Translations under genes and position numbers: made by a program
Source: Oscillospiraceae bacterium
GTDB lineage: Bacteria; Bacillota; Clostridia; Oscillospirales; Oscillospiraceae
Reading direction: 5' to 3'
DNA length: 64,000 bases
NCBI GenBank assembly: GCA_902779945.1
Contig: CACZDN010000017.1
Span: 52,371 to 116,370, forward strand
Shown here: positions 1 through 64,000 of the stretch, piece by piece
Layout of the letters: each line of letters opens with the position of its first letter
Numbering within the stretch: position 1 is the first letter of the stretch
Notes under the pieces: model-generated
What the model was told of the DNA's origin: nothing
The model's input: only the letters and a program-made list of their open reading frames with translations
The model's database searches: none

Positions 1-1
1 C

Positions 2-625
2 AGCGCCAGCTTCATGAACTGCCGCGCCTTCTCCCGCCTGGAGCTGACGCGCGTGTCGCCCGCCCAGGGACCGGCGCTGGCCTCCGTCGTGCGCGCGCTC
101 CAGCAGGAGCTGGACGTGACGGTCATCGGGCACGACGGGACGCTTTTGCGTCTCATCTTCCCCGAATATATCGAAAACTATACCGAAAACAGCGCCGCCC
201 ACCACTTTGAGCTCAAGATCAGCGGCGGGGGCTACGCCTACCACGGCGTCTTCCGCGACAAGGCGCTCTCGGTTTCGGACTACGACGCGCTGTGGCGGGA
301 CTATCTCGCCGCGGAGCACGACGAAGGCAGCGCCCTGCGTCTCGCCTACTGCCGCCTGCGCTTTCCCGCGCAGCTGCGGGACGCGGCGCGCGAGAGCTAC
401 GCCGCTTACCTGAAAAAACGCCTGCGCGCCGCGCTGTCCCACGCCCTGCGGGAGCGGGACGGCGAGGGCCTGCGTCTGCTGCTCGCCCTCGGGGATACAG
501 ACCCCGCCGCGCTGGACGCCGCGCTCGCCGAGGCGCGGGCTCTCGGCTATACCGAGGCGACGGCGGTCCTGCTCGAAAAGCGGCACCGGAGCTCTGCGGG
601 CCGGGCGCGGAAATTTGAACTGTGA
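2..625 (+). CDS. Hypothetical protein, 5'-truncated by window edge
   Basis: The frame is open to the left edge and no ribosome-binding site precedes its first ATG (14), so this is probably the 3' part of a longer gene. About 200 residues are visible. No catalytic motif is recognised. The last 60 residues (LLLALGDTDPAALDAAL, then TAVLLEKRH) read like a degenerate ankyrin-type helical hairpin, which is a weak resemblance only. The stop TGA overlaps the start of the next gene, so it is probably co-transcribed with the metallopeptidase/VWA protein and the MoxR ATPase, perhaps as an accessory or substrate protein of that pair. Function unknown. Confidence 0.6.
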   Translation, partial: SASFMNCRAFSRLELTRVSPAQGPALASVVRALQQELDVTVIGHDGTLLRLIFPEYIENYTENSAAHHFELKISGGGYAYHGVFRDKALSVSDYDALWRDYLAAEHDEGSALRLAYCRLRFPAQLRDAARESYAAYLKKRLRAALSHALRERDGEGLRLLLALGDTDPAALDAALAEARALGYTEATAVLLEKRHRSSAGRARKFEL

Positions 626-1992
626 TGAAGGAAGCCATGGAAGAAAACAAGCTCGCCTCTGTCGGGCGGGACATCCTGCTCGCGGGACGGGCGCAGCTGT
701 GTATCGCGCTGCCCTATCTGAGCGCGCCGTTCTGCGCCCTTGAAATCGCGCCGGGCGACACGGTGACCCTGAGCGCCGCCACGGACGGGGAGACGCTGTA
801 CTACAACGCGGCTTTTCTCGCCTCTGGCTTTCTGAAGAGCAAGACCTTTGCCCCGCGGCTGACGCTGCACACGGTGCTGCACTGTCTGTTCCGCCACCTC
901 AAAAAGCGCCGTGGGCGGGACGCGGCCCTCTGGGACCTGGCCTGCGACGCGGCTGTCGAGAGCGTGATCGACTCCCTCGGCTGTTCCTGTCTCGGCGAGG
1001 ACAGCCGGCCCCCGCGCAGGCTCTTTCTGGCCGAGTGCCGGCGGGAGATGAAGGTCCTGAGCGCGGAGGGCATCTACCGTATGCTCCTGCGCGAGCGCCT
1101 GCCGGCGTACAGGATCGCAAGCCTCGCCCGCCTCTTCGCCATGGACGACCACGGCCTGTGGGATCTCGAAGAGAAGCGGGAGCGCGAGCGCAGCGAGCGC
1201 CAGGATCAGCGCTGGCAGGACGCGGCCTCCCGTTCGCAGACCGCGCTGGACAGCATGGTCTCTGAGCGCGGCGCGGGCGGCGAAAACGTGATGGAGCAGC
1301 TCTCCGTCTCGGCCCGGGACGACGTGGACTACCGCAAATTCCTGCGCCGCTTCGCCGCGCCCCGGGAGATCATGCGCGCCGACGGCGACGCCTTCGACTA
1401 CATCTACTACACCTACGGCCTCATGCACTACGGCAACATGCCGCTCATCGAGCCGCCGGAGACCCGGGAGGAGCGGCGCATCGAGGATTTCGTCATCGCC
1501 ATCGACACCTCCATGTCCACCTCCGGCGTCCTCGTGCGCGAGTTTCTGGCGAGCACCTACGCGATCCTCCGCTCCGCCGACAGCTTCACCAGAAGGCTCA
1601 ACATCCACATCCTCCAGTGCGACGATCAGCTCCGTTCCGATCAGAAGATCGAGAGTCTTGAGCAGCTGCGCCGCTATATGGAGAACCTGCCCCTCTCCGG
1701 CGGCAGCGCCACGGACTTCCGGCCCGTGTTCGAGCATGTGGACAGGCTTGTCGCGGCGGGCAGCTTCACAAGGCTCCGGGGGCTTCTCTACTTCACGGAC
1801 GGCATGGGCGTCTACCCCGAAAAGCGCCCGGACTACGAGGTCGCCTTCGTCCTGCTGGAGGAGCCGCCCCTGTCGGTCAAAATGCCGCCCTGGGCCATCC
1901 GCATCACGCCGGAGCTGCCCTGGCGCAAACCCCGCGAGAACTTCGACGAATTCTGGCAGGAAGAGATTTTACAAGAACTTCCCGAACTGTGA
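625..1992 (+). CDS. DUF2201-family metallopeptidase-like protein with C-terminal VWA domain
   Basis: A protein of about 455 residues with two parts. The N-terminal half carries a histidine-rich helix (LHTVLHCLFRHL, about residues 77-88) resembling the zinc-binding segment of the DUF2201 predicted metallopeptidases. The C-terminal half is a von Willebrand A-like domain with a MIDAS-type DTSMS motif (IAIDTSMSTSG), a downstream GGSATDF threonine/aspartate segment and FTDGMG. In the known family such proteins are encoded next to a MoxR ATPase, as here (9-bp gap), and the pair is thought to act like a chelatase/chaperone that remodels a partner. The ATG at 625 overlaps the previous stop; ATG 637 is an alternative. 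The substrate cannot be told from sequence. Confidence 0.85.
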   Translation: MKEAMEENKLASVGRDILLAGRAQLCIALPYLSAPFCALEIAPGDTVTLSAATDGETLYYNAAFLASGFLKSKTFAPRLTLHTVLHCLFRHLKKRRGRDAALWDLACDAAVESVIDSLGCSCLGEDSRPPRRLFLAECRREMKVLSAEGIYRMLLRERLPAYRIASLARLFAMDDHGLWDLEEKRERERSERQDQRWQDAASRSQTALDSMVSERGAGGENVMEQLSVSARDDVDYRKFLRRFAAPREIMRADGDAFDYIYYTYGLMHYGNMPLIEPPETREERRIEDFVIAIDTSMSTSGVLVREFLASTYAILRSADSFTRRLNIHILQCDDQLRSDQKIESLEQLRRYMENLPLSGGSATDFRPVFEHVDRLVAAGSFTRLRGLLYFTDGMGVYPEKRPDYEVAFVLLEEPPLSVKMPPWAIRITPELPWRKPRENFDEFWQEEILQELPEL

Positions 1993-2001
1993 GGGATTTC
2001 C

Positions 2002-3498
2002 ATGAACATCAAACAAGCCAAGGAACAGATACGCAACACGCTGCGCGCCTATCTCGACCGCGACGCGCTGGGCTCCTACCGCATCCCCGCGGTGCGGCAG
2101 AGGCCGGTTTTGCTGATCGGCCCACCGGGCATCGGCAAGACCCAGATCATGGAGCAGATCGCGGCGGAGGAAAACGTGGGTCTCGTGTCCTACACCATCA
2201 CGCACCACACCCGCCAGAGCGCCATCGGCCTGCCCTTCATCGAAAAGCGGATCTACGACGGGGTAGAGCGCACAGTCACCGAGTACACCATGAGCGAGAT
2301 CCTGGGTTCCGTCTGCGCGCTGACCGAGAAGACCGGCATCCGCGAGGGCATCCTCTTTCTCGACGAGATCAACTGCGTGTCCGAGACGCTCGCGCCCATG
2401 ATGCTGCAGTTTTTGCAGTGCAAGACCTTCGGCAACCAGAAGCTGCCGGAGGGCTGGCTCATCGTCGCGGCGGGCAACCCGCCGGAGTACAACCGCTCTG
2501 TCCGGGACTTCGACGTGGTGACGCTCGACCGCGTCAAGCGCATCACGGTGGAGGAGGACTTCGCGGTCTGGAAGGAGTACGCCCGGCGCAAGGGCCTGCA
2601 CGGCGCGGTGATCTCCTACCTCGACCTCAAAAAAGAGAACTTCTACCGCATCGAAAACAGCCCCGAGGGGATGCAGTTTGCCACCGCCCGCGGCTGGGAG
2701 GACCTGAGCGAGATCCTGTACGCCTACGAGGCCCTGGGCATCGCGCCGGACACGGAGCTCGCAGTGCAGTACATCCAGATGCCCGCCGTCGCCCGGGACT
2801 TCACAAACTACTACGCCCTCTACAACAAATACCGCCAGGTCTACCACATCGACGACATCCTGCGGGGGAACGTCCCGAAGGTGACGCTCACGGAGTTTGC
2901 CGCGGCGCCGTTCGACGAAAGGCTCGCGGTGATGGGCCTGCTGCTGTCCCGCCTGTCGGAGTCCGCGCGGGAGACGAGACGGCAGGACGCCCTGTGCGCC
3001 GCGCTCTTCGACACCCTCGCCGGAGTGAAGGCGCGCCTGCCGGAGCTCCCTGCCGACACCCTGCCCGGAATCCTCGAAGTGCGCCGCGCTGCGCTCAGGC
3101 GCGCAGCCGACGCGGGGCAGGAGGACCGGGAGCAGAAGAATCTCCGCCAGGCGGAGATCAAGCGCCTCGAGGCGTACCAAAAAGCCCTCGCCGACACGGA
3201 CGAGGGCGCGCAGGCGCAGATGGAGACGCTGCGCGCGCTCTTCGCAAAGGAGACGCAGACGCGCGAGACCGCCGCGGACGAGACCGGGCGGATGTTTGAC
3301 AATGCCTTTCGCTTTCTGGAGGAGGCCGTCGGGCCGAGTCAGGAGCTGGTGCTCTTCGTCACGGAGATCACCGCGGGCTATGACACCTCCTGGTTCGTGG
3401 GCGAATTCGGCTGCGACGCTTACTTCCGCCATAACCGCGAGCTCCTGTTCGACGAGACGAGGCAGGGCATCCTCGACCGCCTGCGGACAGACGTGTGA
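2002..3498 (+). CDS. MoxR-family AAA+ ATPase
   Basis: A 498-residue AAA+ ATPase. The Walker A motif GPPGIGKT lies near residue 40 and Walker B is LFLDEIN near residue 119; a sensor-type AAGNPPEYN follows near 156. The C-terminal third is charged and probably coiled-coil (EQKNLRQAEIKRLEAYQK). MoxR ATPases work with VWA proteins as chaperones for metal insertion or protein remodelling, and the gene directly upstream encodes the VWA/DUF2201 partner. The start follows GAGGG with 5-6 nt spacing. This is the last gene of the three-gene operon; the next gene has its own leader. Confidence 0.88.
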   Translation: MNIKQAKEQIRNTLRAYLDRDALGSYRIPAVRQRPVLLIGPPGIGKTQIMEQIAAEENVGLVSYTITHHTRQSAIGLPFIEKRIYDGVERTVTEYTMSEILGSVCALTEKTGIREGILFLDEINCVSETLAPMMLQFLQCKTFGNQKLPEGWLIVAAGNPPEYNRSVRDFDVVTLDRVKRITVEEDFAVWKEYARRKGLHGAVISYLDLKKENFYRIENSPEGMQFATARGWEDLSEILYAYEALGIAPDTELAVQYIQMPAVARDFTNYYALYNKYRQVYHIDDILRGNVPKVTLTEFAAAPFDERLAVMGLLLSRLSESARETRRQDALCAALFDTLAGVKARLPELPADTLPGILEVRRAALRRAADAGQEDREQKNLRQAEIKRLEAYQKALADTDEGAQAQMETLRALFAKETQTRETAADETGRMFDNAFRFLEEAVGPSQELVLFVTEITAGYDTSWFVGEFGCDAYFRHNRELLFDETRQGILDRLRTDV

Positions 3499-3584
3499 AC
3501 GCCCGTGCAGGGAGTTTTTTCGCAGCCTTGCATATATCCCGCCCGTGTGCTAAAGTGAGGCAAAACAAACAGGGGGAACACAGC

Positions 3585-4256
3585 ATGAAATATCTCTTTG
3601 TCGTGGCCCACCCGGACGATGAGGTCCTGGGCGCCGGGGCGACGATCTGGAAGCTCGCCCGCGGGGGACACGAGGTCGCCGTCGCGACGATGGCAAACCA
3701 CGCCGCCGCGCGTGCCAACATCTCCGCCACGCTGCAGAGCGACCAGGCCCGCGCCCATGAGGTCCTGGGCGTCAGGACGGCCTACGCCGCGGATTTTCCA
3801 AACATCAGGATGAACACCGTGCCGCATCTGGAGCTCGTGCAGTTTATCGAACACTGCATCGAGGACTTCGGCGCGCAGGCCGTCGTCACGCACCACCCCT
3901 CGGACACGAACATCGACCACGTCATGACCGGCGGCGCGGCCCAGGCGGCGGCGCGGCTCTTCCAGCGCCGGGAGGGGATGGCCCCTCTCAAAAGCTTCTC
4001 GTACATGGAGGTCCCTTCGTCCACGGAGTGGTCCCTCGACAGCGGCCTGAACCGCTTCACGCCGAACTGCTTTGTGGAGATCGGCGAGGAGGGTCTGAGC
4101 GTGAAGCTCGAGGCGCTCGCCTGCTACGCCGGGGTCATGCGGCCCTACCCGCATCCCCGCTCCGGGGAGGCCCTGCGCGGGCTTGCCGCCTGGCGCGGGT
4201 CGCAGGCGGGGTGCCTCTATGCCGAGGCGTTCGAGACCGTCTTCCGGAGAGTCTGA
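3585..4256 (+). CDS. PIG-L/LmbE-family N-acetylglucosaminyl deacetylase-like protein
   Basis: Begins MKYLFVVAHPDDEVLGAG, the family-defining HPDD zinc-binding motif at the N terminus, with a second metal site in HHPSDTNIDH (about residues 104-113). Members remove N-acetyl groups from sugar amines, for example GlcNAc-phosphatidylinositol or bacillithiol precursors. The start at 3585 is preceded by AGGGGG; an upstream in-frame ATG at 3495 overlaps the previous gene and lacks such a site. It is followed closely by a phosphoglycosyl transferase and a formyltransferase. Inference: the three genes modify and assemble an N-substituted surface sugar. The actual substrate is unknown. Confidence 0.85.
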   Translation: MKYLFVVAHPDDEVLGAGATIWKLARGGHEVAVATMANHAAARANISATLQSDQARAHEVLGVRTAYAADFPNIRMNTVPHLELVQFIEHCIEDFGAQAVVTHHPSDTNIDHVMTGGAAQAAARLFQRREGMAPLKSFSYMEVPSSTEWSLDSGLNRFTPNCFVEIGEEGLSVKLEALACYAGVMRPYPHPRSGEALRGLAAWRGSQAGCLYAEAFETVFRRV

Positions 4257-4264
4257 GGTGCGCC

Positions 4265-4942
4265 ATGCGTTACGGCTATCTCTTTCTCAAGCGCCTGTTC
4301 GACGCGGGCTGCGCGCTTCTAGGGCTGATCGTGAGCTCTCCCCTGTGGCTGATCGCCGCGGCGGGGATCACGCTCTCGGACCCCGGGCCGGTCTTCTACA
4401 TGGCCAGCCGCGTCGGGAAGGACAACCGGGTCTTCCGCATGTTCAAGTTCCGCTCCATGCGCCAGGGCAGGGCAAACGAGGCCGTTTTCCGCGGGGACGA
4501 GGACCGCATCTTCCCCTTCGGCCGCTTCCTGCGCGACACGAAGCTGGACGAGCTGCCGCAGCTTCTGAACATCCTGCGCGGAGACATGAGCATCGTCGGC
4601 CCGCGCCCGGCGGCGGTGGACCAGATGCGCGTGACGCGCGGCGGCCGTTTCGCCGCGGCGGGACAGGTGCAGGCCGGGCTGACCGGCCCCTCGGCGCTCT
4701 ACGATTATATCTACGGCGACAGCGTGGAGGGCGCGGACGACTACGAGACCCTGGTCCTGCCGACGCGGCTGGAGCTGGATCTCGTCTATCTCGAGAAGAT
4801 GGGCGTCACGTTTGACCTCAAAATGATCGCCTGGACCGCGGCCTGCATTCTGTGCACGGTCGCGGGGCGCAGGCCGGAAAAGATCTTCTCCGCGCTGCTG
4901 CGGTGGGCGGAGGAGCACCGGAAGGGAGCGTGTGTCACATGA
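4265..4942 (+). CDS. Bacterial sugar transferase (phosphoglycosyl transferase, PglC/WcaJ-type catalytic domain)
   Basis: A 225-residue protein with an N-terminal membrane helix (about 10-35), then the conserved catalytic core: FKFRSMR, DELPQLLNIL and SIVGPRP. This is the small monotopic phosphoglycosyl transferase type, which moves a sugar phosphate from a UDP-sugar to undecaprenyl phosphate and starts glycan synthesis at the inner face of the membrane. The start at 4265 sits behind GAGGTG; reading upstream in frame would run into the preceding deacetylase gene. Its stop overlaps the next start (ATGA), so translation of the formyltransferase is coupled. Confidence 0.9.
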   Translation: MRYGYLFLKRLFDAGCALLGLIVSSPLWLIAAAGITLSDPGPVFYMASRVGKDNRVFRMFKFRSMRQGRANEAVFRGDEDRIFPFGRFLRDTKLDELPQLLNILRGDMSIVGPRPAAVDQMRVTRGGRFAAAGQVQAGLTGPSALYDYIYGDSVEGADDYETLVLPTRLELDLVYLEKMGVTFDLKMIAWTAACILCTVAGRRPEKIFSALLRWAEEHRKGACVT

Positions 4943-5727
4943 GCGGAAAATTGAAGGTCGTCGTCATGACGCAGGCCGACCGGTTTTTCATCCCGAAGAA
5001 CATCGACAAGGTCGCCGGAGCCTGCGAGCTTCAGGAGATCGTGCAGGTCGACTGCAGATCGGCGCTTGAAAACAGGCTCGGCGACTATTACAGATGGTTC
5101 GGCCTTCTGCAGTGCGCGCGGATGGGCGCCGTCACCGCCGGGCGGGAGGCAGAGCGGCTTCTGGACCGGCTCGCGGGCTACCGCCTGTTCGGGGGCTGCT
5201 GCTCGGTCCGGGATGCGGCGCGGAAAAACAGGATACCCTTCCGCATCATCACCGACAGCAACGACCGCGCCTATGTGCAGCACATCCGGGAGCTTGCGCC
5301 CGACCTCATCATCTCGTACTCCGCGCCGCAGATCATCAAGCCGGAGCTTCTGGGCGTGCCAAAATACGGGGTCATCAACGTACACGGGGCGCTGCTGCCG
5401 GACTACCGCGGCTGCCTGCCCTCGTTCTGGTATCTCTACAACGACGAGAAGCTGGGCGGCGCGACGGTCCACTACATGAGCGCGAAGATCGACGACGGCG
5501 ACATTATCGAGCAGGGCAGCGTGGATATCTCCGACTGCCGCAGCATGTTCGAGCTCATGAGAAGGACCAAGGCCGTCGGCGGGGAGCTGATGCTCAAGGC
5601 CATCCGGGACATTGAGGACGGCACGGTCGAGCGCCGGAAGAACGAGACCGAAAAGGGCAGCTACTTCACCTGGCCCACCGAGGAGCAGGCGCGCGATTTC
5701 CGAAGAAGAGGCAAGCGTCTCATTTAG
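4939..5727 (+). CDS. Methionyl-tRNA formyltransferase-like (sugar) formyltransferase
   Basis: A 262-residue Rossmann-type formyltransferase. The motif INVHGALLPDYRG (about residues 145-157) matches the catalytic HxSLLPxxRG of 10-formyl-tetrahydrofolate-dependent formyltransferases, followed by GATVHYM and DDGDII. It lacks the C-terminal tRNA-binding domain of Fmt. With the phosphoglycosyl transferase overlapping upstream (4 bp) and a deacetylase before that, a role in N-formylation of an amino sugar is the best inference. A strong hairpin terminator follows 36 bp after the stop. Confidence 0.85.
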   Translation: MSGKLKVVVMTQADRFFIPKNIDKVAGACELQEIVQVDCRSALENRLGDYYRWFGLLQCARMGAVTAGREAERLLDRLAGYRLFGGCCSVRDAARKNRIPFRIITDSNDRAYVQHIRELAPDLIISYSAPQIIKPELLGVPKYGVINVHGALLPDYRGCLPSFWYLYNDEKLGGATVHYMSAKIDDGDIIEQGSVDISDCRSMFELMRRTKAVGGELMLKAIRDIEDGTVERRKNETEKGSYFTWPTEEQARDFRRRGKRLI

Positions 5728-5762
5728 GTCCCGTACGGGCCGTGAAAAACCCCGAATGACAG

Positions 5763-5802
5763 AAGCCGCAGGGGAGGGGCTCAAACCCCTCCCCTGCGGC
5801 TT
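5763..5802. terminator. Perfect GC-rich hairpin terminator, probably bidirectional
   Basis: A 17-bp perfect stem (AAGCCGCAGGGGAGGGG and its complement) around a 6-nt loop lies between the convergent formyltransferase (+) and the small spoIIE-linked gene (-). It can end transcription from both sides, although U-tracts are short. Confidence 0.7.
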
Positions 5803-5849
5803 CGGATAATTTGTCCGTTCATCGCCGCAGGAGAGGGGCTTTTCCGTGT

Positions 5850-6197
5850 TCACAGCCACCCCAGCGCCCAGGCGAGGAGCAGGGCGGAGGCCGCGCCCAG
5901 GAGGTAGGCCGCCAGCGGATGCAGGAGCGCCTGCGGGCGGGCGGGCAGGACCTGCCCGGTATAGCCCTCCGCGGCCCGGGCGGCCTCCTGTAAAAGCGCG
6001 TCCTGATCCAGCCCCGGGCTTCGCAGCGCGTCGTCCCGCAGGACGAAGACCGCCTCGCTGAACAGCTCCCCCGGCGCGGGGACGACGATCGCGCGCCGCA
6101 TCTTCCCGCGCAGACAGGGCGCGCACGCCGCGCGCGAAGGCGCGCAAAACAGCGCCCGCAGCCGTCCGCGCAAGACGGAGCGCGGGCGGACGCTCAT
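5850..6197 (-). CDS. Small hypothetical membrane-anchored protein downstream of spoIIE
   Basis: 115 residues, very basic N terminus (MSVRPRSVLRGRLRALF) and one hydrophobic C-terminal segment (AAYLLGAASALLLAWALGWL) that would anchor it in the membrane. Its ATG overlaps the spoIIE stop by 4 bp, so it is translationally coupled to spoIIE and probably expressed during early sporulation. I do not recognise the family. The middle contains a pair of cysteines (CAPCL). The N-terminal 30 residues could be untranslated if a later start is used. Confidence 0.55.
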   Translation of the reverse strand: MSVRPRSVLRGRLRALFCAPSRAACAPCLRGKMRRAIVVPAPGELFSEAVFVLRDDALRSPGLDQDALLQEAARAAEGYTGQVLPARPQALLHPLAAYLLGAASALLLAWALGWL

Positions 6198-8518
6198 GTC
6201 CGCTCCTCCACGCGCACGGTGACGACGGTCATGTCGTCCAGCGCGCCGTAGAGCTCCTCCGCCTGCCTGAGTACCGCGCGGGCCAGACCCTTCATGTCCT
6301 CAAAGCCCTGCAGGAGCAGGTTTTTCAGCCACTCGTCCTCCGTGTCCGCCAGCACGCCGTCGGTCGCGATGACGGCGGTGCAGCCGGGCTTGAGGCGCAT
6401 ACGCACCACATCCGGGGCCGTGCCCTCTCCGGTGGAGAGACCGGCGGCCAGGGTCTCGCCCCGGACGCGGCGTATGCTCTTGCCGCTCAGCACATAGGAG
6501 GGCGCGGCGCCGTATTTATAAAAGCTCGTCTGCCCCGTGAAGAGGTCCACGCACATGAGATCGACCGTGGCAAAGCCCCAGCTCTCCCCGTCGCGCAGCA
6601 GCAGTACGGAGTTTAGGAGCTTCATGGCCACGGCGGGTTCCATCCCCGCGCGCAGAAACTTCTCCAGAATCCCGATCACGCGGCGGCTGTCCTCAGCGGC
6701 CTCGTCCCCGCAGCCCATGCCGTCCGACAGAATGACGCAGAGGACCCCCGCGTCGGTCTTGAAGTAGGTGCCGCGGTCGCCGCTGACGCGCTCGCCCTGC
6801 TTTTTCATGGCGGCGATGCCCACCGACACGGCCAGCGGCTCCGCCTCCAGAAGCTCGAGCCGCGAGGCGTCGCTCTCCGGCGTATTCGGCTGGCACAGGC
6901 GCGTGCCTGCGATCTCCGAGAGCTTTTCGAGATAATCGGCCTCCCGCAGAAGCGGCGTCAGCCGCCCGCTCTCGACCGTGATGCGCAGCCGCCCGCCCCC
7001 GTCGCGGTAGACGGCGGCGTCCGCGTCGATGTCGAGACTGCGGAGGTAGCGCAGCAGCCGCCGCTCGATCAGGGGGTCGGAGCCGCTGATGCTCCCCAGC
7101 TCTGCGGCGAAGCGCTCCAAAAGCCGGGCCACGTCCGCATACTGCCCCCAGGCGACACTGCGGTTCTCCGCGAGGCGGGCGCGAAGCTGCCGCCGGTAGG
7201 CCAGGCCGCGCAGCTCCCCGTTGACGGCGGCGACAAAGGCAGGCAGGCTCACGCACTTGTCGCGGAAGAAGGCCGGGATGTCCTCCACCGAGAGACTCCC
7301 GTGCTCCACCATGGCGTTCGTCGCGTCGTTGAGGGCGGAGAGCGTGTCCACATACTCCGCGTTCCAGCAGCGGTTTTTGAAGCGGCAGGCGACGCAGACC
7401 TCGTCGGCGGCGCGGTCAAAGATGCGGGCCACGTTCTCGTCGTTGCGCGGCTCGGCCACATTGCGGCGCACGGTCTCGAAGAGCTCGCCGTAGGCCTCGC
7501 CCAGACGGCGGAGTCTTGCTGCCTCAAAGCGCCGCAGGCCGGATTCCCCGCAGCCCCGGTCCATGCACTGAAGCACGACGCCGACGCGGTTCAAAAGCGA
7601 GGAGGGCAGGACCATAAAGATGACCGAGGCGCAGAAGGTCTCGAACAGCGCGCTGACCGGCTGGACGCTGCCCCAGGCGCACACGGTCGCCAGCGCCCCG
7701 GCCAGCACGAAGGACAGCACATACACCACCCGTCCGTGCCGTCCGAAAACGCCGGACAGAAGGCCCGAGAAGGAATAGGCCATCGTGTAGAACAGCGGCC
7801 CCTCGCTCGATACGTCCATCGAGAGGCCCAGCACCGTCCCGACCGCGGCCCCGGTGAGCATCCCGCCCTTCATGGCCGAGGTCATCACCAGCAGCAGCGC
7901 GAAAAAGCGCCCCAGCGACACGACGCCGAAGAGCGTCACGCGCGACAGGGCCATCAGCGCGCAGGAGGCCATGACCATGAGCGACACGCTGTGCCTGAGC
8001 TCCGCGGTCTCGGAGCTTCGAAGTCCCGAAGAGAGCGCGTCCCGGAAGAAATAGGTCCCGCCGAAGGCCAGCGTCAGCTCGAGAAAGAGCTCCGCCGCCA
8101 CGGGCACAGAGCCCTCCTCCAGGGCAAAGCTCCCGAGAAAGCCGGTCAGCCCCATGACGAGGGCCGCCGTCGCGGGCATGAAGAACTCGCTCTTGCCGGC
8201 CCCGGCCTCATGGAAGACGAAGGCCACCGTGTACACCAGCACCGAGGCCGCGATGTAGCGGATGCCCCACTCGAGCCCGCCGCCGATCAGATAGCCGGTG
8301 CAGGCCCCGACGAGGGCGCACACACCGCTCAGGCCCGCGCCGGAGCTCGCCACCATCGCCATGCCGAAGGGCGCGCCGCTGCGCAGGACGCGCGCGCAGG
8401 CCATCACCCCGCCCATCACGAAATACAGCCCGCAGCGCGCGGCGACAAAAAAGCGCGGGTCCATGCTCCCCGCCGCAGCGCGCAGACCGGCCGCCCGCCC
8501 CTGACCATCAAAGTCCAT
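6194..8518 (-). CDS. spoIIE: Stage II sporulation protein E, PP2C-type phosphatase
   Basis: 774 residues with the standard SpoIIE layout: an N-terminal region of about ten membrane segments (to about residue 320), a central regulatory region containing the cysteine cluster CVACRFKNRCW, and a C-terminal PP2C-type serine phosphatase domain (about 570-774) with the metal-binding aspartates in LSDGMGCGDEA and ATDGV. In known endospore formers SpoIIE dephosphorylates SpoIIAA to release sigma-F in the forespore and contributes to polar septation. The start follows GGAGG at 8 nt. This gene is the strongest evidence that the organism sporulates. Confidence 0.95.
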   Translation of the reverse strand: MDFDGQGRAAGLRAAAGSMDPRFFVAARCGLYFVMGGVMACARVLRSGAPFGMAMVASSGAGLSGVCALVGACTGYLIGGGLEWGIRYIAASVLVYTVAFVFHEAGAGKSEFFMPATAALVMGLTGFLGSFALEEGSVPVAAELFLELTLAFGGTYFFRDALSSGLRSSETAELRHSVSLMVMASCALMALSRVTLFGVVSLGRFFALLLVMTSAMKGGMLTGAAVGTVLGLSMDVSSEGPLFYTMAYSFSGLLSGVFGRHGRVVYVLSFVLAGALATVCAWGSVQPVSALFETFCASVIFMVLPSSLLNRVGVVLQCMDRGCGESGLRRFEAARLRRLGEAYGELFETVRRNVAEPRNDENVARIFDRAADEVCVACRFKNRCWNAEYVDTLSALNDATNAMVEHGSLSVEDIPAFFRDKCVSLPAFVAAVNGELRGLAYRRQLRARLAENRSVAWGQYADVARLLERFAAELGSISGSDPLIERRLLRYLRSLDIDADAAVYRDGGGRLRITVESGRLTPLLREADYLEKLSEIAGTRLCQPNTPESDASRLELLEAEPLAVSVGIAAMKKQGERVSGDRGTYFKTDAGVLCVILSDGMGCGDEAAEDSRRVIGILEKFLRAGMEPAVAMKLLNSVLLLRDGESWGFATVDLMCVDLFTGQTSFYKYGAAPSYVLSGKSIRRVRGETLAAGLSTGEGTAPDVVRMRLKPGCTAVIATDGVLADTEDEWLKNLLLQGFEDMKGLARAVLRQAEELYGALDDMTVVTVRVEERT

Positions 8519-8536
8519 AGTTTCGCCCTCCAGAGT

Positions 8537-8568
8537 TTACATAAGATACGATCATTATAGTTATGTAA
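8537..8568 (-). promoter_or_regulatory. Putative spoIIE promoter region with inverted repeat
   Basis: An inverted repeat TTACATAA (8537-8544) / TTATGTAA (8561-8568) brackets a TATAAT -10-like hexamer on the minus strand (8554-8559), just upstream of spoIIE. No convincing -35 at 17 bp is seen, which would suit an activator-dependent promoter (Spo0A control of spoIIE is known in Bacillus), but no Spo0A box is clear. Confidence 0.4.
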
Positions 8569-8653
8569 CATAGCGAAGGCGCGCGCAACGCGCTGTTGAT
8601 TCCGCAGTCTTTTTGGAAGATGAGGGAGGGCCGCAGCTGACAGCAGTAAGAAG

Positions 8654-8698
8654 CGTACGGCGAGATCGCAGCAAACTGCGGTCTCGCCGTACGTTTTT
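8654..8698 (+). terminator. Hairpin terminator in the spoIIE-mrp intergenic region
   Basis: A 12-bp perfect stem (CGTACGGCGAGA / TCTCGCCGTACG) with an internal secondary stem is followed by TTTTT on the plus strand. It lies between spoIIE and the end of the antiporter operon. Its own transcript is unclear, as both flanking genes are on the minus strand. The rest of 8569-8811 holds no gene. Confidence 0.5.
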
Positions 8699-8811
8699 CA
8701 GGATGAACCCCCGTACCGCCGGAAAGGGCGTGCCCCTCCCGGTCATACTGTGCGGACAGGCGGGTTTTTTACAGCTTTGTTTTTCTTGCCTGAAGGGCAG
8801 GGAAGGCGGTC

Positions 8812-10761
8812 TCAACGCGCCATGTTCCAGGCCGCCAGGAGGAACAGGGCCAGGACGCCGCAGGCGGCATAGAGGAGGTCTGCGGAGAAGCTGCGCTCCA
8901 CGCGGCTTCTCCTGCTCCGGGTCCGGTAGGCCGAGAACTCCGGGTCCTCGGGCGGGACAACCTCGTTCTTCGCGCCGAGGAAGATAAAGTTCACCTGCGA
9001 CAGCACGAGGAGCGCGCTGACGGTCTCCACGAGTCTCGCGGCGACCGCGCCGAGGAAGGCGAGGCCGCGCAGGAGGGGCCGGTAGACCGCGTCCTCCAGA
9101 TCGAGGCCCCGGGGCCATACGCTGCGGTAGGTCTCGACCCCGTCCTCGCGACGCGTCAGCCACTTCATGCCGACAAAGGCGAAGACCAGCGCGCCGATGG
9201 TGACGGAGATCAACGCGCCCTTGAGGTTCGTGAGCGAGAAGTAGTGTACCGCGTGGGCCATCGGCTCGCGCCGGAAGAAGGGCAGGGCATACTGCGCGAT
9301 CCTGTCCATGGTGGCGTGCGGCGTGAGACCCAGAAGCGGCATCAGGATGCCGCCGGTCACGAGCACCGAGGCCGTCATGCCGTTCATGCAGCGCCCCGGC
9401 TTCCGGTGCTGGTGCGCCGGCTTTTTTGCGAGGAAGAGGATGTAGAAAAGCCGCGCCATGTACGCCAGCGTCAGACCGCCGGAGAGCAGGAAGATCCACT
9501 CCACCGCCCGAAAGGGGGCGGCGCTGCGGCCGTGCTCGGCCAGATGCTCGCAGTACTCCACGATCCCCTCGTGCAGGAGGGTCTTGCTGATATAGCCGCC
9601 GAAGCCCGGGATGCCCGCGATGGAGCAAGCGCCGGAGAGAAAGGCCAGCTTCAGAAGCGGCTGGTCCCGCCCAAAGCCGCGCACCTCGTTGAGGTCCAGG
9701 GAGTGGACATTGAAGTACACCACGCCCGCCGCGACGAAGAGCGTGAGCTTGATGAGCGAGTGGTTCAGGATGTGCAGTGTCGCCCCGCAGGCGGCAATGG
9801 AGCCGTGCCCGCCCAGAAGATTGCACATCGCCACGCCCGTGAGGATGAAGCCGATCTGACTCATGGACGAGCAGGCGAGGGTGCGCTTGAGGTCCGTGGA
9901 GAACACCGCCAGCAGCGCGCCGAGGAACATCGTGATCACCGCCGGCACGAGCAGCAGAAGGCCCCAGCCTTCCACCCCGTCAAAGAGCCAGCAGGTGACG
10001 CCGATGATGCCGAAGACGCCGCTCTTGGTCAGGATGCCGGAGAGCAGCGCACTCGCGGGCGCGGGGGCCACGGGGTGGGCTTTGGGCAGCCAGATGTGCA
10101 GCGGGAACATGCCCGCCTTGGCGCCGAAGCCGATCAGCGCGCACACGCCCACGGCGTAGCGCAGGCCTGTGTCCATCTTCGGGGCCTTTTTGACGATATT
10201 CTCAAAGCTGAGCGCCCCGACCGCGTTTTCCAGCAGGAACAGGCCCATCAGCATCGTGAGGCCGCCGATGACCGCGATGAAGAGATAGGTCTCGCCGGCG
10301 CGGAGGGCCTGCGGCGTCTCGTTCTGGACGACCCAGACGTAGGACGTGAAGCTCATCATCTCGAAGAAGATAAAGAGCGTCATGAGATCCGCCGCGAGAA
10401 AGACGCCCAGCAGCGCTCCCAGCGTCCAGAGATAGAACATAAAGTAGCGGGGGTTGAGGCGCGCGCCGTCGAAATACTCGGGCGAGGCCAGCGCCGTCAT
10501 GAGCCACATGAAGCCCGCGAGGACGGCCATGACCGTGCGCATCCCGCCGGCGCAAAAGTGTACGCCGACGCCGCAGAGGCCCCAGAAGCTGCCGACGCCG
10601 CCCGTGAGCTCCGGCATACGCAGCAGCGACAGGGCCATGGCGAAGATCAACACCGTCACGCCAAGGGTGAGGCGCTGCCCCGCCCGTTCGGACCTGCGGC
10701 ACAGAAAGTAGCAGGCGACCGCCGCGAAGATCGGCAGAAATACCATCAGGGTCAGCATCAT
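8812..10761 (-). CDS. MrpD/NuoL-like proton-translocating antiporter subunit (fourth copy)
   Basis: A polytopic membrane protein of 649 residues with the proton-conducting core of the NuoL/MrpA/MrpD family: an ExxxFTSY-like segment (FEMMSFTSYVW), GFGAKAGMFPLHIWLPKAHP with its conserved lysine, and LxHSLIK near the middle. It has an extra C-terminal part (about residues 480-649) with three further hydrophobic segments, as in NuoL-type subunits. The double ATG at 10758-10761 overlaps the upstream stop and sits behind GGAGGG; longer upstream reading lies inside the previous gene. It is the last gene of the ten-gene operon. Confidence 0.85.
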   Translation of the reverse strand: MMLTLMVFLPIFAAVACYFLCRRSERAGQRLTLGVTVLIFAMALSLLRMPELTGGVGSFWGLCGVGVHFCAGGMRTVMAVLAGFMWLMTALASPEYFDGARLNPRYFMFYLWTLGALLGVFLAADLMTLFIFFEMMSFTSYVWVVQNETPQALRAGETYLFIAVIGGLTMLMGLFLLENAVGALSFENIVKKAPKMDTGLRYAVGVCALIGFGAKAGMFPLHIWLPKAHPVAPAPASALLSGILTKSGVFGIIGVTCWLFDGVEGWGLLLLVPAVITMFLGALLAVFSTDLKRTLACSSMSQIGFILTGVAMCNLLGGHGSIAACGATLHILNHSLIKLTLFVAAGVVYFNVHSLDLNEVRGFGRDQPLLKLAFLSGACSIAGIPGFGGYISKTLLHEGIVEYCEHLAEHGRSAAPFRAVEWIFLLSGGLTLAYMARLFYILFLAKKPAHQHRKPGRCMNGMTASVLVTGGILMPLLGLTPHATMDRIAQYALPFFRREPMAHAVHYFSLTNLKGALISVTIGALVFAFVGMKWLTRREDGVETYRSVWPRGLDLEDAVYRPLLRGLAFLGAVAARLVETVSALLVLSQVNFIFLGAKNEVVPPEDPEFSAYRTRSRRSRVERSFSADLLYAACGVLALFLLAAWNMAR

Positions 10762-12230
10762 GTCATCCCTCCGATCCAGGTCGAAATGGGGGCCGACAGC
10801 AGCGACGCCGCCACGATCAGCGCCGACAGAAAGAGCAGCGAGCCGCGCATCAGCGCGTCGGCCTCGTGGAAGTCCTCCGGCAGCGGCGGGGCCTCGTGCG
10901 TCGGGAAGTAGAAGTGGACCACCGCGCTCATCATGCACAGCGTGGTCAGAATCGCGGACACCGCCAGCGCCGCCGCGCCCAGTACGCCCGTCCACCCGCC
11001 GGAGGCGGCGGAGGCGACGCCCAGGGTCCACTTGCTCAGGAAGGCCCCGAAGGGCGGCACGCCCATCAGCGCCAGCGCCGCCAGCGTGAAGGACGCCGCG
11101 GTCACGGGCATCTTCTTTTTAATGCCCTCCATGGTGTGGACGTACTCGAGGCCGTTGTTGTGCAGGATCGCGCCCGCGCAGAAGAAGAGCGTGATCTTGA
11201 TGACCGAGTGATAGATGAGGTGCAGCATCCCGCCGACAAAGCCAAGCGGACTCATGGCCGTGAAGCCCAGAAGGATGTACGAGAGGTTCGACACCGTGTG
11301 GTAGGCCAGGCGGCGCTTGAGGTGGTCCTGCCGCAGGGCCATGCCCGTGCCGAACATGACCGTAAAGCCCGCCGCGGCCATCACGACCGTCTGCGCCCAG
11401 GTGCCGCGGGCAAAGTCCGGGCCGAAGCCGAAGTAGATCAGCCGCATCACCGCGAAGGCCCCGGACTTGACCACCGCCACCGCGTGCAGCAGGGCGGTGA
11501 CCGGCGTGGGCGCGACGGCGGCCGCGGGCAGCCAGCGGTGGAAGGGGAAGATCGCGGCCTTGACGCCGAAGCCGAAGAAGGCCAGCACAAAGACGGTCAG
11601 AAGCTCCCGCTCGTGCCCCGCGGTCTTCGCCGTGTTCAGGATGCCGCCCCAGGTGAACTCGAGGGTGTCGGCGTAGCGGCAGAAGTACATGAGGCAGATG
11701 AACACCAGCGCCGCGCCGGTCATGGAGTAGAGAACGTACTTTTTGCCGGCGGAGCGCGCTTTGTCGTCCATCCCGTGCATGACGAGCGGCAGGGTCACGA
11801 GAGTCATGAACTCGTAGCAGAGGTAGAGCGTGAAGAAGTTTGCGGCGTAGGCGATACCCGCCACCGCGCCGTAGGTGAGGAGGAAGAAGCCGAAGAACAG
11901 GTTCTCGCGCCCCTCATGCTCCATGTAGGAGAAGGCGTAGACCGTGGTCACGGGCCACAGCACCCCGATGATGGCGCCGAAGACCGTGCCGGCCCCGTCG
12001 GGGCGGAAGGCGATCTCCAGCATGGGGCTGAGCGTCGCCACATGCACGCGCATGGTCTCCGCGCCGAATACGTTTGAGAGGACTGCCGCCCCCAGGACGA
12101 AGGCGGTGTTGAGCCCGACCGCGATGAGGGCGCAGCGGTTGCGGAGCGCCCGGCTCTCCGGCCTGAGAATGAGCAGCAGCGTTCCCGCGGCGACGGGGAA
12201 GAGCACGCTTAAAATTGTCAGAATACGCAT
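10758..12230 (-). CDS. MrpD-like proton-translocating antiporter subunit (third copy)
   Basis: 490 residues, about 14 membrane segments. Core motifs are CYEFMTLVTLPLV (acidic helix), GFGVKAAIFPFHRWLPAA (conserved lysine in the proton path) and HLIYHSVIKITLFF. Such subunits move cations or protons across the membrane in Mrp antiporters, Mbh hydrogenases and complex I. Start behind GGAGGGG; 4-bp overlap with the downstream subunit, 12 bp after the upstream one. The paralogues on either side are clearly diverged, so the four copies are not a recent tandem duplication. Confidence 0.87.
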   Translation of the reverse strand: MRILTILSVLFPVAAGTLLLILRPESRALRNRCALIAVGLNTAFVLGAAVLSNVFGAETMRVHVATLSPMLEIAFRPDGAGTVFGAIIGVLWPVTTVYAFSYMEHEGRENLFFGFFLLTYGAVAGIAYAANFFTLYLCYEFMTLVTLPLVMHGMDDKARSAGKKYVLYSMTGAALVFICLMYFCRYADTLEFTWGGILNTAKTAGHERELLTVFVLAFFGFGVKAAIFPFHRWLPAAAVAPTPVTALLHAVAVVKSGAFAVMRLIYFGFGPDFARGTWAQTVVMAAAGFTVMFGTGMALRQDHLKRRLAYHTVSNLSYILLGFTAMSPLGFVGGMLHLIYHSVIKITLFFCAGAILHNNGLEYVHTMEGIKKKMPVTAASFTLAALALMGVPPFGAFLSKWTLGVASAASGGWTGVLGAAALAVSAILTTLCMMSAVVHFYFPTHEAPPLPEDFHEADALMRGSLLFLSALIVAASLLSAPISTWIGGMT

Positions 12231-12242
12231 ATCCGCCCCTCC

Positions 12243-13676
12243 TTACAGTACCAGGCCATTGAGGATGGCAAAGACCGCGTTCAGCCCGTTCGGGAACAGG
12301 CCGAGCAGCACCGTGAGCCCCGCGAAGACAAGCTGCGGGACGAGCATGGTCTTCGGCACCTCGCAGGGCTGCCCGGCCTCAAAGTCCCGGCCGGGGAAAA
12401 AGGCCGCCGCCACGATGGGCAGAAGGTAGAAGGCCGTCAGCAGGGCCGAGAGCATCAGGACGACCAGGCCGACGAGCCCGAGCGTCGAGCCGCCCGCCAG
12501 CGCCCCGCGGGCCAGACAGTATTTCGCCGCAAAGCCGCCCATCGGCGGGATGCCGATGAGGGACAGGGACGCAATGGCAAAGCACCACATCGTCACCGGC
12601 ATACGCCTGCCGATGCCCCGGAGCTCGTCCGTCTTCGTACAGCCGGCGGCGAAGATGACGGAGCCCGCGCAGAGAAAGAGCGCGTCCTTCGCCAGCGCGT
12701 GGAAGACGATCTGCAAAAACGCGCCGACGACGCCGAAGGTCTCAAAGGTAAACAGGCCGAAGATCACATAGGACACGTTGGACACCGAGGAATAGGCCAG
12801 GCGCTTTTTCAGGACCTTCTCCCGCTGGGCCAGCATCGAGCCCGTGAAGATCGTGACGATCGAGAGCGTGAGCACCGCGGTCTGGACCCAGGTGCCCTGC
12901 AGCATCCCGCGTCCGAAGAGCTGAAACGCGCAGCGGAGGATGGACAGGACGCCGGCCTTGGTGATGAGGCCGGACAGCACCGCGCTGGCGGGCGAGGGGG
13001 CTACGGGATGCGCCTCCGTCAGCCACATCTGCAGCGGCACCATGCCGGCCTTCGCGCCGAAGCCGAGGATGATCAGAAACGCCGCGGCGAGCAGGACCTT
13101 CGGGTCTCCCGTGAGCTTCGCCCCGCCGGGGGTGAAGCTGAGGTCGTTGCCCTGCGCGCCCAGGAGGAAGAAGCCCAGCAGCGCCATGCACGCGCCGAGG
13201 GTGGAGTAGCCCAGGTACTTGAAGGCGGCCTCGCGGGATCTCTCGGTCCCGTTGTGCAGCACCAGCGGCATCGACGCGAGACTCATGAGCTCAAAGCACA
13301 TGTAGAGCGTCACGGCGTTCTGCGCGAAGGCCAGGGCGACAAGGGCCGCGTAGGTCAGCAGGAAGAAGCCGAAGAACTGCTCCTCCTTCCCCTCGTGCTT
13401 CATGTAGCCGAAAGCGTGGAACTGGACGAGGCACCAGATGAAGGACACCAGCGTGACAAAGAAGAGGCTCAGCCCGTCCGTGCCGAAGCGGAGATACAGC
13501 GTATCGCTCAGGGGCAGGAAGGTCAGCGCCTCCCCGAAGATCCCCGCGAGCACCGCGAGGACGGACGAGGCGATCATGGTCCAGATGACGGTGCTGCGGC
13601 GCTTCTCCGCGTCGTGCATACGGAAGACATGCACCGCCGACACCGCCGGGATCAGAAACGACAGTACGATCAGCAT
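12243..13676 (-). CDS. MrpD-like proton-translocating antiporter subunit (second copy)
   Basis: 477 residues with the same fold as its neighbours: CFELMSLASMPLV, GFGAKAGMVPLQMWLTEAHP and VFHALAKDALFL. The start ATG is preceded by GGGAGGGG with 7-nt spacing. It lies 16 bp after the upstream mrpD. The acidic and lysine residues expected for proton translocation are present, so it appears functional rather than vestigial. The exact coupling ion cannot be told from sequence. Confidence 0.87.
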   Translation of the reverse strand: MLIVLSFLIPAVSAVHVFRMHDAEKRRSTVIWTMIASSVLAVLAGIFGEALTFLPLSDTLYLRFGTDGLSLFFVTLVSFIWCLVQFHAFGYMKHEGKEEQFFGFFLLTYAALVALAFAQNAVTLYMCFELMSLASMPLVLHNGTERSREAAFKYLGYSTLGACMALLGFFLLGAQGNDLSFTPGGAKLTGDPKVLLAAAFLIILGFGAKAGMVPLQMWLTEAHPVAPSPASAVLSGLITKAGVLSILRCAFQLFGRGMLQGTWVQTAVLTLSIVTIFTGSMLAQREKVLKKRLAYSSVSNVSYVIFGLFTFETFGVVGAFLQIVFHALAKDALFLCAGSVIFAAGCTKTDELRGIGRRMPVTMWCFAIASLSLIGIPPMGGFAAKYCLARGALAGGSTLGLVGLVVLMLSALLTAFYLLPIVAAAFFPGRDFEAGQPCEVPKTMLVPQLVFAGLTVLLGLFPNGLNAVFAILNGLVL

Positions 13677-13692
13677 ATACGCGCCCCTCCCT

Positions 13693-15177
13693 TCACATGA
13701 GCTCCAGCCCGCGGACGATGAGCTCCATCACGGGCGTGAAGCGGACGCCGAGAAACAGCACCCCGCAGGCGAGAACGACGATGGCCGCCGCAGCGTACGG
13801 GTCCGCCTCCACGCGCTTTGCGCCGGGGTTTCTGTCGCTCCAGATATTGATGAGCGCGGGGATGTAGTAGAGCGCGTTCAGCACCGACGACAGGGCCAGG
13901 ACAAAGAGCGTGAGGGCGACCTTTTCATCCCCGAAGATCGCGGACGAGGAGAAGTTCACCTTGGCCGCAAAGCCGCCGAAGAGGGGGATGCCCACCATGG
14001 ACAGAGCGCCGATCCCGAAGCCGAAGCCCGCCAGAGGGCAGCTCCACGCGGAGCCCCGGAGGGCCCGGAGCTGCTTGTCGTGGTGCGCGGCGGACGCGAG
14101 CCGCCCGACCGAGACGAAGAGCAGGGGCTTGGTGAACGCGTGGGCGAGGATCTGGAAGCAGGCCGCGGCGATCCCCGCCGGGGTGCCGAGGCCGATGCCC
14201 ATGAACACATAGCCGAGCTGCGCCACCGACGAGTAGGCCAGCATCCGCTTGGCGTGGGTCTCGCGCAGGGCCATCACAGAGCCGAGGATCATCCCGCAGA
14301 AGCCGAGGGCGAAGACCGCGTCGTGGATGTGGAAGGCCCGTACCGTCTCCAGGGTGAAGACGCGGCAGAACATCGTGATCAGCAGTACCGCGTAGCCCTT
14401 GACGACGAGGCCGGACAGCACCGCGGAGGACGTGGTCGTCGCGCTGCCGTGGGCGTCGGGCAGCCAGCGGTGGAAGGGGAACATGGCGGACTTGACGCCG
14501 AGGCCCGCCGTCATCATCGCGAGGACGAGGGCGAGGACCTTTGTATACTGCCCGCCGGCCATGAGCGCTGCCACGCTCTCGGCGAGCTGGGGCATGAGCA
14601 GGTGGCCGGTGACCGCGTAGAGCAGGATCACCGAGAAGAGGAAGAGGCCGGAGCCCAGAAGACTCATAAAGAGATAGCGGATGGTCGCCACGAGCGTCGG
14701 GCCCGAGTCCCGGATCATCACGAGGGCGCAGGCCGCAATGGTGCTGATCTCAATGAAGACGTAGGCGGTGAAGGCGTCGTTCGTGTAGGTGAGGATCAGG
14801 AGGCTCGCCAGCACCATGTTGAACATCACGCAGGCGAGACCCATCTTCTTCTCATCCACGTCCTCAAAGAGCTCGGTCCGCCCGCCCAGAAGCGACAGGC
14901 ACATCACCGCCGCGAAGACCGAGGCGAAGAGCCCCTGCAGGGGGCCGAACCGGATCTCGTTGCCGAAGGGCGCGGGAAACTTGCCCATGGTGAAGGCATA
15001 GGATGCGTCCGACCTCACGATGAACACGAGAAAGCAGAGCGACATCACGGCGACGCAGGCGCTGACGCCCGCCGTGAGGAGCCAGGCGCGCCTTGCGCCC
15101 GGGAGCACGGAGAGCAGGATCGCTGCGGTCATGGTGAGAAAGACGCTCAGATAGGGGAGATTCCAGGCAAACGGCAT
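13693..15177 (-). CDS. mrpD: Multisubunit cation/proton antiporter subunit D
   Basis: 494 residues. This is the first of four MrpD-like subunits and directly follows mrpC, the usual Mrp order. Conserved segments are FIEISTIAACALV, GLGVKSAMFPFHRWLPDAHG and ILAHAFTKPLLF. In Mrp complexes subunit D, together with A, forms the ion path for Na+(K+)/H+ exchange. The start overlaps no gene but sits in the GGGGGGAG context at the end of mrpC (15182). Confidence 0.9.
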   Translation of the reverse strand: MPFAWNLPYLSVFLTMTAAILLSVLPGARRAWLLTAGVSACVAVMSLCFLVFIVRSDASYAFTMGKFPAPFGNEIRFGPLQGLFASVFAAVMCLSLLGGRTELFEDVDEKKMGLACVMFNMVLASLLILTYTNDAFTAYVFIEISTIAACALVMIRDSGPTLVATIRYLFMSLLGSGLFLFSVILLYAVTGHLLMPQLAESVAALMAGGQYTKVLALVLAMMTAGLGVKSAMFPFHRWLPDAHGSATTTSSAVLSGLVVKGYAVLLITMFCRVFTLETVRAFHIHDAVFALGFCGMILGSVMALRETHAKRMLAYSSVAQLGYVFMGIGLGTPAGIAAACFQILAHAFTKPLLFVSVGRLASAAHHDKQLRALRGSAWSCPLAGFGFGIGALSMVGIPLFGGFAAKVNFSSSAIFGDEKVALTLFVLALSSVLNALYYIPALINIWSDRNPGAKRVEADPYAAAAIVVLACGVLFLGVRFTPVMELIVRGLELM

Positions 15178-15181
15178 GTGC

Positions 15182-15556
15182 TCACTCCCCCCTCTTCTTC
15201 ATGGCCTCTAAAAGCTCGCGCATGTCCACGGTGCCGTAGGTTCCGTAGATGCGCTGCACCAGGGCCAGCGAGAAGGCGCTGACCGAGACCGAGACCACGA
15301 TGCCCGTGAGGACCAGCCCCGCGGGGATGGGATTGACGTAGCGGGACACATCGGCCCCGCCGTCGGTGAGGATGGCGGCGATGCGCCCGGCGATCATGCC
15401 GCGGCTGGCCAGCATCAGAAAGGCGGCGGAGTCCATGATGTTGAAGGACACGATCTTTTTGATCAGATTCGGGTGCAGCATCATGTTGACAAAGCCCGTC
15501 ACGAAGAGGATGGCCGCCGTGATGGCGAAGCGGTTTTCGATGATGAGACTCAGCAT
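15182..15556 (-). CDS. mrpC: Antiporter subunit C (NuoK-like)
   Basis: 124 residues, three membrane segments. GFVNMMLHPNLIKKIVSFNIM and VSVSVSAFSLALV match the MrpC/NuoK family, including the conserved small-residue/acidic pattern of helix 3. The start at 15556 overlaps the preceding stop by one base (TGATG). In the known complexes it sits between MrpB and MrpD and helps link the small subunits to the antiporter-type ones. Confidence 0.88.
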   Translation of the reverse strand: MLSLIIENRFAITAAILFVTGFVNMMLHPNLIKKIVSFNIMDSAAFLMLASRGMIAGRIAAILTDGGADVSRYVNPIPAGLVLTGIVVSVSVSAFSLALVQRIYGTYGTVDMRELLEAMKKRGE

Positions 15557-16410
15557 CACAGCTCTCCTTTCGTGTAGAAGGAATAGAAGCCGTACATGGT
15601 GCTCATGACCACGAGACCGACGGCGAGGTCGATCACCAGCACGATGTAGCGGGCAAGCTCGGACGCGATGCCGTTTGCGCCCTGGTAGATGTACACGCCG
15701 AACATCACGGCATAGAGCATGAGGCCCGTGATGCGCACGGCGTTGAAGACCTTTGCGGTGAAAAAGCGGCGCACGGCCTCGCTCCCGAAGGCCACGGCGA
15801 AGAGGATGAGCGCCGCGCCGAGGATCGAGCCGCCCGAGAAGCCGCCGCCCGGAGAGATGTGGCCGTTGAACAGCACGCACAGCCCGAAGCACAGCACGCA
15901 GGGCAGGACCAGGCGCGCGTTGGCCTGGAGGATCGCGTCGCGCGGGGCGGTTTTCTCACAGTGCTTTGCCTCGTCGCGGAGCCTGTCGTTCGTCGCCCAG
16001 AGCAGGAGCATTACGCAGCAGACCGCGAGAAACAGCACGCAGCTCTCGCCGAAGGTGTCAAAGCCGCGGTAGTTCAGGATCATGCCGGCAATGACGTTCT
16101 CGGCCCCGGTCTCCTCCTCGGCGCAGCCCACATAGCGGCGGACGACCTCGTTGTTCGTCGGGTTGCCGGGGGCGGCGAACGCCGGCAGCGCCACGGCTCC
16201 GGCCAGCAGGACCGCGAGCAGCAGCACGCTGATGATGAGGCCGCATTTCATATAGAGGCGCAGAAAACCGTCGAGCCGCGCCCGGTCGTCCAGATCGGAG
16301 GGGCCGATCTTCGGCACGCTTTTCTTCTTTTCGAGGGGTTCAAACTCCGCCCTGAGCGGGACGCCGATCTCCCCCTCCACCCAGCGGGTGAAGCATGAGG
16401 GCAGCTTCAT
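15556..16410 (-). CDS. mrpB: MbhE plus MrpB-type antiporter subunit
   Basis: 284 residues. After a soluble N-terminal stretch of about 50 residues there is one membrane helix, an MbhE-like middle (NYRGFDTFGESCVLF) and a C-terminal MrpB domain with the signature FNGHISPGGGFSGG. In Bacillus Mrp the MbhE-like part is the tail of MrpA; here it is joined to MrpB, as in Mbh hydrogenase and clostridial Mrp-like operons. 4-bp overlap with the DUF4040 gene upstream. Confidence 0.87.
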   Translation of the reverse strand: MKLPSCFTRWVEGEIGVPLRAEFEPLEKKKSVPKIGPSDLDDRARLDGFLRLYMKCGLIISVLLLAVLLAGAVALPAFAAPGNPTNNEVVRRYVGCAEEETGAENVIAGMILNYRGFDTFGESCVLFLAVCCVMLLLWATNDRLRDEAKHCEKTAPRDAILQANARLVLPCVLCFGLCVLFNGHISPGGGFSGGSILGAALILFAVAFGSEAVRRFFTAKVFNAVRITGLMLYAVMFGVYIYQGANGIASELARYIVLVIDLAVGLVVMSTMYGFYSFYTKGEL

Positions 16411-16661
16411 TTTTCATCCTCCGTTCCCTGCATCTGCCGGATGCGGCGCAGACAGAGATAGAACAGCACGCCCGACACGCCCGTGCCCACCGCGGCCTCG
16501 GTGATCGCGAGATCCGGGGCCTGCAGCAGCATCCAGATCACGCTCATCACGAGCCCGAAGGTCGTGAAGCTGATGATCATGAGCAGCGGGTGCTTCTGCA
16601 GGGGCGCACTGACGCCCGTGACAAGCAGGATCAGCAGCAAAACGCATTCCACAATTTTCAC
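16407..16661 (-). CDS. DUF4040/MbhD-like antiporter subunit
   Basis: 84 residues, three predicted membrane segments. The segment LLQAPDLAITEAAVGTG is the signature of the MbhD/DUF4040 family, equivalent to a domain near the C terminus of MrpA. As a separate gene between mrpG and the MbhE-MrpB gene it points to an Mbh-like arrangement. Overlaps both neighbours by 4 bp. Confidence 0.87.
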   Translation of the reverse strand: MKIVECVLLLILLVTGVSAPLQKHPLLMIISFTTFGLVMSVIWMLLQAPDLAITEAAVGTGVSGVLFYLCLRRIRQMQGTEDEK

Positions 16662-16978
16662 CGTCTGTCCACCTCCCGGTATTCCTGCCCGGCGTTCCGG
16701 TGCGTCGCAACCTCGGCCCCGGCGATAAGGTGCGTGACCACGGGGCCGGTGAGAAACATGAACACCAGAATCAGCGCAAGCTTCAAAATGGGGACAAGCT
16801 CCCCTGTCAGGATCGCCACCGCGATCAGAACGCAGCCGATGCCCAGCGTGTCGCCCATGGCGGCGGCGTGCATACGGTTCATCACGTACCGGAACTTGTA
16901 AAAGCCCAGCACCTCGGAGAAAAAGACAAAGACCGCAAGGGCCAGGAAGGGGATCGCGAGGATCACGCGAATCGTCAT
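16658..16978 (-). CDS. mrpG: Antiporter subunit G
   Basis: 106 residues with three membrane segments. NRMHAAAMGDTLGIGC and the C-terminal FLTGPVVTHLIAGA are characteristic of MrpG/MnhG. The start at 16978 was chosen because it overlaps the mrpF stop (ATGA) and restores the family's normal length; a much longer upstream extension in frame is only the shadow of mrpF. Structural subunit required for Mrp complex function in studied systems. Confidence 0.88.
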   Translation of the reverse strand: MTIRVILAIPFLALAVFVFFSEVLGFYKFRYVMNRMHAAAMGDTLGIGCVLIAVAILTGELVPILKLALILVFMFLTGPVVTHLIAGAEVATHRNAGQEYREVDRR

Positions 16979-17256
16979 TTCTTTTTTTCCTCCTTCTGCC
17001 GGTCGGCGGCCAGAAGTCTCGTCAAAAGCGTCGTCGCGGTGAAGCCCAGCAGGGCGTAAATAAGGGCCACGTCCAGCAGATACCCCGCCCGGTGCAGGCG
17101 GGAGAGAATGCAGATCGAGGCCGTGACCATCGTGTTGATCGCGTTGACGGCGACGATGCGGTCCGTAAAGCGCGGGCCCTTCACGACCCGCGGCATCAGC
17201 GCCAGCATGAAGAGGGCGAGCAGCAGAAGCACGCCCGTGAGCAGCTTGTCTTCCAT
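16975..17256 (-). CDS. mrpF: Antiporter subunit F
   Basis: 93 residues, three membrane segments. RVVKGPRFTDRIVAVNAI is the family motif of MrpF, here with the conserved DR pair. One-base overlap with mrpE (TGATG) and 4-bp overlap with mrpG. Ends in a charged, lysine-rich tail. Confidence 0.9.
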   Translation of the reverse strand: MEDKLLTGVLLLLALFMLALMPRVVKGPRFTDRIVAVNAINTMVTASICILSRLHRAGYLLDVALIYALLGFTATTLLTRLLAADRQKEEKKK

Positions 17257-17714
17257 CAGGCTTCCTCCACCTTCCGCGCCATCCCGGCAAAGGCGCTGTG
17301 CTCAATGTCGATCTGGAAATACTCGTCCAGCGCGTGGACGGCAAACTCGTCCCCTTCGAGCCGGACGGTGTAGGTGCCGGGGGTCAGCGTGATGGAGTTT
17401 GCCACCAGCACGCGCAGCGGCTCGGACTTCAGCTCGCTCTTAAAGCGGACGAGCATGGACTGCGGCTGCCCCCTGCGGTAGATGAAGCGCAGCACGTCAA
17501 AATTTTCGCGCACGATTTCCCGGAGAAGATACGCGATATACCGCAGCAGCGCCGGCAGCTTGCGCGCCGAGCCGTAAAAGCGCCGCGGATCGTAGCCCAT
17601 GAACCGTGTGCACAGCAGCGTGATGAGCCCGCTCACCACCGCGCCGAGCAGCAGGTTCGAGACGCTCACACTCCCGGCGAACACCAGCCACAGGGCCAGC
17701 AGGATCAAAAACAC
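17256..17714 (-). CDS. mrpE: Antiporter subunit E, GTG start
   Basis: 152 residues. Two N-terminal membrane segments are followed by a cytoplasmic domain containing LVANSITLTPGTYTV, the MrpE signature. The GTG at 17714 was chosen because GGAGGGGG lies 7 nt before it and gives the family's usual length; the longer open frame upstream runs into a hairpin repeat and is not coding. This is the first gene of the operon, with promoter and leader hairpin just upstream. Confidence 0.87.
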   Translation of the reverse strand: MFLILLALWLVFAGSVSVSNLLLGAVVSGLITLLCTRFMGYDPRRFYGSARKLPALLRYIAYLLREIVRENFDVLRFIYRRGQPQSMLVRFKSELKSEPLRVLVANSITLTPGTYTVRLEGDEFAVHALDEYFQIDIEHSAFAGMARKVEEA

Positions 17715-17747
17715 AGGGCATCCCCCTCCATAAGCAAAAATACGATT

Positions 17748-17781
17748 CCCCAACAAAAAGCGGGCACTTTTTATTGGGGAG
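17748..17781 (-). promoter_or_regulatory. Hairpin in the 5' leader of the mrp operon
   Basis: On the minus strand TCCCCAATAAAAAG and CTTTTTGTTGGGGA pair with one mismatch around a 6-nt loop. The hairpin lies between the promoter (17799-17827) and the mrpE ribosome-binding site. It could be an mRNA-stabilising or attenuating structure. No known riboswitch consensus is recognised. Confidence 0.45.
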
Positions 17782-17798
17782 CAGCGAGTATCCATAAT

Positions 17799-17827
17799 AG
17801 TATAATACAAAAGGAAACCGGATTCAA
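17799..17827 (-). promoter_or_regulatory. Sigma-A-type promoter of the mrp operon
   Basis: Minus strand TTGAAT (17822-17827), 17-bp spacer, TATACT (17799-17804). Good match to the housekeeping consensus and correctly placed about 85 bp before the mrpE start codon. Confidence 0.7.
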
Positions 17828-17846
17828 GCGCCGATTGCGAAAAAAC

Positions 17847-17996
17847 GGGGGCCGGCTCAAAACACACCGCGTCATGCTGAGCGGAACGAAGCGGAGTCGA
17901 AGGATCTTTCTCCGGAGGTTCTCGGAAACCTCGAAAAGAAAGATCCTTCGTCACTTTGTTCCGCAGGATGACAAAAAAACGTTTTGAGCCGGCCCC
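17847..17996. repeat. MITE-like element with 16-bp perfect terminal inverted repeats
   Basis: GGGGCCGGCTCAAAAC (17847-17862) is repeated inverted at 17981-17996. The interior is itself a long imperfect hairpin (GTCATGCTGAGCG... paired with ...CAGGATGAC). No coding potential. The interior resembles another hairpin repeat at 22663-22748. It fills the gap between mrpE and upp. Confidence 0.75.
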
Positions 17997-18020
17997 TGTC
18001 GCCTGCTGCGGCGGGGGGTT

Positions 18021-18650
18021 TTACTTTGTCCCGAAGATGCGGTCGCCGGCGTCGCCGAGACCGGGGACGATGTAGCCGTGGTCGTTGAGGTGGTCGTCCA
18101 GCGCGGCGACGAAGATGTCGACATCCGGGTGGTCCTCCTGCATCCGCCGGACGCCCTCGGGCGCGCCGATGATGCTCATGAGCTTGATGTGCCTGACGCC
18201 GACCTCCTTGAGGAAGGTGACCGCCGCGGAGGCGGAGCCGCCGGTGGCGAGCATGGGATCGACGACGATGACGTCGCGCTCCTCAATGTCGGGGGGCATC
18301 TTGAAGTAGTACTTGACAGGCTCGAGCGTGGCGGGGTCGCGGAAGAGACCGATATGGCCGACCTTGACGTTCGGCATCATGCTGACCATGCCGTCGACCA
18401 TGCCGAGACCGGCGCGAAGGATGGGGACGACGGCCAGCTTTTTGCCGGAGATGCGTCTGCACACGGCGGGGGCGACGGGCGTCTCGATCGTGATTTCCTC
18501 CAGGGGCAGGTCGCGGGTCGCCTCATAGCACATCAGCATGGCGATCTCGGAGATGAGCTCCCGGAATTCCTTGACGCTGGTGTTCTTGTCGCGGAGAATG
18601 GACAGCTTGTGCTGGATCAGCGGATGGTCGAACACGCAAACTTTGCTCAT
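18021..18650 (-). CDS. upp: Uracil phosphoribosyltransferase
   Basis: 209 residues, full length for the family. The PRPP-binding motif [13 protein letters not shown] (about residues 130-142), RAGLGM (about 79-84) and the C-terminal uracil-binding segment [13 protein letters not shown] are all present. It makes UMP from uracil and PRPP in pyrimidine salvage. The start at 18650 follows AAAAGGAG at normal spacing and gives the canonical N terminus; the longer open frame upstream overlaps the promoter. Monocistronic as far as visible. Confidence 0.96.
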
Positions 18651-18702
18651 TGATATTCTCCTTTTACAATATAACTTGCGGACATGCGGAATTTCATACG
18701 GG

Positions 18703-18731
18703 AGTATAGCATGATTCTCACCGTGTGGCAA
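18703..18731 (-). promoter_or_regulatory. Sigma-A-type promoter of upp
   Basis: Minus strand TTGCCA (18726-18731), 17-bp spacer, TATACT (18703-18708), about 50 bp before the upp start. No PyrR-type attenuator is apparent in the short leader. Confidence 0.7.
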
Positions 18732-18780
18732 TGAAAACTTGAAAAAACGCGCGGCTGTTTCATGAAACCCGCCGGGGAGT

Positions 18781-18975
18781 TCAGAGGGGACCCCCTCTGA
18801 TTTTTCGCCTCGCAAGGCGAAAAACCAATGCAATCCGTTTTTTGCGGGGGCGTGTACCTCGCAAAAAACACCGCTCAGCCTGCAAGTGTGCGAGCGTCCC
18901 CCGCAAGCGAGTGCGCGCAGCAGGCTGCAAGCCTTCTCGTTTCGCAAAAATGCCCAAAGGCATTTTTCCGAAACG
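18781..18975. repeat. Cluster of hairpins between upp and the coiled-coil gene
   Basis: Several inverted repeats follow one another: TCAGAGGG/CCCTCTGA (18781-18800), TTTTCGCC/GGCGAAAA (about 18801-18825), TTTTTTGCG/CGCAAAAAA (about 18837-18870) and CGTTTCGCAAAAATGCC with its near-perfect complement (18938-18975). The last, 35 bp after the stop at 19011, may terminate the coiled-coil gene. The stretch looks like a degraded palindromic repeat element. No gene seen. Confidence 0.5.
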
Positions 18976-19010
18976 AACGTGGAAAAAACGCGCGACGTCC
19001 GCGTCTGTTC

Positions 19011-19955
19011 CTACTTGCCGAGGATCTCCCTGAGCTCCTGGGCGATGGCGCTGACGCGGGACTCGATCTCCTGGAGGCTGATCTCGTCGGCCTGTCTGGG
19101 CTGCGGGACGGGCTTTGCTTCGTCCGTGAGCGTGAGACCGCACAGGAAGCTTCGCCACTGCTCGTTGAGCGCCTCCGCCGCCTCGAGCTGCTGGCGGCGC
19201 AGTCTGGAGAAGCAGTCCCCCACATAGCGGACCACATACTCCTGCATATCGTCCGGGATCTCCGGCTGGGCGGACTCCCCGGCCGGGGCGGCGGCGACGT
19301 CCTCCGTCCGGCGCAGCAGGACGGCGGCCCTGCCCTCGGCCTCGCGCAGAATGGCGGCCTTCTCGTCCTCGGCCTCCTGCCGGAGCGCGCTGGCCCGTTC
19401 TGCCGTCTCCTTCAGAATGGCGGCCTTTTCGTCCTCGGCCTCCTGCCGGAGTGCGCTGGCCCGCTCCGCCGTGTCTTTCAGAATGGCGGCCTTTTCGTCC
19501 TCGGCCTCCTGCCGGAGCGCGCTGGCCCGCTCCGCCGTGTCCTTCAGGACGGCGGCCTTCTCCTCCTCCGCGGCCTGCTGGAGGGCTTCGGCCCTCTCCT
19601 TCGCATCCCGGAGGACGGCGGTCTTCTCCTCCTCCGCCTCCCGCCTGAGCGCGGCGGCCTTCTCCTCGGCCTCCTGCAGAATGGCGGTCTTTTCCTCCTC
19701 CGCCTCCCGCAGCAGCGTGTCGACCTTTTCCCGCATCTCCCGCAGCAGCGCGGCCTTTTCCTCCTCCGCGCCGCGGGTGATCAGATCGGCCTGGTCCCTG
19801 GCGCTCTTTAAGATGCCGTCAGCCTGCTCCTTCGCCTGCGCGACCATCTGGCGGGCGACCGCGCGCGCCGAGACCAGAATATCACCGATCTCCGCCTGCT
19901 CCTCCTGACTGAGCTGCCACGCATTCCCTGGCGTTCTCTCTGCATCAGCTGCCAT
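19011..19955 (-). CDS. Coiled-coil protein with 22-residue tandem repeats
   Basis: 314 residues. After a short N terminus, residues about 45-220 are an Ala/Glu/Lys-rich coiled coil built on a 22-residue period; residues 140-205 are three near-identical copies beginning TAERASALRQEAEDEKAAIL. The C-terminal 90 residues (DDMQEYVVRYVGDCFSRLRR) form a separate helical domain. There is no signal peptide or membrane segment. The layout recalls DivIVA-like or cytoskeletal scaffold proteins, but no family-defining motif is seen, so the function is unassigned. Its own promoter (19995-20023) precedes it. Repeat copy number may vary between strains. Confidence 0.8.
   Translation of the reverse strand: MAADAERTPGNAWQLSQEEQAEIGDILVSARAVARQMVAQAKEQADGILKSARDQADLITRGAEEEKAALLREMREKVDTLLREAEEEKTAILQEAEEKAAALRREAEEEKTAVLRDAKERAEALQQAAEEEKAAVLKDTAERASALRQEAEDEKAAILKDTAERASALRQEAEDEKAAILKETAERASALRQEAEDEKAAILREAEGRAAVLLRRTEDVAAAPAGESAQPEIPDDMQEYVVRYVGDCFSRLRRQQLEAAEALNEQWRSFLCGLTLTDEAKPVPQPRQADEISLQEIESRVSAIAQELREILGK
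19341..19538 (-). repeat. Three 66-bp tandem repeats inside the coiled-coil gene
   Basis: Three in-frame 66-bp units encode 22-residue repeats at residues 140-205. They are nearly identical at the DNA level, while the flanking 22-residue units have diverged. This points to recent slippage or recombination within the gene. Confidence 0.85.
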
Positions 19956-19994
19956 ATTCCATAACCCCCCGAGCGTAAGCTACGCTTTTTTTCC

Positions 19995-20023
19995 ATTATA
20001 ACAGGCAAATGCCCCGATGGCAA
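19995..20023 (-). promoter_or_regulatory. Sigma-A-type promoter of the coiled-coil gene
   Basis: Minus strand TTGCCA (20018-20023), 17-bp spacer, TATAAT (19995-20000), 40 bp before the start at 19955. Confidence 0.72.
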
Positions 20024-20039
20024 TTGGCAATATCGACCT

Positions 20040-20606
20040 TTATTGCAGCATTTTGCGGATCGTCTGGCCCATTTTGAGCGCAAAGAGGCGGTGGCCCCGC
20101 GCGGAAAAGTGGATGCCGTCGCCCCCGGTCGGGATCTGCCAGGGGGCCGTGTCGACAAACAGCACGCCGAGCTCCGCCGCGACCGCCGCATATTCCTCCG
20201 CAAGCTCCGCAAAGCGCTGCTCAAAGCCCTCGCCGGGCAGGGTGAGCGGCGGCGGCGCGCAGAGCAGCACGGCGCTCTCCGGCATGGCGCCGACAAGCGC
20301 CGTGAGAAAGCCGCGCATGTGGGCGGCGACGTCCTGTGCCCCGGCCTCCGCCAGTATGTCGTTCGTGCCGAGCATGACGAGGATCAGCGCCCTGTCCCCC
20401 GTACTTTTCAAAAGGGCGAGATCCGCCTCCGCGCTGCGTCGGAAGCGCGGGACGCGCCGCCCGTTGAGCCCGCGGTTGACGACCTCGCAGCCGAGCGCCC
20501 GGCCCAGCAGCTCCGGCCAGCGCGCCTCCGGCGGGAAGCGGCCTCCGAAGACCGCGTCCCCGTCGTAGCCGTAGGTATTGGAATCGCCGTAGCAGATGAT
20601 TTTCAT
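20040..20606 (-). CDS. GDSL/SGNH-family esterase
   Basis: 188 residues, a single SGNH-hydrolase domain. Block I is YGDSNTYG (catalytic Ser about residue 9), block III is MLGTNDI (Asn), and block V is GDGIHFSARGH with the Asp/His pair. No signal peptide, so it probably acts in the cytoplasm on an acyl or acetyl ester. It lies 7 bp after mnmE, so it is likely the last gene of a HAD-mnmE-esterase operon. Substrate unknown. Confidence 0.88.
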   Translation of the reverse strand: MKIICYGDSNTYGYDGDAVFGGRFPPEARWPELLGRALGCEVVNRGLNGRRVPRFRRSAEADLALLKSTGDRALILVMLGTNDILAEAGAQDVAAHMRGFLTALVGAMPESAVLLCAPPPLTLPGEGFEQRFAELAEEYAAVAAELGVLFVDTAPWQIPTGGDGIHFSARGHRLFALKMGQTIRKMLQ

Positions 20607-20613
20607 GGCTGCC

Positions 20614-21972
20614 TCACTTTCCCACGCAGAAGCGGCGGAAGATGCGCTCGGTCACATCCTCGCGGATGCTGCGGCCGCTGAGCTCGCCGAGGGCGGCCAT
20701 GGCGGTCTCGCTCTCGGTGAGGACGATGTCGGGCGTACAGCCCTCCTCCATGGCCCGCAGGGCGGCGCGCACGCTCTCGAGCGCCCGGGCGACGGCCTCG
20801 GCCTGGCGGGCGTTGGTGAGGATTTCCCCGGCCGGCGCCTCCGGCAGGGGGAAGAGCGAGCGGATCACGCGCTCCAGCTCGTCCAGCCCCTCGCCCGTGC
20901 GGGCGGAGAGAACGACGACGGGCAGGCTCGTCTCCGGCGGCGCGCTGACCGCGCCGAGGTCGGACTTGGACAGGACCAGCACCGCGTGCGGGCAGCGCTC
21001 CGCCTCCCGCAGCAGGGCGAGATCTTCCCCGCCGATCTCCGCGCTGCCGTCCAGCACGTCGATCACGAGCCGGGCAGATTGCATGGCGAGACGGCTTCGC
21101 TCGACCCCCAGGCGCTCCACGGCGTCCTCGGTGTCGCGGATGCCGGCGGTGTCCGTCAGCCGCAGCAGAAGGGAGCCGAGGCGAAGCTTTTCCTCGATCG
21201 TGTCCCGCGTGGTGCCGGGCACGTCGGTGACAATGGCGCGCTCGTAGCCCAGGAGCGCGTTGAGCAGCGAGCTCTTGCCCGCGTTGGGCCGGCCGACGAT
21301 AGCCGCGGGGATGCCCGCGGTCATGAGCCTGCCGCGCTCAAAGCTTCCGAGCAGCGCGGCGAGAGAGCGCTCCGCCTCCCGCAGGCTTTGCCTGTAGCCC
21401 TCGAGACGGAAGTCCTCGATGTCCTCGTCGGGGTAATCCAGCACCGCGTGGTAGTGGGCGCTGATGTCCGCGAGGGAGCCGTAGACCGCCTCGGTCTTCC
21501 GGGCGATGGCCCCGGAGAGCTGGGCGGCTGCGTTTTTGGCGCACTCCAGACTCTCCGCGTCGATGAGGTCGGCGACGGCCTCGGCGGCGCTGAGCTCCAT
21601 GCGGCCGTTCAGAAAGGCGCGCTTTGTGAACTCCCCCGCGCGGGCCTGGCGCGCGCCGAGACGGAAGCACTCCTCCAGCACGGCGCGCAGCAGCGTGGGC
21701 GAGCCGTGGCACTGAAATTCCGCGGTATCCTCGCCGGTATAGCTGTGCGGCGCGCGGCTGAGCGTACACATGCACAGATCGAGCAGCGCCCCCTCCGCGT
21801 CGTACAGCCCGCCATAGACGAGCCGGCGGTCCCCGCAGGTGCGCACGGAGCGCCCGGAGCCCGGACGAAACAGCGTATCCGCGATCTCATGCGCCCGATC
21901 GCCGGACAGGCGCACGATCCCGATGGCGGCCACCTGCGCCCCGGTGGCGACGGCGGCGATGGTGTCAGGCAT
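20614..21972 (-). CDS. mnmE: tRNA modification GTPase MnmE
   Basis: 452 residues, full length. The N-terminal tetrahydrofolate-binding domain (to about 115) is followed by a helical domain and an inserted G domain: G1 GRPNAGKSS, G3 DTAG and G4 SKSD, where NKxD is usual. The C-terminal FCVGK is the conserved cysteine motif of MnmE. With MnmG it adds the carboxymethylaminomethyl group to U34 of certain tRNAs. Its start overlaps the end of the upstream HAD gene by 8 bp. The G4 variation is a mild oddity. Confidence 0.96.
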   Translation of the reverse strand: MPDTIAAVATGAQVAAIGIVRLSGDRAHEIADTLFRPGSGRSVRTCGDRRLVYGGLYDAEGALLDLCMCTLSRAPHSYTGEDTAEFQCHGSPTLLRAVLEECFRLGARQARAGEFTKRAFLNGRMELSAAEAVADLIDAESLECAKNAAAQLSGAIARKTEAVYGSLADISAHYHAVLDYPDEDIEDFRLEGYRQSLREAERSLAALLGSFERGRLMTAGIPAAIVGRPNAGKSSLLNALLGYERAIVTDVPGTTRDTIEEKLRLGSLLLRLTDTAGIRDTEDAVERLGVERSRLAMQSARLVIDVLDGSAEIGGEDLALLREAERCPHAVLVLSKSDLGAVSAPPETSLPVVVLSARTGEGLDELERVIRSLFPLPEAPAGEILTNARQAEAVARALESVRAALRAMEEGCTPDIVLTESETAMAALGELSGRSIREDVTERIFRRFCVGK

Positions 21973-22612
21973 CCTGCGCGCCCCCTTCCCAGCCTTCGAT
22001 CAGCGCGGGCAGCTCCATGGGCGCGGCGATCACCGCGTCCGGACTCTCCGCGCGGCCGAAGCCGTAGGCGGCGAAGACAAAGGGGCAGCCCGCCTCGCGC
22101 GCACTCCTCTCGTCCATGTCGGTGTCGCCGACATAGACGGGCGCGCGCAGCCCGCCTCGCTTTGCGATCAGGGCGATGTTGCCGGCCTTCCTGAGCCCCG
22201 TCGTCCCCTCGCAGGCGTAGTCCCGGAAGCAGGGGCCGAGGCCGCTGCTCTTGAGAAAGCATTCGATATAGCCGTCCAGACAGTTGGAGACGATGAAGAG
22301 CGGATATCGGGCGGAGAGCGTCTCGAGCATATCGCGCACCCCGGGGTAGAGGTCCCCGCCGTGCCGCGCGATATAGGCGTTCTCGCCGCGGATGCAGCGG
22401 CGGCAGACCTCGTCCGCCCGCTCGCCGTAGGCTGAAAAGAGCGTCCGGGAGATCTCGTCCGCGGTCATGCCCATGATGCGCTTCACGTCCTGCGGCGTCG
22501 GCGTGCGCTCCGCGCCGTAGCATTCGCGCAGGACCAGTCCCCAGCTTTCCGACACGACGCGGCAGGAGTCCCACAGCGTCCCATCCAGATCAAAAATGAT
22601 GCCGTCGATCAT
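21965..22612 (-). CDS. HAD-family hydrolase (phosphoglycolate phosphatase-like)
   Basis: 215 residues. Motif I is FDLDGTLWDS (nucleophile Asp about residue 8), motif II is FIVSNC, the motif III lysine lies in TTGLRKAGN, and motif IV is VGDTDMD. This is the Gph/PGMB-type HAD fold with a helical cap. Start at 22612 behind GAGGG; the longer frame upstream is read from repeat DNA. It is the first gene of the operon with mnmE. Substrate unknown. Confidence 0.9.
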   Translation of the reverse strand: MIDGIIFDLDGTLWDSCRVVSESWGLVLRECYGAERTPTPQDVKRIMGMTADEISRTLFSAYGERADEVCRRCIRGENAYIARHGGDLYPGVRDMLETLSARYPLFIVSNCLDGYIECFLKSSGLGPCFRDYACEGTTGLRKAGNIALIAKRGGLRAPVYVGDTDMDERSAREAGCPFVFAAYGFGRAESPDAVIAAPMELPALIEGWEGGAQDA

Positions 22613-22662
22613 CCGATTCCCTCCGAAAAAGCGGTCACATCCGCGGGCCGGCCCGGTCCTTC

Positions 22663-22748
22663 CCGTCATTCTGAGGAACGAAGCGACAAAGGACCTTTCC
22701 TTTTGAACTTCCAAGGAAAGATCCTTCGCTTCGCTCAGGATGGCATTA
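22663..22748. repeat. Hairpin repeat related to the interior of the 17.8-kb element
   Basis: A long imperfect inverted repeat: GTCATTCTGAGGAACGAAGC at the left pairs with GCTTCGCTCAGGATGGC at the right around a purine-rich loop with GGAAAGATCCTT. It is the common clostridial hairpin type also seen inside 17847-17996. No coding potential. Confidence 0.6.
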
Positions 22749-22755
22749 CGCTTTG

Positions 22756-22910
22756 GGCAACACCGCACAATCCGCCTTCGGCATCTCCTGGAAAAATTGC
22801 GCTCTGATTTCGTCACTTTTCCTTGAGGTACACAAAGTACATCTGCGAAAAAGTTTATCAGAACCCAAATTTCCTCAGGATCTGCTCTTGCCGAATTATG
22901 CGGTGTTGCC
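22756..22910. repeat. MITE-like repeat, copy A
   Basis: Ends are inverted repeats (GGCAACACCGCACAATCCG at the left, CGAATTATGCGGTGTTGCC at the right). The interior matches, in inverted orientation, the repeat at 26338-26457 but is about 35 bp longer. No open reading frame of its own; apparent reading frames across it are spurious. With the 22663 hairpin it occupies the 22613-23073 gap. Confidence 0.8.
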
Positions 22911-23073
22911 TTTGCGGCGGGCTCCGCAGGCTGCAAGCCGGCAGCGGTATTATCGCCTGAATTATAACGGCTCGCGCACAGGCTGTCAAGAAAATTGCGG
23001 GGCCTCCTTTCTCCGCAGAATGCGACAGCATCCGCGTCGGAGCCCGGCTATAATGGGGCGCAGGAGGTGGGAA

Positions 23074-23841
23074 ATGATGAAAAAACAGGGCTGGATGCTG
23101 GCCGCGCTCTGCCTTGTGATGAGTATGCCGCTGCACGGCTTCGCCGAGCAGAGCCTGCTGCCGGAGACGCTGTATGTCCGCGAGCTGCGTGAGACGTCCC
23201 CCGCACCCGACGCGCCGCAGGACGACGCCCCGGACGAAGCGCGGGCGGGCGCCCCGCCGTCCCCCGCGCCGACACCCGTGCCGGAGGAGGGGAACTTTGC
23301 CCTGATGGGCCACCGCACGGCGGTCACGCCCCTCGACATGGCCGGCTATTACCTCGGCGAGATGGCGGAGGCCGCGGCGGCGGGCGACCAGTACGCCGGA
23401 CAGGAGGCGGAGCGCTGCCGCGACGCGGCTCTCGCGGCCGGCGGAAAGGGGGAGCCCCTGCGCTTTGACGAGCTGCTGCTCCTGGCCCGCCTCATCGACG
23501 CCATGGCCGGCAGCGACTGGCTGACCGACGATTTCCGAATGTGCGTGGGCGAGGTCGCGCTCAACCGCGTGGCCTCTCCGGAGTTTCCGAACACCCTGCG
23601 GGAGGTGATCTACCAGCGCGGCCAGTACAGCGTGGCGAGCAGCCCGCGCTTTGCCTCGCTCGTCCCGCGGCGCGAATGCGTCGACGCCGCCCTGCGTCTG
23701 CTGCAGGGGGAGCGGCACATGGTGCCCGCCGTGGTCTATCAGGCCGACTATATCCAGGGCGAGCTTTTCACCATGTACCCCGACCGCCAGCTAGGCAGCA
23801 CCTATTTCTGTCTCAGCGACCGCCTGGAGCTCTACCCCTGA
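23074..23841 (+). CDS. SleB-type cell-wall hydrolase, secreted
   Basis: 255 residues. A signal peptide (about 1-24, MMKKQGWMLAALCLVMSM) is followed by a Pro/Ala-rich linker (about 45-70) and a C-terminal Hydrolase_2 domain: CVGEVALNRVASPEFP, VIYQRGQYSV and the final STYFCLSD. Proteins of this family include the spore cortex-lytic enzyme SleB and vegetative wall hydrolases. The usual catalytic glutamate lies in GEVALNR. The start is behind CAGGAGGTGG; the double ATG makes 23077 an alternative. Fits an endospore former. Confidence 0.85.
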   Translation: MMKKQGWMLAALCLVMSMPLHGFAEQSLLPETLYVRELRETSPAPDAPQDDAPDEARAGAPPSPAPTPVPEEGNFALMGHRTAVTPLDMAGYYLGEMAEAAAAGDQYAGQEAERCRDAALAAGGKGEPLRFDELLLLARLIDAMAGSDWLTDDFRMCVGEVALNRVASPEFPNTLREVIYQRGQYSVASSPRFASLVPRRECVDAALRLLQGERHMVPAVVYQADYIQGELFTMYPDRQLGSTYFCLSDRLELYP

Positions 23842-23907
23842 GCCCTGTATCCTGTGTTTTTTCCAGATTTTTCTCCGGATTCCATCAATAATTTGTAATG
23901 GAATGCC

Positions 23908-23936
23908 TTGACAACGGGGCACAGGTGTGATTAAAT
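23908..23936 (+). promoter_or_regulatory. Promoter of the small secreted protein
   Basis: TTGACA (23908-23913), 17-bp spacer, TTAAAT (23931-23936): perfect -35 with an imperfect -10. About 40 bp before the start codon. Confidence 0.6.
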
Positions 23937-23975
23937 AAGTCTGGATTATGGTAACCGGACAGGAGGGCTCAGATC

Positions 23976-24443
23976 ATGCGCTCAACAACTTGGAATAGAA
24001 AGAGAACCTTTGGCAGAGCGGCGCGCCTGCTTGCGCTGACGCTCGCGATCATCCTCGCCTTCGGAATCATCACGCCCGGGGCCTGTGCCGCGGTGCTGAC
24101 GCCCGGCGATTTCCTGCGCTACATCCCTGTCGGTGTCGCAGTCACGGACTCCGCAGTACAGGTGTACGGCTACTTCACGAACCTCAACGGCGACTGTTTC
24201 GTCTCCAACTTCCGCGATTTCAGTCTCGACGTGTACATGGACGGCTACCTGATCGCCTCCGGCTACTTCGGGACCATCGACAAGTTTGAGATCGAGCCGG
24301 AGGGCGTGCTCTACCACACCTTCGTCTTCCCCGGCAGGAGCGGTCTGGTGCCCGGGGCCTACGTCTGCGAGGACAGCGATTACTGCGTTCTCTCCTGCAC
24401 CTTCGATTATTCCGAGTATGTCAGCAGGCCCCTCGTCAAGTGA
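23976..24443 (+). CDS. Small secreted protein of unknown function
   Basis: 155 residues. A clear signal peptide (positively charged start, hydrophobic run LLALTLAIILAFGIITPGA, cleavage near residue 38) is followed by about 115 residues rich in aromatic residues and beta-type sequence (SAVQVYGYFTNLNGDCFV). Four cysteines in the mature part could form disulphides. No domain recognised. It lies between the cell-wall hydrolase and two class B sortases, so a surface or envelope role is inferred. No sortase signal is present at its C terminus. Confidence 0.75.
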   Translation: MRSTTWNRKRTFGRAARLLALTLAIILAFGIITPGACAAVLTPGDFLRYIPVGVAVTDSAVQVYGYFTNLNGDCFVSNFRDFSLDVYMDGYLIASGYFGTIDKFEIEPEGVLYHTFVFPGRSGLVPGAYVCEDSDYCVLSCTFDYSEYVSRPLVK

Positions 24444-24468
24444 GGGCCCGGCCGGCAGCATCAAAAAC

Positions 24469-24498
24469 ACGGCTCCCCGGGATGTCCCGGGGGGCCGT
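24469..24498 (+). terminator. Hairpin terminator after the secreted protein
   Basis: ACGGCTCCCCGGGA pairs with CCCGGGGGGCCGT (one mismatch) around TGT, followed by TTCTGT. Located 25 bp after the stop at 24443. Confidence 0.65.
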
Positions 24499-24549
24499 TT
24501 CTGTAATAAAGAAAGCGACACGCATCCATAGAAACAGGGAGGACGCGCC

Positions 24550-25467
24550 ATGAAAAAACTGTTTGCCGACAAGGTGTTTATTACGGTCCTTGTCTGTATG
24601 TGCATCACGCTCATCATGATCTGCGTGGTGCTGCTCACGCTCTCGGCGCGCGGCCGCCCCGCCCCGGCGGCGGAGACGCCCGCACCGACGCCTGTGCCGA
24701 CGCCCACGCCCACGGCCGTGCCCACGCCGAGCCCGAGTCCGACGCCGGTCCCCACGCCGACGCCGACGCCCTACGATCCGCCGGAGGAGCTGCTGCAAAG
24801 CCTGGAGATCAACCCGCACGTGATCGGCTGGCTGGACATCCCGGGCACCGACGTGTCGTATCCCATCCTCCAGCACCCGACGGAGGACAACCACTACCTG
24901 GACATTACCATCGAGGGCGGCTACGGCTACCCCGGGTCGATCTACACCAACAGCATGGAGGGGCAGGACTTTGACACCTTCAACACGGTGATCTACGGCC
25001 ACAACATGGCAAACGAGACCTTCTTCGGCAGCCTGAAATACTATAACGACGAGGACTTCCGAAACGCCCACCGCGAGCTCGACGTCTACACCCTCAAGAC
25101 AAAATACCGCTACACGCTCTTTGCCGTCGTGACCTATGACGACCGCTACATCACCGCGAGCTATGACGACACAAACCCGGCGGACCGGAGGGCTTTCCTG
25201 CGCTCACTTATGGACTTCAGCCCCGTGGTTTACGACGATGTGAGCGTCAACCCCGACAGCCACATCCTCACGCTCTCCACCTGCATCGGCGGAATGCCGA
25301 ACAACCGCCTGCTCATCCTCGCCGTGCGCTCTGAGCCGGCCCCGCCGGTCCAAAGCGCGCCTCCGGAGCCGTCCGCCCCGGAGGAAATCGCCGTCCCCGC
25401 GCCGGGCGACTACAGCGCCGCGGCGGCCGTTCCTTCCCCCCGACAAGGAAAAGAAAGGAGAAATTGA
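24550..25467 (+). CDS. Class B sortase with Pro/Thr stalk
   Basis: 305 residues. An N-terminal membrane anchor (about 9-32) is followed by a Pro/Thr repeat stalk (about 38-75, PTPVPTPTPT type), then a sortase domain with catalytic His in VIYGHNM (about 151), Cys in LSTCIG (about 245) and Arg in NNRLLIL. Family members link proteins to peptidoglycan or pili. The C-terminal 40 residues are Pro/Ala-rich, an unusual tail. A second sortase follows 90 bp downstream; both share the segment GYPGSIYTNSMEG. No LPxTG/NPxTG substrate gene is visible nearby. Confidence 0.88.
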   Translation: MKKLFADKVFITVLVCMCITLIMICVVLLTLSARGRPAPAAETPAPTPVPTPTPTAVPTPSPSPTPVPTPTPTPYDPPEELLQSLEINPHVIGWLDIPGTDVSYPILQHPTEDNHYLDITIEGGYGYPGSIYTNSMEGQDFDTFNTVIYGHNMANETFFGSLKYYNDEDFRNAHRELDVYTLKTKYRYTLFAVVTYDDRYITASYDDTNPADRRAFLRSLMDFSPVVYDDVSVNPDSHILTLSTCIGGMPNNRLLILAVRSEPAPPVQSAPPEPSAPEEIAVPAPGDYSAAAAVPSPRQGKERRN

Positions 25468-25516
25468 AAATTTTTTGAAAAAATTTTGTAACCCCCTCGC
25501 AATTTTTTGAAACTTG

Positions 25517-25525
25517 TGTTATACT
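25517..25525 (+). promoter_or_regulatory. Extended -10 promoter for the second sortase
   Basis: TGTTATACT (25517-25525) is an extended -10 element in AT-rich DNA; no good -35 at 17 bp is seen. About 33 bp before the start codon. Confidence 0.45.
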
Positions 25526-25557
25526 GTCTCCAACAGACGAAAAAAGGAGGAGACAGT

Positions 25558-26235
25558 ATGAATCGCAATACGGCAATCAGGGCGCTGCGGCTGATCGCAT
25601 CGCTGCTGTGCGCGCTGGTGACGCTGGCCTGCTGCGTCGGCCTTTACGCCTACGCGGACTACACGCCGCCCGGGGCCCTGATCGAGGCCTGGAAGCAGAA
25701 CAACCACGTGATCGGAGGCCTCGCGATCCCCGGCACCGACATCATGTACCCCATATTGGAGCATCCCACGATCGACGACTATTATCTCAACGTCTGCATC
25801 GACGGGACGGAGGGCTACCCCGGGTCGATCTACACCAACAGCATGGAGGGCAAGTTCTTCGACACCTTCAACACGGTGATCTACGGCCACAACATGCGCG
25901 ACGGCAGCTATTTCGGCTCGCTGAAGTACTTCCTGGACCCGGACTTTCTGGCCGAGCACCGGCAGATCCGCATTTTCGCCCTGGACAAGATGCACGTCTA
26001 TGACATTTTCGCGGTCGTGATCTACAACGAAAAGCGCATCACGGACTTCTTCCCGGACGAAAAGCTGGCCGATCGCCAGGCCTTCCTCGACTCCCTGCGC
26101 GAGGATTCCTGGGACGGCTCCATCCTGCTCAACGACGTGCCGGTGGACATTGACGGCCACATCGTCACGCTCTCCACCTGCATCACCGACATGCACGACA
26201 ACCGCCTGCTGATCGTCGCATTCGAGGAGGAGTAA
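25558..26235 (+). CDS. Class B sortase, short form
   Basis: 225 residues. One N-terminal membrane segment (about 8-33) leads directly into a sortase B domain without the Pro/Thr stalk of its neighbour. Catalytic His in VIYGHNM (about 111), Cys in LSTCIT (about 208), Arg in DNRLLIV. The start at 25558 follows AAAAGGAGG. The two sortases are clearly paralogous yet diverged, so they probably have distinct substrates. Confidence 0.9.
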   Translation: MNRNTAIRALRLIASLLCALVTLACCVGLYAYADYTPPGALIEAWKQNNHVIGGLAIPGTDIMYPILEHPTIDDYYLNVCIDGTEGYPGSIYTNSMEGKFFDTFNTVIYGHNMRDGSYFGSLKYFLDPDFLAEHRQIRIFALDKMHVYDIFAVVIYNEKRITDFFPDEKLADRQAFLDSLREDSWDGSILLNDVPVDIDGHIVTLSTCITDMHDNRLLIVAFEEE

Positions 26236-26337
26236 GCCGGCGCGATTCACAAGAGGCTGTGAAGAAAGTCACCTTATGCGCTTCCTCTCTGTAGGGGCGG
26301 CTATCAGCCGCCCGACAGAGGGCCGAATGATTGATAG

Positions 26338-26457
26338 GGCAATACCGCATAATTCGGCAAGAGCAGATCCTGAGAAAATTTGGGTTCTGATAAAGGCAGT
26401 TTTTCGCAGATGTACTTTGTGTACCTCAAGAAAAAGGGCGGATTGTGCGGTGTTGCC
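26338..26457. repeat. MITE-like repeat, copy B
   Basis: An inverted, shorter copy of 22756-22910. It begins GGCAATACCGCATAATTCGG and ends GATTGTGCGGTGTTGCC, so it has its own terminal inverted repeats. The two copies share blocks around TGTACTTTGTGTACCTCAAG. Confidence 0.8.
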
Positions 26458-26467
26458 ATAGACAAAA

Positions 26468-26518
26468 CTGGGCAAATCTGCAGTGTCAATGACACGACGG
26501 ATTTGCCCAGCTTTTTTT
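26468..26518 (+). terminator. Rho-independent terminator
   Basis: CTGGGCAAATC (26468-26478) and GATTTGCCCAG (26500-26510) form an 11-bp perfect stem followed by CTTTTTTT. Suits termination of the sortase transcript. Confidence 0.75.
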
Positions 26519-26639
26519 CGGTCTTAATTGTTTACCGCGCGGGCGGCTGATAGCCGCCCCTACGGATTTGCCGGACTGTTTTCACAGCCCCATCGTACTT
26601 TTGTACCGCCGGGAGGGCTAAGCCCCTCTCCTGCAAGGT

Positions 26640-27344
26640 TTATTCTTCGACAAGCGCGGCCCCGGCATCCTCAAAGACCTGGACCATGATCTCGGCATAG
26701 CCGCGGCAGGGGGCGTCCTCCGCCGGGAGCAGGATGCGAAAGCGCCGCCCGAGGTGGGGCAGGCCCGTGAGAATGTCGTACAGCGCGTCGAGATTCCGGC
26801 CGTAGTCCGCCTGCCAGAGCATACGCGCCGCCAGCACGTCGTAGAGCTCCGTGCGCTCGCGGCAGGCTGAGAGGTCCAGCGTGAGCTCCGGGATCAGCGC
26901 GTTGAGAAGCCCGAGACAGCCCTCATGGATGTCCTTCCAGGCGGCGTCAAAGTCGCGCGTGTACCAGGGGTCGTCGATGATGTCCCCGGGCCGCCCGGCA
27001 TACTCGGTCAGCAGGTGCAGCTTGCCCTCCGGGTCGCCGCCGAAGCAGCGCTCCATATTGCGGAGGTTGGCCCCGTCGAAGCCGATGAGCAGGTCCCAGT
27101 CCTCATAGTCGTCCCGCCGGATGCGCCGCGCGGTCTTGCCCTCGCAGGCGATCCCGTGCTCCCTGAGCTTTCGCCGCGCCGGCGGATAGACGGGATTCCC
27201 CAGCTCCTCCGAGCTCGTCGCCGCTGAGGCGATCACAAACCGATCCCCCAGCCCCGCGCGCGAAACCATATCCTTCAAAACAAACTCCGCCATAGGCGAC
27301 CGGCAGATATTGCCGTGGCACACAAAAAGCACTTTTATCATCAT
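26640..27344 (-). CDS. Low-molecular-weight protein tyrosine phosphatase fused to a barstar-like domain
   Basis: 234 residues, longer than the usual 150-160. Residues 1-150 are an LMW-PTP: P-loop CHGNICRS (9-16, nucleophile Cys9, Arg15) and the general-acid segment DDPWY (125-129). Residues about 154-234 match barstar-type ribonuclease inhibitors: a beta strand LTLDLSAC, then the helix DYGRNLDALYDILTG. The DNA encoding residues 6-14 is the attachment core of the downstream element (27304-27329). Start codons and leader (AAGGG, ATGATG) therefore come from element DNA. The fusion is an inference from motif similarity. Confidence 0.85.
   Translation of the reverse strand: MMIKVLFVCHGNICRSPMAEFVLKDMVSRAGLGDRFVIASAATSSEELGNPVYPPARRKLREHGIACEGKTARRIRRDDYEDWDLLIGFDGANLRNMERCFGGDPEGKLHLLTEYAGRPGDIIDDPWYTRDFDAAWKDIHEGCLGLLNALIPELTLDLSACRERTELYDVLAARMLWQADYGRNLDALYDILTGLPHLGRRFRILLPAEDAPCRGYAEIMVQVFEDAGAALVEE
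27304..27329. other. Attachment site attL of element 1
   Basis: A 26-bp sequence identical to 59732-59757; its 20-bp core TTGCCGTGGCACACAAAAAG recurs at 63136-63155. It lies inside the phosphatase P-loop codons. The direct repeats flanking an integrase-bearing region define the ends of element 1. Confidence 0.9.
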
Positions 27345-27402
27345 TTAAAACCCTTTATAAGCCTTTAAAATTGATTTTCTTGAACTATTTAGGAAAATTA
27401 AA

Positions 27403-27467
27403 ATGGTGTAAATCTCCATAATTCTCCATTTTATCCTGCGAAAATGGTGTATCGTTGGTGTACACCA
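27403..27467. promoter_or_regulatory. Putative integrase arm-binding repeats, left end
   Basis: The octamer (A/T)TGGTGTA occurs at 27403-27410, 27444-27451 and 27455-27462, the last within the palindrome GGTGTACACC. The same octamer occurs twice near the right end (59657-59675). This resembles the subterminal direct repeats bound by Tn916-type integrases. Confidence 0.6.
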
Positions 27468-27474
27468 CAATGGA

Positions 27475-28641
27475 TCAAATTCCCGCAATTGCGGAAAATT
27501 TCTGGAAGGATTGAGCTGCGGCATCGTAGTCAAGATGTGTATAAATTCTCAGTGTTGTACCCACATCTGAATGACCCATAATGTATTGCAGTTCTTTGAC
27601 AGGCATCCCGGCTCTGGCAAGCTTGGTACAGAAAGTATGACGGAGAATATGCGGCGTGACCGTAAGCTGGTCGAAATGCGTCTCGTTGTACTTGTCCACG
27701 ATGCGCTTGATCGCGTGTTCAAAGTGTCCGGCGACCTTCGGTTTTTCGTCCTTGTCCAGAAACAGGAACCCGCTCTTGCCGTCGACAACGACCTCGACCT
27801 TGGGCTTGACCCGATCCCGAAGCACCCGCTTGAAAGCCTGATACACCTCGTCGCTCATGGGGATGTAGCGCTCGCCGCTCTCGGTCTTGGGCTTTTCCAG
27901 ATAATACTCGCAGTGCTTCGTCCGCACAAGCTGGTGCTCCACATGTACCCGCCGTCTGGCAAAGTCCAGATCAAAGATCGTCAGGCCGCACAGCTCGCTG
28001 ATGCGCATCCCGGTTCCCAGCAGGATCACCACCGGATCATAGTACCGGATTCTGCATTTGTCCTCTTTCAGATAGTCGAGAAACCTTTTCTCTTCCTCCT
28101 CCGTCAGGGGGACACGCTCAATAGTGTCGTCCGGGACGATGTCGGTGAGCTTAAACGCGAAGGGATTCTTTTTCAAGATGTCCTCATCCACCGCCATCTC
28201 GAAAGCCGGACGTACGACACCGCGCACACTTTGGATGCTGCTGTAGCGTCTGCCGTCGTTTCTGAGCTTGATGAACCATTCCTTGGCATCGGACTTCTTG
28301 ATCGTCTTGATCTGCCGATAGGAGAAATCCTCGTCCTTCAAAATGCCGAGTACAAACTCATAGCTGATCTGTGTATTATACCGCATCCCCTGCTTCAGCT
28401 TCAGATACTTTTCGACAAGCTCCAGAACCGTGATCTCGCCGGCGCAGTAGTCCAAACCATCGTTGAAAACGACCTTCTGGATCTCCGCTTCCCGGTCGCG
28501 CAGGTCTTCAAGCGTTGAGGCATAAATGTATTTCCGCTTGCCCTTGATGTCGGTGTAACGATACTGATAGCCACCGTTTGCCCGCTGGCTCTCGCCGGAT
28601 TTCAATACTCTTCCTTTTTTATCTTTGCGCTTTTCTGACAT
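27475..28641 (-). CDS. int: Tyrosine integrase (Tn916/phage type)
   Basis: 388 residues. An N-terminal arm-binding domain (GGYQYRYTDIKGKRKYIYA, about 22-40) precedes a core-binding SAM-like domain and the catalytic domain with Arg in GTGMRISELCGL, HxxR in HILRHTF, His in GHSDVGTTLRIYTH and the tyrosine in that same segment. It catalyses integration and excision between att sites. Start at 28641 behind AAGGAGG; upstream in-frame ATGs overlap the terminator hairpin. The 3' end lies 145 bp from attL, the usual position for such elements. Confidence 0.95.
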   Translation of the reverse strand: MSEKRKDKKGRVLKSGESQRANGGYQYRYTDIKGKRKYIYASTLEDLRDREAEIQKVVFNDGLDYCAGEITVLELVEKYLKLKQGMRYNTQISYEFVLGILKDEDFSYRQIKTIKKSDAKEWFIKLRNDGRRYSSIQSVRGVVRPAFEMAVDEDILKKNPFAFKLTDIVPDDTIERVPLTEEEEKRFLDYLKEDKCRIRYYDPVVILLGTGMRISELCGLTIFDLDFARRRVHVEHQLVRTKHCEYYLEKPKTESGERYIPMSDEVYQAFKRVLRDRVKPKVEVVVDGKSGFLFLDKDEKPKVAGHFEHAIKRIVDKYNETHFDQLTVTPHILRHTFCTKLARAGMPVKELQYIMGHSDVGTTLRIYTHLDYDAAAQSFQKFSAIAGI

Positions 28642-28665
28642 GATAACCTCCTTACAAATCGAAAA

Positions 28666-28705
28666 GCGCCTGATATGATAGTCAAAGTATATCATAATCA
28701 GGCGC
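28666..28705 (-). terminator. Hairpin between excisionase gene and integrase
   Basis: GCGCCTGAT-ATGATA (28666-28680) pairs with TATCAT-AATCAGGCGC (28690-28705) with one bulge, and the minus strand continues TTTTC. It may end the mob-xis transcript before int, limiting integrase expression. Confidence 0.65.
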
Positions 28706-28729
28706 CTTTGCATAGTATTGTTTTATGAT

Positions 28730-28927
28730 TTAAATTGAGTAGCTTTTCTCTAAGAACGCTTCAAAGAGCTTGCGCTTGATGAGGCGCTTCTTGCCCACCC
28801 AGAGAACAAAGTTGCAGTTCTCCGCGTCGCTGATTTCGCGCAGGCGGTTGACGCCCACATTGCTGTAGGCTGCCGCCTCTTCCAGAGTAAGAGTTGCCTT
28901 TTCCCATACCGGGACCTCACACTTCAT
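28730..28927 (-). CDS. xis: Excisionase-like small DNA-binding protein
   Basis: 65 residues. LTLEEAAAYSNVGVNRLREI is a winged-helix/MerR-like DNA-binding segment, as in Tn916 Xis, with a basic C terminus (VGKKRLIKRKLFEAF). It lies directly upstream of the integrase, as expected for a directionality factor. Start chosen at 28927 (about 8 nt after GGGGG); ATG 28933 is closer to the ribosome-binding site. Overlaps the end of the relaxase gene by 11 bp. Confidence 0.85.
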   Translation of the reverse strand: MKCEVPVWEKATLTLEEAAAYSNVGVNRLREISDAENCNFVLWVGKKRLIKRKLFEAFLEKSYSI

Positions 28928-29906
28928 TCGCATTCCCCCTTTCCTGATCAATAGTTTTGCCGGAGTAACGAAAGACGATCTCCGGCGGAATCTTCCGGAG
29001 CGTACGCTCCAGTTCTATATAATCGGATTTGAGCTGGGCCTCTGCCAAGCGGCGCTTTGTGTCGCCGTCCACGACCTCCTTCAAATCCTGCTTCAAATCT
29101 GCGTTTTCGGCTTTCAGACTGCGGATCGCCTGGTCATATTTTCTGGTCTTCGTGAGAAACTTCCCCAGCTCCGGGAAGAATTTCTTCAGCATTGCCTCCA
29201 GCGCCGCGGTAGTCTTCTTCACGTTGAAAGCGTTGGTGTCGGAGAGCAGTTCCAGAATCGCCTTGGCCTGTTTGTTCAGATTCGCCGCCTGCTTGAAGAT
29301 GCGCGGCGGGATATGCTCGCGCCCGGTTTTGCTGGCGCTCTCCCCGCGCTCCAGATCGGGGTATTTACTGACCATGTGCTGCCAATATCTGTCCTGCCAT
29401 GCGGTCAGGCTTTTCCGGTTGCCGATGATGTCTTTGGCCGAGAGCCGTCCGTCCTTCGTGATCGGGACGAAAGAGAGATGCATGTGCGGCGTCTTCTCGT
29501 CCATGTGGACCGGGGCGGCTATCAGCCTATCCTCGCCCAGCTCATTCTTCAGAAAGTCAACAGCATGCTGGAAGAATGCGCGAATTTCCTGCTCGCTCTT
29601 GTCCTCGAAAAACTCAGGGCTTGCGGTGATCAGCGTCTCCACGATCCTCACACTGTCGCTGCGCACCCTGGGGCAGTCATACTGCTTGATCAGAGCCTCG
29701 GACATTTTGCGGTATCTGTCGGTGGGTTTGATAATATGAAAATTGTTCTGAGTCCGGCTCAGGTCAATGTCGGGATTGCTGTCATATTTCTCTTTTGTGC
29801 GCTCGTTGTGGGCTTCGATTCTGCCAATTTCCGGCCCCTTGTATTTTTTGAATCGCAGAATGGCATATTGGGCGTTATCGCTTATCTTTCTTTCCTCCTT
29901 TGCCAT
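28917..29906 (-). CDS. mobV: MobV-family relaxase (Pre/Mob)
   Basis: 329 residues. Motif I is the HNERTKEKYDSNPDIDLSRT segment (about 34-53). Motif III, HMDEKTPHMHLSF (about 133-145), has the histidine triad for metal binding. The C-terminal half is coiled-coil (about 220-300). MobV relaxases nick oriT in mobilizable plasmids and elements; no type IV secretion or coupling protein is visible here, so transfer would need a helper. The start overlaps the upstream HTH gene by 25 bp and has a weak ribosome-binding site. Confidence 0.92.
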   Translation of the reverse strand: MAKEERKISDNAQYAILRFKKYKGPEIGRIEAHNERTKEKYDSNPDIDLSRTQNNFHIIKPTDRYRKMSEALIKQYDCPRVRSDSVRIVETLITASPEFFEDKSEQEIRAFFQHAVDFLKNELGEDRLIAAPVHMDEKTPHMHLSFVPITKDGRLSAKDIIGNRKSLTAWQDRYWQHMVSKYPDLERGESASKTGREHIPPRIFKQAANLNKQAKAILELLSDTNAFNVKKTTAALEAMLKKFFPELGKFLTKTRKYDQAIRSLKAENADLKQDLKEVVDGDTKRRLAEAQLKSDYIELERTLRKIPPEIVFRYSGKTIDQERGNANEV

Positions 29907-30100
29907 ACAATGTCATAACCCAGCACATCGGCCAGCTCCACTACCTCACGGAAACGGAGCGATTCGCGCCTGAGCTTGTTGGAAAAATTGGAGACACTGT
30001 CGCTCCAACCATAGTCGTCATGCAGCCGGTCACATACCTCCTGCATGGTAAAACCGGCGCGGATGATCTGCGCCTTGATCTCATTTTTTGTCGTGTTCAT
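29882..30100 (-). CDS. Small HTH-type regulator upstream of mobV
   Basis: 72 residues (MNTTKNEIKAQIIRAGF start). Predicted helical with a Cro-like HTH (MQEVCDRL ... NFSNKLRRESLRFREVVEL). The start at 30100 is preceded by AGGAGC; an upstream in-frame ATG at 30196 overlaps a terminator. It overlaps mobV and probably controls transfer genes. The family is not recognised with certainty. Confidence 0.7.
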   Translation of the reverse strand: MNTTKNEIKAQIIRAGFTMQEVCDRLHDDYGWSDSVSNFSNKLRRESLRFREVVELADVLGYDIVWQRRKER

Positions 30101-30131
30101 AAAAGCTCCTTTCTCAGTTGATTGCATGAAG

Positions 30132-30172
30132 AAAGCCCGATGGAGACTCCGCGGAGCCTTTATCGGGCTTTT
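30132..30172 (-). terminator. Hairpin terminator downstream of the partition genes
   Basis: AAAGCCCGAT pairs with ATCGGGCTTT around a GC-rich inner hairpin (ACTCCGCGGAG). The minus strand ends in GGGCTTTCTT. It separates the parM-parR transcript from the HTH-mob-xis genes. Confidence 0.7.
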
Positions 30173-30229
30173 CGGTTTCGCGGGACTTTTTATCATTCCG
30201 TAAAAAGCCCCACATTCTCGTGAATCCTG

Positions 30230-30301
30230 TTCACCGTTCGGAACAGCGCCGAATGGTGAAGTTTCTGCATGTTTTTGAATCCTTTTTCACGGAAACGTGA
30301 A
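30230..30301. promoter_or_regulatory. Inverted repeats upstream of the mob operon (operator or oriT candidate)
   Basis: TTCACCGTTCGG (30230-30241) and CCGAATGGTGAA (30249-30260) pair with one mismatch. TTCACG-GAAA-CGTGAA follows at 30286-30301. The location between parR and the mob operon would suit an oriT or an operator; no known MobV nick consensus was recognised. Confidence 0.4.
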
Positions 30302-30311
30302 TGACCTCTTT

Positions 30312-30671
30312 TCACAGGCTGTCCATGAAGTCCATCGCCGCGTCCAGATCGTCTCTGATGGCCTTGGTATCCGGTGCGGGCTGCGCGTTTTGAAGCAGGG
30401 CGGCGAGGCCGTTCAAGGGATTTGCCTGCGCGCCGCGCTCCACGGTTTCAAGGACTCTTTGCAGGAAAGCGTCCTCCTTCTCCCGCGTTTCCAGGTAAGG
30501 ATCGTCGGCAAGCTGCCGCTCCCGGTCAAAGTACCCGTTTACCGCCGCAATGATCGCGTCGCTGTAGGAACGGTACCTGCTCTTGTCCCGGCTGACGAGA
30601 TAGCCCCACGCTTTGCGGCCCTCCGGCGTGTCGAGCCTAACGCGCAGGGTGGTCTTGAAAAGCCTGCTCAT
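30312..30671 (-). CDS. ParR/StbB-like partition adaptor
   Basis: 119 residues. The N terminus (FKTTLRVRLDTPEGRKAW ... SYSDAIIAAVNGYFDR) resembles ribbon-helix-helix partition adaptors that follow parM-like genes. The C-terminal tail is acidic and ends in a short helix (RDDLDAAMDFMDSL), where ParR proteins contact ParM filaments. Overlaps the end of the parM-like gene by 4 bp, so it is translationally coupled. Start at 30671 behind AGGGCAGG. Confidence 0.75.
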   Translation of the reverse strand: MSRLFKTTLRVRLDTPEGRKAWGYLVSRDKSRYRSYSDAIIAAVNGYFDRERQLADDPYLETREKEDAFLQRVLETVERGAQANPLNGLAALLQNAQPAPDTKAIRDDLDAAMDFMDSL

Positions 30672-31588
30672 ACCTGCCCTTCCAGCTTCCACTGCGCCAG
30701 ACGCTCGTATCCTTTGGCGGTCGCGCAGATGTCGTCGTTGATCGTGACCCGTTCGGGATCGTAGTCCGCAAAGTTACGGATCAGGCAGCCTCCGCCTCCC
30801 ACGACATAGAGCTTCATGAGCTCCGGGTTATACTCATGCTCGCGCAGGCGGCGCATGATGCCGGCAGCGTACTCCTTTGCCACATCCCGGATCGCGTCCA
30901 GATACTTTCCACCGATGTCCGCTTCCCCGAAACGAAGGACGTCTTCAATCACGGCGTCATCCACCGCGACGCCGAATTTCTGCATCAGCTTTTCGCGGAC
31001 GGCAAGCACACACTGATAGGTGCCGTATTTCTCGGTGAAGCACTTGCTCTGGACAGCTCTGCCGTTGTTGATGTACATGATGTTCATGGTGCCGTTGCCG
31101 ATATCGCAGAGCATGTTTACACCCTTGAACTCGCGCAGCCGGTCCGCCACAGCGGAAAAGCCCTGTGCGAACACCTCCGCCCCGGTAAACTCCACATGAA
31201 AATCTGTCCCGCGGAAGGTGAAATCCACCTCCTTGTTCTGGAGCAGATAGGCTTTGAATTCTTCCTTCTGTTCACTGACCCAAGTGAGGGGAAGCCCCAC
31301 CGCGAGGTGGACGCGGGCACTGTCCAGGCCAAGCAGTGTCAGTTCAATTCCGATGGCCGCGAGCGTGAGGATGTAATAATCCTGATCATTCATCTTTGCG
31401 GCGGTGAACTCCTTGTGCTCGTCCCCGATGAGATAATACTTCCCCTCATAGATGAGCAGATTGCGTGAAAAGGTTGGTTCCTTTTCGCAGACTGTCACGC
31501 CGGTCTTGAAGATGGCGTGCGCGGTTTTGATGTTGCCGTAACCATGGTCGAGAGCGATGATTACGGGCTTGGTGTTGGTAAGATTCAT
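30668..31588 (-). CDS. parM: ParM/Alp-type actin-like partition ATPase
   Basis: 306 residues. Actin-fold motifs: phosphate 1 ALDHGYGNIKTA (about 12-23), phosphate 2 DIGNGTMN (about 163-170) and adenosine motif VVGGGGCLI (about 263-271). ParM-like proteins polymerise to move plasmid copies apart. In an integrated element this suggests an extrachromosomal phase after excision. Start at 31588 behind GAAAGGAG. A strong hairpin and AT-rich repeats (31630-31810) lie just upstream. Confidence 0.88.
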   Translation of the reverse strand: MNLTNTKPVIIALDHGYGNIKTAHAIFKTGVTVCEKEPTFSRNLLIYEGKYYLIGDEHKEFTAAKMNDQDYYILTLAAIGIELTLLGLDSARVHLAVGLPLTWVSEQKEEFKAYLLQNKEVDFTFRGTDFHVEFTGAEVFAQGFSAVADRLREFKGVNMLCDIGNGTMNIMYINNGRAVQSKCFTEKYGTYQCVLAVREKLMQKFGVAVDDAVIEDVLRFGEADIGGKYLDAIRDVAKEYAAGIMRRLREHEYNPELMKLYVVGGGGCLIRNFADYDPERVTINDDICATAKGYERLAQWKLEGQV

Positions 31589-31629
31589 TTTGTTTTCTCC
31601 TTTCTTCGATTTGCGCAGCCGTAAAGCAA

Positions 31630-31810
31630 AAGCCGCCGGGTACACGATCAACTCGTGCTTCCGGCGGCTTGTCATACACCACGCTATTTTATTTGTTGAG
31701 GTTTTACCCTTCTATATTTATTATACGGAAGAAAATGCAAAAATGGCCTTTTTTGACCACTTTTGCATTTGAAAGTGAAGAATCGGTGTTCCAAATGCAA
31801 ATTTGCATTT
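31630..31810. repeat. Hairpin and TTTGCATTTGA repeats upstream of parM, centromere (parC) candidate
   Basis: AAGCCGCCGG (31630-31639) and CCGGCGGCTT (31661-31670) form a hairpin. Further upstream is the 18-bp perfect palindrome AAATGCAAATTTGCATTT (31793-31810) and a related TTTTGCATTTGA near 31761. Repeats next to a ParM/ParR pair would suit a ParR-binding centromere or autoregulatory site. Confidence 0.5.
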
Positions 31811-31827
31811 GACTCGGAAAAGATAAA

Positions 31828-31857
31828 ACCCGAAGCGCATGAACCATGGCTTCGGGT
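31828..31857 (-). terminator. Terminator of the small XRE gene
   Basis: ACCCGAAGC (31828-31836) and GCTTCGGGT (31849-31857) form a 9-bp stem followed on the minus strand by TTTTATC, directly at the end of the 31857-32069 gene. Confidence 0.75.
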
Positions 31858-32069
31858 CACTTCTGAATTTCATCGGGGAGATAAAGCACGATATCCGCAA
31901 GATTACACTGGAGAATCTTGCACAGCGCGTCCAGGGTATTTGTTGAGACAGAGTCTCCGGCTTTGAGGCGGCGAATTGTGGAACTGCTGATCTGGCCTTT
32001 GACCTGAAGTGTATAGGTTGTCGCTCCGCGTTCCTTCATCGTTTTCCACAACGGATCGTAGGAGATCAT
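31857..32069 (-). CDS. XRE-type helix-turn-helix regulator (YozG-like)
   Basis: 70 residues, essentially one HTH domain: MKERGATTYTL ... GQISSSTIRRLKAGDSVSTNTLDALCKILQCN, ending DIVLYLPDEIQK. It lies divergent to the next gene, with a 13-bp inverted repeat over the shared promoter region (32109-32147), so autoregulation is likely. A related small XRE gene precedes the BREX operon at 37115. Confidence 0.88.
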   Translation of the reverse strand: MISYDPLWKTMKERGATTYTLQVKGQISSSTIRRLKAGDSVSTNTLDALCKILQCNLADIVLYLPDEIQK

Positions 32070-32094
32070 ACAGCACCCTCCCTTCTCAAAGCAC

Positions 32095-32147
32095 TTGCAT
32101 TATCATCATTATTGCCTATAATGGTGATAAAGTGTTATAGGCAATAA
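32095..32147 (+). promoter_or_regulatory. Promoter overlapped by a 13-bp inverted repeat (operator candidate)
   Basis: TTGCAT (32095-32100), 16-bp spacer, TATAAT (32117-32122) on the plus strand. A perfect inverted repeat TTATTGCCTATAA (32109-32121) / TTATAGGCAATAA (32135-32147) covers the -10 and start region, and a third half-site ATGCCTAT follows. Repressor control by the adjacent XRE protein is the likely reading. Confidence 0.65.
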
Positions 32148-32174
32148 TGCCTATATAGAATAGGAGTGCTATCT

Positions 32175-32486
32175 ATGGAGAAGAGTGGAAGCGTCTGCTT
32201 TATTCGACACCCGCGAACGATCGGCGATCTGATGCAGCCTCACTTGCATAAACACGAGTGGGAATACCGGATCGTGAAAACAATCGAGCTGGGAAAGATG
32301 GACTATGAAAACTTCATCACGGACATGCTGGCTGATCGTCAGTTTATTGGGGAGAATGCAGCGCTGTGCTCGCGGGGCGATGTCTGGCAATGTCTCCTGG
32401 TTCGACAGCGCGGATGCAGCGACGGGATATTGGTCATGCCGGAGGGCGGCTGCTATGTCGGCTGGGCAGCTCGCTTTCCGGGATAA
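32175..32486 (+). CDS. Conserved hypothetical protein (possibly DUF6329)
   Basis: 103 residues, no signal peptide or membrane segment. It contains YRIVKTIELGKMDYENFI and VWQCLLVRQRGCSDGILVM, which I associate with small accessory proteins of clostridial mobile elements; the family name is from memory and uncertain. Start at 32175 (8 nt after AGGAG). Function unknown. Its promoter is overlapped by the palindrome shared with the divergent XRE gene. Confidence 0.65.
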   Translation: MEKSGSVCFIRHPRTIGDLMQPHLHKHEWEYRIVKTIELGKMDYENFITDMLADRQFIGENAALCSRGDVWQCLLVRQRGCSDGILVMPEGGCYVGWAARFPG

Positions 32487-32496
32487 AAACTTTCCC

Positions 32497-32525
32497 TTGC
32501 GAATATGATAATATTGTGATAGAAT
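32497..32525 (+). promoter_or_regulatory. Promoter of the toxin-antitoxin operon
   Basis: TTGCGA (32497-32502), 17-bp spacer, TAGAAT (32520-32525), 30 bp before the antitoxin start. Confidence 0.6.
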
Positions 32526-32554
32526 TTTGATAGCGACAGAAAGGAGGGCGCATC

Positions 32555-32827
32555 ATGCTGAACATTCGCCCGGTATCGGATTTGAGAAACAAATACCCCG
32601 AGATCGAAGAAGCTGTCTTGAAAAGCGGGGAGCCGGTCTTCCTGACAAAAAACGGCTATGGCTCCATGGTCGTCATGAGTCTGGAGCAATATTCCGCCCT
32701 GACAGACGGGATCGAGCTTGCCTTGGATGAAGCGGATCGCGCGGCGGTTTCTTCCGATGTTCGCTATTCTGCCGACGAGGTATTTGGCCGCGTAAGGAAG
32801 AACATTTATGGAAGAAAAGCGCTATGA
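32555..32827 (+). CDS. Phd/YefM-family antitoxin
   Basis: 90 residues. The N-terminal PVSDLRNKYPEIEEAVLKSGEPVFLTKNG is the typical Phd/YefM DNA-binding fold, followed by MVVMSLEQYSAL. The acidic C-terminal half would wrap the toxin. Start behind AAGGAGGG. Overlaps the toxin gene by 20 bp, the normal antitoxin-first order. The pair probably stabilises the element in the host population. Confidence 0.9.
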   Translation: MLNIRPVSDLRNKYPEIEEAVLKSGEPVFLTKNGYGSMVVMSLEQYSALTDGIELALDEADRAAVSSDVRYSADEVFGRVRKNIYGRKAL

Positions 32828-33122
32828 GCTGAGAATCCTGCCACTCTTTGAAGAGAAGCTCCAGGAGACTGCTGACTATATCGCGTTTCGCCTGCGCAAT
32901 CCAATTGCAGCCGACGATTTCGTTGATGCTGTGGAGGCGGCCATTCATGAACGCCTGAAAGTACCTGAGGCTTTTGAGCCGTACCGGTCAAAGAAAGATC
33001 GCAAGCATGTATATTATGCTATCCCGGTCAAGAACTATCTCGTGTTTTATGTGGTAATCGGACATGTGATGGAAGTGCGAACGCTTGTTTATGGCAGACG
33101 TGATCTGACCAAAATCATATAA
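32808..33122 (+). CDS. RelE/ParE-superfamily toxin
   Basis: 104 residues. LRILPLFEEKLQETADYIAFRLRNP, then DRKHVYYAIPVKNYLVFYVV and VRTLVYGRRDL are the conserved strands of the ParE/RelE fold. Whether it cuts mRNA or blocks gyrase cannot be decided from sequence. Co-transcribed with the antitoxin; a terminator follows. Confidence 0.9.
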   Translation: MEEKRYELRILPLFEEKLQETADYIAFRLRNPIAADDFVDAVEAAIHERLKVPEAFEPYRSKKDRKHVYYAIPVKNYLVFYVVIGHVMEVRTLVYGRRDLTKII

Positions 33123-33129
33123 TAGTACC

Positions 33130-33168
33130 GGCCCGAATCCGAGGAAATCAAGCTCTCGGATTTGGGCC
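33130..33168. terminator. Bidirectional terminator between toxin and small protein
   Basis: GGCCCGAATCCGAG (33130-33143) pairs with CTCGGATTTGGGCC (33155-33168) with one G-T mismatch; the plus strand continues GCTTTTC. It lies between convergent genes. Confidence 0.7.
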
Positions 33169-33178
33169 GCTTTTCATG

Positions 33179-33355
33179 TCAGTACACCCTTCCATCGGCG
33201 GCGATGATCGTCAGAATACCCCGCCGCAGGATGTACTCATTTTCCGCCTCATCGAGGAAGCATTGATACACATGCGTCGGCTCCAGCTCCCTGTGCCGAA
33301 CCAGCGTCCCCACGATGCGAAAGCCCATGCTCTCCGCCTGTGTCTGAATTCCCAT
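33179..33355 (-). CDS. Small protein divergent to the WYL regulator
   Basis: 58 residues, starting MGIQTQAESMGFRIVGTL and ending LTIIAADGRVY. AAAGGGG precedes the ATG at 33355. It reads as a compact beta-type protein (THVYQCFLDEAENEYILRRG). Divergent from the WYL regulator, whose start is 65 bp away, so the two probably share a control region. Family not recognised. Confidence 0.6.
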   Translation of the reverse strand: MGIQTQAESMGFRIVGTLVRHRELEPTHVYQCFLDEAENEYILRRGILTIIAADGRVY

Positions 33356-33420
33356 ATCTCATACCCCTTTCGCCCTGCCGCTTCTTTTGCTATACTGACA
33401 TCAGAAAGCGAGGGATGCCC

Positions 33421-34410
33421 ATGGCCGCGGGAGATAACCAGAAGCTCAAAATGCTCTATCTCGTCAAAATCTTCGCCGAAGAGACGGACGATTCCCATGC
33501 CCTGTCCCTGCAGGAGATCGTCGATCGGCTCGAGGCCTATGGCGTGAACGCCGAGCGCAAGACGCTGTACAAGGACTTCGGCGAACTGGAGAAATTCGGC
33601 CTCGAAATCCTCAGTGAACAGTCGGGGCGGAATGTGCTCTATCATCTCGCCACGCGCCGTTTTGAGCTGCCGGAGCTGAAATTGCTGGTGGACGCCGTGC
33701 AGGGCTCCCGCTTCATCACGGAGAAAAAGTCCCGCCAGCTCATCAAGAAACTCGAATCTCTCGCCAGCGTTCATGAGGCGCAGCGCCTCCAAAGGCAGGT
33801 GCTGATCACCGGACGCATCAAGGCCATGAATGAGAGCATCTTCTACAACGTGGACATGCTGCACGAGGCAATCAATGCCGACCGTCAGATCCGTTTCCAG
33901 TACTTCCAGTGGAACGTCCGCAGGGAGCAGGAGCTGCGCCACGGCGGGGAGTGGTATCGCATCAGCCCCTGGTGCCTGCTGTGGGACGATGAAAACTACT
34001 ACCTTGTTGCCTATGACGCAAACGACCGGAAGATCAAGCACTACCGCGTGGACAAGATCCTGCGTTTGTCCATCACCGACAAGCCCCGCGAGGGCAAGCA
34101 GCAGTTCAAGGAGTTCGACGCAGCGAAATACACACGCAGCCTCTTCGGCATGTACGGCGGCAAGCTCACGCGCGTGACCCTCGAGGGGCGCAGCAACATG
34201 GTCGGCCCGCTGATCGACCGTTTCGGCAAAGACATCACGATCCAGCCGATCGACGACGATACCTTCACCGCATCGGTCGAGGTCAGCGCAAGCCGCCATT
34301 TTATCGCCTGGATCATCGCGCTGGGCGACGGCGTGCGCATCACCGGCCCCAAATCGCTGGTGGAGGATATGCGCGCCGAGGCAAAGCGCCTTACCGAGCT
34401 GTATCCATAA
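33421..34410 (+). CDS. WYL-domain transcriptional regulator
   Basis: 329 residues. An N-terminal winged HTH (ALSLQEIVDRLEAYGVNAERK, about 25-45) is followed by a WYL domain (EWYRISPWCLLWDDENYYLVAYD, about 178-200) and a C-terminal extension domain. WYL proteins sense nucleic acid or nucleotide ligands and regulate many defence loci, including BREX (BrxR). Here it is 3.7 kb upstream of brxA on the same element. Start at 33421 behind GAGGG; ATG 33415 is possible. A TATACT -10-like box lies at 33391-33396. Confidence 0.9.
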   Translation: MAAGDNQKLKMLYLVKIFAEETDDSHALSLQEIVDRLEAYGVNAERKTLYKDFGELEKFGLEILSEQSGRNVLYHLATRRFELPELKLLVDAVQGSRFITEKKSRQLIKKLESLASVHEAQRLQRQVLITGRIKAMNESIFYNVDMLHEAINADRQIRFQYFQWNVRREQELRHGGEWYRISPWCLLWDDENYYLVAYDANDRKIKHYRVDKILRLSITDKPREGKQQFKEFDAAKYTRSLFGMYGGKLTRVTLEGRSNMVGPLIDRFGKDITIQPIDDDTFTASVEVSASRHFIAWIIALGDGVRITGPKSLVEDMRAEAKRLTELYP

Positions 34411-34413
34411 ACC

Positions 34414-34524
34414 TTATGCGGCTTCGTCTTCCATCATCTCGTAATAATCGCTCTCGCTGCTGAACAGCACATAGCGCCCATCCACATAGCCGTAATACCC
34501 GTTTCCCGCATAATATCCTTTCAT
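34414..34524 (-). CDS. Very small tyrosine-rich protein
   Basis: 36 residues, beginning MKGYYAGNGYYGYVDGRYV and ending in an acidic tail (EMMEDEAA). AGGAGG lies 7-8 nt before the ATG, a strong sign of translation. It ends 3 bp from the convergent WYL stop and is divergent from the XRE regulator across a 22-bp inverted repeat. Function unknown. Confidence 0.6.
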   Translation of the reverse strand: MKGYYAGNGYYGYVDGRYVLFSSESDYYEMMEDEAA

Positions 34525-34567
34525 TTTTGCGCGCCTCCTTTTTTCTTTCTGTGCACAGTCTAACAAA

Positions 34568-34637
34568 AAACTTGTCCCAAAAGTTTCCCCCGGTTGCCGA
34601 ATGGCGCCGAATCAAGGGAAACTTTTGGGACAAGTTT
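34568..34637. promoter_or_regulatory. 22-bp perfect inverted repeat in a divergent promoter region
   Basis: Left arm 34568-34589 and right arm 34616-34637 are exact reverse complements (core CTTGTCCCAAAAGTTTCCC) with a 26-bp spacer. TATAAT (34643-34648) follows directly for the XRE gene. Each arm contains two similar half-sites (AACTTGTCCC, AAAGTTTCCC). Best explained as an operator for the XRE protein at 34697. Confidence 0.65.
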
Positions 34638-34696
34638 TCTTGTATAATAGAAGATGACAGCAGGATACTTCCGGCTGTCGAGAGGAGGCGAATCGA

Positions 34697-35530
34697 ATGA
34701 AGCAGAAAACATATCTGCCCGGGAAACTCTGCGACCGAGTGCGCGATCTGCGCGAGGAATGGGGGCTGACGCGAAAGGAGCTTGCTGAACGAAGCGGCGT
34801 CGATGAAAGCCTGCTTGGACGCATCGAGAACAACAAAAACAAGAAGGTCTCGGACGAGGCGGTACAGGCTTTGGCAAAATTTTTCTCCGTGTCCACAGAT
34901 TTTCTTCTCGGTCTGACGGACATTCCCGACCGGAAGAATTACGATATTGAAGAGCTGGGACTTTCCATTCAGGCTGCCCGAAACCTGTACACCGGTGCTG
35001 TCAATGTTCAGGTGGTCAACCTGTTGCTGGAAGATCCACAGTTCGCAGTTCTGAGCAACCATGTTGCGGACTTCTTTGACGAAACCATGGCGGCCGGATA
35101 TGCCGCACGCAATCAGCTGTATGCATCTATCAGCGAGGTGGTGGGACGCATCGGAAAAGAAGACGCCAAGCTGCGGGGCGCGGCGAAAAAGACGAGCAAG
35201 ATCGTTTCCGGCATGACCACACCGCTCTATGAAACGGAACTCACGCAAATGCAATCGGAGTTTCGGAGTATCATTATACGGCTGAAAAAGGAATTCCCGT
35301 CACGGGTAGAGGAAATGAAAAAGCTGACGCGGGAGGCTTTTCAAAACACAGTCGAGCATTTCACCAAGGGCGGAGAGGCTTCGCAGCTCATGCAAGTCTC
35401 CGAGGAGGAATTTGCCGAGAGATTCAGGCAGAGCCTTGCCTATCTCCCGGAGATCAGTGACCGGATTTCGGATGAGCTGCTGTCCGCTTTCATCAGCATC
35501 GCGCGTATAGCCGCGCAGAAAAAAGAATGA
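34697..35530 (+). CDS. XRE-family regulator with long C-terminal domain
   Basis: 277 residues. HTH about residues 10-65 (LREEWGLTRKELAERSGVDESLLGRIE), ending FFSVSTDFLLGLTD. The remaining 200 residues are helical with a long coiled segment (EEMKKLTREAFQNTVEHF) and no recognised domain; this could be a signal- or protein-binding part, as in element life-cycle regulators. Start behind GAGGAGG. Overlaps the sigma-factor gene by 4 bp, so both are co-expressed. A 22-bp inverted repeat lies in its promoter. Confidence 0.88.
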   Translation: MKQKTYLPGKLCDRVRDLREEWGLTRKELAERSGVDESLLGRIENNKNKKVSDEAVQALAKFFSVSTDFLLGLTDIPDRKNYDIEELGLSIQAARNLYTGAVNVQVVNLLLEDPQFAVLSNHVADFFDETMAAGYAARNQLYASISEVVGRIGKEDAKLRGAAKKTSKIVSGMTTPLYETELTQMQSEFRSIIIRLKKEFPSRVEEMKKLTREAFQNTVEHFTKGGEASQLMQVSEEEFAERFRQSLAYLPEISDRISDELLSAFISIARIAAQKKE

Positions 35531-36243
35531 GCGATCTGAAAATAAAACCGTATGTCCCGCCGGAGTGGAAGGCAATCAGCAACGAGGCATTATGCGCGCT
35601 GGCAAAGGCTAAGAATAAGCATGCGATGGATGTTTTAATTTGGCGAAACGAGAGCTTTCTCGCGGACAAGGTACATGACATTTATGAAAAGTCTTTTCGC
35701 AACAGGCAAGAATATTCTGTTGATTTTGATGATCTCATGCAGGCTGCGAGAGTGGCATTTTGGAGAGCAATCAAGACATATGACCCGGAGCGAAATATAA
35801 AGCTGACAACATATGCCGGGAAATGTATCGAGAACAGCCTTAAAGACTTCCGAGGCAAATACAAAACAGCGACCAAAATGGAACGTATGGGCTTTCGAGT
35901 GGAAGATAAGGCGCAGGAAGATGAAGAATCCGAAGAGCCAGTCTTGGAGCTGTACCCCGATGAATATAAGAAGCGCCCTGAGCCGAAGGTAATCGCACGA
36001 GAAACATCGGAAGAAATCTGCCGCTCGGTCAATTCTCTTGAACCGCGTGAAAAGAAGTACCTGTGCTATCGCTTTGGTTATCCGTTTGATGATGAAGTGC
36101 GCCAAAAGAAAGCTGCCGAACACTTCCTTATAACCCATACCCGTGCGAATGAGCTTGAACAGGAAGCGCTGCGCCATTTCAGAGCCGGGCTGCACTGGGA
36201 CACGCTTGATTACTGGATTGATGTCGAACACGAGGAAGAATGA
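35527..36243 (+). CDS. Sigma-70-family RNA polymerase sigma factor of the element
   Basis: 238 residues. Region 2 is visible as DFDDLMQAARVAFWRAIKTYDPERNIKLTTYA (about 68-99, quoted in part elsewhere), with the aromatic promoter-melting stretch. A region-4-like HTH near the C terminus reads NSLEPREKKYLCYRFG ... KAAEHFLITHTRANELEQEAL. An acidic linker joins them. Translationally coupled to the XRE regulator. Probably directs transcription of element genes; its promoter sequence is not known. Confidence 0.85.
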   Translation: MSDLKIKPYVPPEWKAISNEALCALAKAKNKHAMDVLIWRNESFLADKVHDIYEKSFRNRQEYSVDFDDLMQAARVAFWRAIKTYDPERNIKLTTYAGKCIENSLKDFRGKYKTATKMERMGFRVEDKAQEDEESEEPVLELYPDEYKKRPEPKVIARETSEEICRSVNSLEPREKKYLCYRFGYPFDDEVRQKKAAEHFLITHTRANELEQEALRHFRAGLHWDTLDYWIDVEHEEE

Positions 36244-37034
36244 TACCAACGTGGTATCAACGAAGGTTCGGTTTGGTGTCATAGCCGCAGTGGTCAAGAA
36301 GCGTGATATCACTTGAACACGGTTTTGGTATCACTTGCGGGAAAACTGCCATCAGCAAGGGGCAGCTTTGATACCAACGCGGGAAACAGTATGCGATAGC
36401 CAGGACGGTGCGGTCGCTGCGGAGGGACGGGCCATATTTCAAACGCCATTGCGTGGCGCTTGAAATTCAGCCATGTTTTTCGGTTGCCCCGTGAGGGGCG
36501 AGAAAAACGGCATGAGATATAAAGAGCGGAGCCTTGGCGACGTTCTTTATATACCTCCCGGCGCACCGTCCGGGGAACAATCTGACTGCGGTCAGATCGT
36601 CCCCGGACTTCATCGGGCGAAGCATTCCGCTCGCTGCAGCTCGCGGAATCCTCCGCCCTGGCTGACGTGAAAGCTGGCTGCCCATAAGCCGCATCCACCT
36701 TTCGCGTCCGCCGTGCGCCGGAAGGTATAACTCACTAGACCTTGCAAGCAAGGTCGTTCACCAAAGGAGGACTCTGCCCTCCCATGGAACCCTCCCGGAT
36801 GCCGACAGTGCCATGTTCATTGCGGGGCAACATGGTCGCTGCCGCCATCTGTTTTCATGCAAGTGTGGAACGCGAGGAACTATGTCAAAGACACACACTT
36901 GCATGAAAACGGGGACGCGACGGGAGCTTTGCGTTAGAGAATCAGGGCCGTTTTATCCAAGGGCAATTTGTTTAGTACGAAAGATTGACCACATTTAGAC
37001 AATGGAATTATTCCCGCAAAGTCTTAGTTTTTTG
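36244..37034. other. Non-coding region with TGATACCA repeats and inverted repeats
   Basis: No convincing gene. TGATACCA-ACG-TGGTATCA is a perfect palindrome at 36241-36259, and related sites follow (GTGATATCAC near 36302, TGGTATCACTTGCGGGAAA near 36328, TTGATACCAACGCGGGAAA near 36368). ACCTTGCAAGCAAGGT (36739-36754) is a further hairpin. GTTTTCATGCAAGTGTG (36851-36867) is perfectly repeated inverted at 36894-36910 with a 26-bp spacer. The region could hold an origin of transfer or replication, or the remains of lost genes. Confidence 0.55.
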
Positions 37035-37063
37035 TTGTACTTTTCTTAGATCTATGGTATGCT
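37035..37063 (+). promoter_or_regulatory. Likely promoter of the BREX operon
   Basis: TTGTAC (37035-37040), 17-bp spacer, TATGCT (37058-37063), about 50 bp before the XRE gene that overlaps brxA. Confidence 0.6.
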
Positions 37064-37114
37064 TTTCCTGTATTGGTTTTAGGATTTCATACCCGATCAA
37101 AAGCGAGGTGCAGC

Positions 37115-37363
37115 ATGCGAGTAAGTTACAAAAAGCTCTGGAAGCTGCTGATTGATAAAGACATGAAGAAAAAGGATCTTCAGTCAGTCGCAGATATCAG
37201 CTGGACGACAATCACAAAGATGTCAAAGAACGAAAAAGTCAGCATGGATATGCTGATGAAAATATGTGCTGCCTTTAACTGTAATATAGGCGACATCATG
37301 GACATCCTGCCTGACGAGACAGGCACGGAAAATGATCCGGAGGCGCAGCATGGCAATTCTTGA
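37115..37363 (+). CDS. Small XRE-type regulator leading the BREX operon
   Basis: 82 residues: RVSYKKLWKLLIDKDMKK then SWTTITKMSKNEKVSMDM and the end segment IGDIMDILPDE, a YozG-like HTH related to the 31857 gene. Start at 37115 behind GCGAGGTG. Its end overlaps brxA by 14 bp, so it is co-transcribed and translationally coupled with the defence genes. It is therefore the best candidate for local BREX control, in place of the WYL-type BrxR found directly upstream of several characterised systems. Confidence 0.87.
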   Translation: MRVSYKKLWKLLIDKDMKKKDLQSVADISWTTITKMSKNEKVSMDMLMKICAAFNCNIGDIMDILPDETGTENDPEAQHGNS

Positions 37364-37970
37364 CAGCGACAGTCCCTACAAAGGCTCCGGGCAGCTGACA
37401 CGAGAGCAATTTCTTTTCTATGAGATGCGCACAACAGCAAGGCTACTTCAAGAAGGTCTCACGGACCAGGAAGTCGTTGATCAGATCCTTTTGGAGAATC
37501 TTTTCCAGTATCCGACCGAAAAGACCGTAAAACAGACAGCGCGTGCCTGTCTTTCCAGACTTCATGCTTTGGAGGATGCTGGGTTGATTGAAGCAGTGGC
37601 TACACAGGATTCCTATACCGCAAAGCAAATCTGCCTTTATGCAATGATGAAGCAATATCGCATGATCTGGGATTTTATGATCACGGTCATCGGCGCGAAA
37701 TACCAGCAACAGGATTACACCTTCAACCGCCGGGACATCAACGCCTTTTGCCTCCGCCTTCAAGAACAGGACGATCTTGTGGCATCCTGGTCGGGTAATA
37801 CTATCCAGAAAATCGAATCAGTCATCTCTCGTATTCTGATTGAGAACGAGTATATAAATAACGGCAAATCAACCCAGTTGAATCCTGTGCTGATTTGCGG
37901 GACGCTGGAGGCTGCGCTCCGAGTCAATGGTGAAGACGCCGCGCTGCCTGCCTTTAACTGCTTCCCATAA
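37350..37970 (+). CDS. brxA: BREX protein BrxA (DUF1819)
   Basis: 206 residues. Starts MAILDSDSPYKGSGQL and contains RTTARLLQEGLTDQEVVDQI, typical of the BrxA/DUF1819 family, a small DNA-binding protein resembling RNA-binding NusB. It is the first gene of type 1 BREX loci. Start at 37350 behind GGAGG (6 nt); an upstream in-frame ATG at 37332 is less well placed. brxB follows 11 bp later. Confidence 0.93.
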   Translation: MAILDSDSPYKGSGQLTREQFLFYEMRTTARLLQEGLTDQEVVDQILLENLFQYPTEKTVKQTARACLSRLHALEDAGLIEAVATQDSYTAKQICLYAMMKQYRMIWDFMITVIGAKYQQQDYTFNRRDINAFCLRLQEQDDLVASWSGNTIQKIESVISRILIENEYINNGKSTQLNPVLICGTLEAALRVNGEDAALPAFNCFP

Positions 37971-37981
37971 GGAGAATAGTT

Positions 37982-38539
37982 ATGAGCGATATAAAAGAGC
38001 GTTTGGATGCACTAAAGCGGGAAATCCAAAAGCCGGAGTTTTTGGAAGGCAAGGGGCTCAGCAATGAGGTTAATATCCATATTTTTGCCTACGACGCCTC
38101 AGAGGAGATGACCGTCAGACATTTTGTTCAGATGCTGAAAACAGATCAGTCGCTCAACTGCCGTTTGATCGAGCAGAACCTGTACCAAATCTTTCTGAAA
38201 ATCTGCGATGATCTGGACATCACGGAAGCCATTCCGGAAATGGAAGAGGCTGACGGCGGGCAGAACCTCCTCAACGAACTGCACACTACGATCAGCAAGA
38301 CCGAGTTTATAGAAAAAATGCAATACAATCCCCATGTGGAAGGAGATGTGTTGATGCTGACCGGAGTGGGAGACGTTTTTCCTTTCATGCGGGTGCATGT
38401 ACTTCTGGAAGCAATGCAGCCTTATTTCTCAGATATTCCGATATTGATTTTCTATCCGGGGACTTTTGACGGTTATCATTTGAAGCTGTTCAGCAGACTC
38501 CAGCCCAATGATTATTACCGCGCGTTTAAGCTGAAATGA
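37982..38539 (+). CDS. brxB: BREX protein BrxB (DUF1788)
   Basis: 185 residues. Contains MSDIKERLDALKREIQKP, IFAYDASEEMTVRHFV and the C-terminal ILIFYPGTFDGYHLKLF, the DUF1788/BrxB signature. Required for BREX activity in characterised type 1 systems; biochemical role unclear. Start behind AAGGAG; 13 bp before brxC. Normal length, no damage seen. Confidence 0.93.
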   Translation: MSDIKERLDALKREIQKPEFLEGKGLSNEVNIHIFAYDASEEMTVRHFVQMLKTDQSLNCRLIEQNLYQIFLKICDDLDITEAIPEMEEADGGQNLLNELHTTISKTEFIEKMQYNPHVEGDVLMLTGVGDVFPFMRVHVLLEAMQPYFSDIPILIFYPGTFDGYHLKLFSRLQPNDYYRAFKLK

Positions 38540-38552
38540 GGAGGACGCAAGC

Positions 38553-41500
38553 GTGCTGATTAGAGAAATCTTTGCCGAGGATATCAACAGGCCGATCAAT
38601 GGCGTCATCAAGGTGGATCAAAACGCAACGGATGTTGTGGCACAGGAAATACGAGAATATGTTATCACAAAAGAATTAAAACGACATTTCTTCAGTTTCT
38701 TTGACGACTACTGCGAGGCACTGGACAAGCCAACCGCCGACATCGGTGTGTGGATCTCGGGCTTCTTTGGCAGTGGTAAATCTCACTTTCTTAAAATGCT
38801 ATCCTATCTTTTGGAGAACCGGCAGGTTGGGGACACTACTACAGTAGAACTCTTCCGCGGCAAATTTGCCGAAGATTCCGGTACTTTCATGTATATTGAT
38901 CGGGCGACCCGCCGGAAGGCTGAGACCATCCTTTTCAATATTGACATCGAAGGTTCCATCGTCAAGGACAAGACGGCCGTTCTCCGGGTTTTTGCCAAGA
39001 TGTTTTATAACCACCTCGGGTTCTATGGAGAAAACCTGAAAGTCGCCATGCTGGAGCAGTATATTGATCAACTCGGCAAGACGGAGGAATTCCGTCGCGT
39101 ATTTGAGCAGAAGAAGGGAAAGCCCTGGCTTGAGCAGCGCAAAGCCTTTGCCTTCAATGGGAAAGCGATTATTCCGACGTTGATGGAAGTTCTGGACATG
39201 AGCGAGGAGGACGCGAAAAGCTGGTTCCATGACAAGACGGCGGTCGAGTTCTCTATCGCCCGTCTCGTGGAAGACATCAGAGCTTACGTCGAGAAAAAGC
39301 CGTGCGATTTCCGCCTGCTGTTTATGGTAGATGAGGTCGGACAGTACGTCGGGACAGATACGGACATGTTGCTGAATTTGCAGTCTCTCACTGAAAAGAT
39401 CGGAAGCGAATGTGGCGGCAAAGTGTGGATAGTTTGCACCGGGCAGGAAGCCATTGATGAGATCATCAAGGTGCGCGCCGATGAGTTCTCTCGAATTCAG
39501 GCCCGCTTCAAAACGCGTCTCAGCTTGTCCTCTTCGTCTGTGGACGAGGTGATTCAGAAACGTATCCTGAAGAAAAAGCCGGAATATCAGGTGAAGCTGG
39601 AAAACCTGTACAGCACGGGTTCGACGGATGCCGAGCTGCGTAATCTTTTCACCTTTGACGGCGCGCGCCTTGATATGAAGGGCTTCAGCAGCCCAAAGGA
39701 CTTCGCGGACAATTATCCTTTCAGCCCCTATCAATTTACACTGATCCAGAACGTGTTCAGCGAGATCCGCAAGCGCGGCAACGCGGGCAAACACATGTCC
39801 GGCGGCGAGCGTTCCATGCTCTCCGGTTTCCAGGAAGCAGCGCAGAAGATACAAGACAAAGATGAACACGCGCTGGTTCCATTCTTCCGCTTCTATGATA
39901 CGGTCTGCTCCTTCCTGGACAGCTCAATCCGCCGAGTGATTGAGCGCAGCCAGAAAGCCGCCGAGATAGGCGCCGGAATCGAAACAGAGGACGTCGCGCT
40001 GCTGAAGTTGCTTTACCTGATCCGCTATGTGGATGACGTTCCAGCAAATGTGGACAATTTGGTCATTCTGATGGCAGACGATATCCGCACAGATAAGATT
40101 GCATTACGCGAAAAGGTGCGTGCTTCACTTAATCGCCTATTGAGTCAGAACTATATCGGGCGCACGGGTGAGATTTATAACTTCCTCACAGACGAAGAGC
40201 AGGATATTCAGCGCGATATCCGCAATACCAATGTGGACACCGCAAGCATTGTCGAACAGATCGCAAAGATGATCTATGCGGATATCTATACTTCCAAGAA
40301 ATATCAGTACGGCAAATATCCCTTTGATTTCGACAAGATGGTGGACAGCGTGACCATCGGCGCTGTCACCGGCGGCATGAGACTTCGCTTCCTGAGCGTT
40401 GCAACCGATGCCATCGACAAAAGCGAGCTGCGCCTGATGACAGAATCAAAGGGGCAGGCTGTTGTCGCGCTTGCTGATACACCCTATTATGATTCGCTGG
40501 AAAGCGCCATGAAGATCCGTAAATATGTCAAGCAGAAGAATGTGGTACAGCTGCCCAATTCCGTCCAGACCATTATTCGTGACCAGCTTGCCGAGGCCGG
40601 AAAGCTGGAGACCGCTTCCTTGGAAGAGCTGAAAAAGGCGATACAAGACGCGCAGTTCTATGTTGACGGTGAGCGTATAGAGATCAAGGGCGGTGATGCC
40701 AAAGCACGGATCGACCAGGCGCTGAATTATCTTGTCACTCATGTTTACAGCGAGCTCGGACGTATTTCAAAGAATATAGAGACGGACGCGGAGATCACGG
40801 AAATCCTCTCCGGCGCAAATGCCCCCATGCCCGGCTTTGAACCGAACCGAGACGCTGCCGCGGCAGTCGAAGAATACTTGATCATGCAGGACCGCAAAAA
40901 GCTGCCGACTTCCATGGCCGATGTCCAGAGCCGCTATCAGAGCGCGCCCTACGGCTGGCGCGAGATCGACATTGCAGCGGTCGTGGCGCTGCTCATTTTC
41001 CAGCAGCGCGTGACCATCAAATACGGCGGTGCGACTGTCCAGCCAGATAACCCGCGTCTGCCGGACATGCTGCGCAAAAGGAATGAGATCGGCAGAACCG
41101 TTGTCTCCATCCGTCAGGTTGTGAATGTGGCAAAGATGAAAAAAGCCCGGGAGCTTCTGCGAGAATACTTCGACGTGATGGATGTCCCCAGCGATGAGGA
41201 CGGGCTTGTGGCTTTTATCTCCGAAAAATTTGAGACGCAGAAATCGCATTACGATGCTTTGGACGAGCGCTATAACAACGGCCGCCATTACCCTGACCGC
41301 GCGAAAGTGCAGCAGGCGATCAAGCTGACCGAGGATGTGCTTTCCCAGCGAAAGGATAATATAGCCCTGATCGATCGCCTGATCCGGCTCGAGGACGATC
41401 TTCTTGACAGTAAGGAAGACCTCCAGAACGTAGAAAGTTTCTTTAAGAACCAGGTGCAGCTTTTTGACGCTGCAGCGCAGTTGGAAGAAGATCTGCGGAA

Positions 41501-42089
41501 CGAGCTGGACTATCTCAGCCGCGAGCCGGAGTCCAACGAAGCCTTGAACAAAATTCGCCTGATTACCTTCGTACCGGGAGGTTTCAGTTACAAGAAAGTG
41601 CCTGAGCTGAGCGGGCTGATCGCGATCGTGCGGCAGGGGCATGACCGACTTTTGGAAGAAAAACGCGGCGAGGTACAGGATATCGCTGCACAGTGCATGA
41701 GTATGATCCACCAGGCAAGCGGCGAAAGTATCCATACAAAAGATGTCGTGGCACGTGCGGATGAATACTACCGGCAGAAGCGGGAAGCAATCCGTGAGCA
41801 TAAGAGTCTCGCTCTTCTAGACGGGCTTGTGCCGCCAATGCTGCAATACAAGGATCAGTGCTGCACCCGTATCGAAGCCCTGCTTGAACCTCCAAAGCCA
41901 CAGCCAGAACCGGAAAAGAAGCCTGAGGCTCCAAAACCTGTAAAGAAAATTATCAAGACATATAACAGGCAGATTCTGTTTCCGTCCAGTACGCTGAGTT
42001 CAGACGAAGAGATAGATGCTTATGTCGATAAGATTCGGGATAATATGAAACAGCTGCTAAAAAACTGTGATGGAATACAATTGAAGTGA
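38553..42089 (+). CDS. brxC: BREX P-loop ATPase BrxC
   Basis: 1178 residues, full length. Walker A GFFGSGKS (70-77) and a Walker B-like LLFMVDEVGQ (about 255-264) form an AAA-type ATPase domain, followed by a long helical region (about 900-1060) and a C-terminal Pro/Lys linker (about 1112-1135). The GTG start at 38553 follows GAGGAGG at 8 nt. BrxC is one of the six core type 1 BREX proteins and is needed for phage defence and host methylation. Higher GC than the HNH gene that follows. Confidence 0.95.
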   Translation: MLIREIFAEDINRPINGVIKVDQNATDVVAQEIREYVITKELKRHFFSFFDDYCEALDKPTADIGVWISGFFGSGKSHFLKMLSYLLENRQVGDTTTVELFRGKFAEDSGTFMYIDRATRRKAETILFNIDIEGSIVKDKTAVLRVFAKMFYNHLGFYGENLKVAMLEQYIDQLGKTEEFRRVFEQKKGKPWLEQRKAFAFNGKAIIPTLMEVLDMSEEDAKSWFHDKTAVEFSIARLVEDIRAYVEKKPCDFRLLFMVDEVGQYVGTDTDMLLNLQSLTEKIGSECGGKVWIVCTGQEAIDEIIKVRADEFSRIQARFKTRLSLSSSSVDEVIQKRILKKKPEYQVKLENLYSTGSTDAELRNLFTFDGARLDMKGFSSPKDFADNYPFSPYQFTLIQNVFSEIRKRGNAGKHMSGGERSMLSGFQEAAQKIQDKDEHALVPFFRFYDTVCSFLDSSIRRVIERSQKAAEIGAGIETEDVALLKLLYLIRYVDDVPANVDNLVILMADDIRTDKIALREKVRASLNRLLSQNYIGRTGEIYNFLTDEEQDIQRDIRNTNVDTASIVEQIAKMIYADIYTSKKYQYGKYPFDFDKMVDSVTIGAVTGGMRLRFLSVATDAIDKSELRLMTESKGQAVVALADTPYYDSLESAMKIRKYVKQKNVVQLPNSVQTIIRDQLAEAGKLETASLEELKKAIQDAQFYVDGERIEIKGGDAKARIDQALNYLVTHVYSELGRISKNIETDAEITEILSGANAPMPGFEPNRDAAAAVEEYLIMQDRKKLPTSMADVQSRYQSAPYGWREIDIAAVVALLIFQQRVTIKYGGATVQPDNPRLPDMLRKRNEIGRTVVSIRQVVNVAKMKKARELLREYFDVMDVPSDEDGLVAFISEKFETQKSHYDALDERYNNGRHYPDRAKVQQAIKLTEDVLSQRKDNIALIDRLIRLEDDLLDSKEDLQNVESFFKNQVQLFDAAAQLEEDLRNELDYLSREPESNEALNKIRLITFVPGGFSYKKVPELSGLIAIVRQGHDRLLEEKRGEVQDIAAQCMSMIHQASGESIHTKDVVARADEYYRQKREAIREHKSLALLDGLVPPMLQYKDQCCTRIEALLEPPKPQPEPEKKPEAPKPVKKIIKTYNRQILFPSSTLSSDEEIDAYVDKIRDNMKQLLKNCDGIQLK

Positions 42090-42125
42090 TGAACAACGTC
42101 CATAATTTGAGAGGGTGTTTGTACT

Positions 42126-43220
42126 ATGATCGATAAATCAAAAGTTGAGCATGTTTATAGACAGCTTTTATATGTGACATATTCCAGATATCCAGATGTT
42201 GAGCCAAGCTTCACAACCGGGCTGTGGAAAGATGAGGAGTTCTACAAATATGACGTTTGGAAGCGGGCAAGGGCGGCATTGAAGTTAGAAACGTGGAAAA
42301 CGCATAAGGATGACCCGCGATATATTTTTGATCGTGCAGTCGACGCCATTGACGCTTGTGAAAACCTTCTGGCAACAGATCATTCCCAGGAGGCACAGCA
42401 AGCCTATATTTCCACGTACAATAAAGTTGTTGTGGCGCTTCTCGAAAACTTGGAAAGAACGGCAGAAGCATTATTTGGAATTTTCTCTACAGAGAGTCTT
42501 GGAAAAGATGGAATATATTTTGACTTACTTGCCGATATATTGAAAAAGATATATGACGGCTATTCTTATGTGGCTTACTTCTTCTTTCTCAAAAACATGA
42601 ACGAGTATGCGCCCGTGAGACGAAAAGCGGATACAAACCGGTTAAATCAAATTGGTGTGAGTCCGTCTTGTATGAACCCATGTAATTGGAAAAACTACAT
42701 GATCTATATGGATGTTATCAAGGAACTACATGGCTTTCTTGCCGAACAGGGCTTAGAGGTAAGTCTCCTTGACGCGCAGTCTTTCCTTTGGATGTTATGG
42801 ATGGTAACCAGTGAAACACCGGAATTCAAGAATTGCGATGATCCATATGAGACAATAATTGAGAAACCCACTTTCGGATATAAGGAAGGAAAGAGAATTG
42901 AAGTATATGGCACCAAATATGAACGTAATTCAAAAGTACGGCGAGAGTTTTTGAAAACTCAAATAAAACCATATAGGTGCGAAGCCTGCGGAATGGATTT
43001 TGAGAGTGTTTACGGAAGTCTGGGCAGGGATGTAATCGAAGTCCATCATAAGATGCCCCTTTCAGTAAATGGTGAGGAACAGGTAGTTTATCCAAATCAA
43101 GATTATTTTGCATGCTTGTGTGCGAACTGTCACAGAATCATACATAAAAAACAAGGCGCAATCATGACGGTGGAAGAACTGAAGGCATGGATTGACAATG
43201 AACAAGGCAAGGTAAAATAA
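42126..43220 (+). CDS. HNH endonuclease inserted in the BREX operon
   Basis: 364 residues. The first 260 residues are a helical domain of unknown kind. The C-terminal 100 residues form a McrA-like HNH nuclease with zinc cysteines CEACG and CANCH, the EVHHKM active-site segment (about 304-309) and the final HRIIHKK. It is not a core BREX gene. The DNA is more AT-rich than brxC and pglX, suggesting separate acquisition. It overlaps the pglX start by one base, so it is co-expressed. A restriction role, perhaps on modified or foreign DNA, is inferred from context. Confidence 0.87.
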   Translation: MIDKSKVEHVYRQLLYVTYSRYPDVEPSFTTGLWKDEEFYKYDVWKRARAALKLETWKTHKDDPRYIFDRAVDAIDACENLLATDHSQEAQQAYISTYNKVVVALLENLERTAEALFGIFSTESLGKDGIYFDLLADILKKIYDGYSYVAYFFFLKNMNEYAPVRRKADTNRLNQIGVSPSCMNPCNWKNYMIYMDVIKELHGFLAEQGLEVSLLDAQSFLWMLWMVTSETPEFKNCDDPYETIIEKPTFGYKEGKRIEVYGTKYERNSKVRREFLKTQIKPYRCEACGMDFESVYGSLGRDVIEVHHKMPLSVNGEEQVVYPNQDYFACLCANCHRIIHKKQGAIMTVEELKAWIDNEQGKVK

Positions 43221-45784
43221 TGGATAAGAACGCGATAAAGAAATATGCGGTTTGGGCGCGGCGAGAGCTGATCGCCCGCGTGAGCCAGCGCGCGGCGCTC
43301 TTTGGCGTTACGAGCGAAGGGTATGGCGAGGCCGACCCCGCCAGCGTCGGCGATCTTGTGCTCTCCGCGGCGGAACGCGGCCAGCGGCGCGCGCTGGTGG
43401 CGCAGCTGCGTGAAAAGAGCTATGAGCAGGTGATGGAGGAAGCTGCCTATACCTGGTTCAACCGCTTCATTGCCCTGCGCTTTATGGAGGTCAACGGCTA
43501 TCTGCCCACGCATGTCCGCGTTTTTTCCAATGAGGAAGGAGCGTTCAAGCCCCAGATTCTGACCGAGGCGATCAATTTGGAGCTGGACGGTCTTGACATG
43601 GACCGGGTTTATGCCCTGAAAACCGCAAACCGGGATGAGGAGCTGTATAAATACCTGCTGATTACGCAGTGCAACGCGCTCTCCGCCATTCTGCCCGGTA
43701 TGTTCCAGCGCATTGCAGATTATACCGAGCTGCTTTTCCCCGAGAACCTTCTGCGCGAGGGCAGCGTTCTGGAGCAGATGGTCAGCGCGATCCCGGAGGA
43801 GGACTGGACCGATCAGGTGCAGATCATCGGCTGGCTGTATCAGTACTACAATACCGAGCCCAAAGACAAGGTCTTTGCCGATCTGAAAAAGAATATCAAG
43901 ATCAGCAAAGAGAAAATCCCCGCCGCTACCCAGCTTTTTACCCCGGACTGGATCGTGCGGTATATGGTGGAAAACTCGCTGGGCCGTCTCTGGGTAGAGG
44001 GTCACCCCAACGAGGAATTGAAAGCCACATGGCGCTATTATCTGGAGGAAGCCGAGCAGGAGCCGGAGGTACAAGCGCAGCTTGCTGAAATCCGCAAGGG
44101 CTATGCCGCGCTGAACCCGACCGATCTCCGTGTTATCGACCCCTGCTGCGGCAGCGGGCATATCCTCTGCTATCTCTTCGATGTACTCATGCAGATTTAC
44201 GAGAGCCAGGGCTACAGCGCGCGGGATGCCGTGCAGAACATTCTGCTGCATAATCTCTGGGGCCTGGATATCGACGAGCGCGCCGCGCAGCTATCCTATT
44301 TTACCGTGATGATGAAAGCACGGCAGTATGACAGCCGCTTTTTCCGCCGCGGGGTGCAGCCGCACGTCCTTGCCGTCGCGGAGAGCAACCACGTCAGCAA
44401 GGAGGCCGTGGCTTATTTCTGCAAGGATGACGCCGTTCTTACCATGTCCATGCAGACCATTCTGAACGAGCTGTATGACGCAAAGGAATACGGGTCGATC
44501 CTCACTTGCTCGACGCAGAATTGGGATGCACTCTATGCGCGCTTTGACGAGGTTTATGACGACATTTCCATGCACCGCGCCGACGCGCTCGACCTGCTGC
44601 CGCTCGTCCAGACCGCCGAGGCTCTGTCACAGAAGTATGACGTGGTCGTAACGAACCCGCCGTATATGGGAAACAGCGGCATGAGCGGGAAGCTGAGCGA
44701 CTATGTGAAGAAAAACTATCCTGATAGCAAGAGCGATTTGTTTGCAGTATTTATTGAGCGCTGTGGGCAGATGACGAAGAAAGACGGCTATCAGGCTATG
44801 ATTACGCAGCATGCGTGGATGTTCCTCAGCAGCTTTGAAAAACTGCGTATAAAGTTGCAGAAGGTTGATACTGTAAACATGGCACATCTTGGAGCAAGAG
44901 CCTTTGAAGAAATTGGCGGCGAGGTAGTACAAACTACTACCTTTGTAATGAGATGTAGCCATATACATGGATATGCTGGAACGTTTTGTCGCTTGGTTGT
45001 GCCGACAACACAACAAAGCAAAGAGAACATGTTCCTTGCAGGCGAAAGCCGATATACAGCGCAGCAGGATAACTTCTCAAAAATCCCCGGCTCTCCGGTG
45101 GCATATTGGGTAAGTAAAGCTGTATTTTATGTTTTTGAAAACTATAAAAACATAGCTTTTTACGGGGAAGCGAAAGCGGGCATGACGACTGGGGATAATA
45201 ATCGTTTCCTTAGATTGTGGAGTGAAGTATGCCATCCAAAAATCGGATATGGCATGAGAACGAGCGAGGAAGCCCGGCTGTCGAGGAAAAAATGGTTCCC
45301 GTATAATAAAGGTGGAGGGTTTAGAAAATGGTATGGCTTAAATGACTATGTTGTTCTATGGGAAAACGACGGGTATGAAATAAAAAATGCTACGGAGAAA
45401 GGTCGAAAAATTGCGAGCGTAAGAAGTGAAAGACTGTATTTTAAGGAAGCCATCACTTGGGCGACATTAACTACAGGGATGATTTCATGTCGGCATTCTG
45501 AATGTGGACATTTATTCGACGATAAAGGATCAAGCTGTTTTTTACCCACGAAATATCATTACTATGTTTTGAGCTTAATAAACTCGACTGTCGGGAACTA
45601 TTTGCTTTCTATATTAAATCCAACTGTATCTTTTCAATCCGGGAATATCGGAGCACTCCCCATGATCGTTGATGGCAGAATTGAGGCGATAAACTCTCTG
45701 GCGTTAGCCAATATAGGAGCTTGTAAAGCAGATTGGGATTCTTTTGAAACCTCTTGGGATTTCAAGCGGCATCCGCTGGTGTGA
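43220..45784 (+). CDS. pglX: BREX methyltransferase PglX, N-terminal part (split gene)
   Basis: 854 residues, against about 1,190 for intact type 1 PglX. Starts MDKNAIKKYAVWARRELI as usual. The SAM-binding motif DPCCGSGH lies at about 307-314 and the catalytic NPPY at about 478-481, so the adenine methyltransferase core is whole. Residues about 545-854 are the target-recognition region and are noticeably AT-rich in codon use, unlike the GC-rich first half. The protein ends at SFETSWDFKRHPLV, where intact homologues run on into the region now encoded at 46741-47760. Confidence 0.92.
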   Translation: MDKNAIKKYAVWARRELIARVSQRAALFGVTSEGYGEADPASVGDLVLSAAERGQRRALVAQLREKSYEQVMEEAAYTWFNRFIALRFMEVNGYLPTHVRVFSNEEGAFKPQILTEAINLELDGLDMDRVYALKTANRDEELYKYLLITQCNALSAILPGMFQRIADYTELLFPENLLREGSVLEQMVSAIPEEDWTDQVQIIGWLYQYYNTEPKDKVFADLKKNIKISKEKIPAATQLFTPDWIVRYMVENSLGRLWVEGHPNEELKATWRYYLEEAEQEPEVQAQLAEIRKGYAALNPTDLRVIDPCCGSGHILCYLFDVLMQIYESQGYSARDAVQNILLHNLWGLDIDERAAQLSYFTVMMKARQYDSRFFRRGVQPHVLAVAESNHVSKEAVAYFCKDDAVLTMSMQTILNELYDAKEYGSILTCSTQNWDALYARFDEVYDDISMHRADALDLLPLVQTAEALSQKYDVVVTNPPYMGNSGMSGKLSDYVKKNYPDSKSDLFAVFIERCGQMTKKDGYQAMITQHAWMFLSSFEKLRIKLQKVDTVNMAHLGARAFEEIGGEVVQTTTFVMRCSHIHGYAGTFCRLVVPTTQQSKENMFLAGESRYTAQQDNFSKIPGSPVAYWVSKAVFYVFENYKNIAFYGEAKAGMTTGDNNRFLRLWSEVCHPKIGYGMRTSEEARLSRKKWFPYNKGGGFRKWYGLNDYVVLWENDGYEIKNATEKGRKIASVRSERLYFKEAITWATLTTGMISCRHSECGHLFDDKGSSCFLPTKYHYYVLSLINSTVGNYLLSILNPTVSFQSGNIGALPMIVDGRIEAINSLALANIGACKADWDSFETSWDFKRHPLV

Positions 45785-45793
45785 GGTATTATC

Positions 45794-46612
45794 ATGTTTG
45801 AAGATAGAGAATATTTTTCCTTCATTGAAAAAAGTGATCTATATGGGGCACAGAAATATGCAATTGAGCATACCCCCGATTATCTTTACAAATTTTACTC
45901 TCTTTCAGATGGAAAGTCTTGTAAATCGAAGCGGCTTGACAAGAAAAAGCTGCTGACATTGGAAAGAAACCAATCATGGTTTGATCTATCAAAAAATCAG
46001 AACGATCCATTAGATATGAGAATGGCCTACGTTGATGAAAGAGAGGATGTAGATTGTTCTCAAATCGATTTAGCAAGAGAGTTACTATCAAAATCTCGAG
46101 ATTGTTTCCTGCTTTCAAGCTTTGGCGAAACAGATGAATACGATTTACCTATGTGGCAATTTTATGCTAACGCTCATCAAGGATACTGCATTAGATACAA
46201 AATAACAAAAAAGCATGTATTCTGGAAAGTAATGTATAATAGAGATAGATTGCCCGTCTTATCAATTCCGCTCAACTTGATTCAAGAGATGAAAGAATCA
46301 GATAAAGCAGGAAAGGAAACTTTCGGATTACAAATATACAGACACTATCTCTTGATGCTAATGTGTGCAAAACATACTTCTTGGAAACAAGAAAAAGAGT
46401 ATCGCGTTTTGTTCCCGGCAGAGTCTGATCACGGAATGAACATAGACAACGAACTGATTGGCGTTGTGCCTGATGCCCTGTTTATTGGGATGAATTGCTG
46501 CGAAAAGTATAAAAAGAAGCTCAAAGATATTTGCACGAACTCTTTACACTGTGATTGTTATCAGGCGTTTATCAGTGAAACAAAGATTCTTGACTTTGGC
46601 CTTGTCAAGTGA
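45794..46612 (+). CDS. DUF2971 protein inserted between the two pglX parts
   Basis: 272 residues. LYKFYSL near the start, DPLDMRMAY, a CFLLSSFGE segment, MWQFYANAHQGYCIRY and KQEKEYRVLF match the DUF2971 family pattern (FNDPxD, CFS, MWxHYA, E-x-E-x-R). The molecular function of the family is not established; members are often seen near defence genes. AT-rich like the end of pglX(N). It starts 9 bp after the pglX(N) stop, so it is translated from the BREX mRNA. It stands where intact pglX genes have a short inter-domain linker. Confidence 0.85.
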   Translation: MFEDREYFSFIEKSDLYGAQKYAIEHTPDYLYKFYSLSDGKSCKSKRLDKKKLLTLERNQSWFDLSKNQNDPLDMRMAYVDEREDVDCSQIDLARELLSKSRDCFLLSSFGETDEYDLPMWQFYANAHQGYCIRYKITKKHVFWKVMYNRDRLPVLSIPLNLIQEMKESDKAGKETFGLQIYRHYLLMLMCAKHTSWKQEKEYRVLFPAESDHGMNIDNELIGVVPDALFIGMNCCEKYKKKLKDICTNSLHCDCYQAFISETKILDFGLVK

Positions 46613-46656
46613 AGCCTCTTTTGCGTTATTTTCGTTATCCTGAATAACATAATAAC

Positions 46657-46718
46657 CGTCCCCAAGTTGGGGACGATTTGAAATACCTGTATTTTTGAAA
46701 ACCTGCCCTAACTTGGGG
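46657..46718. repeat. Palindrome and half-repeat between DUF2971 gene and pglX(C)
   Basis: CGTCCCCAA-G-TTGGGGACG (46657-46675) is a perfect 9-bp-arm palindrome. A related CCCTAACTTGGGG follows at 46706-46718, just before the pglX(C) ribosome-binding site. It may be a weak terminator or internal control element, or a recombination scar of the cassette insertion. Confidence 0.55.
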
Positions 46719-46740
46719 TAGAAAAAGGAAAGAGGAAATC

Positions 46741-47760
46741 ATGGGAAGCCTGATATCTGATAAATACAAGGAATGGGAAGCGGAGTGCGAAGCCCGCTTC
46801 CGGCAGCTCAAGGCCAACGAGGAAGAACTGAACCGCATCTTCATTGAAATCTATGGCCTGCAGGATGAGCTGACGCCGGAGGTCGAGGATAAAGATGTGA
46901 CCGTCCGCAAGGCGGATCTACAGCGGGAGATCAAAAGCCTGATCTCCTACGCCGTGGGCTGCATGTTCGGGCGCTACTGTCTGGTAAAGGACGGCCTGAT
47001 CTTCGCCGGCGGTGACTTTGACGCCGTATACTGGAAATACAAAGGACAAGCCCCGCTCGATGCGCAGGGAAATCTCCTGCCCGGCGGAGGTTACGCGGGG
47101 GTCAGCCTTGCAAAGTATCACTATCCAAAGCTCCGGGATGCCGAAAACCCGGAAGACGCGACGATGCTTTCCTTCTGCCCCGATCCCGACAACATCATTC
47201 CCATCTGCGACGACGAGTATTTTGAGGATGATATTGTCAGCAAATTCGTGCGCTTTGTGGAAGTGGTCTATGGCAGGGACACGCTGGAGGAAAACCTGAA
47301 ATTTGTCGCCGACGCGCTGGGCGGCAAGGGCTCCCCGCGCGAGGTTATCCGCAGCTATTTCCTCAACGACTTCTACGCCGACCATTTGAAGGTCTACCAG
47401 AAGCGCCCGATCTACTGGCTCTTTGACAGCGGCAAGAAAAACGGCTTTAAATGCCTGATCTATATGCACCGTTATCAGCCTGACACTATCGCCCGCATCC
47501 GCACGGACTACGTCCATGAGCAGCAGTCCCGCTACCGCACCGCTATTGAGGGCCTGAATCAGCGAATGGCCGACGCCTCCACCTCCGAGCGGGTCAAGCT
47601 CTCCAAGCAGCTCAAAAAGCTCCAGGATCAGGACGATGAGCTCCGCACCTATGAAGAAAAGATCCACCATCTGGCCGATCAGATGATCAAGATCGATCTG
47701 GATGACGGCGTGAAAGCAAACTACGCCAGGTTCGAGGACGTACTGGCGAAGATTAAGTGA
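46741..47760 (+). CDS. pglX: BREX PglX, C-terminal part (split gene)
   Basis: 339 residues. The block [20 protein letters not shown], then the [17 protein letters not shown] segment and [10 protein letters not shown], is characteristic of the C-terminal third of type 1 PglX. Together with the upstream 854 residues it gives 1,193, the normal full length. It has its own ribosome-binding site (AAGGAAAGAGGAAATC before ATG) and GC-rich codons like pglX(N) residues 1-540. No methyltransferase motifs. Probably assembles with PglX(N) in trans, since both parts are uninterrupted. Confidence 0.9.
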
Positions 47761-47774
47761 GGAGGGTGGAGAAC

Positions 47775-49292
47775 TTGGCAAATTTATCTTTTAATTATTC
47801 TGGAGAATGGGCAGATGTTTGTCATGTTCTCCGCTGCTTCTCCACAGACACAATATTAAAGCGAATTAGCACGGCGGCAATTGCGTTGCAGAAAGAATCC
47901 CATGGCGTAAAATGGGTTGAATATGACCTTTTTGATACGGTCAGACGAACTTCAAAGAAAAAGAAATCAGTCATCACATTATGGGGCCTGATCGACCTGG
48001 CGTATTATACTGTTGTGGTATCGAATGATTATCGCGGGAAAAGAACAATTACAGGCGAAGAATTCTATATGCTTTTCGATGCAGTTGAAAGCATGAAGCA
48101 GAAAAAAGAAAAAGAGTTTCTTGATGCAGAGACGGTTGGAAGTAGAGAACTTCTGATGTACCTATGGGGATTTTCGGGCGAACAGTTCAAAGTACAAGAG
48201 CAAAACATTATCTTTGAGAGTGCTGGAAGAGAGCTGTATATCCTTTTTGAATCATCTAAAAAAGTGCCAGACGCGTCAATAGATATCTCCTCAATTGTCC
48301 AAAACGAGATCGGCATGACTTGGGAAAAGGTTCTGTGTGGTCTTATGCTAGGATGGGTTTTCTCGACTATGAATTGCTGTGTAACAAAAACGACGTGCCC
48401 ATTCAATGATCCAGAATTGATCAGTAGAGAAGAATATTTGAAAGTGATCTCACACTATTCCATTACTTATGAGATGCTTCGGAAGTCCAAGCTAAAAAGA
48501 CAAGCTCTTTACACAAAACCGTATATTATTACGCAAAAGAATGAAACTCTTGGTATGATACCCTTTTTGAATCTTTGCCTATATGAGCATGCCATCTTAT
48601 GGATTGTAAGAGATTATTTCAATTATAAAAAAGAGCAGGATCAGTGGTTTACGTCATACTTTGGAAAGTGTTTTGAAAAATATTTTGAAGAATTGCTGAA
48701 CTGTTCTCTCAGAGAGGATGAATACGAAAAGATTCCAGAGGCAACGAATCGCCGCGCAGATTGGAAAATGAAGATAGATGGGTATAGATTCCTCGTCGAG
48801 CAGAAATCAACTCTCATCCGATTGAATGCCAAGCAGCAAGCACCGAGTATCGGCGATATAGAATATTTTGCAAAGCAAACACTCATTAAAGCAATAGGTC
48901 AGTTGGATACCACTGAAAAAGAATTCGCAGAGGGGCAATTCATAAAAATTATTTTGCTGTATGACGACTATCTTAATCCTGAAATACTGGAGCAGGTCTT
49001 TACGATGAAAGAATGTGACACTGAATCGGATAATCATTTTTGGCTTGTAACCATTGAGGAAATAGAGATTCTTTTGAGCCTTTGCCCAAAAAACCGTGAC
49101 TCATTTGATTCAATCATTGAAGAAAAAAACAGGCGGGAAATTGCCCACTCAAAAGACGGAAAGACTCTCTTCCAAATTATGAGAAAGCAGGGCGTTTTGG
49201 AAAATAACTTTCTGAAACGAGAGGGGATCGCGTATTATCGTGATTTAGCATTAGAAAAAATAAGACATTTTATGAGTAAGACCGGATCGTAA
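47775..49292 (+). CDS. Unknown protein with PD-(D/E)xK-like nuclease motif, inside the BREX operon
   Basis: 505 residues, no recognised family. The C-terminal third has FGKCFEKYFEELL, then D329 (RADWKMKIDGYRF) and E342-Q-K344 (LVEQKS), the spacing of a PD-(D/E)xK nuclease core. The N-terminal 300 residues are helical, with one hydrophobic stretch (VLCGLMLGWVFSTM). TTG at 47775 was chosen because GGAGGG lies 8 nt before it; GTG 47757 overlaps pglX(C). AT-rich compared with pglX(C) and pglZ. Position in the operon suggests a BREX accessory effector. The nuclease assignment is an inference from motif spacing. Confidence 0.75.
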   Translation: MANLSFNYSGEWADVCHVLRCFSTDTILKRISTAAIALQKESHGVKWVEYDLFDTVRRTSKKKKSVITLWGLIDLAYYTVVVSNDYRGKRTITGEEFYMLFDAVESMKQKKEKEFLDAETVGSRELLMYLWGFSGEQFKVQEQNIIFESAGRELYILFESSKKVPDASIDISSIVQNEIGMTWEKVLCGLMLGWVFSTMNCCVTKTTCPFNDPELISREEYLKVISHYSITYEMLRKSKLKRQALYTKPYIITQKNETLGMIPFLNLCLYEHAILWIVRDYFNYKKEQDQWFTSYFGKCFEKYFEELLNCSLREDEYEKIPEATNRRADWKMKIDGYRFLVEQKSTLIRLNAKQQAPSIGDIEYFAKQTLIKAIGQLDTTEKEFAEGQFIKIILLYDDYLNPEILEQVFTMKECDTESDNHFWLVTIEEIEILLSLCPKNRDSFDSIIEEKNRREIAHSKDGKTLFQIMRKQGVLENNFLKREGIAYYRDLALEKIRHFMSKTGS

Positions 49293-49395
49293 TACGCATC
49301 CCCAGGCTGATACCCGTTCTGAAGATGACAGCATGGACTTTTTTTGGAAACGTGAATACAAAAAGATCCAATCAACATAAATAGGAGACACCGTT

Positions 49396-51999
49396 ATGGA
49401 TGCCGAGAATATCATACAGGAATTGAACAGGCGGTTTGCAGAACCACTAAAGGAGTTCTATAAACGTCGGATCATCTTCTGGCATGACGAGGAACGGGAG
49501 TTTGCCGATCAGTTGGAACTGATCCGGCTGGATAACGTGAAGCTGGTGGAGCTTACCGGGAGCAACACCTTTGCTGTCAAAAAGCTCCTCTGCGCGGACG
49601 ACCCGAACAGCAATTATCTGATCTATGACCCCCGGAGCTTTTCACGCGATGATGACAACTGGCTCGTCAATGTGGAGCTCTACAGCGAGGAATTCCGGGC
49701 GGACCGAAACTCCATTTGGATCCGAGAAATGGGTCTTTCCAATACGCCGGAAATCCGACGACAAGTCAAAGTCTACCGAAAATTCTTTATGGAAGAGCCC
49801 AATCGCTCCGCCGTTTCACGCAACAGCAAAAGCATCGCTACTGCGCCGCAGATGCATCTTGCAGTGATGGCTGCACTGTGCAATCTTCAGAATATGGAGC
49901 CGGCAGGCATCCTTCGTGCCGTTCTGTGTGCGGGACTTGAAAAGGAAAGCAACCGCGTTTATCAACGCCTTGTCCAGTATGGTGCGGATACTGCTTTCTG
50001 GGCCCTTGCCGCACGATTTACCGGTTACAGCCCGGTCGATGAGCCGGAGCTGAAGGCGCTTGCCATTCACACGCTGCTCACGGCCGCCTCCAGAACTATG
50101 ACTCCCGAATGCCTGGCTGGCCTGGACGCTTATTATTCCGCTCCTCATCAATCCTATTGTTATGACCTTGTTTCGGACTGGATGCGCAGTTCAGACAATG
50201 CAGCGCTTTACATTATTGCAAGAGATGTAGAGCACGCTGTTAGACTTTGGCAGCGCTTCTCCAAGCTCCCCTCGGAGGAGCTGGAGGATACTGAATGCTT
50301 CCCCTGTATTGATGAGTGTATTTTGAGCGCGCTGATGACGGAGATATGCGAACACGAACTTATCCAGCCTGAAAAAATCAGAAACACCGTTGAAAAACGG
50401 CGCTCAACTGCCTGGTATGAAAAGGCAGAGCCCTATTATGAGGGACTGCTCCAGCTCGGAAACATGCAGGGCTTTTATCTGGAACACGCTGACGGTTTCC
50501 ATGTTGTGGAGCCTGAAAAGCTCTGGCACTGCTACACAACGGATTATTATCGGATGGACAGCTATTACCGGCAGTTCCATCTCAGCTTTCAGCGTAGCAT
50601 AGAGGCATCCAATCCACTTCTGGATGATCTGTTCAAACATATTGCAGAGAAAGCGGAGGGCCTGTATTCTCATTGGTTTCTTAATCAACTCGGTGCAAAC
50701 TGGTCAGACGCCTGCGCACAGGAGCTGGCGGATTACGGTTGCATCCGGGGATTGCCTCAACAGACAGATTTTTACCGAAATCGGATCAGAAACAGCAATA
50801 ACCGCGCCTATGTGATTATCTCCGACGCACTGCGCTATGAGGTGGCAGCGTCCCTTGTGGACAGGCTTCGCCTTGAGACACAGTGCAAGGTGGAATTGGA
50901 CAGTTGCGAGGGCATCTTCCCAACCATCACCAAGTTCGGTATGGCGGCGCTCCTACCGCACCGGGAACTCAGCGTGAAGGAAACAAGCGCCGGGGATTTG
51001 GCGATACTGGCAGATGGGCAAAGCACGGAAGCACCCGCACGGGACAGGTGCCTGAAAGCGGCGAACAAGGCCAGCGTTGCCCTTAAATATGAAGATCTGG
51101 TACAGATGAAGCGGGCAGAGCGTCAGGCTCTGGTCAAGGGAATGGATGTCGTTTACATCTATCACAATATGATTGACGAGGCAAGTCATATTTCCGATAT
51201 GATGGTATTTCCCGCATGTGAGAACGCGATCCGCCAGATCATGACGATGATTCGCAGCATTGTCAGCGATTTTGGCGGCACTACGATTTATATCACAGCC
51301 GACCACGGTTTCCTGTATACATACGAACCGTTGAAGGAATCAGCCAAGGTGGATAAAGACGCTACCGGCGACTTGACAGTAGAATACGATCGCAGATATA
51401 TGATCACATGTTCTGGCGTGGAGCCTATGCATCTTCTCCCTGTAATGTTTATGGATGGGAAAACAGACTACCATGCTTTCACGCCACGGGAGAATACTCG
51501 CATCAAGAAAAGCGGCAGCGGGCTTAACTTCGTGCATGGCGGCATCAGTCTTCAGGAAATAGTCGTGCCGATTGTGGAGTATCAGTTTCTGCGCAATGCC
51601 AATAAAACCTACCAGCGTCATAAAGACAGCTTTGATACCAAGCCCGTTACACTTAGCCTTATTTCCGCCAGCCGGAAAATCAGCAATATGATTTTCTCTC
51701 TGAACCTGTTCCAGCGGGAGCCGGTCGGCGGCATCCGGGAAACGGCAAGCTATCTTCTGTATTTTACCGATTCCAACGGCAAGCAGATCAGTGATACTTG
51801 TAAGATCATCGCGGATAAAACAAGCAGCAATGAGCAGGAGAGGATTTTCCGTGCGGGATTCAACTTGAAATCCCTGAAATACAGCGGCCTGGACACATAC
51901 TATCTCGTCATCGCAGATGAATCCGGGCTTCAAGCTCCTCAGCGTATTGAGTTTCAGATTGATATTGCCTTTGCAGTGGATGAGTTCGACTTCTTTTAA
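49396..51999 (+). CDS. pglZ: BREX phosphatase-superfamily protein PglZ (type 1)
   Basis: 867 residues, full length. N terminus (IIQELNRRFAEPLKEFY, RRIIFWHDEEREFADQL) is typical of type 1 PglZ. The alkaline-phosphatase-fold metal motifs are visible: VIISDALRYEVA (about 473-484), YHNMIDEASHI (about 592-602) and TADHGFLYT (about 635-643). The family is nuclease- or phosphodiesterase-like and essential for BREX. The 100-bp gap from the upstream gene holds a separate ribosome-binding site (ATAGGAGA) but no clear promoter. Confidence 0.95.
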   Translation: MDAENIIQELNRRFAEPLKEFYKRRIIFWHDEEREFADQLELIRLDNVKLVELTGSNTFAVKKLLCADDPNSNYLIYDPRSFSRDDDNWLVNVELYSEEFRADRNSIWIREMGLSNTPEIRRQVKVYRKFFMEEPNRSAVSRNSKSIATAPQMHLAVMAALCNLQNMEPAGILRAVLCAGLEKESNRVYQRLVQYGADTAFWALAARFTGYSPVDEPELKALAIHTLLTAASRTMTPECLAGLDAYYSAPHQSYCYDLVSDWMRSSDNAALYIIARDVEHAVRLWQRFSKLPSEELEDTECFPCIDECILSALMTEICEHELIQPEKIRNTVEKRRSTAWYEKAEPYYEGLLQLGNMQGFYLEHADGFHVVEPEKLWHCYTTDYYRMDSYYRQFHLSFQRSIEASNPLLDDLFKHIAEKAEGLYSHWFLNQLGANWSDACAQELADYGCIRGLPQQTDFYRNRIRNSNNRAYVIISDALRYEVAASLVDRLRLETQCKVELDSCEGIFPTITKFGMAALLPHRELSVKETSAGDLAILADGQSTEAPARDRCLKAANKASVALKYEDLVQMKRAERQALVKGMDVVYIYHNMIDEASHISDMMVFPACENAIRQIMTMIRSIVSDFGGTTIYITADHGFLYTYEPLKESAKVDKDATGDLTVEYDRRYMITCSGVEPMHLLPVMFMDGKTDYHAFTPRENTRIKKSGSGLNFVHGGISLQEIVVPIVEYQFLRNANKTYQRHKDSFDTKPVTLSLISASRKISNMIFSLNLFQREPVGGIRETASYLLYFTDSNGKQISDTCKIIADKTSSNEQERIFRAGFNLKSLKYSGLDTYYLVIADESGLQAPQRIEFQIDIAFAVDEFDFF

Positions 52000-52013
52000 G
52001 GAGGGCGCACACC

Positions 52014-54797
52014 TTGAACAGCTTCATGAATAATCTTGCCATTGCCACAATACTGACGCTTGACGGCTATTTGCGCGATCTGAACCGGCAAATGCGGGAG
52101 GTTGAGTCTGAAAAGCGTGTGTCGATTCATCGGGGCGTTATTTTGCATGACGGAAAAAGAAAGATGATCGACATTGCAAATCAGATCATCCGAAATGCAG
52201 ACAAGGCATGTAATACTGAATCCGATTTTGATATAGAGGCAAGTATTGATCTCCTGCTTTGCGGATGCTTATATCATATGATAGATACTTTGCCTGTTTC
52301 GGAATCGGCCAAGGTGTCGTTCTATGATGAGGCTTCCCGAAGTCTTCAACTGAATCGGGAATACAGCGGTGACATGGTTTTTCATCAGGGAGTCGGGGAA
52401 GAACTGCTCGAGGGAGCCGTCAAGCAGTTGCTGAGAACGTATATTGCAGGAGACAGTCACAGCAAAGAGAGCCGCCTTTTTCTCGAGATGGTTCGACTTG
52501 GCAGTGACCTGCTCTTATGTCTGAGCGCAAAAATGAATGAGAGCCATCCCAATGACGGCTTCTCAAACGAAGCATCCCTGTACTTGGCTGAACAAGCGCT
52601 TGCTGCTTGTGAAGATGTAATGCAGGAGATGGAAGAACACGACCTCATGCTGAAATCCGATGTAAATAATACGAGACAGGAAACCGAAAGAGCTGGTGAT
52701 AATATGAATATCGTCACTGAGGAAATGAGCTTGCAGGAACAGGAAAAGATAAAGCTGCGCCAGTATTTTGACGGCAGGATCGTGCGGAAAGACCTTACTA
52801 AAAAGATCAAAGAGGGTGCGAATGTACCGGTCTATGTGTTGGAGTTTCTTCTTGGGCAGTATTGCAGCTCGGACGATGAAGAGGTTATTGCGCAGGGTGT
52901 AAACAGTGTAAAAAAGATCCTTGCGGATAATTTCGTGCGACCGGATGAGGCGGAGAAAGTACTGTCGCGGCTTCGGCAGCGCGGTTCTTATACTGTCATT
53001 GATAAGATAACAATGTCCCTGAATCTGCGTTTTGACGAGTATGAAGCTGAGTTTTCCAATCTGGGAGTCAAGGGCATTCCGATTGATGAGTTTTACGCGG
53101 AAAAATATGATCGACTCCTCTGCGGGGGCATTTGGTGTATTGTCCAATTGGAATACAATACCGAATCTGCTGACAGCGGCATTATTCTCATGGATAAAAA
53201 GGCAAAAAAGCCTCAGACGCTCATTTCCATCAGAAAGCTCACACCGATCCAAATGCCACATGTGGATATCGAAGAGCTGAAACGCGGCAGAAAAGCTTTC
53301 ACAAAAGAAGAGTGGATAGATGTTATGTTGCGTTCAATCGGCATGGAACCTGACAGGCTGACAGAACGCGAGAAATGGCTGCTGCTATGTCGTATGTTGC
53401 CTTTGGTGGAGAACAATTTCAATCTCTGCGAACTTGGACCCAGAAGCACAGGAAAATCTCACCTGTTCAAGGAGATTTCGCCAAACAGCATCTTGGTTTC
53501 CGGCGGTCAGACAACCGTTGCGAATCTGTTTTACAATATGGCCCGGAAAACAGTTGGCCTTGTAGGCCTTTGGGACTGTGTGGCGTTCGATGAAGTCGCT
53601 GGAATCAACTTCAAGGATAAAGATGGCATTCAAATCATGAAGGACTATATGGCTTCTGGCTCATTTGCTCGGGGTAAGGAAGAGAAAGCTGCTTCCGCCT
53701 CCATGGTTTTCGTCGGAAATATCAATCAGAGCGTGGATGTTCTGCTGAAAACTTCCAGCCTTTTTGACCCGTTCCCACCTGAAATGGGAACAGACACCGC
53801 GTTTCTGGATCGTATGCATTGCTATCTTCCTGGCTGGGAGATTCCGAAGTTCCGTCCGGAACACTTTACAGATGGTTACGGTTTCATCACCGACTACCTC
53901 GCAGAATTTCTGCGTGAGCTGCGTAAGGAGCAGCATGGTGATGCTCTGGATCAGTATTTTAAGCTGGGGAAAAACCTCAATCAGAGAGATACTATCGCAG
54001 TCAGAAAAATGGTTGGCGGTATGGTTAAACTTCTTTACCCGGATAGTGTATATACAAAAGAGCAACTCGAGGAGATTTTGAAACTGGCCCTTGAAATGCG
54101 CCGCCGTGTAAAAGAGCAGTTGAAAAAACTAGGCGGTATGGAGTTCTATGATGTAAACTTCTCATATATAGATCAGGATACCTTTGAAGAACACTTTGTG
54201 TCGGTTCCTGAGCAGGGCGGAGGAAAGCTGATCCCGGAGGGTATGGGAAATTCTGGTCAGGTTTATACAATCGGCCAGGGGAAAAGTGGCATGATTGGTG
54301 TCTTTCGTCTGGAAGCACAGATGCTGCCGGGGAATGGGAGGTTTGACCGTACCGGTATCGGCTCGGACAGGGAGGCGCGGGAAGCAACCAATACGGCTTT
54401 CCACTATTTGAAAGCAAACGGAAATCGAATCAGCGCTTCCATCAGTACCACATCGAAGGACTATATTATCAATTATCAAGATCTGCAAGGGATCGGAATG
54501 ACCTCCAGACTGGCGTTGCCAACCTTGATATCCCTGTGCTCGATTGCTCTTGGCAAACCTTTGCTGAGTTCCATGGCGGTCCTCGGCGAAATCAGTATCA
54601 GCGGAACCATGATTAAGGCAGAGGAACTTGCCAACACCTTGCAGGTCTGCCTAGACAGCGGGGCAAAGAAAGTCCTTCTCCCGATCACCTCCGCGGCAGA
54701 TCTCGGCACTGTTCCACCGGAGCTTATCGGTTGCTTTAACTTGATCTTCTACAATAGCGCTGAAGACGCAATTTTTAAGGCTCTGGGTGTCGAGTGA
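52014..54797 (+). CDS. brxL: BREX ATPase/Lon-like protein BrxL with N-terminal extension
   Basis: 927 residues; usual BrxL is about 680. From about residue 240 (LRQYFDGRIVRKDLTKKI) it is a standard BrxL: Walker A GPRSTGKS (about 475-482), Walker B-like VAFDEVAG (about 522), and the C-terminal Lon-like domain with ANTLQVCLDSGAKKVLLP. The Ser-Lys dyad of Lon is not obvious. Residues 1-230 are an extra helical domain (DGYLRDLNRQMREVE ... LLLCGCLYHMIDTL) I do not recognise. The TTG start is 8 nt after AAGGAGGG; an internal ATG at 52704 (residue 231) could give the short form. Confidence 0.93.
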   Translation: MNSFMNNLAIATILTLDGYLRDLNRQMREVESEKRVSIHRGVILHDGKRKMIDIANQIIRNADKACNTESDFDIEASIDLLLCGCLYHMIDTLPVSESAKVSFYDEASRSLQLNREYSGDMVFHQGVGEELLEGAVKQLLRTYIAGDSHSKESRLFLEMVRLGSDLLLCLSAKMNESHPNDGFSNEASLYLAEQALAACEDVMQEMEEHDLMLKSDVNNTRQETERAGDNMNIVTEEMSLQEQEKIKLRQYFDGRIVRKDLTKKIKEGANVPVYVLEFLLGQYCSSDDEEVIAQGVNSVKKILADNFVRPDEAEKVLSRLRQRGSYTVIDKITMSLNLRFDEYEAEFSNLGVKGIPIDEFYAEKYDRLLCGGIWCIVQLEYNTESADSGIILMDKKAKKPQTLISIRKLTPIQMPHVDIEELKRGRKAFTKEEWIDVMLRSIGMEPDRLTEREKWLLLCRMLPLVENNFNLCELGPRSTGKSHLFKEISPNSILVSGGQTTVANLFYNMARKTVGLVGLWDCVAFDEVAGINFKDKDGIQIMKDYMASGSFARGKEEKAASASMVFVGNINQSVDVLLKTSSLFDPFPPEMGTDTAFLDRMHCYLPGWEIPKFRPEHFTDGYGFITDYLAEFLRELRKEQHGDALDQYFKLGKNLNQRDTIAVRKMVGGMVKLLYPDSVYTKEQLEEILKLALEMRRRVKEQLKKLGGMEFYDVNFSYIDQDTFEEHFVSVPEQGGGKLIPEGMGNSGQVYTIGQGKSGMIGVFRLEAQMLPGNGRFDRTGIGSDREAREATNTAFHYLKANGNRISASISTTSKDYIINYQDLQGIGMTSRLALPTLISLCSIALGKPLLSSMAVLGEISISGTMIKAEELANTLQVCLDSGAKKVLLPITSAADLGTVPPELIGCFNLIFYNSAEDAIFKALGVE

Positions 54798-54906
54798 GTT
54801 CTGGACAAAGAGATTACAGGATGAAAGCTGGCAATCCACGATTATCAACTGTACAAATTAGAAATCTTGGGGAGACTATCAATGGAGAAAAGGGTCGAGT
54901 AAAGTA

Positions 54907-54935
54907 TTGATTAATGTGGAATAGTGTACTATACT
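54907..54935 (+). promoter_or_regulatory. Promoter of the post-BREX island
   Basis: TTGATT (54907-54912), 17-bp spacer, TATACT (54930-54935), 33 bp before the next start. The genes after brxL can therefore be expressed independently of BREX. Confidence 0.65.
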
Positions 54936-54967
54936 ATTTATTAAATTAGATAGAAAGGACACTGCAT

Positions 54968-56110
54968 ATGGATAGCATGGCCTTGGCTTATAAGCCAAAA
55001 CCCGGGAAACCCAGCACCCCGAATGATTCCTTCTCTGTCAAAGTAAATATTAACTTATGGACACAATGCGGCTGGGAGAGTGAACTCCCTGTGCTGGATA
55101 TTGGCTTGATGCTATACAATCTATCACTTGTCGATGAACTACGACTTTACTTTCCGTTTGAACTAAATGTGGAAGAAATCACTGACTTATGTGATTTGCT
55201 TGCCCATGACAATGACTTAACCGGAGCAGTCTTTAACGAACCATATTCCATACACATTGACCCAAGCGCACCAAAGAAAGCACGGGTCGAACTTGTCCCC
55301 GGGCAGAATCCGCCGAAAAAGTCGGATTCACCCTTCGTTTTATATAGTCTTGATCCGAAAAATGATATAAAGTTAGAGACATTTACAGGAAATACGGCAG
55401 GAGTAGACGTAAAAGGAACCTTTGCAAATATCAGTGTCGCATCAATTGTTGATGAGAAGGTAGCAGGCACGACTACAAAGAAAACAAATTATTATCTTAG
55501 ATTCCGTATCCAATCTCCACAGTTAGCTAACTGCGTGAGAGAATACAAAGCTCCAAACCGTTTCTTTGAAACAATTGTAAACTCTACCTATATGGTGGAA
55601 CTCCGTTTTAATAACACCCGTAGCATGAATTGTACTTTGGTCGAAAAGTTAACATCACGAGATGGATATCAGCTTGCCCCGATTCAAAGCTTACATATGC
55701 TTTTGATGACAAAAGTATATGTTGATGTAGACTCGTCATCTTTTAAGTCTTCCCGGGCAATAGAAGAAAACATTTGGAATAAATATGTTGAAGAAATATC
55801 TGGGAAGAAACCGCCAAAAGATATTATCGCTTATCATGCAAAATCAAGCTCTGAAGATGTTGCTTCTGGAATCGGCTCTTGGGAGTTTTTCGCTAGGATG
55901 AAAGCAGGAAAATTTAGCATTCAGGACATTATTCCGTATATTTTATTATTAGCTATTTTTTCAATCTCATTTAATGTTTTGACAGACATCGTTTTATATT
56001 TTCTTTCAGAGCTGTTTCCTGCAATAAATCTCATATGGAAAAAGATCCTGGTTGTCGTTTTGGGGGCTGTAATTATATGGATTGCTCTACGTCAACAGGG
56101 AAAAAAGTAG
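54968..56110 (+). CDS. Unknown protein with C-terminal membrane anchor
   Basis: 380 residues. The first 310 are soluble and beta-rich (FSVKVNINLWTQCGWESELP, VLDIGLMLYNLSLVDELRLY) without a known domain. Two to three hydrophobic segments follow (about 318-340 and 350-374: YILLLAIFSISFNVL, ILVVVLGAVIIWIAL). There is no signal peptide, so the large domain faces the cytoplasm. Own promoter, AT-rich codons. A cytoplasmic sensor with a C-terminal membrane anchor next to a defence locus recalls abortive-infection effectors, but no motif supports that directly. Confidence 0.75.
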   Translation: MDSMALAYKPKPGKPSTPNDSFSVKVNINLWTQCGWESELPVLDIGLMLYNLSLVDELRLYFPFELNVEEITDLCDLLAHDNDLTGAVFNEPYSIHIDPSAPKKARVELVPGQNPPKKSDSPFVLYSLDPKNDIKLETFTGNTAGVDVKGTFANISVASIVDEKVAGTTTKKTNYYLRFRIQSPQLANCVREYKAPNRFFETIVNSTYMVELRFNNTRSMNCTLVEKLTSRDGYQLAPIQSLHMLLMTKVYVDVDSSSFKSSRAIEENIWNKYVEEISGKKPPKDIIAYHAKSSSEDVASGIGSWEFFARMKAGKFSIQDIIPYILLLAIFSISFNVLTDIVLYFLSELFPAINLIWKKILVVVLGAVIIWIALRQQGKK

Positions 56111-56161
56111 TATCAAGAGCATAGTGTAATAACATATGATGCAGCGGAAGGGGAGTACTTT

Positions 56162-56641
56162 ATGGAACTGAGGGAACTAAAAGAATCAAATAAAAGTTGC
56201 ATTTTTCACGTATATTCTGTATTGAAACACCTTGAATTTGAATATCCAGGATTTAAGCAGTGGTTTTTTGCGAAAGTTGTTCCTGGTATTGCTGAAGGCA
56301 CAAGACGTATTTTTGTCGTTTTAGACGGTGATACAATAGCTGCAACACTTATTCTGAAGGACTCTGATGAGAAAAAAATATGCACGCTCCGTGTTTCAGA
56401 AAAATACCGTAATAAGGGAATTGGGGCACAGCTTCTAGTGTTAGCTTGTCATGAGTTACGCACTGCTTTCCCGCTAGTTACTGTACCCGAGTCACATATT
56501 TCGGATTTTGCTCGCCTTTTCCAAAAATATCATTTTAGCCTTCAAAAAGTATACCCTGATTATTACACTCAAAACTCTATTGAGTATTGTTTCAATGGGG
56601 TATTGAATGAAGATGAGGGAAACAATCATTGCTGCGCTTGA
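56162..56641 (+). CDS. GNAT-family N-acetyltransferase
   Basis: 159 residues. The GNAT fold is indicated by FVVLDGDTIAATLIL (strands 2-4) and CTLRVSEKYRNKGIGAQLL (strand 4 and the acetyl-CoA loop RNKGIGA, a variant Q/RxxGxG/A). A glutamate-rich N terminus and C-terminal FNGVLNEDEG complete it. Substrate unknown. It could be the acetylating toxin type, but no antitoxin gene is adjacent. Start behind GGAAGGGGAG. Confidence 0.82.
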   Translation: MELRELKESNKSCIFHVYSVLKHLEFEYPGFKQWFFAKVVPGIAEGTRRIFVVLDGDTIAATLILKDSDEKKICTLRVSEKYRNKGIGAQLLVLACHELRTAFPLVTVPESHISDFARLFQKYHFSLQKVYPDYYTQNSIEYCFNGVLNEDEGNNHCCA

Positions 56642-56828
56642 TGTATGCGCAATTCTCATTTTGTTTCAAGAATAGTATATAATACTTCTTCATGATTAAG
56701 AAATTTTGGGGCAAAACCTTTATTAACGGTTCTTACAGGGGACTATCATATGAAGATAGCCCCCTGTTTAAGTACCATTCTGTTGCTTATCCAGCAATGA
56801 GAATATTGGCGTTAGGAGAGGGAATCTA

Positions 56829-57350
56829 TTGGGTACAGTTTTCTTCGCTGGAATATATGGAGTCGGTAAAAGTACCGTAATTGACAAAATTTCAAATATG
56901 ACTGGCGTCAGAGCTTACTCTGCTGGGGATTTGATAAGCGAGAAGAATGGAGAATTATACGGCGCTAATAAAGGAGTTTCCAATAAAGATCACAATCAAA
57001 GAATACTAATTCAACGTGTTGCGGAACTGCTGGAAAGAAATAAGAAGATCCTTCTTGCCGGCCATTTCTGCATAATCAACAAATTAGGGAAAATAGAGGA
57101 ACTACCGAGCTACGTATTTGATGAAATCAGTCTGGAAAAGATAATCCTATTAGAAGCTCCAGCGGAAACGATAATTACACATTTAAACGTGCGCGACGGT
57201 AAATGCTATTCACAAGATTTGATTCAGTCCATGCTTATTACAGAAAGAGAAGCAGCACAGGACGCATCGGAGCGGTTAGGCATCCCGTTGATCAAGTATG
57301 AGATGCAGTATTCAGAAGCAGATGAAACATTTCTTATAGACCAGATTTAA
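56829..57350 (+). CDS. P-loop nucleotide kinase-like protein, TTG start
   Basis: 173 residues. Walker A GIYGVGKST (about 8-16) begins an adenylate-kinase-like fold; KKILLAGHFCI is a probable Walker B region and the protein ends in YSEADETFLIDQI. The TTG at 56829 is used because GGAGAGGG precedes it and no ATG gives the P-loop strand. Probably a small-molecule kinase or ATPase acting with the ASCH protein 67 bp downstream; such pairs are common in mobile islands. Confidence 0.75.
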   Translation: MGTVFFAGIYGVGKSTVIDKISNMTGVRAYSAGDLISEKNGELYGANKGVSNKDHNQRILIQRVAELLERNKKILLAGHFCIINKLGKIEELPSYVFDEISLEKIILLEAPAETIITHLNVRDGKCYSQDLIQSMLITEREAAQDASERLGIPLIKYEMQYSEADETFLIDQI

Positions 57351-57417
57351 AATGTGAAGGTAGTCGGCAGAATTAATAAAGTGTATGTAGTGCCACTCCT
57401 TAAAGGAGAAATGGAAA

Positions 57418-57792
57418 ATGTGTAAGTTACTAATGTCAATTAATCCTAAGCATGTGGAAAACATTCTATCCGGTGAGAAACGGTATGAATTTAGAAAAAC
57501 CAGGTGCAAGGAACATGTTGACACGATCTTGATTTATTCAACCTCACCAGTAATGAAAATTGTCGGTGAAGTGGAAGTAAAAGGAATCATTAAGGACTCA
57601 CCAAACGCTGTTTGGAGTAAAACCGCTTCTGCTGCTGGAATAGATAAGAGCTTTTTCGATAAATACTATGCTGGAAGATCGTTCGCTGTGGCATATGTCT
57701 TAGGAAAAGTACATCGTTTTAAAACGCCGCAAACACTTGAATATTATGGGATTAAGTCTGCTCCACAATCTTATGTTTATATTCGGAATTGA
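57418..57792 (+). CDS. ASCH/PUA-like domain protein
   Basis: 124 residues. LLMSINPKHVENILSGEKRYEFRK is the ASCH-domain opening, followed by ILIYSTSPVMKIVGEVEV and the closing AVAYVLGKVHRFKTP. ASCH domains bind RNA or modified nucleosides, and some have amidohydrolase or ribonuclease activity. Start behind AAAGGAG. Follows the P-loop kinase; the two may handle a modified nucleotide. Real function unproven. Confidence 0.85.
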   Translation: MCKLLMSINPKHVENILSGEKRYEFRKTRCKEHVDTILIYSTSPVMKIVGEVEVKGIIKDSPNAVWSKTASAAGIDKSFFDKYYAGRSFAVAYVLGKVHRFKTPQTLEYYGIKSAPQSYVYIRN

Positions 57793-57840
57793 AAAACAGC
57801 TTTTATATCCTCTTTCCATTCCATTTTATGGGAGGTCCTT

Positions 57841-59256
57841 ATGCTTGACAGACTGATCGCCGAGGCGACGGATATTGATTTCAAGGTCGCTTTGGAAGAG
57901 AAAAAACCGAAAAGCTGGCTCAAGAGCGTCAGCGCTTTTGCCAATGGCATCGGCGGGGTGCTGCTGTTCGGCGTGGATAATGACCGGAACATTGTCGGCC
58001 TTGAGCACCCGCAGGAGGACGCGGAGACAATAAGCCGCCTGATTAAAGAACGCATCACGCCGCTGCCGCAGTTTGTCCTTCGCGGCATAGAGGAAAAGGA
58101 CAAGGCACTCCTTGCGCTGGAAGTTGCAGCTGGGAGATCAACGCCCTATTACTACAAGGCGGATGGCGTGACGGAGGCATATATCCGCGTTGGGAATGAG
58201 AGCATCCCCGCGCCGGACTATGTGCTTAATGAGCTGATCCTGAAAGGCACAAATCGCTCCTTTGACGCGCTGGTAACTGACGAGCGTAAGGAGGATTACA
58301 GCTTTACGCTGCTGGAGGCCACCTACCGCGAGCGGACAGGACTGCGCTTCGAGCCCTCGGATTACTTTTCCTTTGGCCTCACGGACAAGAATGGGTTTCT
58401 CACCAATGCGGGCCGCCTGCTGGCCGACCAGCATATCGTGTATAACTCCCGTATCTTTTGTACCCGCTGGAACGGGCTCGAAAAGGGCTCCATCTTTGAC
58501 GATGCGCTGGATGACAAAGAATTTGAGGGGAACCTGATTTATCTGCTGCAAAACGGCAGTGATTTCATCCGCAACAATTCTAAGGTGCGCTTTGAGAAGA
58601 AAGCTCAGTACCGTGTAGACAAGCCTGATTATGCAGATCGCGCCGTGACTGAGGCGCTGGTCAATGCCCTGATCCACCGGGACTATATTGTGCGCGGCAG
58701 TGAGATCCACATTGATATGTACGACGACCGGCTGGAGATTCAGTCGCCGGGCGGCATGTTCGAGGGGAAGCCTATTCAGGACTGCAACATCAACACGGTC
58801 GGCTCTGTACGCCGCAATCCCGTGATCGCTGATCTGTTCCACCGTATGAAATTCATGGAGCGCCGCGGAAGTGGTCTGCGCAAAATCGTCAACGAGACGG
58901 AAAAGCTCCCCGGTTACAACAAGGAGCTACACCCTGAATTCCATTCCTCCGGTACTGATTTTCGTGTTGTGCTGAAAAACGTGAACTACAACTTGGTCAC
59001 TGGTGACCAAGATAGTGACCAAGACGGTGATCAAGTTAATGACCAAGTCTTTTCTGTCGAGGCCAAACGAGACTTGCTGATAGACTTTTGCGAAAATCCC
59101 CGCACCAGGGAAGAAATGATGGAATACGTTACTGTCGCGAGTAAGCGATATTTTAGGGAAAACTACATTCGTCCGCTGCTTGACGCGGGAAAGCTCAAAA
59201 TGACCATTCCTGATAAGCCTAACAGTAAGAACCAAAAGTATGTAAAAACCGACTAA
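57841..59256 (+). CDS. AlbA_2-domain regulator with C-terminal ATPase and winged helix
   Basis: 471 residues. N-terminal AlbA_2/Schlafen-type domain: DFKVALEEKKPKSWLKSV with SAFANGIGGVLLFGVD (about 30-50). A GHKL-type ATPase-like region follows (ADRAVTEALVNALIHRDY, then GSGLRKIVNE). A Gly/Asp/Gln linker (about 386-398, encoded by imperfect GTGACCAAG repeats) and a winged helix close the protein. Usually annotated as an ATP-binding transcriptional regulator. Its role in the element is unknown; it follows the ASCH gene and may regulate it. GC content is higher than in the preceding genes. Confidence 0.87.
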   Translation: MLDRLIAEATDIDFKVALEEKKPKSWLKSVSAFANGIGGVLLFGVDNDRNIVGLEHPQEDAETISRLIKERITPLPQFVLRGIEEKDKALLALEVAAGRSTPYYYKADGVTEAYIRVGNESIPAPDYVLNELILKGTNRSFDALVTDERKEDYSFTLLEATYRERTGLRFEPSDYFSFGLTDKNGFLTNAGRLLADQHIVYNSRIFCTRWNGLEKGSIFDDALDDKEFEGNLIYLLQNGSDFIRNNSKVRFEKKAQYRVDKPDYADRAVTEALVNALIHRDYIVRGSEIHIDMYDDRLEIQSPGGMFEGKPIQDCNINTVGSVRRNPVIADLFHRMKFMERRGSGLRKIVNETEKLPGYNKELHPEFHSSGTDFRVVLKNVNYNLVTGDQDSDQDGDQVNDQVFSVEAKRDLLIDFCENPRTREEMMEYVTVASKRYFRENYIRPLLDAGKLKMTIPDKPNSKNQKYVKTD

Positions 59257-59268
59257 AAATACAAAAAG

Positions 59269-59320
59269 GCCCGGAATCACTGTACGCCATTATCGGGCGG
59301 CGCAAGTGATTCCGGGCGTC
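59269..59320. terminator. Hairpin terminator between convergent genes
   Basis: GCCCGGAATCACT (59269-59281) and AGTGATTCCGGGC (59305-59317) form a 13-bp perfect stem between the AlbA regulator (+) and the small DUF6061-like gene (-). Confidence 0.7.
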
Positions 59321-59326
59321 CTTCCA

Positions 59327-59572
59327 CTAATCAAGATAAGTTTTCTGCGTTACCGTTCGCAGGTATTCCTCCACATCTCCGGTCAGGACAAGATCTGCAT
59401 AGGCAAGAGGATCGTTGTAGATCAGATAATCCAACTCGGTGATATGGCTGAGGCAGCATGCGTATTCGTTTTCTACGGCGAGGCAGTCAATAGCGATCAT
59501 GCTGCCGTCAGAATAACACAACTCAACGCAGGCCGTATCCATGTTATATTCACACTTTATCAATTTATTCAT
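59327..59572 (-). CDS. Small conserved protein of mobile elements (DUF6061-like)
   Basis: 81 residues, starting MNKLIKCEYNMDTACVEL and ending TVTQKTYLD. I associate this with the DUF6061 family common in clostridial elements, from memory only. No DNA-binding or catalytic motif is evident. Start at 59572 behind GAGAGG. It is the last gene of element 1 before the right arm repeats and attR. Confidence 0.7.
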   Translation of the reverse strand: MNKLIKCEYNMDTACVELCYSDGSMIAIDCLAVENEYACCLSHITELDYLIYNDPLAYADLVLTGDVEEYLRTVTQKTYLD

Positions 59573-59656
59573 TTTGAAACCTCTCAAATTTTCCAGAACT
59601 TTTTGAGGCCATTTTCGACACCATTTTCGTCATATCAGGCACTTTAAAAACTCACG

Positions 59657-59675
59657 TTGGTGTAAAATTGGTGTA
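59657..59675. promoter_or_regulatory. Putative integrase arm-binding repeats, right end of element 1
   Basis: TTGGTGTA at 59657-59664 and 59668-59675, matching the three octamers at the left end (27403-27462). Supports a single integrase acting on both ends of element 1. Confidence 0.6.
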
Positions 59676-59731
59676 CTTTTGAAAAACAGAGCTCAAAACC
59701 CCAGTGTTTTCAAGGCTTTGCGGGTTTTGTA

Positions 59732-59757
59732 CAGATATTGCCGTGGCACACAAAAAG
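59732..59757. other. Attachment site between element 1 and element 2
   Basis: A 26-bp exact copy of 27304-27329. It is the right end of element 1 and the left end of element 2. On the minus strand it is preceded by AGGAGG and a TTG codon in frame with the phosphatase P-loop, so element 2's end can supply a start for the target gene. Confidence 0.9.
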
Positions 59758-59989
59758 TATCTTAGTCAAATGCGATCAGCCTCCTGAAAAGCCGGTTTCT
59801 GCCGCAGTTTGCCGCGATTTGCCGGGCAGAAAGACTTGTGAATAATCTGTGACTTAAGTCACGGAAAAAGCAAAATACGGCAAAATGCGGCAAGTCAATG
59901 CCGTCAATGGTAGTCAAATGGTAGTAAAAATCGGGGCGGGGTGGGTTACTACCGTCGGGTGAAGGGGAAAACCAGATAGATAAACTAGG
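59738..59989. repeat. Left-end repeat of element 2 (copy 1)
   Basis: About 250 bp nearly identical to 63136-63380. It contains the att core, the AGGAGG/TTG start region on the minus strand, repeated TTTGCCG(C/G)-type motifs, and two ATGGTAGT octamers (59907-59914, 59918-59925) that differ from the TTGGTGTA arms of element 1. An 80-codon minus-strand frame across it is probably not a real gene. Confidence 0.85.
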
Positions 59990-59991
59990 GT

Positions 59992-60657
59992 TTATACAAT
60001 CCAATGCTCTACATCCTCTGCCCCGGCAAATCTTTTAAATGCATTTCCTGCTTCACTGAGCAGTGCGTCAAGATCAATGTCATTCTCAAAACAGTAGATT
60101 ACGACAAGAGTGTCAGCTGCAGAGTCTGTGACCATCGCCCGTGTGGAATCAGACATGGAAGACCCGAAGATTCCATCATCATCTGCCAATACGAGCATGT
60201 TTTCCATATCCAGAAAATCCTTGCCAATACCGGTATAGCCCTCACCGTGTTCAGCTTTGCGCAGTCTGATCGCTCCATGAACCTGATTAAGATCATATGA
60301 ACCGACAGACAATCCGCTTTTCACAGAAATGAGATTGTTCACATCGACTACTGAATTGATATGATACAATTCATCACCACGGCGAACTCGGCGAATCAAA
60401 GATTCGGATGATACTCGGTACCTGCCGGGGTTTCTGCCAAAAGCCTTGTATGCGGCACGACTTCCCTTTATTCCAGGGATCTCGCTCCATTCTTTTCCTT
60501 CAATTCTGCTTCTCACCTGCGGCAGAACTTCCGTATTCATATAATCCCAGAAATGGTCATCCGACGCATTCACATCTGCATGGAATCGTAAGAGCCCAAG
60601 TCGGATATCCGAATATACGCTGAACAGATTTTTGTCGATAGATACATCGTACTTCAT
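59992..60657 (-). CDS. B3/B4-domain protein (PheT-related tRNA-editing fold)
   Basis: 221 residues. The segments IPGIKGSRAAYKAFGRNPGRY, SLIRRVRRGDELYHINSVVD and SGLSVGSYDLNQVHG are the B3/B4 fold of phenylalanyl-tRNA synthetase beta, found alone in COG3382-type proteins. In PheRS this fold edits mischarged tRNA; stand-alone proteins may hydrolyse or bind aminoacyl-tRNA or a related ligand. Start behind GGGAG. First cargo gene from the left end of element 2, with its own promoter (60726-60754). Confidence 0.88.
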   Translation of the reverse strand: MKYDVSIDKNLFSVYSDIRLGLLRFHADVNASDDHFWDYMNTEVLPQVRSRIEGKEWSEIPGIKGSRAAYKAFGRNPGRYRVSSESLIRRVRRGDELYHINSVVDVNNLISVKSGLSVGSYDLNQVHGAIRLRKAEHGEGYTGIGKDFLDMENMLVLADDDGIFGSSMSDSTRAMVTDSAADTLVVIYCFENDIDLDALLSEAGNAFKRFAGAEDVEHWIV

Positions 60658-60725
60658 TTGTATAAGCTCCCACTAAATCACAACATGCCGGGATCTCCAG
60701 TCGCACCCGCTAAATTTAGTAGTTT

Positions 60726-60754
60726 ATTATACACCATCACCACGGATTTTTCCA
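60726..60754 (-). promoter_or_regulatory. Promoter of the B3/B4-domain gene
   Basis: Minus strand TGGAAA (60749-60754), 17-bp spacer, TATAAT (60726-60731), about 70 bp before the start. Confidence 0.5.
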
Positions 60755-60757
60755 CTA

Positions 60758-60797
60758 TAAAAAAACGGCACCGGGGTTCACTTTAGAAACCCGGCGC
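60758..60797 (-). terminator. Terminator of the PepSY operon
   Basis: GGCGCCGGGTTTC pairs with GAACCCCGGTGCC on the minus strand (mismatch and bulge), followed by GTTTTTTTATAG, 18 bp after the stop of the lipoprotein gene. Confidence 0.75.
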
Positions 60798-60815
60798 CTC
60801 AGTTCCTCTTTTTTA

Positions 60816-61097
60816 TTAATCCGTTCTTGCGGAGAGGATCTCTCCGCTGTACGCATTGACTTTATACTCATATTCCGTTCTGCCGCATTCGAAATCTATC
60901 TCATACCAGGCGGAACGAAGGTCCCGTTCCAATTCGATGTCAATGTCCACAGCCTGATCCGCCGTCAATCCAGCATCTGTCAATGCCGCTTGCATTGCAG
61001 CATCTTTTCCTATCATTTTCTCTCCGCCGAGTGCACAACCGGAAAACATCACAGCAAGTATGATGACAAGCAGACCGCATTTTCTGATTTTATTCAT
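60816..61097 (-). CDS. PepSY-domain lipoprotein
   Basis: 93 residues. The signal peptide has a lipobox (VMFSGCALG, lipidated Cys about 21). The mature part holds a PepSY-type repeat: AAMQAALTDAGLTADQAV then YEIDFECGRTEYEYKVNAYSGEIL. PepSY domains are small extracytoplasmic modules that can inhibit peptidases. Start behind GGAG. Last gene of the ECF-sigma cluster. Confidence 0.85.
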   Translation of the reverse strand: MNKIRKCGLLVIILAVMFSGCALGGEKMIGKDAAMQAALTDAGLTADQAVDIDIELERDLRSAWYEIDFECGRTEYEYKVNAYSGEILSARTD

Positions 61098-61135
61098 GTA
61101 CTTTCTCCTTACAAAAAGCTTTTTTTGACCAGCTG

Positions 61136-61405
61136 TCAGGCAGCGTCTGTCAGACTGTCTTCATCGCTGTCGCAGAAGCAGAGTGTTTCCGGATACAGTA
61201 CCGGCACAGTGTCGATCCCTGCGACCTCTCCCTCCCCGGCATCGACATAGATCTCGTATTTCAGATAGGGCGTCCATACTATGATCCGGTAGAAACCGCT
61301 ATCATAATTGTTGCTCAGACAGTGATATTCGCTGTTCTCAATTCCGACGTTCCGAAGAGCGATGCTCAAAGCCTGCTCTTTCGTAATGCAAGTATTAGTG
61401 TTCAT
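61136..61405 (-). CDS. PepSY-like protein without signal peptide
   Basis: 89 residues. CITKEQALSIALRNVGIEN followed by YRIIVWTPYLKYEIYVDAGEGEVAGID is a PepSY-type repeat. No signal peptide, so it appears cytoplasmic, unlike its neighbour. Start behind AAAGGAG. An ECF-type promoter (TGTAAC-N16-CGTC) lies about 40 bp upstream. Confidence 0.78.
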   Translation of the reverse strand: MNTNTCITKEQALSIALRNVGIENSEYHCLSNNYDSGFYRIIVWTPYLKYEIYVDAGEGEVAGIDTVPVLYPETLCFCDSDEDSLTDAA

Positions 61406-61443
61406 TGTTCAATCTCCTTTTCATTTATCGTTTTCATACAGAT

Positions 61444-61469
61444 GACGCATGAGCACGAAAAAGGTTACA
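61444..61469 (-). promoter_or_regulatory. ECF sigma-type promoter for the PepSY genes
   Basis: Minus strand TGTAAC (61464-61469), 16-bp spacer, CGTC (61444-61447). Same -35, spacer and -10 as the promoter upstream of the sigma-factor gene at 62591-62616, including a shared CTTTTT after the -35. Resembles the SigW-like consensus TGAAAC-N16-CGTA. Confidence 0.72.
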
Positions 61470-61519
61470 CATAAAAAATGGAAGAGCGGTTTGTGAGCGC
61501 TCTTCCAGACATAACTTCC

Positions 61520-62065
61520 TTATCTCAGATCAATATCGCGAATTACAGTATACCCCGAGTTCCCGTTCACCTCGATCTCATACTCACTGCCAAAGGCGTC
61601 CTCAAACTCAATTTTATACACATAAATAGCGTCAAAAATACTGCCTGTATACCGAAGATGGCGATAGGCGTAATCAACAAAGAATGTATTGGCCCGTTCC
61701 GCTCCGACCTGTTCGACAAGACAGGAATACGCGGCTTCAACGGCCTGCTCCTTTGTCATTTTCAACTTGCCGGAGGCAGAGATATTTGAAGGAATAAATA
61801 GGATTGCGCAGACGATTGCGGCAATTGCAAGCAAACTGCATAAGACGATGATAATCGTGCGCACAAGGGTTTTCTTATTAAAAGCTTTTCTTGCCCTCTG
61901 GACAGTCTCTTTTTCTGCCTGTCCTATCTCCGGAGAGAACATTGCGGGATTATCCAGAATCGCGCTGATTTTTCGGACGTTTTCGAGCTCACGTGCAACA
62001 AAGGCGGCTTCCTCATCCGTTGCTGTTCCTTCTCGCAGTTTCTGATAAGCTTCTTCAAAATTCAT
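61520..62065 (-). CDS. Putative membrane anti-sigma factor with PepSY-type external domain
   Basis: 181 residues. The N-terminal cytoplasmic part (about 1-68, MNFEEAYQKLREGTATDEEA) is followed by a membrane helix (about 69-91, IIIVLCSLLAIAAIVCAILF) and an extracytoplasmic PepSY-like domain (MTKEQAVEAAYSCLVEQVG ... YEIEVNGNSGYTVI). The stop-start overlap with the sigma gene upstream (4 bp) is the usual sigma/anti-sigma arrangement. The anti-sigma role is inferred from context and topology. Confidence 0.8.
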   Translation of the reverse strand: MNFEEAYQKLREGTATDEEAAFVARELENVRKISAILDNPAMFSPEIGQAEKETVQRARKAFNKKTLVRTIIIVLCSLLAIAAIVCAILFIPSNISASGKLKMTKEQAVEAAYSCLVEQVGAERANTFFVDYAYRHLRYTGSIFDAIYVYKIEFEDAFGSEYEIEVNGNSGYTVIRDIDLR

Positions 62066-62550
62066 TTGTCTTCCTCCATGATACTCCTGAGTTTGTCACG
62101 AGCCCTGCAGAGCAGAACCTTAACATTTGTTTCGCTTTTTCCCGTGATTTCCGAAATGCTTTTGATCGAGAGCCTGGAAAAATAAAAAAGGGTTACGACT
62201 TCCTTCTGTGTATCAGGCAGCAAGCCGATTGCCCTGTATAAGGAACGGTATTCTTCCTTGCGAATAATGCCCTCTATTACTTCCTCCTGGTCGTCTGCCA
62301 GATCCTCGGGTATTTCCTCCCCGGTAAACCTGCTGTTTTTCCGGCATATGCTGATGAACTCATTTCGGCAGACGGTCAGCAACCATGGCTTGAAGTCCCG
62401 AATCGAGTCCTCAGAAAGCGTCAGCGCCTTGAAAAACGCGTTAGATACGATGTCCTCTGCAACGGTTCGATTTCGGCACAAAGAGATTGTATACAGCAGC
62501 GCCTCGTTATAATACTGAGAAAACAGTTGATCTATTACATCTGATTTCAT
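62062..62550 (-). CDS. ECF-type RNA polymerase sigma factor
   Basis: 162 residues. Region 2: LFSQYYNEALLYTISLCRN then EDIVSNAFFKAL. Region 4: LLPDTQKEVVTLFYFSRLSI then ISEITGKSETNVKVLLCRAR. Typical ECF length with no region 3. Ribosome-binding site weak. Preceded by a TGTAAC-N16-CGTC promoter, repeated before the PepSY genes, so the factor probably activates itself and them. It would respond to an envelope signal through the membrane protein downstream. Confidence 0.92.
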   Translation of the reverse strand: MKSDVIDQLFSQYYNEALLYTISLCRNRTVAEDIVSNAFFKALTLSEDSIRDFKPWLLTVCRNEFISICRKNSRFTGEEIPEDLADDQEEVIEGIIRKEEYRSLYRAIGLLPDTQKEVVTLFYFSRLSIKSISEITGKSETNVKVLLCRARDKLRSIMEEDK

Positions 62551-62590
62551 AAGGCCGGCTTCACATCTTTCTGAATAATCCTGTTAAAAG

Positions 62591-62616
62591 GACGCAGGAA
62601 AAGAAAAAAGGTTACA
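62591..62616 (-). promoter_or_regulatory. ECF sigma-type promoter, autoregulatory
   Basis: Minus strand TGTAAC (62611-62616), 16-bp spacer, CGTC (62591-62594), about 35 bp before the sigma-factor start. Matches 61444-61469 in all ten consensus positions and spacing. Confidence 0.75.
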
Positions 62617-63030
62617 GGGGAATATGATAATTAAAGCAGATGAGGATCCTTTCTGCCAAAAAAGCTTCCTCACCGCTCTGGGCAAAAATAAATGACGGGG
62701 GGATTCCCCCGCCGTTCGGTGGACCAGGGTCTTTCGACCAGCCTCAAGCTGACGTTTCTGCCATCTCTTTTCATTATTGTAAGCAAGTGGAGGCCACAAT
62801 GCAAAAACAATTTGAAATCATTTTCTTGCCCGAGGCTATGAGGTAACACCGCTGCACATAACCAGACAGCAAAGAAACATTTTCCTGTTCATCTCTTTCA
62901 GCTTTTCGCCATGCGAACTCGGCACATACCCGGATAGCAAACAAACATTTTTTGTATCAATGGAATGAAATGCCACGATTTGCCGCGTTTTACTGCATTA
63001 TGGACAGTATGTTTTTTGAACCGAAAAAAG
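62617..63030. other. Intergenic region at the right end of element 2
   Basis: No gene with a ribosome-binding site or plausible codon use seen. It contains a few repeats of the sequence around GCATACCCGGATAGCAAA-like text but nothing I can assign. Confidence 0.4.
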
Positions 63031-63060
63031 AGGTAGTAAAACGGTAGTAGAATAGTAGTA
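63031..63060. promoter_or_regulatory. Putative arm repeats at the right end of element 2
   Basis: GGTAGTA at about 63032-63038, 63043-63049 and ATAGTAGTA at 63052-63060. The GGTAGT motif also occurs twice at the left end of element 2 (59907-59925) and of element 3 (63305-63323), and differs from the GGTGTA arms of element 1. Confidence 0.55.
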
Positions 63061-63135
63061 ACAAGGTTTTTATCTTGCAAAGATTTGCCGCAATATGCTG
63101 CGTTTTACCTGAAAATGTTTGTTTGCCATCTCGGC

Positions 63136-63155
63136 TTGCCGTGGCACACAAAAAG
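63136..63155. other. Attachment core between element 2 and element 3
   Basis: TTGCCGTGGCACACAAAAAG, the 20-bp core shared with 27304-27329 and 59732-59757. Flanking bases to the left differ (GGC instead of ATA). Confidence 0.85.
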
Positions 63156-63380
63156 TATCTTAGTCGAATGCGATCAGCCTCCTGAAAAGCCGTATTCTGC
63201 CGCAGTTTGCCGCGATTTGCCGGGCAGAAAAAGTTGTGAATAATCTGTGACTTAAGTCATGGAAAAAGCAAAATACAGCAAAATGCGGCAAGTCAATGCC
63301 GTCAATGGTAGTCAAATGGTAGTAAAAATCGGGGTGGTTTACTACCGTCAGGTGAAAGGGAAACACGGGGAGATAAACTG
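63136..63380. repeat. Left-end repeat of element 3 (copy 2)
   Basis: About 245 bp nearly identical to 59738-59989. The TTG codon that could start the phosphatase in copy 1 is TCG here. Two ATGGTAGT octamers are at 63305-63312 and 63316-63323. Marks the start of a third element that continues past the window. Confidence 0.85.
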
Positions 63381-63390
63381 GCAAGATTTG

Positions 63391-63966
63391 TTAGTCCAGG
63401 TTCATGTCTTCCAACCGGTCTGTCGCAGTCGTCATAATTGCATGGACATCGGCTCCGTAGATGTCGAGCCCGAGTGCCTCAATTTTCCTGACATCCTGAA
63501 TCCCATAGTAATTTTGCGCCAGTGCTTTCACATATCCGAAGCCATATTCCTCCGGAACATAAAGCCCTCCGGATGTGGTCACATAAAACAGCCTTTTTGC
63601 CCGGCAAAGAGCAACAGGTACTCCCTCTTCCGAGTATCGAAAAGCAATACCGACGACATTGATCTGCTCCAAATATTGCTTAAGCATAGCGGGGAAGGAA
63701 AGATCCCAATACGGAGCCGCAATCACGATGGTTTCCGCTTCCGAAAACTGCCGGGCGAGGTCAAACATCGGGCTTTGAAAGTTGCCTGAGGAAATCAGTT
63801 GATCACGCTTATTCAGATATTCTTCGTTAACAAGGGGGAAAGCGATCTTCTCCAGGCAGAGCTCTTCATAGGGCTCGGCCAGCTTGGAGAGAAGTTTTTC
63901 TGCCAGCCTCTTGGTTCTGGACTCTTTTCGCACACAGGCATTCACGTACAGTATTGGTCTATCCAT
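63391..63966 (-). CDS. Flavodoxin-fold NAD(P)H oxidoreductase (FMN reductase/azoreductase-like)
   Basis: 191 residues. MDRPILYVNACVRKESRTKRL is the N-terminal strand and phosphate-binding loop; AAPYWDLSFPAMLKQYLE and YVTTSGGLY are the FMN-binding segments of the NADPH-dependent FMN reductase/AcpD-type family. It would reduce quinones or azo compounds with NAD(P)H. Start at 63966 behind GAGGAG. It lies at the left end of element 3; promoter not seen within the window. Confidence 0.87.
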   Translation of the reverse strand: MDRPILYVNACVRKESRTKRLAEKLLSKLAEPYEELCLEKIAFPLVNEEYLNKRDQLISSGNFQSPMFDLARQFSEAETIVIAAPYWDLSFPAMLKQYLEQINVVGIAFRYSEEGVPVALCRAKRLFYVTTSGGLYVPEEYGFGYVKALAQNYYGIQDVRKIEALGLDIYGADVHAIMTTATDRLEDMNLD

Positions 63967-64000
63967 ATTGCATCTCCTCAAATCCCGTTATGTCAGAAAT

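What the first reader, a model, noticed from the sequence alone, without database searches (positions are those of the whole stretch)
43220..47760. BREX methyltransferase gene pglX is cleanly split in two, with a DUF2971 gene between the parts
Seen: an 854-residue protein with the SAM motif and NPPY ends at SFETSWDFKRHPLV; 957 bp later a 339-residue protein starts with the block that follows this point in intact type 1 PglX. The sum, 1,193, is full PglX length. Each part has its own ribosome-binding site and no internal stop. A DUF2971 gene fills the gap. Inference: a working two-subunit PglX, with DUF2971 perhaps acting with it or guarding it.
Basis: partly seen in the sequence, partly recalled or inferred. 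Interest (0 to 1): 0.85.

Follow-up and report, generated by a model that had tools for sequence, protein, structure and literature searches.

The report
Split phage-defence methyltransferase with cargo slot
A bacterial anti-phage methylation enzyme that is normally one protein is made here as two, cut at an exact spot that recurs in many gut bacteria, with a small, exchangeable defence-type gene in the gap.

The parts
37332..37970 (+). brxA
   Evidence: Pfam BrxA 187 bits
37982..38539 (+). brxB
   Evidence: Pfam BrxB 122 bits
38553..42089 (+). brxC
   Evidence: PADLOC BrxC full length, 1231 bits
42126..43220 (+). accessory gene with an HNH-like C-terminal part, overlapping the pglX-N start
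   Evidence: weak PADLOC type IV REase / HNH hits; no Pfam or NCBIfam family; G+C 0.406 against 0.513 in brxC and 0.559 in the first part of pglX-N
43220..45784 (+). pglX-N: N-terminal helical domain, methyltransferase (NPPY, DPCCGSGH) and target-recognition domain
45794..46612 (+). cargo gene, DUF2971 (PADLOC candidate PDC-S31)
   Evidence: G+C 0.365
46613..46740 (.). spacer with two predicted hairpins (palindromes at 46660-46672 and 46706-46718)
   Evidence: folding z -3.78
46741..47760 (+). pglX-C: spacer helix, winged-helix and coiled-coil part, separate chain
47757..49292 (+). accessory gene, weak GapS1-like stretch
   Evidence: NCBIfam GapS1 20.5 bits against a cut-off of 320; G+C 0.389
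49396..51999 (+). pglZ
   Evidence: Pfam PglZ 167 bits
52014..54797 (+). brxL; BrxL homology starts near residue 244 of this frame, so the true start may lie downstream

Best explanation
PglX of this BREX system is a two-chain enzyme. PglX-N (methyltransferase and target-recognition domain) and PglX-C (spacer helix, winged helix, coiled coil) are translated separately and most likely re-associate where the spacer helices pack in one-chain PglX. The gap between them is a cargo slot in the operon, filled by exchangeable auxiliary effector-type genes, here DUF2971. Shown by comparison: the precise split, its recurrence, the conserved residues, selection on both halves in other split systems, the variety and exchange of cargo. 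Inferred: re-association, methylation activity, that cargo proteins are backup effectors, and that their place in the operon ties their dose to PglX.
For: Same split in 11 of 80 loci. N stop at the same residue in 18 of 19 systems with both halves visible; cargo start within 25 nt of it in 13 of 17 with cargo; ribosome-site-like stretches before most C starts (last point my reading; the cargo starts of L088, L091 and L097 were chosen by me). N half ends at Salmonella PglX residue 885 and the C model starts at 890. C model pLDDT 89.4, long helix from residue 5. Metal ligands conserved. dN/dS in five pairs drawn from six split loci (not independent): C 0.044-0.207, N 0.041-0.192. All 22 split or lone C halves have Lys (21) or Gln (1) at one position of the new N-terminus, against 0 of 64 anchored intact genes. 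Two full N halves beside one C (a second case inferred). Two systems are split with no cargo (L047, L054). Cargo families. Complete Collinsella record.
Against: No interaction, methylation or phage data. Published work could not express an isolated PglX C-terminal domain (PMC11341690, passage), though that construct was apparently cut at the hinge, before the TRD. The window's genome is a fragmented assembly (39 contigs, 85.8% complete), so an intact second pglX is not fully excluded, though none was found. Selection was measured in other split systems, not on the window's own pair, which has no near split relative. DUF2971 has no known activity that I found, and its model failed (pLDDT 36.9).
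Confidence: 0.72

Rival explanations
1. The cargo gene is a guard: its product is held by the two-chain PglX and is set free or switched on when a phage inhibitor such as Ocr prises TRD and C-terminal parts apart, giving abortive infection.
For: Several cargo kinds are effector-like (HEPN-like with invariant RN..AH, AAA_21 'AbiEii' + DUF4276, DUF559). Ocr contacts both TRD and CTD, the two parts that are separate chains here (PMC11842806, passages). In one locus (L027) a 262-aa segment sits in frame inside a single-chain PglX at the same junction.
Against: No trigger shown; cargo is not tied to a particular TRD (TRD 77% alike with unrelated cargo in L089/L092; cargo 60% alike with TRD 41% in L093/L097); 2 of 19 splits have no cargo; the L027 insert matched no family and did not match DUF2971.
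Confidence: 0.3
2. Cargo is a passenger: the variable TRD region recombines often and foreign genes land beside it without any function tied to PglX.
For: TRD and cargo have lower G+C than the methyltransferase part and the C half in the window and in 10 of 10 other loci checked, in some only slightly; cargo changes while C stays 79-97% alike in the pairs quoted; DUF2971 genes are found in 16 of 120 family genomes, so the family is common without this slot (neighbours not examined).
Against: Cargo frames are open and tightly packed (start within 25 nt of the N stop in 13 of 17, overlap with the C start in 8 of 17), and the same families recur in distant hosts.
Confidence: 0.3
3. pglX was broken by an insertion and is dead or decaying.
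For: A relative of the same genus (G003, L098) has a C remnant with a stop codon.
Against: 18 of 19 systems stop at the same residue, both halves under purifying selection in the pairs tested, about 4 residues lost at most.
Confidence: 0.05
4. The split is a phase-variation state: halves are rejoined or swapped by inversion, as recalled for some pglX loci.
For: One genome carries two N halves, a lone TRD piece and one C (L100).
Against: No long inverted repeats at 42000-49400 (best arms 17 nt, 88%); no recombinase among the window proteins scanned (not every gene was scanned); cargo lies between the halves.
Confidence: 0.05

Closest known systems
Single-chain type 1 PglX/BrxX (Salmonella 8c45/8q56, E. 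coli 9ewz)
   Different: Two genes with another gene between them; a split-specific start of the C chain
Auxiliary or backup effectors in BREX operons (PMC12839542: abstract, sections 17 and 35, and found passages) and the ATPase+DUF4435 pair between pglX and pglZ of Salmonella LT2 (PMC9009780, passages)
   Same: Effector genes inside BREX operons, including HEPN, Schlafen, HNH
   [quoted passage not shown] a place inside the coding sequence of pglX is not mentioned in what I read. The text has 0 uses of 'split', 'fission', 'DUF2971', 'DUF559' or 'RhuM'; figures and supplements were not seen
Half-length HsdS subunits of type I restriction enzymes (recalled, not tested)
   Same: A TRD/spacer protein made in pieces that reassemble through spacer helices
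   Different: Unrelated event; no cargo between halves
DUF2971 / PDC-S31 candidate defence family
   Same: The window gene is a member
   Different: Its place inside a split pglX; function unknown

Membership tests
Type 1 BREX | brxA, brxB, brxC, pglX, pglZ, brxL in one operon | tested here: met
   all six found 37332-54797 on one strand
Type 1 PglX (as one chain) | single chain of about 1,200 residues over NCBIfam's cut-off | tested here: not met
   two chains; N passes with 1055 bits, C has 401 against a cut-off of 500
Type 1 PglX (as a set of domains) | NTD, methyltransferase with SAM motif and NPPY, TRD, C-terminal domain with metal site | tested here: met
   D148, D150, D163, Y257 match D997, D999, D1012, Y1113 (my reading of the alignment)
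Type 1 PglX | adenine methylation of a 6-bp motif | not testable with these tools
   no methylome at hand
DUF2971 | match over Pfam's gathering score | tested here: met
   31.9 against 22 bits; W121, Y124, K193, E202, R204 among the invariant columns of 12 sequences
HEPN RNase (cargo of L070, L079, L085, L109) | Pfam HEPN model over cut-off and an RX4H motif | tested here: inconclusive
   over cut-off in L070 and L085, not in L079 or L109; H, RN and AH invariant in 5 of 5 aligned
RES domain (cargo of L093, L097) | match over Pfam's gathering score | tested here: not met
   16.6 and 22.8 against 23.2 bits
Phase-variable pglX | inverted repeats and recombinase beside pglX | tested here: not met
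   no long inverted repeat at 42000-49400, no recombinase among the proteins scanned

The most novel reading that the evidence does not exclude
A constant PglX-C subunit serves interchangeable PglX-N subunits with different target sequences, and the slot between them carries guard effectors released when a phage inhibitor separates the two chains: a BREX enzyme that is at once a modular multi-specificity methyltransferase and a tripwire.
Probability: 0.2. Interest if true: 0.88.

Novelty: new variant of a known kind. Interest (0 to 1): 0.72.

Why it matters
It shows that the BREX specificity enzyme can work (by the comparative signs) as two subunits, gives natural pairs for biochemistry on a C-terminal part whose role is unclear, and marks a place inside pglX where unknown defence-type genes collect. 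In the one annotated case seen (Collinsella) the N half is named PglX and the C half hypothetical; the window's C half too falls below NCBIfam's cut-off, so such systems are easily taken for broken. The slot can be mined for new effectors: several cargo genes match no family.

Tried and rejected
Structure of DUF2971 from two sequences: pLDDT 36.9, not used further. Searches for more DUF2971 relatives that may be handed to the predictor: viral contigs gave none for the window protein, no usable conserved stretch for alignment A1, none for L111, two for L029's, too few to help. Distant relatives elsewhere: one Lactococcus plasmid (23% identity) and one unannotated phage record (29%); no BREX gene is annotated around the Lactococcus one. 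I had expected an ADP-ribosyltransferase-like fold from a look at the sequence alone; nothing supports it and I drop it.

Literature: the library was searched for pglX with split, phase variation, inserted and accessory genes, domains and two genes, recombinase, truncated and interrupted, separate genes, and for DUF2971 (13), Collinsella and BREX, hsdS and rhuM. No listing showed a split pglX with genes between; most listed papers were seen as listing only. Only open-licence PMC papers are held.

Full report
WHAT IS THERE. The window holds a complete type 1 BREX operon: brxA, brxB, brxC, an HNH-like gene, pglX-N, DUF2971, pglX-C, a 511-aa gene, pglZ, brxL. pglX-N (43220-45784) and pglX-C (46741-47760) are separate open frames. 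NCBIfam BREX_1_MTaseX aligns N to positions 1-899 and C to 906-1209 of 1210. The own genome has one place for each half; it is 85.8% complete in 39 contigs.

IT RECURS. A scan of genome contigs with the C half found 182 relatives; the best 80 were kept. Of these 80, 67 have N and C in one frame across the junction (some are cut or broken elsewhere), 11 are split, 2 have no N in view. So splits are common in the window's family and order and not seen in the rest of the class sample. In the window's genus 4 of 102 have a C match: this one split, two intact, one a remnant with a stop. A complete circular Collinsella aerofaciens record (NZ_OY725717.1, labelled plasmid 6) has the same arrangement, annotated pglX, hypothetical, hypothetical. 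So it is not an assembly artefact of metagenome bins.

SET COUNTED. Nineteen systems show both halves: window, L007, L015, L024, L028, L029, L047, L054, L070, L079, L084, L085, L086, L088, L091, L092, L093, L097, L109. L018 and L090 show C and cargo but not N. L087 has an intact pglX plus a lone C some 6 kb on, with a 746-aa PDC-S46 gene, DUF3990, nucleotidyltransferase-like and HEPN genes between. In 18 of the 19 the N half stops right after the residue aligned with 854; L015 runs 14 residues further. L094 breaks elsewhere and L096 is cut by a contig end; both were counted as intact at the junction. L035 was set aside.

BOTH HALVES ARE KEPT. In five pairs drawn from six split loci dN/dS is 0.044-0.207 for C and 0.041-0.192 for the N methyltransferase part (dS of one N pair is 2.4, near saturation; the pairs are not independent). 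L047 and L054 are split with no gene between. In L029/L100 the order is brxC, a 112-aa gene, N1, a lone TRD piece, a HEPN-like gene (below Pfam's cut-off), N2, DUF2971, RhuM, one C, pglZ. In G1223 three contigs with near-identical ends suggest two N halves and one C (inferred). One C for two N halves speaks for C as a real subunit.

A MARK OF THE SPLIT. At the start of the spacer helix all 22 split or lone C chains (the 19, L018, L090, L087; L089 read for L084) have Lys (21) or Gln (1) where intact genes have mostly Ala: 0 of 64 anchored intact genes have either, 7 more had no anchor. Three intact genes have Arg there. The stricter motif LIx[DE][KQ][YF] is in 19 of 22 split and 0 of 69 intact. 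The C bodies are not one clade, and label changes number 10 on the C tree (at least 5 forced by starred branches) and 12 on the N tree (at least 10 forced). The label is nevertheless clustered on the C tree (0 of 500 shuffles as low). So the split arose or moved more than once.

THE SLOT. Of the 19, 17 have cargo; with L018 and L090, 19 of 21. By kind: DUF2971 superfamily 5 (window, L029, L088 over Pfam's cut-off; L090 and L091 only by my own profile and weak PADLOC hits), HEPN-like 4 (two over cut-off; L079 and L109 not), DUF559 2, AAA_21+DUF4276 1, RES-like 2 (both below cut-off; L097 also has a Schlafen AlbA_2 gene), DUF4760 1, hydrophobic proteins without family 2 (L084, L086; membrane nature is my reading), no family over cut-off 2 (L028, L018). 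Cargo starts within 25 nt of the N stop in 13 of 17 and overlaps the C start in 8 of 17. In L027 a 262-aa segment of no known family sits in frame at the same junction. Against a special bond with DUF2971: 16 of 120 genomes of the family have a DUF2971 gene (control: 2 of 14 named genomes), and G166, whose pglX is split, has two DUF2971 places but neither is in its slot.

EXCHANGE. L088 and L091: methyltransferase part 82%, TRD 32%, C 97%, cargo 24% over 89 residues. L086 and L093: 93%, 45%, C 79%, cargo without a match. L089 and L097: 84%, 49%, C 92%, cargo unrelated. L091 and L093: 82%, 32%, C 94%, cargo unrelated. But L092 and L089 share TRD (77%) with cargo without a match, and L093 and L097 share cargo (60%) with TRD 41% (28 pairs of 8 loci computed). 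So TRD and cargo both turn over between better conserved flanks, without being tied to each other. Both are A+T-rich in the window (G+C 0.418 and 0.365 against 0.559 and 0.554).

HOW IT MOST LIKELY WORKS. N carries catalysis and target reading, C completes the DNA clamp (from the published one-chain structures). The last N helix and the first C helix belong to the spacer pair of one-chain PglX, so re-association there is the simplest model (inference). Cargo is made from the same operon, tightly packed with the halves; given its kinds it is most likely a backup effector (inference). Whether PglX controls it is unknown. In the window two predicted hairpins lie just before pglX-C (z -3.78) and might set the amount of C (inference).

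KNOWN OR NEW. PMC12839542 surveys BREX and lists backup effectors in its operons; its abstract, sections 17 and 35 and found passages were seen, and its text has no 'split', 'fission' or 'DUF2971'. I found no description of a split pglX with genes between in the searches named under Tried and rejected. Verdict: a new variant of a known kind.

Noticed in passing
window 46613-46740: Two hairpins from a CCCCAAGTTGGGG-type palindrome and a near copy 46 bp on, just before the pglX-C ribosome site; the only places in the window that match with up to 2 mismatches.
   Followed up: partly
window 47757-49292: 511-aa gene overlapping the pglX-C stop, no Pfam family, weak GapS1-like stretch, A+T-rich; contains a D...ExK-like stretch that looks like a nuclease (own reading).
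   Followed up: no
window 42126-43220: HNH-like 364-aa gene wedged between brxC and pglX-N, A+T-rich: another accessory gene in the same operon.
   Followed up: no
window 57841-59256: Schlafen AlbA_2 + HATPase_c_4 + Fic-like C-terminal gene downstream of brxL, another defence-type gene.
   Followed up: no
L027:6597-7382: 262-residue segment of no known family inserted in frame in a one-chain PglX (1444-aa frame) at the same junction.
   Followed up: partly
L100:2337-15634: Two full PglX-N genes with different TRDs, a lone TRD piece, and one PglX-C in one operon.
   Followed up: partly
L018:1-600: A short broken copy of the PglX-C start lies upstream of an 83-aa cargo frame and the real PglX-C: looks like a scar of cargo insertion.
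   Followed up: no
L087:9110-14751: Between an intact pglX and a lone PglX-C: PDC-S46 gene, DUF3990, nucleotidyltransferase-like and HEPN genes.
   Followed up: no
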